Below, one piece after another: positions 1 to 29,801 of a DNA stretch of 29,801 nt (positions within the stretch are counted from its first letter, which is position 1; each line of letters starts with the position of its first letter). The notes under the pieces were generated by a model that saw only the letters and a list, made by a program, of their open reading frames with translations, ran no database searches and was not told where the DNA came from. The stretch is from a virus: IMG/VR virus record IMGVR_UViG_3300027749_000377, positions 1 through 29,801 of that record. The stretch is one strand, 5' to 3'. Both the position numbers and the translations under genes were made by a program.

Positions 1-63
1 TGTTTTGAACTCTTAGCAAAGGACGCACCCAATGTCGATGCATCTACACCATCCCAGTCTTAG
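1..63 (+). CDS. Possible C-terminal tail of an upstream gene (partial)
   Basis: Reading from base 1 in frame 1 gives 20 codons ending in TAG at 61-63. The other two plus frames stop within the first 16 bases, so if an upstream gene runs into the window by more than a few codons it must be in this frame. It would overlap the next gene by 32 nt, which is compatible with the overlapping style of this genome. There is no recognisable domain in so short a piece. It may equally be untranslated. Confidence 0.25.
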   Translation, partial: CFELLAKDAPNVDASTPSQS

Positions 64-421
64 TCTCAACGGTCGTAAAAAAGGCAAGGTCAAGTTTCGT
101 AATGCAGACGAGGCTCGCAAGGCACGTGAATTAGATACCTCGTGGAAAGAATTAAAAAAGAAGTGGGACGTGGATGCTGAAGAAAAGCGTCGTAATCGTG
201 CCTTGAAGGCCGAACCGCTTGATTATAAACTGACCACTCCTGCTGGTCGTAGCACCGCGCATATACCCAGTCTGTCAACTCCTGGTGGATCTACAGCACC
301 TGTTTACAAAGTTTATACAGGTACCAAGGTCAAAGGTATTGCTACCATGCACAAGTCAAATGCTGTGCCTGTGTTCTCAAACGAAGAGGCTGTGGAGATT
401 TCCAGAATGCGACGTGGATGA
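32..421 (+). CDS. Conserved phage protein of unknown function, 129 aa
   Basis: A very basic, Lys/Arg-rich soluble protein with no signal peptide or membrane segment. The N-terminal half (residues ~15-60) is a charged, probably helical stretch rich in K, R and E. The C-terminal part contains the segment VYTGTKVKGIATMHKSNAVPVFS and ends in a basic SRMRRG tail. The overall form resembles a small protein family seen in many aquatic tailed phages, recalled from memory, with no known function. An AAAGGA Shine-Dalgarno-like stretch at 18-23 precedes the ATG. The stop codon overlaps the next gene by 4 nt (ATGA), suggesting translational coupling. The charge pattern would fit a nucleic-acid-associated protein, but that is inference only. 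Confidence 0.75.
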   Translation: MSMHLHHPSLSLNGRKKGKVKFRNADEARKARELDTSWKELKKKWDVDAEEKRRNRALKAEPLDYKLTTPAGRSTAHIPSLSTPGGSTAPVYKVYTGTKVKGIATMHKSNAVPVFSNEEAVEISRMRRG

Positions 422-678
422 AAGATCTGTATTCCACACCCGAAGCCAGACTGGACACTATACTGGGCGAGGTTAGTTTCTGGGCACAGATGCAACGATG
501 CAGACTATCTGAAGAGGGTGAGAAGAATTGTCGCACAGGCGCAGACACAATCACATGGTTTAGAGACACTTGGGGCATACAACTGTTACCCTCAGATGAT
601 ACCATATTTGGATTTCAGCGTGGAGTCAACATTGTGGATGAGCAAAAGTACATGATATTTTTATTGAAGTGGTCATGA
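418..678 (+). CDS. Hypothetical protein, 86 aa
   Basis: Begins inside the stop of the preceding gene (ATGA overlap, 418-421), the usual sign of a real coupled gene in this genome. It is a small soluble protein with Trp residues at ~22, 47, 52 and 85, mildly acidic, with no membrane helix or nucleotide-binding motif that I recognise. I do not recognise the family. Its end lies 38 nt upstream of the chosen start of the next gene. Confidence that it is coding rests on the overlap and on the absence of a competing frame, not on homology. Confidence 0.6.
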   Translation: MKDLYSTPEARLDTILGEVSFWAQMQRCRLSEEGEKNCRTGADTITWFRDTWGIQLLPSDDTIFGFQRGVNIVDEQKYMIFLLKWS

Positions 679-716
679 TTAAAAAACGTTTATTAACCTA
701 TAAGGGAGATTTTGTA

Positions 717-1100
717 ATGGGTGGTATGTGGGAAAAAGATGAAGTGGTGCGCCTGCTCAAAGGCGTGCCGGGCACACAATATCAAGAAGCAGACGATCAA
801 GTCAAAGAACAGATGCGTGAGTGGATCCGTGGTCTGTTACAGAACAGCGCAATCAATGTAACATTCACCAAAGCCGACGGAACCGATCGTGACATGCTGT
901 GTACTCTAGATCACAGTAGGATTCCGGTTAGCATAGCAAAACCAGTGCAGTCAGTAGATGGTATTGTGCGTGAAAGTCGGAAGCCTCGCAAAGAACCTGA
1001 CCCACATAGTATTCGGGTGTTTGATTTGCAAAAACAAGAGTGGCGCAGTTTCCGTTTTGACAGACTCCGAAAGGTCACAGCCACCTTGGATTTCCAATAA
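717..1100 (+). CDS. Small SH3-like barrel protein (DUF2693-like), 127 aa
   Basis: The start at 717 is preferred over the upstream in-frame ATGs at 669 and 675 because an AAGGGAGA Shine-Dalgarno sequence lies at 702-709 with ideal spacing. The middle and C-terminal parts carry an alternating beta pattern: VTFTKADGTDRDMLCTL near residues 47-63 and later IRVFDLQKQEWRSFRFDRL. The combination 'K.DGT.R.M.CTL ... V.DL....WRSFR.D' is what I remember of a small phage family annotated as DUF2693 or SH3-beta-barrel-fold protein, present in many T4-like and cyanophage genomes with no proven role. The preceding residues (VVRLLKGVPGTQYQ) look helical. Family assignment is by eye. Confidence 0.75.
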   Translation: MGGMWEKDEVVRLLKGVPGTQYQEADDQVKEQMREWIRGLLQNSAINVTFTKADGTDRDMLCTLDHSRIPVSIAKPVQSVDGIVRESRKPRKEPDPHSIRVFDLQKQEWRSFRFDRLRKVTATLDFQ

Positions 1101-1110
1101 GTAATACTCA

Positions 1111-1329
1111 ATGGCAAAAGAAGATATTATAAACATGGAGGGTCGAGTAGAAGAAGTACTACCAGCCGCCATGTTCCGGGTAAAAATAGACAACATCAAC
1201 AACGTGGTACTAGCACACTTATCCGGGCGTATGCGCAAGAACAACATCAAAGTCCTCTTGGGAGATCGGGTAGAAATGGAATTTAGCCCATATGATCTTA
1301 CCAAGGGACGTATTACTCGTCGCAAATAA
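1111..1329 (+). CDS. infA: Translation initiation factor IF-1
   Basis: A full-length, 72-residue IF-1, the same size as the E. coli protein. It opens with MAKED, has the [12 protein letters not shown] strand pair, the [18 protein letters not shown] segment (cellular IF-1 has HISGKMRKNYIRILTGD) and the [10 protein letters not shown]-terminal motif, together the complete OB fold. In cells IF-1 binds the 30S A site and works with IF-2 and IF-3 in start-site selection. The residues that contact 16S rRNA (basic RMRKN loop and C-terminal KGRI.RRK) look retained, so it is probably functional. It heads a host-like trio: the superoxide dismutase starts 7 nt after its stop, then ErpA. A phage copy could bias host ribosomes towards phage mRNAs; that is inference. 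IF-1 genes are uncommon in phages. Confidence 0.93.
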
Positions 1330-1336
1330 ATACAAG

Positions 1337-1885
1337 ATGGAATTACGCAACCACATCAATCTTGTAGAAGCAAGCACCCGTCCAGCAAAACTGGAAACTA
1401 CCCCTCTCCCTTACGGTGTCAAAGACCTTGAGCCTGTGATGAGCAGAGCCACTATCGACTATCATTTTGAACACCTAGCCAAAGGCTATGCAAAGCGTTA
1501 CAACGCAGGAGAAGGCAATGCGGATTTTAATCGTGCTGGCAGTTTTCTACACAATAAATTTTTCCCTCAGCTTCGGGCTCCCAAGGGCGCAAACAAGCCC
1601 CGCGGTGCAGTACTCGCGCTGATAGAAGAAAACTTCAAGACTTGGGAAGATTTCAAGGAGCAGTTTAAAGAAACTGCAATGAAGATCCAGGGGTCTGGTT
1701 GGGTTTACTTGAGCACTGGTGGTACAATCAAAACAATCCCCAATCATCAAGTTCGCACTGATATCTGCTGTTTAGTAGACTGGTGGGAACACGCCTGGAG
1801 TTTAGACTACCAGTGGGACAAAGAAAAATACCTAGACAATATCTGGAAGATTATTGACTGGGACGTTTGTAACGAAAGACTATAA
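1337..1885 (+). CDS. sodB: Iron/manganese superoxide dismutase, 182 aa
   Basis: Converts superoxide to oxygen and hydrogen peroxide. All four metal ligands can be placed: H43 (IDYHFEH), H72 (GSFLHNKFF), D148 and H152 (DWWEHAW). Also conserved are [10 protein letters not shown] near residues 24-33, QGSGWVYL, and the C-terminal [12 protein letters not shown] motif. Two second-shell positions look unusual: the gateway His (E. coli His30) appears to be Leu47, and the PNQ/Gln position reads PNH (His137). The gateway Tyr is kept (Y51). The protein has about 17 extra N-terminal residues, [15 protein letters not shown]..., before the SOD fold, and no other start can remove them without losing the fold's first strand. 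The in-frame ATG at 1292 lies inside infA and is unlikely. The stop overlaps erpA by one base (TAATG). Confidence 0.92.
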
Positions 1886-2205
1886 TGATATTAGAAACTG
1901 GTGCTGTGGCTAAATTACGTGACCTAGTTGCTGAAGAGGGCAATCCTGGACTCATGTTACGAGTGTTTGTTCAAGGTGGAGGATGCTCAGGAATGAGCTA
2001 TGGTTTCACATTTGAAGAAGTGCAAAACGAGGACGACTTTGACTTTGCGTATGAAGATGTACGGGTTGTAGTAGATAGCATGAGCATGCAATATCTACAA
2101 GGTGCCTCAATTGACTACAAAGAAGATTTGATGGGTGCCAGTTTTGTGATCAACAATCCACAGGCGCAAACCACTTGTGGTTGCGGAAGCAGTTTCTCAA
2201 TTTAA
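1885..2205 (+). CDS. erpA: A-type iron-sulfur carrier, ErpA/IscA (HesB) family
   Basis: Compact 106-residue A-type carrier that accepts iron-sulfur clusters and inserts them into apoproteins. The three invariant cysteines are present: C34 in [11 protein letters not shown], and C98 and C100 in [11 protein letters not shown]. The internal DSMSMQYL and [17 protein letters not shown] segments match cellular ErpA more closely than IscA, as does the exact [11 protein letters not shown] ending. The N-terminus is short, so this is essentially the bare domain. It starts on the last base of the superoxide dismutase stop (TAATG), so it is probably translated with it. Pairing SOD with ErpA makes sense because superoxide destroys Fe-S clusters, and the radical SAM enzyme at 12265 also needs one. 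The stop is convergent with, and overlaps by 4 nt, the minus-strand fibre gene. Confidence 0.92.
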
Positions 2206-3305
2206 CTGTAGTAAGCGATTGTAAAGTCTCTCCAACTACCGCTTTGATAAACCTGCGGTAAATTACTAGTAGTATTGTAAACCATATCCCCATTGCTTGG
2301 AGACAACGCATCAATTTGAGATTGTGTTAAGTTAGGCAATCTAAATGCACTAGTAGTTCCGGTGCTAATCACAGTGTTAGCAATCACCACATCAGCAATA
2401 ATAGTGTTAGATGTAGTAATATTACCAGTAGCAGATATACTGCCAGTGGACGAAATATTGCCACCACTCACATTACCAGTTGTTGAAACAGGACTACCAG
2501 CAGGAATAGTTACATTACCAACAAAGTTTGCCCCGTAAACATTACCAATTGCACTTACTGTTCCACTGGTTAAAAGATTGCCCCCGGTGATATTGCCGGT
2601 GGTGCTCATTGCGCCACCTGCTGGTGGGATCACATTGCCAACAAAGTTTGCACCATATACATTGCCACCTGCGGACAATATTCCTGTGGTTACTACATTA
2701 CCAACAACATTACCAACAATATTACCAACAACATTACCAACAAAGTTTATGCCGGTGATGTTGCCACCTGCTGATATTGTGCCGACACTGGTAATATTAC
2801 CTCCTGTAATATTACCCCCTGACGTGACCGATCCACCAGCACTTACTATACCAGCTGTGAGTAAATTACCGCCGGTGATGTTGCCAACTGAAACAATTGA
2901 ATTGGAACCTCCCAGTTGATTTAGAACAAATGCTGTGGTAGCAATTTGAGTTGTAGAAGTGCCATTTGCGGCAGTGGGTGCTGTGGGTGTACCAGTAAAT
3001 GCAGGACTGGCTTTTTGTGCCTGAACATAATCTTGACTGGCCAATGCTGACCAGGCATTGGCGCTGTTGTATGCAGAAAGAACGTCTGTGGAACTGTTGT
3101 ACCAAAGTTGTCCTAGAATTGGTTGCAATGGTGCAGTTGAGTTGGCAAAATTTTCCAACAAATACACGTAGTTTTCGTTTTCGTAGGTACCGTAATCTGT
3201 TACTGCCCGGCCTACTAGGGCCAAGTCTGTGGCGGTGGTGTTAACAGTACCGTCTGCAACGATTGCAATTACATTTCCACGGCTGTTGTTGATAATATAT
3301 GACAT
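2202..3305 (-). CDS. Tail fibre protein with GNITGGN-type repeats, 367 aa
   Basis: The start is set at the ATG at 3303-3305 because a CGGAG Shine-Dalgarno sits just upstream (about 3312-3316); the open frame extends to 3362 but without a signal. The N-terminal ~85 residues ([19 protein letters not shown]..., [34 protein letters not shown]) form a domain common at the head of fibre genes in aquatic T4-like phages. Residues ~150-310 are low-complexity repeats ([22 protein letters not shown], with a [13 protein letters not shown] run) predicted to build a trimeric beta-structured shaft. The C-terminus ([25 protein letters not shown]...W) is a common fibre-tip motif. It runs opposite to its neighbours and diverges from the 3397 gene. 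Confidence 0.85.
2686..2760 (-). repeat. Short in-frame tandem repeat in fibre shaft
   Basis: On the plus strand the units ATTACCAACAAC / ATTACCAACAAT recur four to five times in tandem between about 2697 and 2740, encoding VGN(V/I)VGN on the minus strand. Being 12 bp and in frame, gain or loss of a unit would change shaft length without breaking the gene. Confidence 0.7.
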
Positions 3306-3396
3306 TGATAGCTCCGAATGCTTGTATTTAGCGATAGATTGGGTTCGCAAGCCTGTGTACAAAGTTTGGTAAATACAGCACTAGGACTGCAAATTT
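3306..3396. promoter_or_regulatory. Divergent intergenic region with paired late-promoter-like boxes
   Basis: This 91-bp region separates two divergent structural genes. Each direction carries one TAAATAC box: on the minus strand CTAAATAC at 3331-3324, on the plus strand GTAAATAC at 3369-3376. T4 late promoters have a TATAAATA core around -10 recognised by gp55. With transcription starting about six bases past each box, both genes would get leaders of 13-15 nt, a symmetrical arrangement that supports the reading. The minus gene has a clear GGAG. The plus gene has a weaker AGGA at 3383-3386. Confidence 0.5.
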
Positions 3397-3675
3397 ATGA
3401 CACAGCAAATAATCAATGTAGGAAACGTGGCCAACGATGGACAAGGTACTCCGCTACGCACAGCGTTTCAGTATATAAACAGCAACTTTACTGAACTTTA
3501 TAATAGTGTATCCACACCAACAGCATTAGCCAATTTAACTGCTGTAGCAGGTGCTCGTGCATTTGTTAACAATGGTAATTTAGTAGCAACAGGTAATTTT
3601 GGAGCTCAAATTGGCAGTGGTGGTTCAAATGTTGTACCTGTGTGGAGCAACGGCACCAACTGGTACGTGGGATAA
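3397..3675 (+). CDS. Short fibre-like protein with NFTELY N-terminal domain, 92 aa
   Basis: The sequence begins with the pattern I..GN..NDG.GTPLRTAF.YINSNFTELY, which is a typical N-terminal, particle-attaching segment of fibre or baseplate-associated proteins in T4-like aquatic phages. In those proteins it is normally followed by a long shaft. Here it ends after 92 residues with a short Gly/Asn-rich tail (NGNLVATGNFGAQIGSGGSN) and a VPVWSNGTNWYVG ending that looks like a complete terminus. The stop is 3 nt before the giant Ig-repeat gene, so the two are surely co-transcribed. It may be a stand-alone adaptor, or a remnant of a longer fibre. No frameshift joining it to the next gene was apparent. 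Confidence 0.75.
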   Translation: MTQQIINVGNVANDGQGTPLRTAFQYINSNFTELYNSVSTPTALANLTAVAGARAFVNNGNLVATGNFGAQIGSGGSNVVPVWSNGTNWYVG

Positions 3676-3678
3676 TCG

Positions 3679-6600
3679 ATGAGTCAACCAGTTTGGATTA
3701 CCCCTGTAGGTAGTTTGGGAACCATACCCGAAGGTATATTTTATCAAAATACACTGTTGGTAGTTGCGGGCGCACTGCCCAACACCCCTACCTGTACGGC
3801 TACCACAGCAGGCACCAACATCATCACCTGTACCAGTACTGAAGGGCTGTATCCAGACCTCAATGTTGTGTTTAGCGGCAATGTATTTGGTGGTGTTGAT
3901 CCTGCCATAAGATATTTTGTATTAGATGTGATCAGCGACACAGAGTTTAGAATCACCGACACAGAGTTTAGTGCTATTCCTGTTGCATTAACAACTGACA
4001 CTGGCACAATGACCGCAGAATTCAGACAGCACGTTTACTACACCCTGATTGCTGGTAATTTACCACCGGGTATCCAAGTTTCAGACAATGGATTGATTGT
4101 GGGTGTTCCTAGTGCATTGGCAAGTATACAAGGCGTACCGTTTGATGTCAATAGAGATGTAACCAGCAAATTTACCATTAGAGCGTACACACAAACTGCC
4201 ACTGGCACAGTTGATCGCATTAGAGATCGAACATTCACACTCACTGTAATCAACACCAATGCGCCAGTGTTTACTTCCCCCGGTGACCTTGGAACATATT
4301 ATGATGGTGACAGATTAGATATTCAACTTGGCATTACCAACGTTGGACCAAACAATCCTGCTGTGGTCAGTTTGATAGGCGGTCAATTGCCAGGTGGAGT
4401 TTATCTTAGTCCCACAGGATTAATATCGGGCTACATTCAACCGTTTGCCAACGTCGATCGACCGCCCGGTTACGATCTCACTCCCGAAGATGTATATCCG
4501 TATGACTTTGTTACCAGTGCTATAAACAAAAACTATCAGTTTACTCTGCAAGTTACAGATGGCACCTCAACTGATATAAAAACATTTAGCTTTTTTGTAT
4601 ATGACCGTTCTACACTCAATGCCAGTACCACACAAATCACAGCAGACAATAGTGTGATCACAGCCGACGAAGGTGAAGAACGCAAACCGTTTATTGTAAA
4701 TTCATTACCATCAAACTTGGGTACTGTGCGTAGTGACAACTACTATGCACATCAGTTTATTGCCAATGACTACGACACTCCTGATCTCAAATTTGCCATC
4801 AGTGTGAACGTGGGATCAGGACTTCCTCCGGGACTAGGAATTGATCCCAATTCAGGTTGGTACTATGGTTATATCCCCGATCAAGGTGTGACTGAAGTTG
4901 AATACAGTTTCAATATTGTTACCTACCAGGCTGACTTTGTAGGAACACCGATTACTTGTACCGCTACTGCATTCAATACCAATATTATTACCTGCGATAG
5001 CACATCACAGATCAATCCAGGGCAACCGATTGTGTTCACTGGCACCAGCTTTGGAGGTATCACTGCTTCACCAACGCAGGTGTATTATGTTCTCTCAGTA
5101 GAAAGCGACACAGAGTTTACTATAACCAACAACCTTGGTAGCAATAGTGCGGTAACATTAACAACATCAACTGGTTCCTTGGCAGCCAACTTGATCGTTG
5201 CAAGTAGCCCATATCCATTTACGCTAACAGTTAATGGGGCCGTCAATGCCGAAGTAATTTGGTCTACACCTGCTGATCTCGGGTACATCGAAAACGGTGC
5301 CACAAGTATGTTGGTAATACAGGCAGAGAACACAGGAGGCCGTGCTCTAAAGTATCGTCTCAAGCCAGGGGCCGGTCCTGCACAATTACCATATCCCTAT
5401 GTGCCTGGAGTATACAATCTACTACCACAAGGGCTGAAATTATTAGACTCTGGAGAAATATCTGGGCGAGTAACCTTTAATACCTTTGCCATTGACCTAG
5501 GGTCAACAACATTTGATGCCACGCAATCTGTAGTAAGAAATATTTCTATTCAAGAAACCACATTTGATAGTACTTTTACATTTACCGTGAATGCCTACGC
5601 AGAAGATTCTCAACAGGTACTTTACAAAGTAAATTCAGTTGAGGTGCTTGATGGCGGATCAGGATACAGTGCAGTAACCACTCCAGTGTTGACATTTAAC
5701 ACACCAATAGGAGCAACAGCAATTCAGGCACAAGCAGGCACTGTCACTGTGAGTGGTGGTAAGATAACTGCTGTAGCAGTCGAAAATGGTGGTAATGGAT
5801 ACACTAGTCCTGCTATCTTGACAGTCACTGAAGGGTTCGGCGGATCAGGGGCAGTACTACAATCCATAATGAAACCTACCGGTACCCGAGACGTTGTGAG
5901 TGTGGACAAAACATTTACCGTACAGGTTCGACGTGTTTACAACAAGCCTTATCAGAACCTGTTGATTGAAGCCATGCCACCGGCTAATGATCGTGCCACA
6001 ATAACAGAGTTGTTGAACAACCAAGAAATCTTTGTGCCAGATTATATCTACAGAATAGATGATCCATACTTTGGCAAGAGTGAACGAGTGATATACCAAC
6101 ACGCATTTGGTCTTGCCCCCGATACGTTAGAAACTTATGTACTCAGTTTGTATGAAAATCACTACTGGAAAAATCTTGTGTTGGGCGAAATTGATACTGC
6201 TCAGGCTATAGATCCTATCACAGGCGAAGTGGTATATGAAGTTGTATACAGCAAAATCATAGATGACCTTGTGAATGCATCGGGGGTCAGCGTGAGCAAG
6301 ATTGTAAATCTTCCTTATTCCATCACGGATCCAGGTGATGGCAGCACACAACTCACACAGGTGTATCCTAATAGCCTAGTTGACATGAGAGATCAAGTGA
6401 TTGACGTGGTTGGACAAATATCAACCAAACTTCCACTGTGGATGACTTCAAAACAAACCAATGGAAGAGTGTTAGGCTTTACTCCAGCCTGGGTCATGTG
6501 TTACACCAAACCTGGAAGAAGCCGACAAATTGCTTACTATGTACAAACACAATTCCAAGGACAATTAAACACAGTAGACTTCAAGGTTGATCGATATATT

Positions 6601-7845
6601 CTAGATCATACACTAAGTCGTAACTGGGATACTGTAACTCAAAACTGGACACCAAAACCTAGTTTGACCACATTTGATAGATACGGATCAGGATTACTTC
6701 CATTCATTGGATATGTTGATATAGCCACACGTTTGGCCTACTCTGATGTTAATCAACAGACATTGGATTATATTACTAGCCTTGGCGGACTTGATGGAAT
6801 ACTATCTAACATCAACGGAAACACTTTAATCTTTACCAAGCAGGAATACTACACTGACTACGCCACTGCCGATGATGCTTGGCAAGACTATACTACTCTT
6901 TATGACGGTGGATTATATGATCAAGGTGATGCAACAGATCCATCTGCACCGCCACCACAAAATATCGACTACCCTGTTGAGTCATTTGACGACAGTTATA
7001 CTATTCCAGGTGGATACACTTATGACTGTACTAACACTTATACCAGCACTGATTATATCAAAGCTTCAACTACTGCGGGTATGCAGGTAAATGATCCTGT
7101 GTGGTTTACTGGTAGCACCTTTGGTGGAATACTTACTACCAATGCCGCTAATGGACTGACTCAAATATACTATATTACCGAAGTGGTCAAAACTACTTGT
7201 ACTATTACTGCGGCAGGAACAAACTTAATAACTTGTGCTAGTGCCACATATTTAAATACCAATGATGTGGTGTGGTTTACCGGTACTACATTTGGAGGTG
7301 TAGAAGCATTGACCGCAAGCAACACTATTCAACAATATTACGTGACCAAAATATCATCTACAACATTCAAGATTTCACTAACACAAGGTGGAGGATTTGT
7401 TACTTTATCAAATGCAACAGGATCAATGAATGTAAACACGTCATACTTTACTGTAAGCGAAACACAAGGTGGTACTAATACCACCTTGACCACAGCATCG
7501 GGTGGTATGCTTGTGAACTTTGGCAACACAAGAATGGCCGTCTACACCATATCGGTGGACCCTGTGACTACACTTGTGACTCTTACTCCCACAACACTTA
7601 CTGCACAAACCCAATATGTACAAATCACTCGCGGACGCAGATATAAAGGCGCTCAATTGTATTACCCGACAAGCCCGGCACAAGGATATACATTGATCAA
7701 CTGGCTCCCAGTACCAGAATCTAGCTCAAGTGAAACCACATTTGACGCGGCAAGCATGGCGTTTGAACAACCAGTTGATATGTACGATCCCACCGATCGG
7801 GATGATAAATATCTGGTATTTCCCAAAGCCAATATATTGGTATAA
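3679..7845 (+). CDS. Giant Ig-repeat virion protein, 1388 aa
   Basis: The largest gene of the window and almost certainly a tail or baseplate-associated structural protein. Its N-terminal half shows at least four putative-Ig (He_PIG-like) repeats recognisable by 'LP.G(I/L).....G.I.G': nt ~4036-4110, 4375-4440, 4813-4878 and 5418-5478. Interspersed are copies of another beta module with the signature TNIITC ... (V/I).F.G..FGG(I/V) ... YYVL.V.SDTEF.IT ... LTT.TG.: nt ~3790-4020, 4950-5205, and two in tandem at ~7025-7450. A central region (nt ~5630-5870) has a GGSGYS / GGNGYTSPAILTV repeat pair. No signal peptide or enzymatic motif was seen. Proteins of this kind in T4-like cyanophages are annotated as virion structural proteins with Ig-like domains, probably binding host surface glycans. 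Confidence 0.88.
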   Translation: MSQPVWITPVGSLGTIPEGIFYQNTLLVVAGALPNTPTCTATTAGTNIITCTSTEGLYPDLNVVFSGNVFGGVDPAIRYFVLDVISDTEFRITDTEFSAIPVALTTDTGTMTAEFRQHVYYTLIAGNLPPGIQVSDNGLIVGVPSALASIQGVPFDVNRDVTSKFTIRAYTQTATGTVDRIRDRTFTLTVINTNAPVFTSPGDLGTYYDGDRLDIQLGITNVGPNNPAVVSLIGGQLPGGVYLSPTGLISGYIQPFANVDRPPGYDLTPEDVYPYDFVTSAINKNYQFTLQVTDGTSTDIKTFSFFVYDRSTLNASTTQITADNSVITADEGEERKPFIVNSLPSNLGTVRSDNYYAHQFIANDYDTPDLKFAISVNVGSGLPPGLGIDPNSGWYYGYIPDQGVTEVEYSFNIVTYQADFVGTPITCTATAFNTNIITCDSTSQINPGQPIVFTGTSFGGITASPTQVYYVLSVESDTEFTITNNLGSNSAVTLTTSTGSLAANLIVASSPYPFTLTVNGAVNAEVIWSTPADLGYIENGATSMLVIQAENTGGRALKYRLKPGAGPAQLPYPYVPGVYNLLPQGLKLLDSGEISGRVTFNTFAIDLGSTTFDATQSVVRNISIQETTFDSTFTFTVNAYAEDSQQVLYKVNSVEVLDGGSGYSAVTTPVLTFNTPIGATAIQAQAGTVTVSGGKITAVAVENGGNGYTSPAILTVTEGFGGSGAVLQSIMKPTGTRDVVSVDKTFTVQVRRVYNKPYQNLLIEAMPPANDRATITELLNNQEIFVPDYIYRIDDPYFGKSERVIYQHAFGLAPDTLETYVLSLYENHYWKNLVLGEIDTAQAIDPITGEVVYEVVYSKIIDDLVNASGVSVSKIVNLPYSITDPGDGSTQLTQVYPNSLVDMRDQVIDVVGQISTKLPLWMTSKQTNGRVLGFTPAWVMCYTKPGRSRQIAYYVQTQFQGQLNTVDFKVDRYILDHTLSRNWDTVTQNWTPKPSLTTFDRYGSGLLPFIGYVDIATRLAYSDVNQQTLDYITSLGGLDGILSNINGNTLIFTKQEYYTDYATADDAWQDYTTLYDGGLYDQGDATDPSAPPPQNIDYPVESFDDSYTIPGGYTYDCTNTYTSTDYIKASTTAGMQVNDPVWFTGSTFGGILTTNAANGLTQIYYITEVVKTTCTITAAGTNLITCASATYLNTNDVVWFTGTTFGGVEALTASNTIQQYYVTKISSTTFKISLTQGGGFVTLSNATGSMNVNTSYFTVSETQGGTNTTLTTASGGMLVNFGNTRMAVYTISVDPVTTLVTLTPTTLTAQTQYVQITRGRRYKGAQLYYPTSPAQGYTLINWLPVPESSSSETTFDAASMAFEQPVDMYDPTDRDDKYLVFPKANILV

Positions 7846-7860
7846 CTAGGACAAAAAAGA

Positions 7861-8772
7861 ATGGCAAGTCAAATTAACCCAAACGACATCGACGGAGCAT
7901 ATCCGGTTGCTGGACAAGACAATAACTCACAAGGTTTTCGTGATAATTTCACCAACACCAAAACAAATTTTACTTTTGCGGCAAACGAAATTACCGACTT
8001 GCAAAATAACGCAGTATTAAAGTCTGCACTAAACGGAACCACGCTGGACAACAACATGGGTGGAAGTTTGCTATATGATGCTACTATACAGGACTTTGGG
8101 GCCACACGAGTAGCATTAGGCTCAGTATCTGGATCAACTACCGTTAACTACGCTTCTGGACATTATCAAACGCTCACAACTGGTGGCAATGTAACGTTGA
8201 CATTCAGCAACTTCCCTGCATCGGGAATACAGGCCTGGGTAATTGTAAGAGTTACTGTGGCAAGTGTTGCCCACATATTAACATTGTCTTCGGCAGTGGG
8301 CACAGGTGCTAGTTCTGCTTCAGTTTTGGGTATTCAAGGTATCAGCAGTAATGTTATTACCTTTAACGAAACAGGCACATACGAATTCCAGTTCCATACA
8401 GAAGACGGTGGAACCACAATCTATCTTAGCGAACTAACTCGTCCAAGAAACAGATTTACTAATCCATTGCTTTTAACCGGAAGTGAAGACCTGGCTGCCA
8501 GTGGCGCCGCTAGTCTTGCACTTACAACCAGCTACTTCACAACCGCCGCCGCAGAAACAGCCACCTTGGCTGCAGGCACAACCGGACAAATCAAGGTGTT
8601 CAGTGCCGTAAGTATTGCCGCAGGCAACATGGTCATCACAGTGACCAATGCTGGATGGAAGAGTTCAGGTACAGGCACTATTACGTTTGGTACAATCGGT
8701 GCAGGTTGTACTTTACAGTACACCAACAGCAAATGGTTCTGCATTGGCAACAACGGTTGCACCTTCGGCTAA
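7861..8772 (+). CDS. Tail fibre/baseplate-associated structural protein, 303 aa
   Basis: The N-terminus MASQINPNDIDGAYPVAGQDNN... followed by SQGFRDNFTNTKTNFTFAA.EITDLQN is a strongly recognisable opening shared by structural proteins of many T4-like cyanophages and related aquatic phages. Residues ~1-80 are probably the particle-binding, partly coiled-coil segment. Beyond that the chain is Ser/Thr/Gly/Ala-rich with alternating beta strands (YQTLTTGGNVTLTFSNFP) and a C-terminal jelly-roll-like portion ending CIGNNGCTFG, where two cysteines flank a short turn. It starts 15 nt after the Ig-repeat gene and probably shares its late transcript. Exact virion position cannot be read from sequence. 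Confidence 0.83.
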   Translation: MASQINPNDIDGAYPVAGQDNNSQGFRDNFTNTKTNFTFAANEITDLQNNAVLKSALNGTTLDNNMGGSLLYDATIQDFGATRVALGSVSGSTTVNYASGHYQTLTTGGNVTLTFSNFPASGIQAWVIVRVTVASVAHILTLSSAVGTGASSASVLGIQGISSNVITFNETGTYEFQFHTEDGGTTIYLSELTRPRNRFTNPLLLTGSEDLAASGAASLALTTSYFTTAAAETATLAAGTTGQIKVFSAVSIAAGNMVITVTNAGWKSSGTGTITFGTIGAGCTLQYTNSKWFCIGNNGCTFG

Positions 8773-8779
8773 CAAACAC

Positions 8780-8808
8780 TTGACAACCCAGTTGTTCTAG
8801 TGTAAACT
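8780..8808 (+). promoter_or_regulatory. Sigma70-like promoter with perfect -35
   Basis: TTGACA at 8780-8785, a 17-nt spacer, then TGTAAACT (extended -10 TG plus TAAACT at 8803-8808). It sits in a 42-nt gap exactly where structural genes end and the small-protein/replication block begins, so it fits an early promoter read by host polymerase. The expected start point (~8815) coincides with the ATG of the next gene, implying a leaderless or near-leaderless first message. A short inverted repeat ACAAC-CCA-GTTGT (8783-8795) overlaps the spacer and could be an operator. Confidence 0.6.
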
Positions 8809-8814
8809 AACAAC

Positions 8815-9057
8815 ATGGAACATCCTTTAATCGGCGACATAAATGACTTGACCATTGATGAACTCAGTGCCCGGGTCAGCGAACTTTCCAACAAACTCAA
8901 TATAGCCGCAGGAACGGGTAATGCCCATTTATGCGATCAAATTAGAATGGCTCTGGAAACTTTTCGAAACAAGTACCAAGATAAATTAAGAGATTCTTAC
9001 AAGAAACAAGAAGAAATCAACCACATCAACTTTGACGACAAAATCAATATCAAATGA
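8815..9057 (+). CDS. Small conserved phage protein, 80 aa
   Basis: First gene behind the sigma70-like promoter. MEHPLIGDINDLTIDEL, then two predicted amphipathic helices: ARVSELSNKLNIAA and HLCDQIRMALETFRNKYQDKL. The 'MEHPLIG...LT.DEL...' opening with a helical hairpin containing TGNAHLC is one I remember from small T4-like cyanophage proteins of unknown function. No enzymatic motif or membrane segment. Highly charged C-terminal tail. The stop overlaps the next gene by 4 nt (ATGA at 9054-9057). A helical hairpin of this size would suit a protein-protein adaptor; that is inference. Confidence 0.72.
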   Translation: MEHPLIGDINDLTIDELSARVSELSNKLNIAAGTGNAHLCDQIRMALETFRNKYQDKLRDSYKKQEEINHINFDDKINIK

Positions 9058-9653
9058 ACGTTAGACTACAATACGATTTAGAATTTCTTGCAGGTGTCTA
9101 CTACGAAGATCAACTGCAAATGAACAGTTACACAGTGAGCCTCAACTTGCTGACCAAGACCAAAGATTCTGCCAGCACCAATATTGCCCTGGATCGAGCC
9201 AAGGCATTTGTGCATGGTGCATTAGAAAGTTCGGTCTTTATAAATCAAGATAATATGGAACGTGCCGAGTTCATGCAAATGATAGGCATCAATGTTACCA
9301 CGTTGCCTGAAGAACCAGTTGACCAAATCATTGGAATGATGTTATACTACAAACTTAATGCTGTGATGGAAGGGCGCATGATTGTAACTGGATTAGATAT
9401 TTCTAGCACACTAGGTGACTCAGTTTGGTATCAACACGACGAGGATGATGCGGCTGGACCGTTTACTGCCGATGGTTGGTGGAACCGCGCCAGTATGCAA
9501 CACGAAACAATAGAGCGCGATCCTGAACCGGGCAATATTGTCAAAGTAATGTCAACAGGTTGGTATGAATTGAATCTAGAGTGGCCCGAGAACACCGCAA
9601 CAGTCAGTGACAACACGGTAGTATTTGCAAACTTTCCAAAAAATGAGAAGTAA
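9054..9653 (+). CDS. Hypothetical protein, 199 aa
   Basis: An acidic soluble protein coupled to its neighbours by overlaps at both ends. The N-terminal ~125 residues are mainly helical (SASTNIALDRAKAFVHGALESS, EPVDQIIGMMLYYKLNAVMEGR) and the remainder is beta-rich with several Trp residues (SVWYQHDEDDAAGPF, DGWWNRA, GWYELNLEWPE). I recall proteins of this general form, with a VDQIIG.ML..KLNA.MEGR segment, in T4-like aquatic phages next to small replication-region genes, without an assigned function. No Walker, metal-binding or DNA-binding motif is evident. The last 11 nt overlap the start of the polymerase III-like gene. Confidence 0.75.
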   Translation: MNVRLQYDLEFLAGVYYEDQLQMNSYTVSLNLLTKTKDSASTNIALDRAKAFVHGALESSVFINQDNMERAEFMQMIGINVTTLPEEPVDQIIGMMLYYKLNAVMEGRMIVTGLDISSTLGDSVWYQHDEDDAAGPFTADGWWNRASMQHETIERDPEPGNIVKVMSTGWYELNLEWPENTATVSDNTVVFANFPKNEK

Positions 9654-10161
9654 CCAGTACGGAGAAATAGTACTTGACGAAACTGATCTTTGTGATTTAA
9701 TCATGCAAGGTCGCGATCTCTCACAAATGAAATGTGTAGTTGATTCAAATGTAGATATAGAATCAGCAATTCAGTTGTTGGAAGATCCAGGACAATTAGT
9801 GTTATGGACATTCCCATACAACAGCGATATTAGTGTGCCTGACTGGGATCACATACAACAACGCAACTGGCACATGCCCGATGAATACAAACAACTGGAT
9901 GTGGCTGAACACGTGGTTGGGTTATGTGACACACCCGAAAAACTGCAACGTGTGGGGCACGAATTATTATTGTATCAAGAGCGTGGTCTGTTTGATTTAC
10001 TGCGTTACTTGAAGTATCTAGTGGATGTCATGCGAGACAATCATGTGATTTGGGGTGTAGGCCGTGGATCTAGTGTGGCCAGTTATGTGCTATACCTGTT
10101 GGGTGTACACAGAATAGATTCGATGTATTACGATTTAGACGCAGAAGAGTTTTTGCGTTAA
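9643..10161 (+). CDS. DNA polymerase III alpha (DnaE)-like fragment, 172 aa
   Basis: The last ~65 residues match the stretch of bacterial replicative polymerase DnaE that enters the palm: a helix with ELLLYQERGLFDLLRYLKYL, then VIWGVGRGSSVASYVLYLLG, then IDSMYYDLDAEEFLR. Cellular DnaE reads [25 protein letters not shown]...LLFERFLN. The protein stops exactly at the equivalent of FLN, so the catalytic aspartates of the DnaE palm, which lie further along, are absent: it cannot polymerise on its own. The N-terminal ~75 residues are phage-specific, and residues ~76-100 (WHMPDEYKQLDV) also have a DnaE flavour. ATG 9643 is chosen; the in-frame TTG at 9625 lies deeper in the preceding gene. A role in binding primer termini or dNTPs is only a guess. 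Confidence 0.78.
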   Translation: MRSNQYGEIVLDETDLCDLIMQGRDLSQMKCVVDSNVDIESAIQLLEDPGQLVLWTFPYNSDISVPDWDHIQQRNWHMPDEYKQLDVAEHVVGLCDTPEKLQRVGHELLLYQERGLFDLLRYLKYLVDVMRDNHVIWGVGRGSSVASYVLYLLGVHRIDSMYYDLDAEEFLR

Positions 10162-10182
10162 ATATTATTTTAGGAGATAGCA
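10158..10182 (+). promoter_or_regulatory. AT-rich leader with late-like box and Shine-Dalgarno
   Basis: TTAAATAT (10158-10165) overlaps the preceding stop codon and resembles the TAAATA boxes elsewhere in the window. TAGGAGATAG follows, giving a strong AGGAG Shine-Dalgarno about 6-7 nt before the ATG at 10183. The ribosome site is clear; the promoter reading is weaker because a stop codon alone creates part of the box. Confidence 0.4.
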
Positions 10183-10407
10183 ATGACAAATGAAGTATAT
10201 AAATCAGCTGGTGGTAAAACTGTAGATATGGGTGCATTACGTTTACAAAACGAAAAAGTTCGTGCTGTGGGCAATATGCGTGTGAACGCTCGCGGTGATG
10301 AAATCAACGACAACAACGAAGTAATTCGCACAAGAAACGAGCAAGTTAACAAACAGTACAAGGCACAAACTCGTATGCCACTTCCTAGCTCAAAGGATAC
10401 ACAATGA
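10183..10407 (+). CDS. Small basic phage protein, 74 aa
   Basis: Strong AGGAG ribosome site upstream. The chain is hydrophilic, rich in N, R, K and E (QNEKVRAVGNMRVNARGDEI, VIRTRNEQVNKQYKAQ), without hydrophobic core segments, so it is probably helical or disordered. I have seen similar short proteins with 'VRAVGNM.VNARGDEI' near the co-chaperonin gene of T4-like aquatic phages but know of no assigned function. It overlaps the GroES-like gene by 4 nt (ATGA at 10404-10407), so its product is made along with the co-chaperonin. Confidence 0.75.
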   Translation: MTNEVYKSAGGKTVDMGALRLQNEKVRAVGNMRVNARGDEINDNNEVIRTRNEQVNKQYKAQTRMPLPSSKDTQ

Positions 10408-10805
10408 CCAAACTTGCTTTTGAAGCACATAGGTTCAACCGTGATCAACTGAAACCACTCAACGATGTGGTTATTGTAGGCGAGATGACTTTTACCGAAC
10501 GCTTTACCAATACTGGTATTGTGTTGCTCAGTGACAATGGCAAAACTGCAGGTATTCGACCACGTTGGGGGCAGGTATATGCTGTGGGTCCAGATCAAAA
10601 GGATGTGCAGGTGGGCGAGTGGGTTTGTATTGCACACGGGCGTTGGACACGTGGGATTGATATCGAAGACGAAAACGGCAAACAAACTCTGCGCCGGGTT
10701 GATCCCAAAGACATCTTGATGTCAGCTGATGAACAGCCAGATGACTTAACATTTTCAGATGCAGTACAAGCAGAAGCCGCACCTAGCCATATGCAACACT
10801 CATGA
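10404..10805 (+). CDS. 31: GroES-like co-chaperonin (T4 gp31 type), 133 aa
   Basis: The fold is that of GroES: LKPLNDVVIVGE (first strand), a mobile loop at residues ~28-42 ending in the GroEL-binding hydrophobic tripeptide IVL (39-41, TNTGIVLLSDNGKT), then GQVYAVG and VQVGEWVCIAHG, and the closing VDPKDILM, equivalent to E. coli SESDILA. At 133 residues it is longer than GroES (97) and near T4 gp31 (111), with an extra acidic C-terminal tail of ~25 residues. T4 gp31 replaces GroES on host GroEL to fold the large major capsid protein gp23; the same role is likely here. It lies in a chain of ATGA-overlapping genes. A dedicated 'roof' insertion as in GroES is not obvious. Confidence 0.85.
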   Translation: MTKLAFEAHRFNRDQLKPLNDVVIVGEMTFTERFTNTGIVLLSDNGKTAGIRPRWGQVYAVGPDQKDVQVGEWVCIAHGRWTRGIDIEDENGKQTLRRVDPKDILMSADEQPDDLTFSDAVQAEAAPSHMQHS

Positions 10806-11038
10806 AGATAGACTGGAATGTCAACCAAGTTATCAGTGAGTGTCGCAAAATGTATGCCGGGGCAAATGATCCTTATGTAACAGGTTATGTCAATTGGCCT
10901 TGCAAACAAGACTTGTATCGTGTAAAATTTGCTATAGACGAGATGTTGAAAAACACTAGTGGATTTGCTGGTGAAGCGGAATGGCTAGAGCAACTGGAAA
11001 AAGAACAAATGTGGAAAGCATTAAAAAATGGAAATTGA
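10802..11038 (+). CDS. Hypothetical protein, 78 aa
   Basis: Coupled to the co-chaperonin by an ATGA overlap and overlapping the next small gene by 11 nt. Mainly helical and soluble: VNQVISECRKMYAG, then CKQDLYRVKFAIDEMLKN, then EAEWLEQLEKEQMWKALKNGN. The spacing of hydrophobic residues fits a three-helix bundle. I do not recognise a family or motif. Position in the co-chaperonin/clamp-loader operon suggests early or middle expression. Coding status is supported by overlap at both ends and the same codon style as its neighbours. Confidence 0.65.
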   Translation: MKIDWNVNQVISECRKMYAGANDPYVTGYVNWPCKQDLYRVKFAIDEMLKNTSGFAGEAEWLEQLEKEQMWKALKNGN

Positions 11039-11201
11039 AGTACAACCTAAAGACCCAAGCAAGGGACATTTTTATGTGAGCCTTGTAAAGAGTGGTGTAC
11101 GTATTATAGCAGGTGGATGTTTGATTACAGGTAACTTGCTAATGGCAGGTGTTTGTTTTATAATGGCAGAAGTATTAGGTATTGTAGAGGAATTGGTATG
11201 A
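11028..11201 (+). CDS. Small single-pass membrane protein, 57 aa
   Basis: A short frame starting with ATG at 11028 and ending TGA at 11201, filling what would otherwise be a 160-nt hole between two coupled genes. It overlaps the upstream gene by 11 nt and shares an ATGA with the next gene (11198-11201), the signature of real genes here. The first ~20 residues are polar (MEIEVQPKDPSKGHFYVSL). Residues ~24-50 are almost wholly hydrophobic (VRIIAGGCLITGNLLMAGVC, then FIMAEVLGIV), one long or two short membrane segments, followed by an acidic tail. Function unknown; it does not obviously resemble a holin, and its place in the replication block argues against that. Confidence 0.65.
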   Translation: MEIEVQPKDPSKGHFYVSLVKSGVRIIAGGCLITGNLLMAGVCFIMAEVLGIVEELV

Positions 11202-11383
11202 GCAAGGGTTCAAGACCACGTCCATATTCAGTGGATCAGGAAACATTTGGCAACAACTATGATGCTATATTCAAAAAGAAATCAACATTCAAAGATCTAG
11301 AAGAAGATGCCGACGAGCGTGCAAGATTAGCAGAACTTGAGAACTTGAAACAAAAGGAAAATAATGAAAGAACTATGGGTTGA
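11198..11383 (+). CDS. Small phage protein MSKGSRPRPYSV..., 61 aa
   Basis: Start chosen at ATG 11198, which overlaps the stop of the membrane protein, rather than at an in-frame upstream codon (11153) within it. The N-terminus MSKGSRPRPYSV followed by FGNNYDAIFKKKS is a pattern I recall from a family of very small proteins in many aquatic tailed phages, unknown in function. The second half is a charged helix (TFKDLEEDADERARLAELEN). It ends 20 nt inside the clamp-loader gene, so ribosomes finishing here would re-initiate at 11364. Confidence 0.75.
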   Translation: MSKGSRPRPYSVDQETFGNNYDAIFKKKSTFKDLEEDADERARLAELENLKQKENNERTMG

Positions 11384-12287
11384 AAAATATCGTCCCAGGA
11401 CTGTGGACGGTTATGTGTTTGTGGATGCTGGTCAACGAGAACAAGTGCAACAATGGATACAAGATGGGACTATTCCACACTTGATGTTGAGCGGTTCGGC
11501 AGGCACAGGTAAAACAACTCTAGCCAAACTCTTGATCAACGAACTGGGCGTGGACGAGTATGATGTGATGTATGCCAACGGATCCAAGGAAGCACGTAAG
11601 GTTGAGTGGGTCGATAAACTGATCTCATTCTGTCAAACAATGCCGTTTGGCAAGTTCAAAGTTGTGCTGATTGACGAAGCAGACTATATGAACCCAAACT
11701 CTGTACAACCTGCACTTCGTAACCTCATGGAAGACTACAGCCAAACAGTGAGATTTATTCTTACCTGTAACTATCCTTCAAAGATTATCCCGCCACTGCA
11801 CTCACGCTGTCAAGGATTCCAGATTAACAAAACTGATCACACAGAGTTCACTGCCCGTGCCGCAACTGTGTTGGTCACAGAAGGCGTGGAGTTTGACTTG
11901 GATATGTTGGACACTTATGTCAAAGCCACATATCCAGACTTGCGTAAGTGTTTGAACTTGTTGCAACCCAACTCACAGTCGGGCACACTTGCACCACCCA
12001 GTGCGGCTGACAGAAGCGCAAGGGACTGGAAGTTGGAATGTGTGGACCTGTTCAAACAAGGGCACATTAAACAGGCAAGAACATTGTTGTGTCAAAGTGC
12101 CACACCAGAAGAATCAGATGCCATATTCCGTTGGATGTATGACAACTTGGACTTGTTTGGGCGGACTCCGGAGCAACAAGATCAGGCTATTGTAATCATA
12201 CGCAATGGCGCGGCCAATATACCTTTGGTTACAGATCAGGAAATTAACTTGAGTGCTACTTTAATTGAACTTGGCAACATCACTTGA
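11364..12287 (+). CDS. 44: Sliding-clamp loader ATPase subunit (T4 gp44/RFC small-subunit type)
   Basis: AAA+ ATPase of 307 residues (T4 gp44 is 319) that opens and loads the sliding clamp for the replicative polymerase. Visible landmarks: the RFC-type N-terminus LWVEKYRPRTVDGYV; Walker A GSAGTGKT (44-51); Walker B VVLIDEAD (100-107); sensor 1 with FILTCNYPSKI (131-141); and the trans-acting SRC motif (147-149) in PPLHSRCQGF. The C-terminal ~90 residues are the helical collar domain. The partner subunit gp62 and the clamp gp45 are not in the window, and the next gene is a radical SAM enzyme rather than gene 62 as in T4. It is embedded in an overlapping operon with the co-chaperonin, so is probably expressed early/middle. 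Confidence 0.93.
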   Translation: MKELWVEKYRPRTVDGYVFVDAGQREQVQQWIQDGTIPHLMLSGSAGTGKTTLAKLLINELGVDEYDVMYANGSKEARKVEWVDKLISFCQTMPFGKFKVVLIDEADYMNPNSVQPALRNLMEDYSQTVRFILTCNYPSKIIPPLHSRCQGFQINKTDHTEFTARAATVLVTEGVEFDLDMLDTYVKATYPDLRKCLNLLQPNSQSGTLAPPSAADRSARDWKLECVDLFKQGHIKQARTLLCQSATPEESDAIFRWMYDNLDLFGRTPEQQDQAIVIIRNGAANIPLVTDQEINLSATLIELGNIT

Positions 12288-13380
12288 ACCCAAGATAGAT
12301 ACTGCTAACAGGATCACATTCCTGTTGGACTGGGAACTCACAATGAAGTGCAACTTGGATTGCAGTTATTGCGAAACAGGTATCTATGGCGGACACGATA
12401 ACTCACAACGCCATCCTCCATTAAAAGACTGTTTAGAGACCATTGACTTTATGTTTGAGTATGTGGACATTTACATGGCCACTAAACCTCGAGGCATTCG
12501 CTATGTAGTACTGAATGTATATGGTGGAGAGGCCCTGCATCATCCTGATATTATAGATATTCTAAATACAGTACGTGAACGTTATCTTCCTTATCAAGAC
12601 CGATGGCACTTGACAATCACCACGACCACAAACGCTATCATAGCGCCACATAGACTGGATCAAATCATACCCTTGATTGATGAGTTTACTGTGAGTTATC
12701 ACACTGATAATACTGCAGATCAAAAACAACAGTTTCGTGAAAATTTGTTAAGAATCAAAGACGCAGAACGCAGACAAAAATGTATAGTGCTCATGCACTC
12801 CGAACCTGACAAATTTGCAGATGCCCAGCTCATGATTGAATGGTTGAAACAAAATGATATCAAACACTTGCCAAGACAATTGGATCATTATCGAGAAGAC
12901 GACTTCAACTATAATCAACAACAGGTGGTTTGGTTTGAAGGTCTTTACAAAAAATCTCTAGATCATTCCGCAATGAAAGATGGCAAGGCAGATTTGGCCA
13001 ACACCGGGCGATCCTGTTGTGGTGGCAGAGAATTGTGCGAAAATCAAAATCGTCAATCGCCACAAACTTTTGTGGCCAACAAGTTTCCTGGATGGTACTG
13101 TAGTGTAAATCACTTTTTTGTTTATATCAAACAGGTCAACGGCGAAGTTTATGTGAACAAAGATTGCAAAATGAATTATAATGGTAAAGTAGGACCAATT
13201 GGAAACTTAAACCATACTCAACCTATATTAGAACAGGCTCGAAACCCACCAATAATTCAATGTGCTCGATGGCGATGTTTCTGCGGACTTTGTGCGCCCA
13301 AGGCCGCTGACTTAGATACATACAAATCCATTATGAGGAAATATGAGATACCTAATTCTAACTTACTACCAAAAGGCTAA
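12265..13380 (+). CDS. Radical SAM enzyme with C-terminal cysteine clusters, ~371 aa
   Basis: Has the canonical radical SAM cluster motif CNLDCSYC (C29, C33, C36 from this start), which binds a 4Fe-4S cluster that cleaves S-adenosylmethionine. Downstream is the glycine-rich NVYGGEALHHPD segment (SAM-binding GGE). The last ~120 residues hold many cysteines (RSCCGGRELC, GWYCSVN, NKDCKMN, IIQCARWRCFCGLCAPKA), the layout of a SPASM/twitch auxiliary cluster region found in peptide- and protein-modifying radical SAM enzymes. The substrate is unknown. It is not QueE-like. The start is uncertain: TTG at 12265 or 12271, both overlapping the clamp-loader stop; the first ATG (12343) would begin right at the cluster motif and is too late. 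It may depend on the phage ErpA for cluster supply; that is inference. Confidence 0.85.
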   Translation: MNLATSLEPKIDTANRITFLLDWELTMKCNLDCSYCETGIYGGHDNSQRHPPLKDCLETIDFMFEYVDIYMATKPRGIRYVVLNVYGGEALHHPDIIDILNTVRERYLPYQDRWHLTITTTTNAIIAPHRLDQIIPLIDEFTVSYHTDNTADQKQQFRENLLRIKDAERRQKCIVLMHSEPDKFADAQLMIEWLKQNDIKHLPRQLDHYREDDFNYNQQQVVWFEGLYKKSLDHSAMKDGKADLANTGRSCCGGRELCENQNRQSPQTFVANKFPGWYCSVNHFFVYIKQVNGEVYVNKDCKMNYNGKVGPIGNLNHTQPILEQARNPPIIQCARWRCFCGLCAPKAADLDTYKSIMRKYEIPNSNLLPKG

Positions 13381-13654
13381 CGGCCAAATTGACGAAGTAA
13401 TGGCTGTGGCCAAAAGTTTAAAGCGTCGCGATCACCAAACGGCAAATGTGATACTTGACTTCCGAACCCTTTCTGTGTTAAAATGTAGCATGAGCGGTGT
13501 TAATGTTCCTAGAGACTTTGACCGCATTGCGGAATACTACCACCAACACTATGAATCAACCATCTCAAGGTTGCTTAAAGAAAATGGATATGAAATTGTC
13601 AAGCCAGAACCCACAAAAGAAGAAGTACAACCCCAACCAGCTGATCCTAGTTGA
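13343..13654 (+). CDS. Conserved phage protein, 103 aa
   Basis: ATG preceded by GAGG at 13335-13338 and overlapping the radical SAM gene by 38 nt. The sequence MRYLILTYYQKANGQIDEVM, VILDFRTLSVLKCSMSG, then DFDRIAEYYHQHY and a helix, matches a small protein I recall in T4-like cyanophages and relatives (pattern 'MRYLILTYY.K.NGQIDE'). Predicted fold is a beta hairpin followed by an alpha/beta half; no function is known. The C-terminal ~15 residues are Pro/Glu-rich (KPEPTKEEVQPQPADPS). Its 3' end overlaps the HAD gene by 71 nt or more, and a sigma70-like promoter candidate lies within it. Confidence 0.75.
   Translation: MRYLILTYYQKANGQIDEVMAVAKSLKRRDHQTANVILDFRTLSVLKCSMSGVNVPRDFDRIAEYYHQHYESTISRLLKENGYEIVKPEPTKEEVQPQPADPS
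13455..13484 (+). promoter_or_regulatory. Candidate internal sigma70-like promoter
   Basis: TTGACT (13455-13460), an 18-nt spacer, then TAAAAT (13479-13484) preceded by TGTGT. It lies inside the 103-aa gene about 100 nt upstream of the HAD gene start, so could boost that gene alone. Its layout (CTTGAC..., TTCT, GTGT, then an A-rich -10) resembles the promoter at 8780. Chance occurrence inside coding sequence cannot be excluded. Confidence 0.35.
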
Positions 13655-14213
13655 TGCAGATGGTGTTCTCCTAAACTGGGAGTATGCCTTTGCCATCTGG
13701 ATGGAACAGCACGGACACGAAAAGCAACCTGGATCTGAGTTCATATACGACATCGGTGAGCGTTACGGAATCTCTAAAGACCAAGGTCGCAAGCTGATCA
13801 AACTGTTTAATGAATCAGCCGCAATTGGCTTCTTGCCTCCGCTACGTGATGCCATGTACTATGTGAAACGTCTACACGAAGAACACGGCTATGTGTTTCA
13901 TTGCATCACAAGTTTATCAACAGATGTCAATGCACAACGCCTGCGTGAAATGAATCTCGCCAAACTGTTTGGTAAAACTGCTTTTGAACAGATTGTTTGT
14001 TTGGAAACTGGTGCAGATAAGGACGAAGCACTAGAGCCTTATCGAAACTCAGGATGCTGGTGGGTAGAAGACAAACCGGAAAATGCTGAAGTTGGACACG
14101 AACTTGGTTTAAAAAGTATCCTAATGGAACATGGTCATAATATGAGTCATGCCAACGAGCAAATTCCGGTTGTAAAAAATTGGCGGGAAATCTACGAAAT
14201 TATCACCTCCTAA
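13584..14213 (+). CDS. HAD-superfamily phosphatase/nucleotidase-like, ~209 aa
   Basis: Haloacid dehalogenase fold with all four motifs: I, LVDADGVLL (nucleophile Asp and DxD acid/base); II, the Ser/Thr in HCITSLS; III, the Lys in GADKDEAL; IV, WWVEDKPENA, where acidic residues hold magnesium. Between I and II lies a helical cap (QGRKLIKLFNESA). This is the layout of NT5C-type 5'(3')-deoxynucleotidases and related small phosphatases, so it could act on nucleotides, but the substrate cannot be read. Start is ambiguous: ATG 13584 or 13590 gives ~20 residues before the fold; ATG 13551 or 13497 is in frame but deeper in the previous gene. The 3' end is convergent with phoH, overlapping by 4 nt. 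Confidence 0.82.
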   Translation: MDMKLSSQNPQKKKYNPNQLILVDADGVLLNWEYAFAIWMEQHGHEKQPGSEFIYDIGERYGISKDQGRKLIKLFNESAAIGFLPPLRDAMYYVKRLHEEHGYVFHCITSLSTDVNAQRLREMNLAKLFGKTAFEQIVCLETGADKDEALEPYRNSGCWWVEDKPENAEVGHELGLKSILMEHGHNMSHANEQIPVVKNWREIYEIITS

Positions 14214-14944
14214 ACTGCGTAGAGTTTCAACACTGACCCAATGATCCGGTGACGTTGTACGTCCCGGGCCTCTAATGCACAAACAGCAATACCTTCCACA
14301 GGTGTACTCTGTAAGCGTTCACAAAGATCCAGCAAGCCGTTGTCTCCGCTATGTCGGTCGGCTTGCTCCACATCTCCTGTGATCACTATCTTTGAATTCG
14401 TCCCTATTCGAGTCATCAACATCTTGGCCTGTGCCGGGGTTGCATTTTGCATTTCGTCGGCAATAATCCATGAGTTTTTAAAGGTACGGCCGCGCATGAA
14501 TGCCAGAGGCGCAATTTCCACTACCTGATCTTCTATAAGGGCTACAATGTCCTGGGCACGATAATATTCGCGCATGACATCCAATAGCGGACGAGTCCAC
14601 GGTTCCATTTTGGCAACCAAGTTGCCCGGGAGGAAACCATGTTGTTCTCCCTCTACACCCACTGCTGGGCGTGTCATTACGATCCTGTCACAATCACCTT
14701 CTCTCAGTGCCTTTACGGCCGCCTGCATGGCTAGATAAGTTTTGCCCGTGCCTGCGGGACCTACTGTAACTACTATGTGGGCGTCAGGGTCCTGTAGTGC
14801 CATAACCAAGCGTTCTTGATTTCGTGTGCGAGGGATCAAGTCTATGCGGCGCTGGGCCGTACTAGGTGCTGGGTTAAAGCTGATGGTGTTTTCTACTGCC
14901 TGATTCATTCTTTTTTGTGCTTTCGCTGATCGCTGTCTACTCAA
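14210..14944 (-). CDS. phoH: PhoH-like P-loop ATPase, 244 aa
   Basis: PhoH family ATPase/putative RNA helicase-like protein, very common in marine and freshwater phages. Walker A is GPAGTGKT (62-69), followed by TRPAVGVEGE.HGFLPG (91-107), typical of PhoH, and Walker B-like WIIADEMQN (159-167). Length is normal for phage PhoH. The start is a TTG at 14944-14942, supported by an AGGAGA Shine-Dalgarno on the minus strand (about 14957-14952) at good spacing; the first ATG, at 14908, has no such site and would remove 12 basic residues. It is the only minus-strand gene between 3306 and 22718, convergent with the HAD gene and divergent from the fibre gene at 15139. Its role in infection is not established. 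Confidence 0.93.
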   Translation of the reverse strand: MSRQRSAKAQKRMNQAVENTISFNPAPSTAQRRIDLIPRTRNQERLVMALQDPDAHIVVTVGPAGTGKTYLAMQAAVKALREGDCDRIVMTRPAVGVEGEQHGFLPGNLVAKMEPWTRPLLDVMREYYRAQDIVALIEDQVVEIAPLAFMRGRTFKNSWIIADEMQNATPAQAKMLMTRIGTNSKIVITGDVEQADRHSGDNGLLDLCERLQSTPVEGIAVCALEARDVQRHRIIGSVLKLYAV

Positions 14945-15138
14945 GTGCTATTCTCCTGGTAAAAGTCCTCTCGGACCAACCTATTTACGGAGTGTGCCAA
15001 CACAATAACCTGGTGTTATTTTTGTCAGATCTGGCCACTAAATACTGACCTGGCATAGTATTTCTCCACATTTGACTTCCCCCTGCTTCTGAATAAATAC
15101 CTAGTGAGATAAAAATCTAACTATTTTAAGGGCGGCCA
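14945..15138. promoter_or_regulatory. Divergent intergenic region, 194 nt, with late-type boxes
   Basis: The longest non-coding stretch of the window. For the plus fibre gene there are two TAAATAC boxes, CTAAATAC (15038-15045) and ATAAATAC (15093-15100); the second also has TTGACT (15072-15077) 16 nt upstream of TAAATA, so it can be read as a hybrid sigma70 or a T4-late-type promoter. An AAGGG ribosome site lies at 15128-15132. For phoH an AGGAGA ribosome site is at about 14952-14957 on the minus strand. No stem-loop with a T-run was seen. Confidence 0.5.
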
Positions 15139-18045
15139 ATGTCATCAAACATCGTAACCATAAGCGATTTTGCAATAAATTTAAATTCTGGGGCAAATAC
15201 CCTGGTAGTTACCGGTGCAGTCAGTGCCACAGGTAACCTAATAACCACTGGATATTTGATAGGCAACGGCTCACAATTAACTGGTATTATTACTGCCGCT
15301 GGTAACCCAACAATTGCCAATGGCACATCAAATATATTTGTTGCAAATTCCAGCAACATTACCTTGGGTGTGGCCGGTAGCACAGTTGGTGTATTTGCAT
15401 CAACAGGCGAATATGTAACTGGACTTATTTCAGCAAGTGGAAACGTAATCGCAGGCGGCGCATTAAGTGCCGCTGGCAATGTAAGTGTGGGCACCAGCGG
15501 TATAGTAATTATTGCCAACGTGGCCAATGCAACTGGCGCCGGAACTGGTGCATTACAAGTACAAGGTGGTGCTTCTGTCAGCAAAGATTTATGGGTTGTG
15601 GGCAACATTTATGCCAGCAATATTGTGGGTACAACTGCCAACGTGATCACTATCGAAGACCCACTGGCATATTTTTCCAGCTCCAGCACATATCCATACA
15701 ATTACGACATTGGCTTTTACAGCCATTTTACAGGTGGCACAGGCAACACATATCAACACACAGGTATTGTGAGAGATTTCAATGATGCCACTTGGAAAGT
15801 ATTCAGCAACGCAGGCGAACCCTCAGGCAGTGTGGTTACCTTCAACAGTGACACAATATATGATGCTTTGTTGGCAGGCAACATTACCTCTGTAGGTATT
15901 GTGAGTGCCTCGGGCAACGTGGTTGGCAACAATGTCACGGGCGGTAATGTATTAACTGGCGGGATAATGAGCTCCACCGGTAATGCCATTCATGGCAACA
16001 TATTAACTGGGGGTTTAATATCCAGCACTGGTAATGCAATTGGTGGCAACATATTAACTGGTGGGGTAATATCCAGTACTGGTAATGCCATTCATGGCAA
16101 CATATTAACTGGTGGCATTGTGTCCAGCACCGGTAATGCCATTCATGGCAACATATTAACTGGGGGTTTAATATCCAGCACCGGTAATGCAATTGGTGGC
16201 AACATATTGACTGGTGGCGCAGTTTCGGCTGTTGGCAATGTAACTGGTGCTTACCTTATTGGCAACGGCAGCCAAATAACCAATGTATTCATTGCTGGCT
16301 CAACCGGTGGCGCTATTATTAGCGGAACATCAAATGTAATCACAGCATACAGTAGCAATGTTACTGTGAGTGTGGGTGGCACATCAAACGTCGCTACCTG
16401 GGCAACCACTGGCGAATACATCGCTGGGGTCATAAGTGCTTCAGGCAATATTACCGGCAACTATATCTTAGGCAATGGCTCACAACTGTCTGGAGTTATT
16501 ACAAGTGTGGCCAATATCAACTCAGGAACCTCAAATGTAACTGTGGTAAGTTCAGGTGGTAATATTGCTATCAGTGTGGGTGGCACATCAAATGTTGCTT
16601 ATTTTGCCACCACTGGCGAATACATCACAGGATTGTTAAGTGTCAGCGGTAATGTGATTCCTGGTAACGTGACCACAGGCGGATTGGTCACAGCAACTGG
16701 TAACATAACTGGTGGCAATGTATTGACAGGTGGGCTGATTTCAGCAGGCGGTACTGTAACTGGCACAAGTCACTTGGGTGCAGTCGTTTCGGTAACAGCC
16801 AACATCACTGGTGGTAATGTATTGACTGGCGGTATTGTAAGTGCCACAGGCAACATTGCTGGTAACTATATTTTAGGTAATGGTAGTCAGCTGACTGGAT
16901 TAGCGGCAACATATGGCAACGCCAACGTTGTGGCCAACCTGGCAGCACTGGGTTCAAACCCAGTATCAACTACAGGTAACATAACAAGCGGTAACATACT
17001 AACCAGTGGCCTGATAAGTGCTACTAGTACTATCACAAGTACGGCAAACATCACAGGTGGTAATGTATTGACTGCTGGATTGATCAGTGCTACAGGCAAT
17101 ATATATGGTGGCAATGTAATCAATTCGGGTATTAGCAGTGTTACTGGTAATATCATAGGTGGCAATATTATTACTGCTGGATTGATATCAGCCGCTGGCA
17201 CAGTATCTGCATCAAGTTATTTGGGTGCTGTGGTAAGTGTTACTGGTAACGTAACCGGTGGCAACATTTTGAACAATGGATTAATTTCTAGCACTGGTAA
17301 CAGTACCGCAGGAAACTATCTAACTGGCGGATTGATATCCGCAACTGGCACAGTAACTGGATCAAGTCATTTGGGTGCTGTGGTAAGTGTAACAGCAAAC
17401 ATTACAGGTGGTAACGTATTAACTGGCGGAATAGTCAGCGCCAGCGGTAACATTGCAGGCAACTACATCAGCGCCGCTGGTAACATTGCAGGTGGCTATA
17501 TCAGCGCCAGTGGCAGTATTGTTGCTACCGGCCTAACAGTATCAACGGGCAACGTTACACTGGGCAACATCATCAACGCCAACGGCAATGCTGTGGGCAA
17601 CATTGGTAGCTCAAGTGCATATTTCAATACCATATTTGGCAAAGCAACCACAGCACAATATGCTGACGTTGCTGAAATGTACACAGCCGATGCGGCCTAC
17701 GCTCCTGGCACAGTGGTAGTGTTTGGTGGCTCACAAGAAGTCACACTCAGCACACAAAGTCACGATGTTTGCATAGCAGGTGTGATATCTACAAACCCTG
17801 CTCATTTGATGAACTCCACACTTGTGGCCGAACACACAGTGGCAGTGGCGTTGCTGGGACGAGTACCGTGTCAAGTGACAGGACCTGTGCAAGCCGGCGA
17901 CCGAATGGTATCAAGTGATATTCCGGGTGTTGCAGAACGTATGGATATTGCTCGATATCAACCTGGCACAATTATCGGCAAAGCACTAGAAAACTACTCA
18001 GGCCCGGGCACAGGCACAATAGAGATAGTGGTAGGTAGACTATAA
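15139..18045 (+). CDS. Large repetitive tail fibre protein, 968 aa
   Basis: A long trimeric-fibre type protein. Residues 1-~150 contain S.A.GNL.TTGYLIGNGSQLTGI and a beta-rich head. The middle (~240-830) consists of dozens of degenerate units such as GNILTGG(L/I)ISSTGNAI, GNVTGGNVLTGGIVSATGNI and IGNGSQ(L/I)TG, a glycine-threonine shaft predicted to fold as a beta-helix. Near residue ~827 the sequence becomes non-repetitive: FNTIFGKATTAQYADVAEMY, then APGTVVVFGG, VAGVISTNPA-like, VALLGRVPCQVTG, GDRMVSSDIPG and GTGTIEIVVGRL. That C-terminal ~140-residue domain is widespread at the end of aquatic phage fibres and resembles intramolecular-chaperone/peptidase G2-like tips; whether it self-cleaves is unknown. 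A 51-bp tandem array is inside. The gene starts the second structural block. Confidence 0.87.
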   Translation: MSSNIVTISDFAINLNSGANTLVVTGAVSATGNLITTGYLIGNGSQLTGIITAAGNPTIANGTSNIFVANSSNITLGVAGSTVGVFASTGEYVTGLISASGNVIAGGALSAAGNVSVGTSGIVIIANVANATGAGTGALQVQGGASVSKDLWVVGNIYASNIVGTTANVITIEDPLAYFSSSSTYPYNYDIGFYSHFTGGTGNTYQHTGIVRDFNDATWKVFSNAGEPSGSVVTFNSDTIYDALLAGNITSVGIVSASGNVVGNNVTGGNVLTGGIMSSTGNAIHGNILTGGLISSTGNAIGGNILTGGVISSTGNAIHGNILTGGIVSSTGNAIHGNILTGGLISSTGNAIGGNILTGGAVSAVGNVTGAYLIGNGSQITNVFIAGSTGGAIISGTSNVITAYSSNVTVSVGGTSNVATWATTGEYIAGVISASGNITGNYILGNGSQLSGVITSVANINSGTSNVTVVSSGGNIAISVGGTSNVAYFATTGEYITGLLSVSGNVIPGNVTTGGLVTATGNITGGNVLTGGLISAGGTVTGTSHLGAVVSVTANITGGNVLTGGIVSATGNIAGNYILGNGSQLTGLAATYGNANVVANLAALGSNPVSTTGNITSGNILTSGLISATSTITSTANITGGNVLTAGLISATGNIYGGNVINSGISSVTGNIIGGNIITAGLISAAGTVSASSYLGAVVSVTGNVTGGNILNNGLISSTGNSTAGNYLTGGLISATGTVTGSSHLGAVVSVTANITGGNVLTGGIVSASGNIAGNYISAAGNIAGGYISASGSIVATGLTVSTGNVTLGNIINANGNAVGNIGSSSAYFNTIFGKATTAQYADVAEMYTADAAYAPGTVVVFGGSQEVTLSTQSHDVCIAGVISTNPAHLMNSTLVAEHTVAVALLGRVPCQVTGPVQAGDRMVSSDIPGVAERMDIARYQPGTIIGKALENYSGPGTGTIEIVVGRL
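15943..16248 (+). repeat. 51-bp in-frame tandem repeats, six units
   Basis: Units begin at 15943, 15994, 16045, 16096, 16147 and 16198, exactly 51 bp apart, each encoding 17 residues of the form GN(I/V)LTGGxxSSTGNAIxG. Adjacent copies are nearly identical over long stretches (GGCAACATATTAACTGG recurs in most). The two-unit pattern 'AIHG... AIGG' also appears twice, suggesting past duplication of a larger block. The array keeps frame, so copy number can change fibre length. Confidence 0.9.
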
Positions 18046-18189
18046 ATGTCAACGATTGTAATAGAAGGCGGAATCACCATTGAGACCGGTATCTACATTG
18101 GTGTTGACGTGGATCTCTCTGTGTTTTTTACAACAGAGGACAGCAATCAACTGATCAGTGAAACAGGTGATAGTTTCATCGAGGAATAA
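18046..18189 (+). CDS. Small fibre-associated protein, 47 aa
   Basis: Starts directly after the TAA of the large fibre gene and ends 2 nt before the next ATG, so it fills the gap exactly. The N-terminus reads STIVIEGGITIETGIYIGVD, which shares the G-I-T-I-x-x-G-I-x-x-G motif with the proteins starting at 28801 and 29581. The tail TTEDSNQLISETGDSFIEE resembles the 'TEDG.QL..E.GD....E' end motif found in aquatic phage structural proteins. Probably a tiny structural or adaptor protein. GAGGA before the following ATG provides the next ribosome site. Confidence 0.65.
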   Translation: MSTIVIEGGITIETGIYIGVDVDLSVFFTTEDSNQLISETGDSFIEE

Positions 18190-18191
18190 TA

Positions 18192-19331
18192 ATGAGTAGT
18201 AATATTAAATTTAGTCAACTGCCCAATCTAGGCACTATCACAGCCAACACCACAGTACCGGTGGTTGCTGCCGGTACCAACTACACCATCACAGCGGCCA
18301 ATTTACAAAGTTATGTAAACAGCAGTACTGGCAACGTAACTGCCAACTATTTCATTGGTAACGGATCACAACTCACAGGATTACCGGCAACATATGGCAA
18401 CGCCAACGTTGTGGCCAATTTGGCTGCGTTAGGTTCTAACCCTGTATCAACAACAGGAAACATAACCGGCGGCAACATCCTTGGTGTTAATAATATCAGC
18501 ACTGGAACTATCACACTCACAAACGGTGCAGTGATTCTAGACACAGCTGATGGCGCAGTGGCCTTTGGTAGCGGTGCTGGCATTAGCCCACAAGGCGAAT
18601 ACGCAGTGGCCATGGGCTTTAGTGCTGGACAAGGTTCACAGGGCAATGCCGCAGTGGCTATCGGTGGTGGGGCTGGTGAAACCTCACAAGGCGACTCAGC
18701 GGTGGCCATTGGTTATCAGGCTGGTGGAACCAATCAGGGCAACAATTCAATCATCATCAATGCTACTGGCACGACATTAGATCAAACCACAGCCAACACA
18801 TTCACAGTGGCCCCGGTCCGCAATGATGTGGCCAATACGAGTCAAGTCATGTTCTACAACACCACTTCAAAAGAAATCACATATGGCAATACTATAAGTG
18901 TAGCTGGCAACATCACAGCCGCTAATTTTGTCGGTAATGGTAATACCTTATCTAATGTTGCTACTCAGGTAACCGGATCCTGGACAGTGCCTACAGGCAA
19001 CAGCACTCAGAGTTTTACTGTGGCGGCCAGCAAGACCTACCTCATGTGGGTTGATTGCAATATCCCCAATGGTATCTTGGCTTGGAACGCCACGGCTACT
19101 GTTACCAATACCAATGTGCCTGTGGTGGGTGCTCAGTATGCCTGGGTCTACAACGGTGGTGGATCGCCCATTGACTTTACCAGCATACCCAATCAGTTCG
19201 TAGGCACAGCAAACTCCATAGTTCGTAGCAGTACGGCACCTAGCGCAACTACCAATAGATTTGACTTTGGTATCAACAACACCAGCGGCGGTAATGTCAC
19301 TGTGCGTTACGGTTGGACCAAAATAAGTTAA
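18192..19331 (+). CDS. Tail fibre protein with YadA-head-like repeats, 379 aa
   Basis: Opens with MSSNIKFSQLPNLGTITANT, followed by TVPVVAAGTNYTITAANL, a recurrent N-terminal domain of aquatic phage fibres. Residues ~50-98 contain IGNGSQLTGLPATYGNANVV and the [12 protein letters not shown] shaft motif, also present in the large fibre. Residues 122-185 are four 16-residue units AVA(F/M/I)G..AG..(P/S)QG.., like the left-handed beta-roll of trimeric autotransporter heads (YadA/Hia), then SIIINATG. Residues ~258-379 form a C-terminal beta-sandwich-like domain ending GGNVTVRYGWTKIS. Likely a receptor-binding fibre tip or short fibre. It lies third in the fibre operon. An alternating-frame minus ORF here is a shadow. 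Confidence 0.83.
   Translation: MSSNIKFSQLPNLGTITANTTVPVVAAGTNYTITAANLQSYVNSSTGNVTANYFIGNGSQLTGLPATYGNANVVANLAALGSNPVSTTGNITGGNILGVNNISTGTITLTNGAVILDTADGAVAFGSGAGISPQGEYAVAMGFSAGQGSQGNAAVAIGGGAGETSQGDSAVAIGYQAGGTNQGNNSIIINATGTTLDQTTANTFTVAPVRNDVANTSQVMFYNTTSKEITYGNTISVAGNITAANFVGNGNTLSNVATQVTGSWTVPTGNSTQSFTVAASKTYLMWVDCNIPNGILAWNATATVTNTNVPVVGAQYAWVYNGGGSPIDFTSIPNQFVGTANSIVRSSTAPSATTNRFDFGINNTSGGNVTVRYGWTKIS
18555..18746 (+). repeat. 48-bp in-frame repeats, four units (YadA-head-like)
   Basis: Four consecutive 16-codon units starting AVAFGSGAG, AVAMGFSAG, AVAIGGGAG and AVAIGYQAG. Conservation is at protein level (AVA.G..AG...QG..), with drifting DNA, so this is an old, structurally constrained repeat rather than a recent duplication. 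Confidence 0.85.
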
Positions 19332-19412
19332 TGTATAAATCATGGTCAACTCACCGGCCGCCCTGCAGATCGTGAAATAACGCTTGAACTAAAATGTACT
19401 AAATAAACTATC
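19332..19412 (+). promoter_or_regulatory. Intergenic region with two late-promoter-like boxes
   Basis: TATAAATC at 19335-19342 differs from the T4 late core TATAAATA at the last base, and CTAAATAA lies at 19399-19406. The first would give a ~65-nt leader for the 19413 gene; the second puts the start point at the ATG itself. No Shine-Dalgarno sequence is visible before the ATG. A GC-rich patch (CACCGGCCGCCCTGCAG) lies between them without a convincing stem-loop. Confidence 0.45.
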
Positions 19413-20027
19413 ATGCAAACACACAACAAACATGGCGTCCGCGATCGAGATCTATTCAAAGATCACACCGACTACTGGCAGGTAGCCGACAACATTCGCG
19501 ACATTTACATGAGTGAGGGCAGTTTAACTACCCTGCTGGACTTTGAGCGTGTGCTGGACGAAGTAGATATCTACGCATTCAAGAACTGGGACATTGGGGA
19601 ACTGGTGGACGGTCCCGAAATTGGCAAATACCGTGTGACCTGTACCTTTATGTGGCCGGAAAAGCTCATGCCCGATCCCCGTGGTGGGCGTAGACTTTTA
19701 GCATTTGACTGCGAAGTTGAATACCAACGCAAAGAAATAAAGATCCCCATTAAAATTACAGACCCCTCAGATTATCGCCCGGGCACACACAAAGCCAAGC
19801 TGACCACACGTGATGTGTGGCTAGTAACAATCACCATGCCCAAAGCACTCATGAACGACATCCGCACAGGATCAATCGAAATGGAAGATCAGGACATTGA
19901 TCTAGACGAACTGGATCAGGCCTACGAAAACGATTTGGACAAAGAGGAAAATCAAAGCGATGAACAAGCCAACGATGCTCAACAATCCCTTCAACAGCAA
20001 TCAGCCGCTACCGGCCCTGCTGTCTGA
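19413..20027 (+). CDS. Conserved phage protein, probable virion-related, 204 aa
   Basis: A soluble protein whose first ~150 residues look like a mixed alpha/beta domain: a helix with IRDIYMSEGSLTTLLDFERV, WDIGELVDGPEIGKYRVTC, then strands TFMWPEKLMPDPRGGRRLL and EVEYQRKEIKIPIKI, and WLVTITMPKALM. The last ~50 residues are acidic and Gln/Asn-rich, so disordered. I recall the 'LDFERVLDEVD.YAF.NW..GELV.GP' pattern from T4-like aquatic phage genomes, located beside the next gene, without a known function. It overlaps the following gene by 68 nt. The acidic tail could be a scaffold- or partner-binding region; that is inference. Confidence 0.75.
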   Translation: MQTHNKHGVRDRDLFKDHTDYWQVADNIRDIYMSEGSLTTLLDFERVLDEVDIYAFKNWDIGELVDGPEIGKYRVTCTFMWPEKLMPDPRGGRRLLAFDCEVEYQRKEIKIPIKITDPSDYRPGTHKAKLTTRDVWLVTITMPKALMNDIRTGSIEMEDQDIDLDELDQAYENDLDKEENQSDEQANDAQQSLQQQSAATGPAV

Positions 20028-20550
20028 GGGTCTGCAATATAAAGACCTAGAGGGCATGATGAAGCCCACGCTTCACGTGGACGAATTTGCGGCCAAAATG
20101 GGTGATGACGATGATATCATTGTGCTATCATTCTTTGTGCGTGATTTAACAGCCGCCAAAGACCTAGTGGGATGGTTTGAAAAGGGCTATGACTTTGTGT
20201 TGGATGCCGATCGTAGCCCAGGTGAAATCAAGCCCAGCCGTTATCTAGTGTACTTAGAACTGCGTCGCCGTAGATCAGCACCACAGCACGTACAAACGCT
20301 GTTGGATGATTTATCGACACTGACAGAATTTGCCCCAGAAGAATGGCGATTCAAATACGATGGTCGAGACCATGAATGGTCTGAAAAGACCTTTAGTGAA
20401 CTGGTGCCATTAACTCCGGATTCTTATAGAGCCACGCACGAAGATGACCTAAATGATGTGCGCACAGCGGCGGGTATTGCACCCAAAAAGATTCACGAAA
20501 AACTGCCGGATGATGTTAAATCATTGCAGAGCATGGCCGGGATACGATAA
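19960..20550 (+). CDS. Conserved phage protein, 196 aa
   Basis: Start ATG 19960 has AGAGGA at 19943-19948; ATG 19975 is an alternative. Features include LLSEGLQYKDLEGMMKPTLH, then DEFAAKMGDDDDIIVLSFFV, AAKDLVGWFEKGYDFVLDAD, and YLVYLELRRRR with HVQTLLDDLSTLTE, EEWRFKYDG. The acidic strand followed by a Trp-containing helix and a repeated strand-helix unit suggests a small alpha/beta domain, possibly ferredoxin-like (ACT-like) by pattern; this is by eye only. Genes of this kind commonly follow the previous one in T4-like aquatic phages, and I know of no proven role. It shares one base (ATGA-like, TAATGA) with the next gene at 20550. Confidence 0.75.
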   Translation: MNKPTMLNNPFNSNQPLPALLSEGLQYKDLEGMMKPTLHVDEFAAKMGDDDDIIVLSFFVRDLTAAKDLVGWFEKGYDFVLDADRSPGEIKPSRYLVYLELRRRRSAPQHVQTLLDDLSTLTEFAPEEWRFKYDGRDHEWSEKTFSELVPLTPDSYRATHEDDLNDVRTAAGIAPKKIHEKLPDDVKSLQSMAGIR

Positions 20551-22358
20551 TGAAGATAAACGACGTACTAGTAGAATTTGCACCCGCAGGTGGCGGAGGT
20601 TCAGGCAACTACTTTCAAGCCTTGGCCTCGGCCTGGTACAATGGTACCTTTGACACAGGCAGCCTGCAAAAAGGCATCAAGAGTCAAGAAGACGTGGAAC
20701 GCTTGTTGAATCGCGGCATTGTGTGCCCAGACGGCAAGACTCGTAAACTGCATATTGATTACAACTCAGACTTTGACGGTGTGGAAATCTACAGTGATGA
20801 CTACTATGAATACGGTGATCACGATGACACCATAGACAGTCGCACAGGCCAAAAATGGGGGCCATATGACTTTATGGCATTCTCAGATGATGAATTAAGC
20901 GAAGGTATTAATGAAAAGTTGGGTGCCAACAGACCCAGTCTAGGCAACCGACGCGATCAATTCCGGAACCTGCACAAGATGCGTAAACAACGTGGGCTAA
21001 ATGAATTCTCAGCCGATGGTGGCGACAGTGGTGGCGACAGTGGTGGCGAAGACGATGCACTACGCAAATACGCTCAAATGTGGTGGACCGGAGACGAAGC
21101 AACGCAAATGCAAATTGAAGCCGCACTGGCCCGTATGGGCTGGGAAATCGGTGAGGACGAAGGCGGCTACGACAACGGCGGTGTGTTTGTGGTACGTGCT
21201 GGCGATGAAAATGGCAAAAGTTATACATCATGGCCCGCAGAAGATTTGTCAGAAGGTGTGGCGGAAGGCTCGTTAGATGAAAAGTCAACAAGCCAGGCAC
21301 AGTTCCGCACAATGGCGGCAGCCGCACACAATCCTGAATTTGCTCGTAAAGTAGGCATCAAACAGAGTGTGGCACGAGAGTTTAATCAGGCCGATCGAGG
21401 GCAAGACTACAAGTCATTGCCAAAAAAGGCCACCGAAGGCGCTCCGGTCACAGCAACTCCGGGATCCATTGAATCCGGTGGAGCGGTGGACAATTTCAAA
21501 CAACAAATGACCAACAATACTGAAATTGCTTACAAAAAAGGCATGGCGGAAGCCGCTTTTATGCACAGCGGACAAAGTGCTCCATTCAGTGGTGTTGGTG
21601 GCACTGCAAAATACGGGTATGGCCTAAACGATATACGAAATGCAAGGGCAAAAAAACCAGAAATTGATGCCAATCTGAGAAAATTTAAAGCATGGATCAA
21701 CGGTGGCCCAAAGCCAGTAGATATAAATGATGTAATTCAATCTGTTGAAGTATATTTTACAAATATCAAACCGCCGTCAGATGCTAGAGTTTCAACGGCA
21801 TTTAATCAAATATTAAATTCACAAGGCCAAGGTTGGGTCGCTAATAAAAATCAAGCCATGCTATTAAATCCATCATTAGACGCAGCCATTAGAGAACCAT
21901 TGCCCAATCAACGTGCTGGAAATAATCAAAACGCAGATGGGTACCCTATCGCTCCTTCAAGGCCAATGGCTGGACAAGCGGCACAACCAGCACAAGCGGC
22001 ACAACCAGCACAACCAGCACAAGCGGCACAACCAGCACAACCAGCACAAGCGACATCAGCACAAGCACCAGCGGCAGCGGCAAATTCAGCAAATCCTGTA
22101 GGTAAGAAATTTAATACTGCAAATGCTACAACTGTTACTCCGAAACCAATAACAAGACCAGCATTACCAATGCGAGAACAAGATACTGTAGAAAGCAAAA
22201 GCAAGCCCGCAGAAAAAGAAGCCGACTATGGTGATGATTATCAGCAAATGGTTTTGCGCTTGAAAAAACTGGCCGGTGCAGGTCCATTAAAGACTGTGTA
22301 CGATCCGCAAAAGCGTGTGTATCGAAACATGCCCACAGCACAACAGCCCAAAAAATGA
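20550..22358 (+). CDS. Large mosaic protein with capsid-targeting-like N-terminus, 602 aa
   Basis: Begins MKINDVLVEFAP, a tag also seen at 27056 and, in looser form, at 22519, resembling the T4 internal-protein capsid-targeting sequence MKTYQEFIAE. The rest is modular. Residues ~20-110 and ~170-235 look like two diverged copies of one domain (ALASAWYNGTFDTG..., QKGIKSQEDVERLLNRG versus YAQMWWTGDEATQMQIEAAL, ARMGWEIGEDEGGYDNGGVF, DENGKSY.SWPAEDL). Residues ~237-290 carry a SEGVAEGSLDE motif and PEFARKVGIKQSVAREF. Residues ~350-455 are a distinct AT-rich module. Residues ~475-520 are Ala/Gln/Pro repeats, then a basic tail. Function unknown; encapsidation is a hypothesis. Confidence 0.75.
   Translation: MKINDVLVEFAPAGGGGSGNYFQALASAWYNGTFDTGSLQKGIKSQEDVERLLNRGIVCPDGKTRKLHIDYNSDFDGVEIYSDDYYEYGDHDDTIDSRTGQKWGPYDFMAFSDDELSEGINEKLGANRPSLGNRRDQFRNLHKMRKQRGLNEFSADGGDSGGDSGGEDDALRKYAQMWWTGDEATQMQIEAALARMGWEIGEDEGGYDNGGVFVVRAGDENGKSYTSWPAEDLSEGVAEGSLDEKSTSQAQFRTMAAAAHNPEFARKVGIKQSVAREFNQADRGQDYKSLPKKATEGAPVTATPGSIESGGAVDNFKQQMTNNTEIAYKKGMAEAAFMHSGQSAPFSGVGGTAKYGYGLNDIRNARAKKPEIDANLRKFKAWINGGPKPVDINDVIQSVEVYFTNIKPPSDARVSTAFNQILNSQGQGWVANKNQAMLLNPSLDAAIREPLPNQRAGNNQNADGYPIAPSRPMAGQAAQPAQAAQPAQPAQAAQPAQPAQATSAQAPAAAANSANPVGKKFNTANATTVTPKPITRPALPMREQDTVESKSKPAEKEADYGDDYQQMVLRLKKLAGAGPLKTVYDPQKRVYRNMPTAQQPKK
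21015..21052 (+). repeat. Short Gly-Gly-Asp linker repeat
   Basis: GGTGGCGACAGT is repeated about three times in tandem, encoding a (GGDS)n linker between the two related domains of the 602-aa protein. Confidence 0.7.
21974..22051 (+). repeat. Tandem Ala-Gln-Pro repeat
   Basis: Units GCACAACCAGCACAAGCG and GCACAACCA alternate five or more times, encoding AQPAQPAQAAQPAQ-type sequence. The 9/18-bp period is in frame and nearly identical at DNA level, so it is recent or slippage-prone. It probably forms an extended flexible spacer. Confidence 0.88.
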
Positions 22359-22522
22359 CAAGACGCACAGCAAACGGTCGACCAGTTCCTGTGCTACAAG
22401 GCTCAGCAGGACCTGTAGCACCCAACCCACATGTACCACCACCCATGCCCGCACAGCAGGCAATGACACGATTACCACAGCCTGTGATCAACATGGGACT
22501 GGGCCTGAAACTAAACCCATGA
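22355..22522 (+). CDS. Tiny proline-rich protein, 55 aa
   Basis: A short frame linked by four-base ATGA overlaps to both neighbours (22355-22358 and 22519-22522), strong evidence that it is translated. The product (MTRRTANGRPVPVLQGSAGP then NPHVPPPMPAQQAM and PVINMGLGLKLNP) has about 20% proline, no predicted secondary structure, and a basic N-terminus. The longer overlapping frame from 22315 is an extension of the next gene, not this one. No family is recognised. It may be an extended linker or virion peptide. Confidence 0.6.
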   Translation: MTRRTANGRPVPVLQGSAGPVAPNPHVPPPMPAQQAMTRLPQPVINMGLGLKLNP

Positions 22523-22722
22523 GAGCTAACGAATTCGTCACTGAGAAAAAGCGCATGAAGCGACTGAAAGAACTTACTTTTATGGGCCTGAGTCCTTGCA
22601 CCAAAGACTGTTCAGGACACCGTGCAGGCTACCGATGGTCAAAAGCACGTGGTGGTGTTAGCACAGCAAGCCCAAGCAACAGTTTTAACCGGGGTGCTGA
22701 AATAGCCAAGGCTGGCTACTAA
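22519..22722 (+). CDS. Small basic protein with tag-like N-terminus, 67 aa
   Basis: Starts at the ATG overlapping the previous stop, rather than at upstream in-frame codons (22315). N-terminus MRANEFVTEKKR looks like the tags at 20550 and 27056 (M-K/R-x-N-D/E-x-x-x-E). The body has LTFMGLSPCTKDCSGHRAGY, then RWSKARGGVSTASPSNSFNRG, with two cysteines spaced CTKDC and a run of Arg/Lys. It resembles a small module I recall from T4-like aquatic phages ('PC..DCSGH.AGY.W...RG'). It is basic enough to bind DNA, which would suit an internal head protein; that is inference. It ends overlapping the minus-strand methyltransferase by 4 nt. Confidence 0.72.
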   Translation: MRANEFVTEKKRMKRLKELTFMGLSPCTKDCSGHRAGYRWSKARGGVSTASPSNSFNRGAEIAKAGY

Positions 22723-23438
22723 TTTTTCGTATAAACAAAATACAATCTATCATTGGCATCCTTTTTGTAGGTGTCTAAATGCAAGTTGTATTTCATTTCA
22801 AATTCTTTAACTACTTCAAAAGTCCAATTAAAAATGTCCACATACGGCCCTGTTCGGTGTGTGATTCCAGGATTGGCACGTAGATAAAACTTACCACCTG
22901 TGTCTAGTATATCCACACATTTTTTAAAACGACTTTCTATTTCGTCGCGGCTATTAAAGTTAATTGATCCTAGTGCAATGATAACATCGTGACTGCCAAC
23001 ATAATCAAGTATATCAACCATGTAGTCGGCACAATTATTGTAAGGATCAATACCAACCAAGTTACGGATTCGTCCTTTAAAGGGGTGATACCCACATCCA
23101 ACATCAAGTACGCTACGAGGATTAACAGCGTTAATCTCGTCAGCAAGTTGCCAACCAGTGTAGTCATAGTCTCCGGTCCTGGGTTTCCAGATTTCTCCAA
23201 AGAAGCGATTGATATAACGCTCACTCAAGTCGTCTGTGATATATTTAAGCGAGCCCACGTAATCGCAGGGAAGGCTTAGTTCTGCTTCCACAGCATCTTT
23301 GAACTTTCTATAGCGAGCAGGCGTCCAGGGCAAGTCCTGTACTTGTGTATCAGCCGTGATAGAAATATCAGCATACTTGGGCAAATTAAACGCAGAGTGC
23401 AAATTTTTTTGTAAAAGGTTAAAAATTTTGGTGTTCAT
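22719..23438 (-). CDS. Class I SAM-dependent methyltransferase-like protein, 239 aa
   Basis: Rossmann-type methyltransferase: motif I SVLDVGCGYHPF (109-120), motif II-like LVGIDPY (127-133), then ADYMVDILDY, motif IV-like DVIIALGSINF (151-161), and GGKFYLRANPG after a helix. The ~100 residues before motif I are phage-specific (SLPCDYVGSLKYITDDLSER, IWKPRTGDYDYTGWQLADEI) and may recognise substrate. There are no DNA-methylase DPPY or NPPF motifs, so a DNA target is not indicated; small molecules, proteins or glycans are possible. It is a minus-strand island, convergent with the 67-aa gene and divergent from the Bug gene, with only 51 bp between the start codons. Confidence 0.82.
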   Translation of the reverse strand: MNTKIFNLLQKNLHSAFNLPKYADISITADTQVQDLPWTPARYRKFKDAVEAELSLPCDYVGSLKYITDDLSERYINRFFGEIWKPRTGDYDYTGWQLADEINAVNPRSVLDVGCGYHPFKGRIRNLVGIDPYNNCADYMVDILDYVGSHDVIIALGSINFNSRDEIESRFKKCVDILDTGGKFYLRANPGITHRTGPYVDIFNWTFEVVKEFEMKYNLHLDTYKKDANDRLYFVYTKN

Positions 23439-23489
23439 AAAAAATTTTGATATATAAGTTAGATTTTCAACAGTATTTAAGGAGTTTAC
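23439..23489. promoter_or_regulatory. Short divergent leader with Shine-Dalgarno
   Basis: A 51-bp, AT-rich gap between divergent start codons. AAGGAG at 23478-23483 sits six bases before the Bug gene ATG. TATATAAGTT at about 23450-23459 is a weak -10-like element. No clear -35 is visible in either direction. Confidence 0.4.
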
Positions 23490-24467
23490 ATGTCAATCAA
23501 AAAATTATTAATTGCCGCATTGCTAGTGCCTGTGTTAGCATTTGCCTGGGAGCCTGCTAAACCTGTCACAGTTGTTATTGGCAACACACCCGGGGCTGGA
23601 AATGAAATGGCCTTTAGAAAACTTGCAGAAATTGTGCAGAAACGGAATCCCAATTTTGTGTATGTTGTGCAAAACATTCCTGGTGCCGATTCAGTTGTTG
23701 CCAACAACAAGTTTTTAGAAGCAGCCGCAGATGGCTTGACCATTAATTTGCCCAGCCACATGAGTTCATATGTAACAAATGATATCTGGGAAAAGTCAAT
23801 AAAGAAATACAACTACGACTCATTTGTTGATGTGCTAACAATGGGTAAAAGTCCTTTAGCACTAGTAGCGTCAGTCAAAAGCGGAATTGAAACCCCACAA
23901 GACTTTGTGAAGTACATACAGTCCGGCAAAACAATCAACGTGGCCATTGGCGGCGGCGCACACCGTACTGCTTTTGAATACTTGATGGATCGAGCCCGTG
24001 GCAATCGAGACGCTGTTCGATCCATCAAGTTCAATGGCCCTGTTCCTGCTGTGCAAAGCGTGGGCCAATGGGATGGCAAGACCGGCACTGAATTTGGTAT
24101 CATGCCCATTGCTGTGGCCAAAAGCCTGATAGATGCAGGCCGGGTCAAACCTATTGGATTCACAGGCACAAGAAAGATGCCACAGTTTCCCAACGTTCCG
24201 TTGCTAAACACTGTGGCGCCAGGCATAAACGTATATGCCGCGTGGTCAATTCAATTGCCCCCAGGTACCGGCAAGGACATTACGGAATGGTATCAACGTG
24301 AATTTTCAGCCGCTGTACGTTCAACAGAATATCGAGAATACACAGATGCCAATGTTATCTTTTATGCTGAAGATGAATTGACTCCTGCAGGACTAAAGCG
24401 GCACATGGAAGAATTACGTGCCGCCTTTTTACCTGTGCTGAGCAAGATTGATTTAAGTAAAGAATGA
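23490..24467 (+). CDS. Periplasmic tricarboxylate-type solute-binding protein (Bug/TctC family)
   Basis: Signal peptide MSIKKLLIAALLVPVLAFA (cleavage likely A19|W20), then the family opening KPVTVVIGNTPGAGNEMAFR (cellular Bug proteins: P.GGG.D..AR), QNIPGADSVVANNKFLEAAA (usually N.PGAGG..A....A...DG), SPLALVASVKSG, TPQDFVKYI and IGGGAHRTAFEYL, VPAVQSVGQWDGKTG and PIGFTGTRKMPQFPNVP. At 325 residues it is full length. These proteins capture carboxylates in the periplasm and hand them to the TctAB membrane components, absent here. A phage copy would have to use host TctAB or act in signalling. It is first of four ATGA-linked genes behind a strong AAGGAG. The ligand cannot be deduced. Confidence 0.88.
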   Translation: MSIKKLLIAALLVPVLAFAWEPAKPVTVVIGNTPGAGNEMAFRKLAEIVQKRNPNFVYVVQNIPGADSVVANNKFLEAAADGLTINLPSHMSSYVTNDIWEKSIKKYNYDSFVDVLTMGKSPLALVASVKSGIETPQDFVKYIQSGKTINVAIGGGAHRTAFEYLMDRARGNRDAVRSIKFNGPVPAVQSVGQWDGKTGTEFGIMPIAVAKSLIDAGRVKPIGFTGTRKMPQFPNVPLLNTVAPGINVYAAWSIQLPPGTGKDITEWYQREFSAAVRSTEYREYTDANVIFYAEDELTPAGLKRHMEELRAAFLPVLSKIDLSKE

Positions 24468-25132
24468 AATATATCTTTGATATGAAATCAAATTGGGAAA
24501 CGAGTCGAGCACGTAGCACATATCATTTTAATTCCAAGCAAATTGATCAGCCTGCTGAAGTAATGACATACTTGGGACACATAGAACCCACGTGGTTGGC
24601 AGATTTAAATGACGTAATTGCCACGGCACGGCCAGCAACCTGGGCCACACGAGGCTACAAAGGCGAGGGCATTGAAGCACCACCAGAAGAATTGGCTGCG
24701 GAAGAATATGATTTAACAAGTCACGGCATGAGTCCGGACTTGTCTATCTCGCATTTAAACTGGCGCTTGCCCGAGAGTCTGCGACGCATTAGTGATGCAT
24801 TTGCTCTGGCAGACTGTATGGATCGCATACACGTACAACAGCCCGGACAAGTGTGGAACTTGCACATAGACAAGTTATACAAATGGGATCCAGACCACCC
24901 CGAACAGGTCATGCGAATAATGATACAACTTACAGACTGGCAACCCGGGCAGTTCTGGAGTTACGGCAACTACAACTACAGCCAATGGCGTGCCGGCGAT
25001 GTCACTACATTTGACTGGGCCAATGTCCCGCACTCTACTGCCAATGCTGGATTTGAACCCAGGGCAACATTACAATTAACCGGCATACGAACTGCCGCAA
25101 CCATGGACTACCTAGCGGCAATACCCCGATGA
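24464..25132 (+). CDS. 2OG-Fe(II) oxygenase-like (double-stranded beta-helix) protein, 222 aa
   Basis: The core reads VWNLHIDKLYKW (130-141), giving HxD at H134/D136; then VMRIMIQLTDWQPGQFW; WRAGDVTTFDWANVPHSTAN with H190; and PRATLQLTG with R200. That H-x-D...H plus downstream Arg is the iron/2-oxoglutarate signature of the jelly-roll oxygenases, in a form like the aspartyl hydroxylase-type families. The order and spacing (54 residues from D136 to H190, 10 more to R200) are right. The N-terminal ~115 residues are helical and specific. Substrate unknown. It is translationally coupled to both neighbours, between the Bug protein and the sulfotransferase-like gene. If the iron ligands are not as I read them, a cupin is the alternative. 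Confidence 0.7.
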   Translation: MKYIFDMKSNWETSRARSTYHFNSKQIDQPAEVMTYLGHIEPTWLADLNDVIATARPATWATRGYKGEGIEAPPEELAAEEYDLTSHGMSPDLSISHLNWRLPESLRRISDAFALADCMDRIHVQQPGQVWNLHIDKLYKWDPDHPEQVMRIMIQLTDWQPGQFWSYGNYNYSQWRAGDVTTFDWANVPHSTANAGFEPRATLQLTGIRTAATMDYLAAIPR

Positions 25133-25749
25133 AAACAATCTTAATCTTAACAGGGCCGCAAGGCTCGGGCAATCATTTATGGTCAAAAATATTTGCGCTA
25201 CATCCGCAGGTTTGGGGTTGGTCAGCACTGTTAAATGATTACTGGATAGGGCACGATCAAGAGCCATTTGCCCAGTACTGGCAGGATCCAGAACAGTTAA
25301 AATACTTTAAATGGGCGCAAAGCGACTGGTATGTGACTTCAATGAGTGTGCCTTATATGAATAATGGTGAACCCACTGTGCCTGATTTTAAATCATTTGT
25401 GACTAGATTACAAGTGTCAGGCCTACGTGTGAAGTTTGCTGTGCTGGGACGGGACAGAAACATTGTCCAAATGCAACAAACCCGTGTGCGTGGCGCACCC
25501 ACCCTGGCCACAGCACTGTCAGAGTTTGATCAATTGGCTGCCCCTGTGTATTTGAGTTATGAAATGTTGCATCTTTATGGCACAAAGTATCTAGAAAACG
25601 TACAACAACAATTGGCCTTTCCTATTGCTGTCAACGACGCTAGATTAACGGATATACTAGCAACAGACGCAAATGCCAAGTATTTTCAACCCATCAAGCA
25701 TCATGCCACAGATGATCTTGCACGTCACACTTCAAGGAAACACCGATGA
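25129..25749 (+). CDS. Sulfotransferase-like P-loop protein, 206 aa
   Basis: N-terminal ILILTGPQGSGNHLWSKIFA contains a P-loop-like phosphate-binding loop (GPQGSGNH) of the kind sulfotransferases use to bind 3'-phosphoadenosine 5'-phosphosulfate; the next segment LHPQVWGWSALLNDYWIGHD is typical of phage members I recall. The second sulfotransferase landmark, an Arg-rich strand-turn-helix near the 3'-phosphate site, may be VLGRDRNIVQMQQTRVRG (residues ~107-124). It lacks the Lys of a classical Walker A kinase (GxxGSGNH rather than GKT), which favours sulfotransferase over kinase. It is directly followed by an APS-kinase-like gene that could make its donor. The acceptor is unknown. Fold assignment is by motif only. 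Confidence 0.6.
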   Translation: MKTILILTGPQGSGNHLWSKIFALHPQVWGWSALLNDYWIGHDQEPFAQYWQDPEQLKYFKWAQSDWYVTSMSVPYMNNGEPTVPDFKSFVTRLQVSGLRVKFAVLGRDRNIVQMQQTRVRGAPTLATALSEFDQLAAPVYLSYEMLHLYGTKYLENVQQQLAFPIAVNDARLTDILATDANAKYFQPIKHHATDDLARHTSRKHR

Positions 25750-26588
25750 AACAACCACAACGTATATTGATAATGGGCCTGCCAGGCTCGGGCAAAACCT
25801 ATCTTGCTGAAAGATTAAAACGCTATTTAGAAGCACACATGAATCCCATCAATGAGCATAGTCTTAGACCCATTGCTGATGCACAAGTCACAGTGGCTTG
25901 GCTCAATGCCGACGAAGTTCGCAAACACTACAATGACTGGGACTTCTCTGTAGAAGGTCGCATTAGACAAAGTAAACGCATGCGAGACCTAGCTGATGAA
26001 GCCAACACTGACTATTGTATTGTGGACTTTGTTGCTCCCCTGGTTGAAATGCGCAACAACTTCAAAGCGGACTGGTGCATCTGGGTAGACACAATTGATC
26101 GGGGTCGCTTTGAAGACACAAATCGAGCATTTGTTCCTCCCGAAGTGTATGACTTCCGCATTACAGAACAAAACGCGGAGAAATGGGCAGAGTTCATTGG
26201 ACAACACATTGTTGACAATCAGCGTAGACCTACCTTCAACTGGCAGAAAGAAACTGTTCAAATGTTAGGAAGATGGCAACCCTGGCATGAGGGCCATCGT
26301 GCGTTGTTTGAACGTGCTATTGCAAAAACAGGACAAGTTGTGATACAAATACGCGACTGTCAGGGCTGGCAAGGAACTAATCCTTTTGCTATAGAGCAAG
26401 TGAAACATTATATACGCAGAGATCTAGACCCCATTTATCAAGGCCAATATGAAATACAAGTTGTTCCTAATATTGTTAATATCACTTATGGTCGCGACGT
26501 GGGCTATCGAATCGAGCAAGAGTCCTTTGACGACGCGATTACCGATATCTCTGCGACCAAGATAAGAAAGTCAATGGGATTAGAATAA
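25746..26588 (+). CDS. Fusion of APS-kinase-like P-loop kinase and HxGH nucleotidyltransferase, 280 aa
   Basis: Residues 1-~140: Walker A GLPGSGKT (11-18), then WLNADEVRKHYNDWDFSVEG (52-71) and RIRQSKRMRDLADEA, closely paralleling the LDGDNVR..LN.DLGFS..DR..N.RR signature of adenylylsulfate kinase, then CIVDFVAPLVEMR and IWVDT. Residues ~170-280: LGRWQPWHEGHRALFERAI with HxGH (H181, H184), YGRDVGY (248-254), and ISATKIRKS (268-275), the motifs of the nucleotidylyltransferase alpha/beta superfamily, nearest NadM/cytidylyltransferase types. The kinase would make PAPS from APS if it is a true CysC. What the transferase domain activates is unknown. Last of four coupled genes; the start overlaps the sulfotransferase-like stop. 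Confidence 0.8.
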   Translation: MKQPQRILIMGLPGSGKTYLAERLKRYLEAHMNPINEHSLRPIADAQVTVAWLNADEVRKHYNDWDFSVEGRIRQSKRMRDLADEANTDYCIVDFVAPLVEMRNNFKADWCIWVDTIDRGRFEDTNRAFVPPEVYDFRITEQNAEKWAEFIGQHIVDNQRRPTFNWQKETVQMLGRWQPWHEGHRALFERAIAKTGQVVIQIRDCQGWQGTNPFAIEQVKHYIRRDLDPIYQGQYEIQVVPNIVNITYGRDVGYRIEQESFDDAITDISATKIRKSMGLE

Positions 26589-26599
26589 GATAATTCCAC

Positions 26600-26612
26600 G
26601 CTAAATATTAGC
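26600..26612 (+). promoter_or_regulatory. Late-promoter-like box with inverted repeat before the lysis block
   Basis: CTAAATAT (26601-26608) in a 27-nt gap, embedded in the inverted repeat GCTAA-ATA-TTAGC (26600-26612). It is of the TAAATA type found before other structural genes, and its position at the head of the lysis block fits a T4-style late promoter. The start point would fall at or next to the ATG at 26616. Confidence 0.45.
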
Positions 26613-26615
26613 ACT

Positions 26616-27059
26616 ATGTGGATCTTACACTTTCTTCCTGACAGCATTATTCTTGCATTCTGTAACACTCTGTTATTCGCGGGCATTTTAGCCACCGCGG
26701 CAGGCTTTGTTGCGCATCGTATCCCAGGATTGTGGTCATATCAATTGGGTTTTAAACTGGGTGGTATTGCATTGCTAGTACTAGGCGTGTACTTTCGCGG
26801 TGGACTGGCTGTGGAAGAAACCTGGCGTGAGCGTGTGGCTGCTGTAGAAGCAAGACTTGCTCAGGCTGAAAAGGCTTCAGCAGATGCCAATACAAAAATA
26901 GACACAAAGTCACAAAAGAAAACAACGCAACTACGCGAACGCACCACATACATCCGACAGTATGTGGACCGTGAAGTTGTCAAGTACGATAACACTTGTA
27001 CAATTCCTGAACCATTTATTCGGGCGCATAATGACGCCGCGGAGGCACCTAAAAAATGA
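26616..27059 (+). CDS. Inner-membrane spanin (Rz-like), 147 aa
   Basis: Two hydrophobic segments (residues ~9-32 and ~44-61) are followed by a long, Ala/Gln/Lys/Glu-rich coiled coil (WRERVAAVEARLAQAEKASA...) and a C-terminal stretch RERTTYIRQYVDREVVKYDN, then TCTIPEPFIRAHNDAAEA. This layout (membrane anchor plus periplasmic helix with a terminal IPEPFIRAHN motif) is that of phage inner-membrane spanins in T4-like aquatic phages. Spanins fuse inner and outer membranes in the last step of lysis, partnered here presumably by the lipoprotein at 27919. Having two membrane helices rather than one is unusual, and means the N-terminus would be periplasmic if the coiled coil is too. The stop overlaps the next gene by 4 nt. 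Confidence 0.75.
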   Translation: MWILHFLPDSIILAFCNTLLFAGILATAAGFVAHRIPGLWSYQLGFKLGGIALLVLGVYFRGGLAVEETWRERVAAVEARLAQAEKASADANTKIDTKSQKKTTQLRERTTYIRQYVDREVVKYDNTCTIPEPFIRAHNDAAEAPKK

Positions 27060-27919
27060 AAATAAATGATATTTTAAATGAACAGTGGAGTCAAAAATAC
27101 AAGAGCAGTATCAACTGCTCACACCCCAAAGGGTTTAGTCAACGAGCACATTGTGCCGGCAAAAAGAAACACAACGAAAGTGTTGAAATGGAAATGGTCT
27201 GCGAAGACTGTGGCATGTGTGAAACACACGGTAATGTAATGGAGATTCGGAAGGGTCAGAAAGACTCAAACGGATATACACGTTGTTGGCCGGGCAAACA
27301 CGCCGAAGGCACCAAAAAAGGCAAGAATGGTGGACAGGTGCGTAACTGTGTGCCCAATGAAAGCGTTAACGAAGATGGCAAGCGATGCATGCAATGCGGT
27401 ATGATCAATTGCAAGTGCCCTGGCGATAGTTGCAAGTGCAAGCCGGTCAAGGGTTGGGTGCCTGGCAAAGGATTCCGCAAAGCCATGGACGATGCTGCCA
27501 GTCGAGAACTGGCTGAAGAGTTTGATCTAATAGAAAACATCATTGAAGGTATTGCCGCACAAAATGGTGTAGACGCCGAAGCAGTATGGGCGGACCTAGA
27601 AAGTCTCACAGAAGATGAACTGTATGCGTTTGCTGTGACTTCACAACTGAACGAAGACTGGCAGAAAGCCAACAAGCGCGATAAGACAGATGGCATGAGC
27701 CAAAAGGCCGTGAACTCTTATCGCAGAGAGCATCCAGGATCTAAACTAAAGACTGCTGTGACAACCAAGCCCAGCAAATTAAAGAAGGGTTCAAAAGCCT
27801 CCAAGCGACGCAAAAGTTATTGTTCACGTAGCCGTGGACAAATGAAGATGCACAGCATTAGTTGTAGCAAGACGCCAGACAAGGCCATTTGCAAAGCACG
27901 ACGTCGGTGGAACTGCTGA
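27056..27919 (+). CDS. Cysteine-rich basic protein with capsid-targeting-like N-terminus, 287 aa
   Basis: N-terminus MKINDILNEQWS is nearly the same tag as the 602-aa protein at 20550. Residues ~18-40: INCSHPKGFSQRAHCAGKKK, a Cys/His cluster. Then CEDCGMCETHGN, a segment TRCWPGKHAEGTKKGKNGGQ ending VRNCVPNES, and CMQCGMINCKCPGDSCKCKP, three further possible zinc-binding clusters. An acidic helical middle follows (~residues 150-205). The C-terminal ~90 residues are very basic (KLKKGSKASKRRKSYCSRSR) and end KAICKARRRWNC, a recurring C-terminal domain in aquatic T4-like phage proteins. Mixed zinc clusters and polybasic tail fit a DNA-associated internal head protein. Position between two spanin genes is odd. 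Function is inferred only. Confidence 0.75.
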   Translation: MKINDILNEQWSQKYKSSINCSHPKGFSQRAHCAGKKKHNESVEMEMVCEDCGMCETHGNVMEIRKGQKDSNGYTRCWPGKHAEGTKKGKNGGQVRNCVPNESVNEDGKRCMQCGMINCKCPGDSCKCKPVKGWVPGKGFRKAMDDAASRELAEEFDLIENIIEGIAAQNGVDAEAVWADLESLTEDELYAFAVTSQLNEDWQKANKRDKTDGMSQKAVNSYRREHPGSKLKTAVTTKPSKLKKGSKASKRRKSYCSRSRGQMKMHSISCSKTPDKAICKARRRWNC

Positions 27920-28185
27920 TGCGTTACGCTGTAATACTTGCACTATTATTAACAGGTTGCTCAACTGTGGTTCCTGTTGCTGTGCGGTTTCCCGAGCCTC
28001 CAGGGCGGGGCGCAATGACTGCTTGCCCCGATCTACAGAAATTAAAAGACGATGCAAAGTTAAGCGACGTTGCTACCACTGTGACAGTGAACTACGGTAC
28101 CTATTACGAGTGTGCTGTCAAAGCAGATGCCTGGCAGGAATGGTACGGGATACAACGAATTATATTTGAAAAGGCTGGAAAATGA
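27919..28185 (+). CDS. Small outer-membrane lipoprotein, probable spanin partner (Rz1-like), 88 aa
   Basis: Start is the ATG overlapping the previous stop by one base (TGATG, 27917-27921); an earlier in-frame start at 27889 would lie inside the previous gene and add residues before the signal peptide. Short signal sequence MRYAVILALLLTGC with a lipobox LLTGC (Cys14 acylated), then a proline-containing linker (TVVPVAVRFPEPPGRGA) as in outer-membrane spanins, and a short periplasmic domain with two further cysteines (CPDL, YECA) ending in an amphipathic helix. Classic Rz1 is nested in or next to Rz; here it is separated by one gene, though still in the operon. Endolysin follows with 4-nt overlap. 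Spanin assignment rests on lipobox, Pro content and context. Confidence 0.72.
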   Translation: MRYAVILALLLTGCSTVVPVAVRFPEPPGRGAMTACPDLQKLKDDAKLSDVATTVTVNYGTYYECAVKADAWQEWYGIQRIIFEKAGK

Positions 28186-28799
28186 GCACAATCTTGACAC
28201 TAGACCAATTAAAACAAATGGTCAAGAATCCCCATATTGATCACTGGTATAACACCCTAGAACAATTACTGGACGATTATGATATCAACACTCCGCTACG
28301 TGTGGCACATTTCATAGCACAATGCGCACACGAGTCAGGCAACTTTGTTTTTATCAAAGAAAATCTCAATTACAAGGCCGCCAGCCTACAAAAGATTTTC
28401 GCCAAGTATTTCCCCACTGCTGAATTAGCACAGCAATACGCTAATAAACCCGAACAGATTGCCAACAGAATCTATGCATCAAGAATGGGCAACGGTCCTG
28501 AATCATCTGGTGATGGATATAGATACTGTGGGCGTGGACTCATACAGTTGACCGGCAAAGACAACTACACATTCTTTGCAGGAAGTCTTGGTATTAGTGT
28601 AGAAGAAGCCAGTGAATATCTGGCCACATTTGAAGGCGCCGCACAGTCAGCCTGCTGGTTCTGGGAACAAAACAATTTAAATCGCTTTGCTGACGCAAAT
28701 GATGTCAAAGGTTTGACAAAGGCAATTAATGGTGGCTATATTGGCCTAGAAGATAGACAAAGCCATACGGAACATGCATTACACATACTAGGAACATGA
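28182..28799 (+). CDS. Endolysin, glycoside hydrolase family 19 (chitinase-like)
   Basis: Glycoside hydrolase family 19 lysozyme-like enzyme, 205 residues, that cleaves peptidoglycan glycan chains. Motifs: RVAHFIAQCAHESGNF with catalytic Glu51, FIKENLNYKAASLQKIF with second Glu60, and YRYCGRGLIQLTGKDNYTFF, the highly conserved GRG(L/I)IQLTG.NY block. The C-terminal half (SACWFWEQNNLNRFADANDV, TKAINGGYIGLEDR) is standard for phage GH19 endolysins. There is no signal peptide, so export needs a holin, which is not identified in the window. The gene overlaps the lipoprotein by 4 nt. Confidence 0.92.
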   Translation: MSTILTLDQLKQMVKNPHIDHWYNTLEQLLDDYDINTPLRVAHFIAQCAHESGNFVFIKENLNYKAASLQKIFAKYFPTAELAQQYANKPEQIANRIYASRMGNGPESSGDGYRYCGRGLIQLTGKDNYTFFAGSLGISVEEASEYLATFEGAAQSACWFWEQNNLNRFADANDVKGLTKAINGGYIGLEDRQSHTEHALHILGT

Positions 28800-28800
28800 C

Positions 28801-29571
28801 ATGGTAGCACCAATCAATTTCGGACCCGGAATCACAATAGGCAGTGGCGTTTGGATCGGAGCAGATCCACCCAATCTCTACACCACACTGGCAGGCAGTT
28901 TGCTGTTCAACGGCACCAGTCAGTATCTTGGTCTATCACCAGCATATACATTGAGCACTGGAGCCTATACCATAGAAGGTTGGTTCTACAACAACAGCAG
29001 TTGGGCCACAGCCTGTGGACTCTGTGGCACCAGCAACGCAGGCGGTCTGCATTGGTTCAACACCGATGCACAGTCATTTACCCTGGACAAAAACGGCGGG
29101 GGTGGCACCAGGACTTATACTTTTCCTGCTAACACCCTGCAGGTCAATCGGTGGCACTACATCGTACTCAATCGCAATGCCACCACACAGGTAGAAACCA
29201 TGTGGGTGGGCACGTTTAGTAACACCGCCAACTATGTGACTTGCACCCAAGCCACAGGTGCTTCTGGCGGCACCAGCATCAGTGGTGGCACACAGGTCAA
29301 CAGTCTTGATTATACCGGCGCCAGCGACTGGGTGGCCAGATACTATGGGGGATATTTCCCGGGCTATATCACTAACTTCAGAGCCACTACAGGTGCGGCC
29401 GTGTACAACAGCACGAGTTCAACAATCACAGCACCGTCAGCACCATTAACATCGGGCGCAAATACCAAGTATCTAATGTTGGGTGCCACAGTGACCACAG
29501 ACACGTCGGGCACACAAACTGTGACCAATAATGGTACTGTGACACAAACCAACACAACTAAACCTTTCTAA
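28801..29571 (+). CDS. LamG/concanavalin-like lectin-fold protein, 256 aa
   Basis: Opens MVAPINFGPGITIGSGVWIG, the GITIGxG motif shared with 18046 and 29581. Residues ~30-190 form a LamG-like jelly roll: GSLLFNGTSQYLGLSPAYTL, then TGAYTIEGWFYNNSSW, FTLDKNGGGGTRTYTF, LQVNRWHYIVLNRNATT and a GYITNFRATTGAAVYN strand near residue ~194, typical of LamG-3 domains (S.YTIE.W.., W.HIA.VR, G.I.N.R.T.G.A.Y). The C-terminal ~45 residues are Thr/Ser-rich with TVTNNGTVTQTN repeats. LamG proteins in aquatic phages are thought to bind surface sugars as fibre or head decorations. It starts 1 nt after the endolysin, so shares the late transcript. Confidence 0.8.
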   Translation: MVAPINFGPGITIGSGVWIGADPPNLYTTLAGSLLFNGTSQYLGLSPAYTLSTGAYTIEGWFYNNSSWATACGLCGTSNAGGLHWFNTDAQSFTLDKNGGGGTRTYTFPANTLQVNRWHYIVLNRNATTQVETMWVGTFSNTANYVTCTQATGASGGTSISGGTQVNSLDYTGASDWVARYYGGYFPGYITNFRATTGAAVYNSTSSTITAPSAPLTSGANTKYLMLGATVTTDTSGTQTVTNNGTVTQTNTTKPF

Positions 29572-29580
29572 GGAAACAAC

Positions 29581-29801
29581 ATGGCATTACCAGGAGTAGC
29601 AGTAGGGGCGGGCATCACAATAGGTGGCGGGATTTTTATGGGCACCGGCAGTCCATTGACCACCACTTCCGTTGGTCAAAATGTCACAGGCGGTCCAAGC
29701 AGTACAGGATTTTTCTTTGCTGTATTAAATAGAGGTTACCAAGGGTGGGATACTTTTGCTGCCAATGGCAACAATGGTTCTTGGACTGCCACAGGCAACT
29801 T
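29581..29801 (+). CDS. Structural protein of the GITIG N-terminal type (partial, runs off the end)
   Basis: ATG at 29581 preceded by AAGGA at 29572-29576; open to the window end (73 codons plus). N-terminus MALPGVAVGAGITIGGGIFM contains the same GITIGxGI motif as the preceding gene and the 47-aa protein. The following ~50 residues (SVGQNVTGGPSSTGFFFAVL then NRGYQGWDTFAANGNNGSW) are Gly/Asn/Thr-rich, as in aquatic phage head or tail decorations. It is probably a paralogue of the LamG-like gene, but the diagnostic part lies outside the window. Confidence 0.7.
   Translation, partial: MALPGVAVGAGITIGGGIFMGTGSPLTTTSVGQNVTGGPSSTGFFFAVLNRGYQGWDTFAANGNNGSWTATGN

What the first reader, a model, noticed from the sequence alone, without database searches (positions are those of the whole stretch)
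20550..27090. Shared T4-like capsid-targeting N-terminal tag on unrelated proteins
Three unrelated proteins open with the same short tag: MKINDVLVE (20550, 602 aa), MKINDILNE (27056, 287 aa) and MRANEFVTE (22519, 67 aa), consensus M-[KR]-x-N-[DE]-[IVF]-[LV]-x-E. T4 internal proteins begin MKTYQEFIAE, a capsid-targeting sequence that the gp21 prohead protease removes after [IL]-x-E. The tags match in length (9-10 residues), leading basic residue, hydrophobic positions and terminal Glu. After the tag each protein is different, and the 27056 and 22519 products are basic with Cys/His clusters. Inference: these are internal head proteins packaged with the DNA and perhaps injected. The P1' residues differ from T4's usual Ala.
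Basis: partly seen in the sequence, partly recalled or inferred. Interest (0 to 1): 0.85.

Follow-up and report, generated by a model that had tools for sequence, protein, structure and literature searches.

The report
Capsid-cargo tag and protease-cut linkers
Three unrelated proteins of an uncultured T4-like jumbo phage begin with the same nine-residue tag, which very probably steers them into the growing head and is then cut off by the head protease, and the same cut signal recurs inside the longer proteins as if they were strings of cargo to be cut apart.

Summary
Three of 40 called window genes (20550, 22519, 27056) start M-[KR]-x-N-[DE]-h-h-x-E; permutation expects 0.16. The window is a fragment of a T4-like phage: 7 of 12 related records (197-374 kb) carry a gp21-type protease and gp23. 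In 122 related loci plus six relatives, 198 of 3,653 proteins carry the tag, on 56 or more first-module families, mostly with Glu at residue 9. Three findings tie it to head-protease cleavage. (1) Small tagged proteins copy the sequence behind their own lineage's predicted gp23 cut (jumbo EFIKE|NASVG, MCP YLKE|NASAG); T4 gp61.1 and cyanophage S-SM2_108 do likewise. (2) When a tagged module lies inside a longer protein, a hydrophobic-x-Glu site directly precedes it in 103 of 177 contexts, against 24 of 1,235 for untagged N-termini; "QGVAE" linkers recur. (3) All nine Tat-like signals found lie 2-3 residues behind such a site. Best reading: T4-type capsid-targeting propeptides on packaged cargo, including polyprotein-like cargo. 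Packaging, cleavage and injection are inferred; no proteomics was available.

The parts
20550..20576 (+). N-terminal tag MKINDVLVE of the 602-aa protein (predicted propeptide, cut after E9)
   Evidence: homologs have MKINDILVE and MKINDVLFE; the same first module lies inside other proteins in 6 contexts, all 6 preceded by hydrophobic-x-Glu
20550..22358 (+). 602-aa tagged multi-module protein; residues 246-296 match PHROGs named virion structural protein, and tblastn finds that stretch in phiKZ-like Pseudomonas phages
20898..20915 (+). internal predicted site SEGINE|KLGANRP (residues 117-122)
   Evidence: same boundary in a relative as QGVAE|KLGDNRP (L059 14459 / G008 66378)
20991..21005 (+). 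internal predicted site RGLNE|FSADGG (residues 148-152)
   Evidence: relatives have QGLNE|FAPG and EQGLNE|FAMG at this boundary
21252..21281 (+). double predicted site EGVAE|GSLDE|KSTSQAQ (residues 235-244) before the MAAAAHNPEFARKVG module
   Evidence: in relative L006 the corresponding stretch carries SLEE|ID followed by a Tat-like signal
22519..22545 (+). N-terminal tag MRANEFVTE of the 67-aa protein
   Evidence: 4 family members with tags MRANEFVTE, MRAQEFVTE, MRAEEFVTE
22519..22722 (+). 67-aa tagged basic CxxxCxGHRAGY module
   Evidence: found at the C-terminus of longer proteins in relatives, without a site at the boundary (0 of 2)
27056..27082 (+). N-terminal tag MKINDILNE of the 287-aa protein
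   Evidence: E9 and W11 invariant in 20 aligned homologs while residues 1-8 vary
27056..27919 (+). 287-aa tagged multi-module protein ending in DUF6321
27230..27244 (+). internal predicted site GNVME|IRKGQKDSNG (residues 59-63)
   Evidence: the same module stands alone with a tag in L066 (MRANEFITE|IKKGQKDSNG)
27359..27373 (+). internal predicted site ESVNE|DGKRCMQCGM (residues 102-106)
   Evidence: relatives have QQGVAE and RGVAE 4 residues before the same module, here 3
27641..27655 (+). internal predicted site SQLNE|DWQKANKR (residues 196-200) before the DUF6321 module
   Evidence: the same module stands alone with a tag, starting at the same residue, in L439 (MRASEFVTE|DWQKVNKKDKTDG)

Best explanation
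The tag is a T4-type capsid-targeting propeptide. Its front half docks the protein on the prohead core, and the gp21-type head protease then cuts after the Glu of hydrophobic-x-Glu, leaving the mature protein with the DNA. Longer proteins (20550 and 27056 here) carry the same cleavage half of the signal as internal linkers, so one tag brings in a string of small modules that the protease cuts apart. Shown by sequence: the shared tag, its N-terminal restriction, E9 conservation, the coupling of site to module boundary, and capsid-arm mimicry. Inferred: core binding, cleavage, packaging and delivery to the host.
For: (a) gp21-family protease and gp23 in the same 7 of 12 records, 197-374 kb. (b) T4-derived pattern: G001 6, G002 4, G005 7, G008 9, G009 7, G004 14 proteins against permutation means of 0.7-1.8 (at most 10 of 2000 permutations reach the count). 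(c) 198 of 3,653 proteins; Glu at residue 9 in 184 of 198. (d) Predicted jumbo MCP site YLKE|NASAG or MLAE|NASGG; tagged small proteins continue with the same arm (G005 E 5e-4, G008 E 0.005); T4 gp61.1 (1.7e-6) and S-SM2_108 (5.6e-12) do the same with their own gp23. (e) Module boundaries: site in 103 of 177 contexts against 24 of 1,235 for untagged N-termini; site density in target proteins 2.5%. QGV[ATDSN]E 112 against 3.2 shuffled and 1 reversed. (f) At internal sites P4 is G 21, N 18, S 12, L 10 of 114, whereas T4 IPIII places processing at residues 8 and 10 and targeting at 4 and 7 (PMC9026906). (g) All 9 Tat-like signals lie 2-3 residues after a site. (h) IMG/VR scan: ATG pattern at least 120 stretches, 105 of 127 matches with an upstream stop within 30 codons; ATC control 38 stretches, 4 of 38.
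Against: No virion proteomics. The window and its 142.9-kb twin contain neither protease nor MCP (both fragments). 74 of 177 boundary contexts lack a site, among them 29 of 38 for one module (family 27) and 2 of 2 for the 22519 module. 8 of the 103 positives come from families that I judge accidental pattern matches; without those four families it is 95 of 162. Under the stricter T4 pattern G002 has 0 and G004 1 (570 of 2000 permutations reach it). KVP40, three cyanophages and HTVC008M have gp21 yet show no tag enrichment. The Syn9 and KVP40 capsid-arm copies carry no N-terminal tag. The jumbo arm family was picked by a pattern fitted to the arm, so its z values are flattered, and the G009 and G002 members are weak (z 2.1-5.5). 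T4's targeting Tyr4 has no aromatic counterpart here (A or I in 157 of 198). Alt is cut at ITE-6, not at the Glu that my pattern hits. In G004 the syntenic cluster is not significantly enriched for tags (p 0.13). The AlphaFold model of 27056 was too poor to use (pLDDT 49.9).
Confidence: 0.82

Rival explanations
1. The tag targets proteins to the prohead core or shell but is not a cleavage signal; Glu9 is kept for binding.
For: The whole nine-residue pattern, not only P3 and P1, recurs; a related N-terminus without Glu (MILNELY, MFVTELF) begins a 72-77-aa protein encoded between portal and the gp67-like gene and also some very long proteins.
Against: Internal copies keep only hydrophobic-x-Glu and sit at module boundaries; MCP-arm mimics continue past the Glu with the mature MCP arm; Tat-like signals lie directly behind the sites.
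Confidence: 0.08
2. Modules are shuffled by recombination at gene starts and linkers, and the tag and QGVAE linkers are hitch-hiking recombination sequences without protein function.
For: Modules are clearly shuffled: 74 first-module families, modules alone or fused.
Against: Letters of tags differ while the residue pattern stays (14 different tags on 18 copies of the KYK module; E9 invariant and residues 1-8 variable); tags and linkers share little beyond P3 and P1.
Confidence: 0.05
3. The sites are cut, but by another protease or after injection, and these proteins are not head cargo.
For: No direct localisation; Tat-like signals imply a role in a cell rather than in the virion.
Against: The same motif is at the predicted MCP site of the same phages, and arm mimics tie the tag to that site; in T4 the pattern, which was written from T4 proteins, hits gp24, IPII and IPIII, annotated as head or internal virion proteins.
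Confidence: 0.04
4. Chance resemblance of short N-termini.
For: The motif is short and degenerate; a few pattern hits look accidental (e.g. MDGVLADFFGE).
Against: Permutation, internal-Met, ATG-versus-ATC and untagged-N-terminus controls.
Confidence: 0.01

Closest known systems
T4 capsid-targeting sequence of internal proteins IPII/IPIII (MKTYQEFIAE) and T4 gp24 (MAKINELLRE)
   Same: Short N-terminal peptide with an acidic residue, two hydrophobics, x, Glu; on unrelated mature proteins; phage with gp21-type protease and gp23.
   Different: Nine residues instead of ten; A or I where T4 has Tyr4; dozens of carrier families; internal copies of the cleavage half in multi-module cargo.
phiKZ / 201phi2-1 / SPN3US head proteins cut by their prohead proteases
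   Same: Many head proteins cut C-terminal to Glu, with several cuts in propeptides (passages of PMC9026906, PMC5694885, PMC10052503).
   Different: Motif S/A/G-x-E or A-x-E there, I/L/V-x-E here; the multiple cuts there remove propeptides, here they fall between reusable modules. phiKZ shows no tag enrichment.
Polyvalent proteins (Iyer et al. 2017), including P1 DarA/DdrB
   Same: Multi-domain proteins proposed to travel with phage DNA, likened by the authors to viral polyproteins (passages of PMC5512222).
   Different: There release is attributed to embedded peptidase domains; here Pfam finds none in the window proteins and the cut signal is that of the head protease.

Membership tests
T4-type capsid-targeting-sequence (CTS) head proteins | Short propeptide at the extreme N-terminus | tested here: met
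   Glu at residue 9 in 184 of 198 tagged proteins; ATG-versus-ATC scan. That it is a propeptide is inferred
T4-type capsid-targeting-sequence (CTS) head proteins | Ends in the hydrophobic-x-Glu motif of the gp21 protease | tested here: met
   Sequence match; the same motif at the predicted MCP site of relatives, and arm mimicry
T4-type capsid-targeting-sequence (CTS) head proteins | gp21-family protease (PF03420) in the same phage | tested here: inconclusive
   Present in 7 of 12 records searched, absent from the window and its 142.9-kb twin, both fragments
T4-type capsid-targeting-sequence (CTS) head proteins | Targeting residues 4 and 7 of the T4 CTS (Tyr, Phe) | tested here: inconclusive
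   Residue 7 equivalent is F or I in 170 of 198 (the pattern required a hydrophobic there); with that position left free it is hydrophobic in 39 of 65 (background 40%). Residue 4 equivalent is A or I in 157 of 198, not aromatic
T4-type capsid-targeting-sequence (CTS) head proteins | Same tag on unrelated mature proteins | tested here: met
   74 first-module families by the broad pattern, 56 by the strict nine-residue pattern
T4-type capsid-targeting-sequence (CTS) head proteins | Protein found in the head, propeptide removed | not testable with these tools
   needs virion mass spectrometry
phiKZ-type prohead protease substrates | S/A/G at P3 of the cleavage site | tested here: not met
   P3 is L, V and L in the three window tags; I/L/V in 185 of 198 tags, where the pattern demanded I/L/V/F/M
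Polyvalent proteins | Embedded peptidase domain thought to release the parts | tested here: not met
   No Pfam peptidase in 20550 or 27056; one relative (L068) carries an M48 domain

The most novel reading that the evidence does not exclude
These phages package cargo polyproteins: one capsid-targeting tag imports a chain of small modules joined by QGVAE-like linkers, the head protease cuts the chain inside the prohead, and some freed modules carry a Tat signal that becomes N-terminal only after the cut, so that after injection the host's own Tat machinery exports phage hydrolases (GH19 lysozyme-like, M48 peptidase-like) to the periplasm.
Probability: 0.4. Interest if true: 0.92.

Novelty: new variant of a known kind. 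Interest (0 to 1): 0.82.

Why it matters
It gives a sequence rule for predicting which of the many unknown genes of T4-like jumbo phages are head cargo, and where each would be cut. If the linkers are cut, these phages turn a head-maturation protease into a polyprotein-processing enzyme for delivered effectors. The capsid-arm mimics include T4 gp61.1, a hypothetical protein of a model phage; 1,399 phage records match it and 1,096 match at least 80% of the query (some matches may be gp23 itself), so the idea can be tested at once in T4.

Tried and rejected
Late promoters: the T4 motif TATAAATA is not enriched in the six relatives (3-13 per genome against 11-44 expected from base composition) and absent from the window. 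T4 itself, as a whole, is not enriched either (32 against 40.5), so the test says little.

Structure: one AlphaFold job on 27056 with 20 aligned sequences gave mean pLDDT 49.9, pTM 0.24; I drew nothing from it and ran no fold search.

Clustering of tags along the genome: significant in G009, G005, G008 and G002 (p 2e-5 to 0.03), not in G004 (p 0.13); I set the cluster borders after seeing the gene lists. I do not claim one universal cargo locus.

Site 154 of 27056: a standalone tagged homolog (L006) starts at residue 151, not 155, so I do not count ELAE|EF as supported.

gp23 in contigs found only by the tag: I tested 18 of the 120 loci, chosen for long contigs; 5 of 18 match, and 5 of the 7 over 110 kb. 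Of 12 of the 38 control contigs none passes the cut-off (1 weak match below it), but these are shorter (33-55 kb), so the comparison is not size-matched.

Tat: the nine motifs come from the loci and genomes fetched by homology; 1,328 genes called in the 120 tag-scan loci held none. With the looser RRxFh alone, 10 of 24 have a site within 6 residues upstream, against 3 of 19 in reversed sequence.

QGVAE: the count of 112 comes mostly from the loci fetched by homology to the window proteins; whole relatives hold 1-4 each, and at least one hit (window 3679) lies in what looks like a tail protein.

Shine-Dalgarno motifs did not separate ATG from ATC matches (30 of 127 against 12 of 38).

Literature: 10 searches of the held open library. 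In their listings I saw no paper describing this tag in uncultured T4-like jumbo phages. The gp61.1 search listed two papers, neither opened; no search used QGVAE or capsid-arm mimicry as a term; subscription journals are mostly not held. Seen: PMC9026906 (section 10 whole, other passages), PMC5694885, PMC5512222 and PMC10052503 (passages), PMC12619734 (abstract and outline); all others listing only. Mullaney and Black 1996 was seen only as cited there.
Full report
Observation. The three ORFs and their N-termini are as reported. They are 3 of 40 genes called in the window by my own simple gene caller. A pattern written from T4 sequences finds the same 3; column permutation expects 0.16, and 3 of 2000 permutations reach 3. 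A stricter T4 pattern finds 0 of 40. I had already seen a first list of N-termini when I wrote them. The mature parts belong to three different families. Two are basic, the third is not.

What the window is. It is a virus record of 29,801 bases. Its first 27,620 bases equal the end of a 142,901-base IMG/VR contig with no mismatch. Homology searches brought in 122 viral loci: 42, and the best 80 of 147. Of 12 records searched, 7 (197-374 kb) carry a gp21-type protease and the same 7 a gp23 capsid protein; the window and its twin carry neither, being fragments. Protease and scaffold of G009 also have hydrophobic-x-Glu stretches near their N-termini (MALYLRE|N, DLINE|E).

The tag across relatives. 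In six relatives the T4-derived pattern matches 4 to 14 proteins where permutation expects 0.7 to 1.8. The stricter form gives G009 5, G005 4, G008 3, G001 2 (means 0.1-0.3), but G002 0 and G004 1. In T4, from which the pattern was made, it matches 6: gp24, IPII, IPIII, gp61.1, a protein at 123454 that I take to be Alt, and one at 111327. Alt's mapped cut is at ITE-6 rather than at the Glu matched. KVP40, three cyanophages, pelagiphage HTVC008M and phiKZ are not enriched. Over 3,653 unique proteins of the 122 loci and six relatives, 198 match; 184 have Glu at residue 9, most with R or K at residue 2 and A or I at residue 3. With only a hydrophobic residue 7 and E9 required, 65 of 2,237 proteins of the six relatives remain; 44 have K/R at residue 2 (background 19%), 44 D/E at residue 5 (background 14%) and 39 a hydrophobic residue 6 (background 40%). 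The 198 fall into 74 first-module families (56 with the strict nine-residue form). One module wears many tags: 14 different ones on 18 copies of the KYK module that opens 27056. In 20 aligned homologs of 27056, E9 and W11 are invariant while residues 1-8 vary.

An independent scan. The same pattern beginning ATC gives 38 stretches in all, 4 of 38 with such a stop. One of the ATG matches, in L439, is the last module of the window's 27056 protein standing alone: MRASEFVTE|DWQKVNKKDKTDG, against SQLNE|DWQKANKRDKTDG in the window.

Link to the head protease. The jumbo MCPs align with gp23 so that the predicted cut is YLKE|NASAGST or MLAE|NASGGAT (inferred from alignment). A 66-aa tagged protein of G005 reads MRAQEFIKE|NASVGATSSGSVATV: the tag, then a copy of the mature capsid arm. 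Searching each MCP arm against its own proteome gave T4 gp61.1 (MKTFKEFIKE|DMVAGDSGG...) at E 1.7e-6, S-SM2_108 (MKTLKQFLKE|TPTNSVGNGGYTSAGGQTVAGYD) at 5.6e-12, a Syn9 protein at 1.1e-8, a KVP40 protein at 3e-7, G005 at 5e-4 and G008 at 0.005; G002 and G004 gave only weak unrelated hits, and P-SSM2, HTVC008M and G009 none. The Syn9 copy starts at its Met without a tag, and the KVP40 copy lies at residues 107-141 of 158, so only T4, S-SM2 and the jumbo group join tag and arm. With shuffled controls, the T4, KVP40, S-SM2 and Syn9 copies reach z 13 to 18.5 against their own arm (T4 gp61.1 slightly more against KVP40's) and, outside close sisters such as T4/KVP40 and Syn9/P-SSM2, at most 4.3. The jumbo family, 17 members picked by a pattern fitted to the arm, reaches z 2.1 to 13 against jumbo arms and at most 4.3 against others. 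S-SM2_108 also carries, internally, RKTFEEFRE|SWSNKYKKS, the cyanophage form of the window's KYK module; Bellamy_122 and SynMITS9220M01_096 begin MKSFKQFQE|SW and MKTFKQFQE|GW.

Internal sites. I took the mature part of each tagged protein and asked where its first residue falls inside longer proteins. A [FILVMY]-x-Glu triplet directly precedes it in 114 of 191 distinct contexts; other offsets within 12 residues give 0 to 14, except +4 (28) and +10 (42), which I put down to conserved Glu inside a module. The density of such triplets in the target proteins is 2.5%. Collapsed by family it is 103 of 177; 28 families have internal placements, 20 have at least one site, 15 have it in at least half of their contexts. 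N-termini of untagged proteins treated the same way give 24 of 1,235. Against this, one module (the EEFDLIES family) has a site in only 9 of 38 contexts. Four of the 28 families look like accidental pattern matches to me; without them it is 95 of 162. Recurrent linkers are QGVAE, QGVTE, QGLNE; QGV[ATDSN]E occurs 112 times against 3.2 in shuffled and 1 in reversed sequence, and 0 or 1 time each in T4, KVP40, the cyanophages, HTVC008M and phiKZ. The first modules of 20550 and 27056 are preceded by a site in 6 of 6 and 9 of 9 internal placements.

Why this fits the T4 mechanism. In T4 IPIII, targeting depends mainly on residues 4 and 7 of the propeptide and processing on residues 8 and 10 (PMC9026906, section 10). 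The internal sites keep the processing positions (hydrophobic P3, Glu P1) but not the front half: P4 is G in 21, N in 18, S in 12 and L in 10 of 114, where tags have F or I in 170 of 198 (the tag pattern itself demanded a hydrophobic P4). That is what one expects if one tag per chain does the targeting and every linker only needs to be cut.

Tat signals. Nine RRxFL...AxA motifs occur in 8 of the 3,653 proteins, none in reversed sequence, and each lies two or three residues behind a [FILVMY]-x-Glu site: at the tag (L023, L012 262, and G001 84954 if its start is the internal MKTLKEYINE), just behind QGVAE|GSLEE (L068, residue 28) or far inside a chain (residues 209, 288, 509, 966, 1113). Several look homologous to one another, so they are fewer than nine independent cases. 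Pfam's TAT_signal passes its cut-off in three of six proteins scanned; the cargo behind is GH19 in two and M48 in one. A Tat signal deep inside a protein makes sense if the chain is cut at the site before it; that is inference.

Other support and limits. A 72-77-aa protein between the portal and gp67-like genes shares its N-terminus (MILNELY, MFVTELF) with long proteins of 691 and 1,466 aa that carry QGV-type linkers, one of them also a Tat-like signal; a 920-aa protein starts similarly (MNLNDLY). It may be a second, uncut targeting peptide; the pattern was made after the fact and finds 0 to 4 per relative. No virion data were available, the host is unknown, gene starts are my own calls, and the window's own protease and MCP are not in hand. 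About four in ten boundaries show no site.

Verdict. The new part is that the same cut signal appears to divide multi-module cargo and that tagged proteins copy the capsid protein's own maturation site.

Noticed in passing
T4 NC_000866 18966-19130 (gp61.1); L231 377-805 (S-SM2_108); Syn9 154444; KVP40 13248; G005 62030; G008 65051: Proteins that copy the sequence around or just after the maturation cleavage site of their own phage's major capsid protein; 1,399 phage records match T4 gp61.1.
   Followed up: partly
L023 6043, L012 262, L012 4688, L020 992, L059 14459, L068 9191, L006 4989, G001 84954: Tat-like signal sequences placed 2-3 residues behind a hydrophobic-x-Glu site, two of them in front of GH19 and one in front of an M48 domain.
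   Followed up: partly
G009 223387, G005 203301, G008 196309, G004 367518, G002 25441: A 72-77-aa protein between portal and gp67-like genes shares the start MILNELY / MFVTELF with some very long multi-module proteins.
   Followed up: partly
window 23490-24467: A TctC-type solute receptor (PF03401) with a signal-like N-terminus in a phage genome; a very similar protein is in relative G002 (by eye).
   Followed up: no
G009 74602, G005 62220, G008 65238, G002 139834, G004 104821: A 144-146-aa protein that looks like Dps/ferritin (my reading of the sequence, not searched), next to the capsid-arm mimic in four of the five genomes.
   Followed up: no
window 2202-8772, 15139-19331 and 28801-29801: Long Gly/Asn/Thr-rich repetitive proteins, probably tail or fibre proteins (by eye, not searched), flank the tagged genes.
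   Followed up: no
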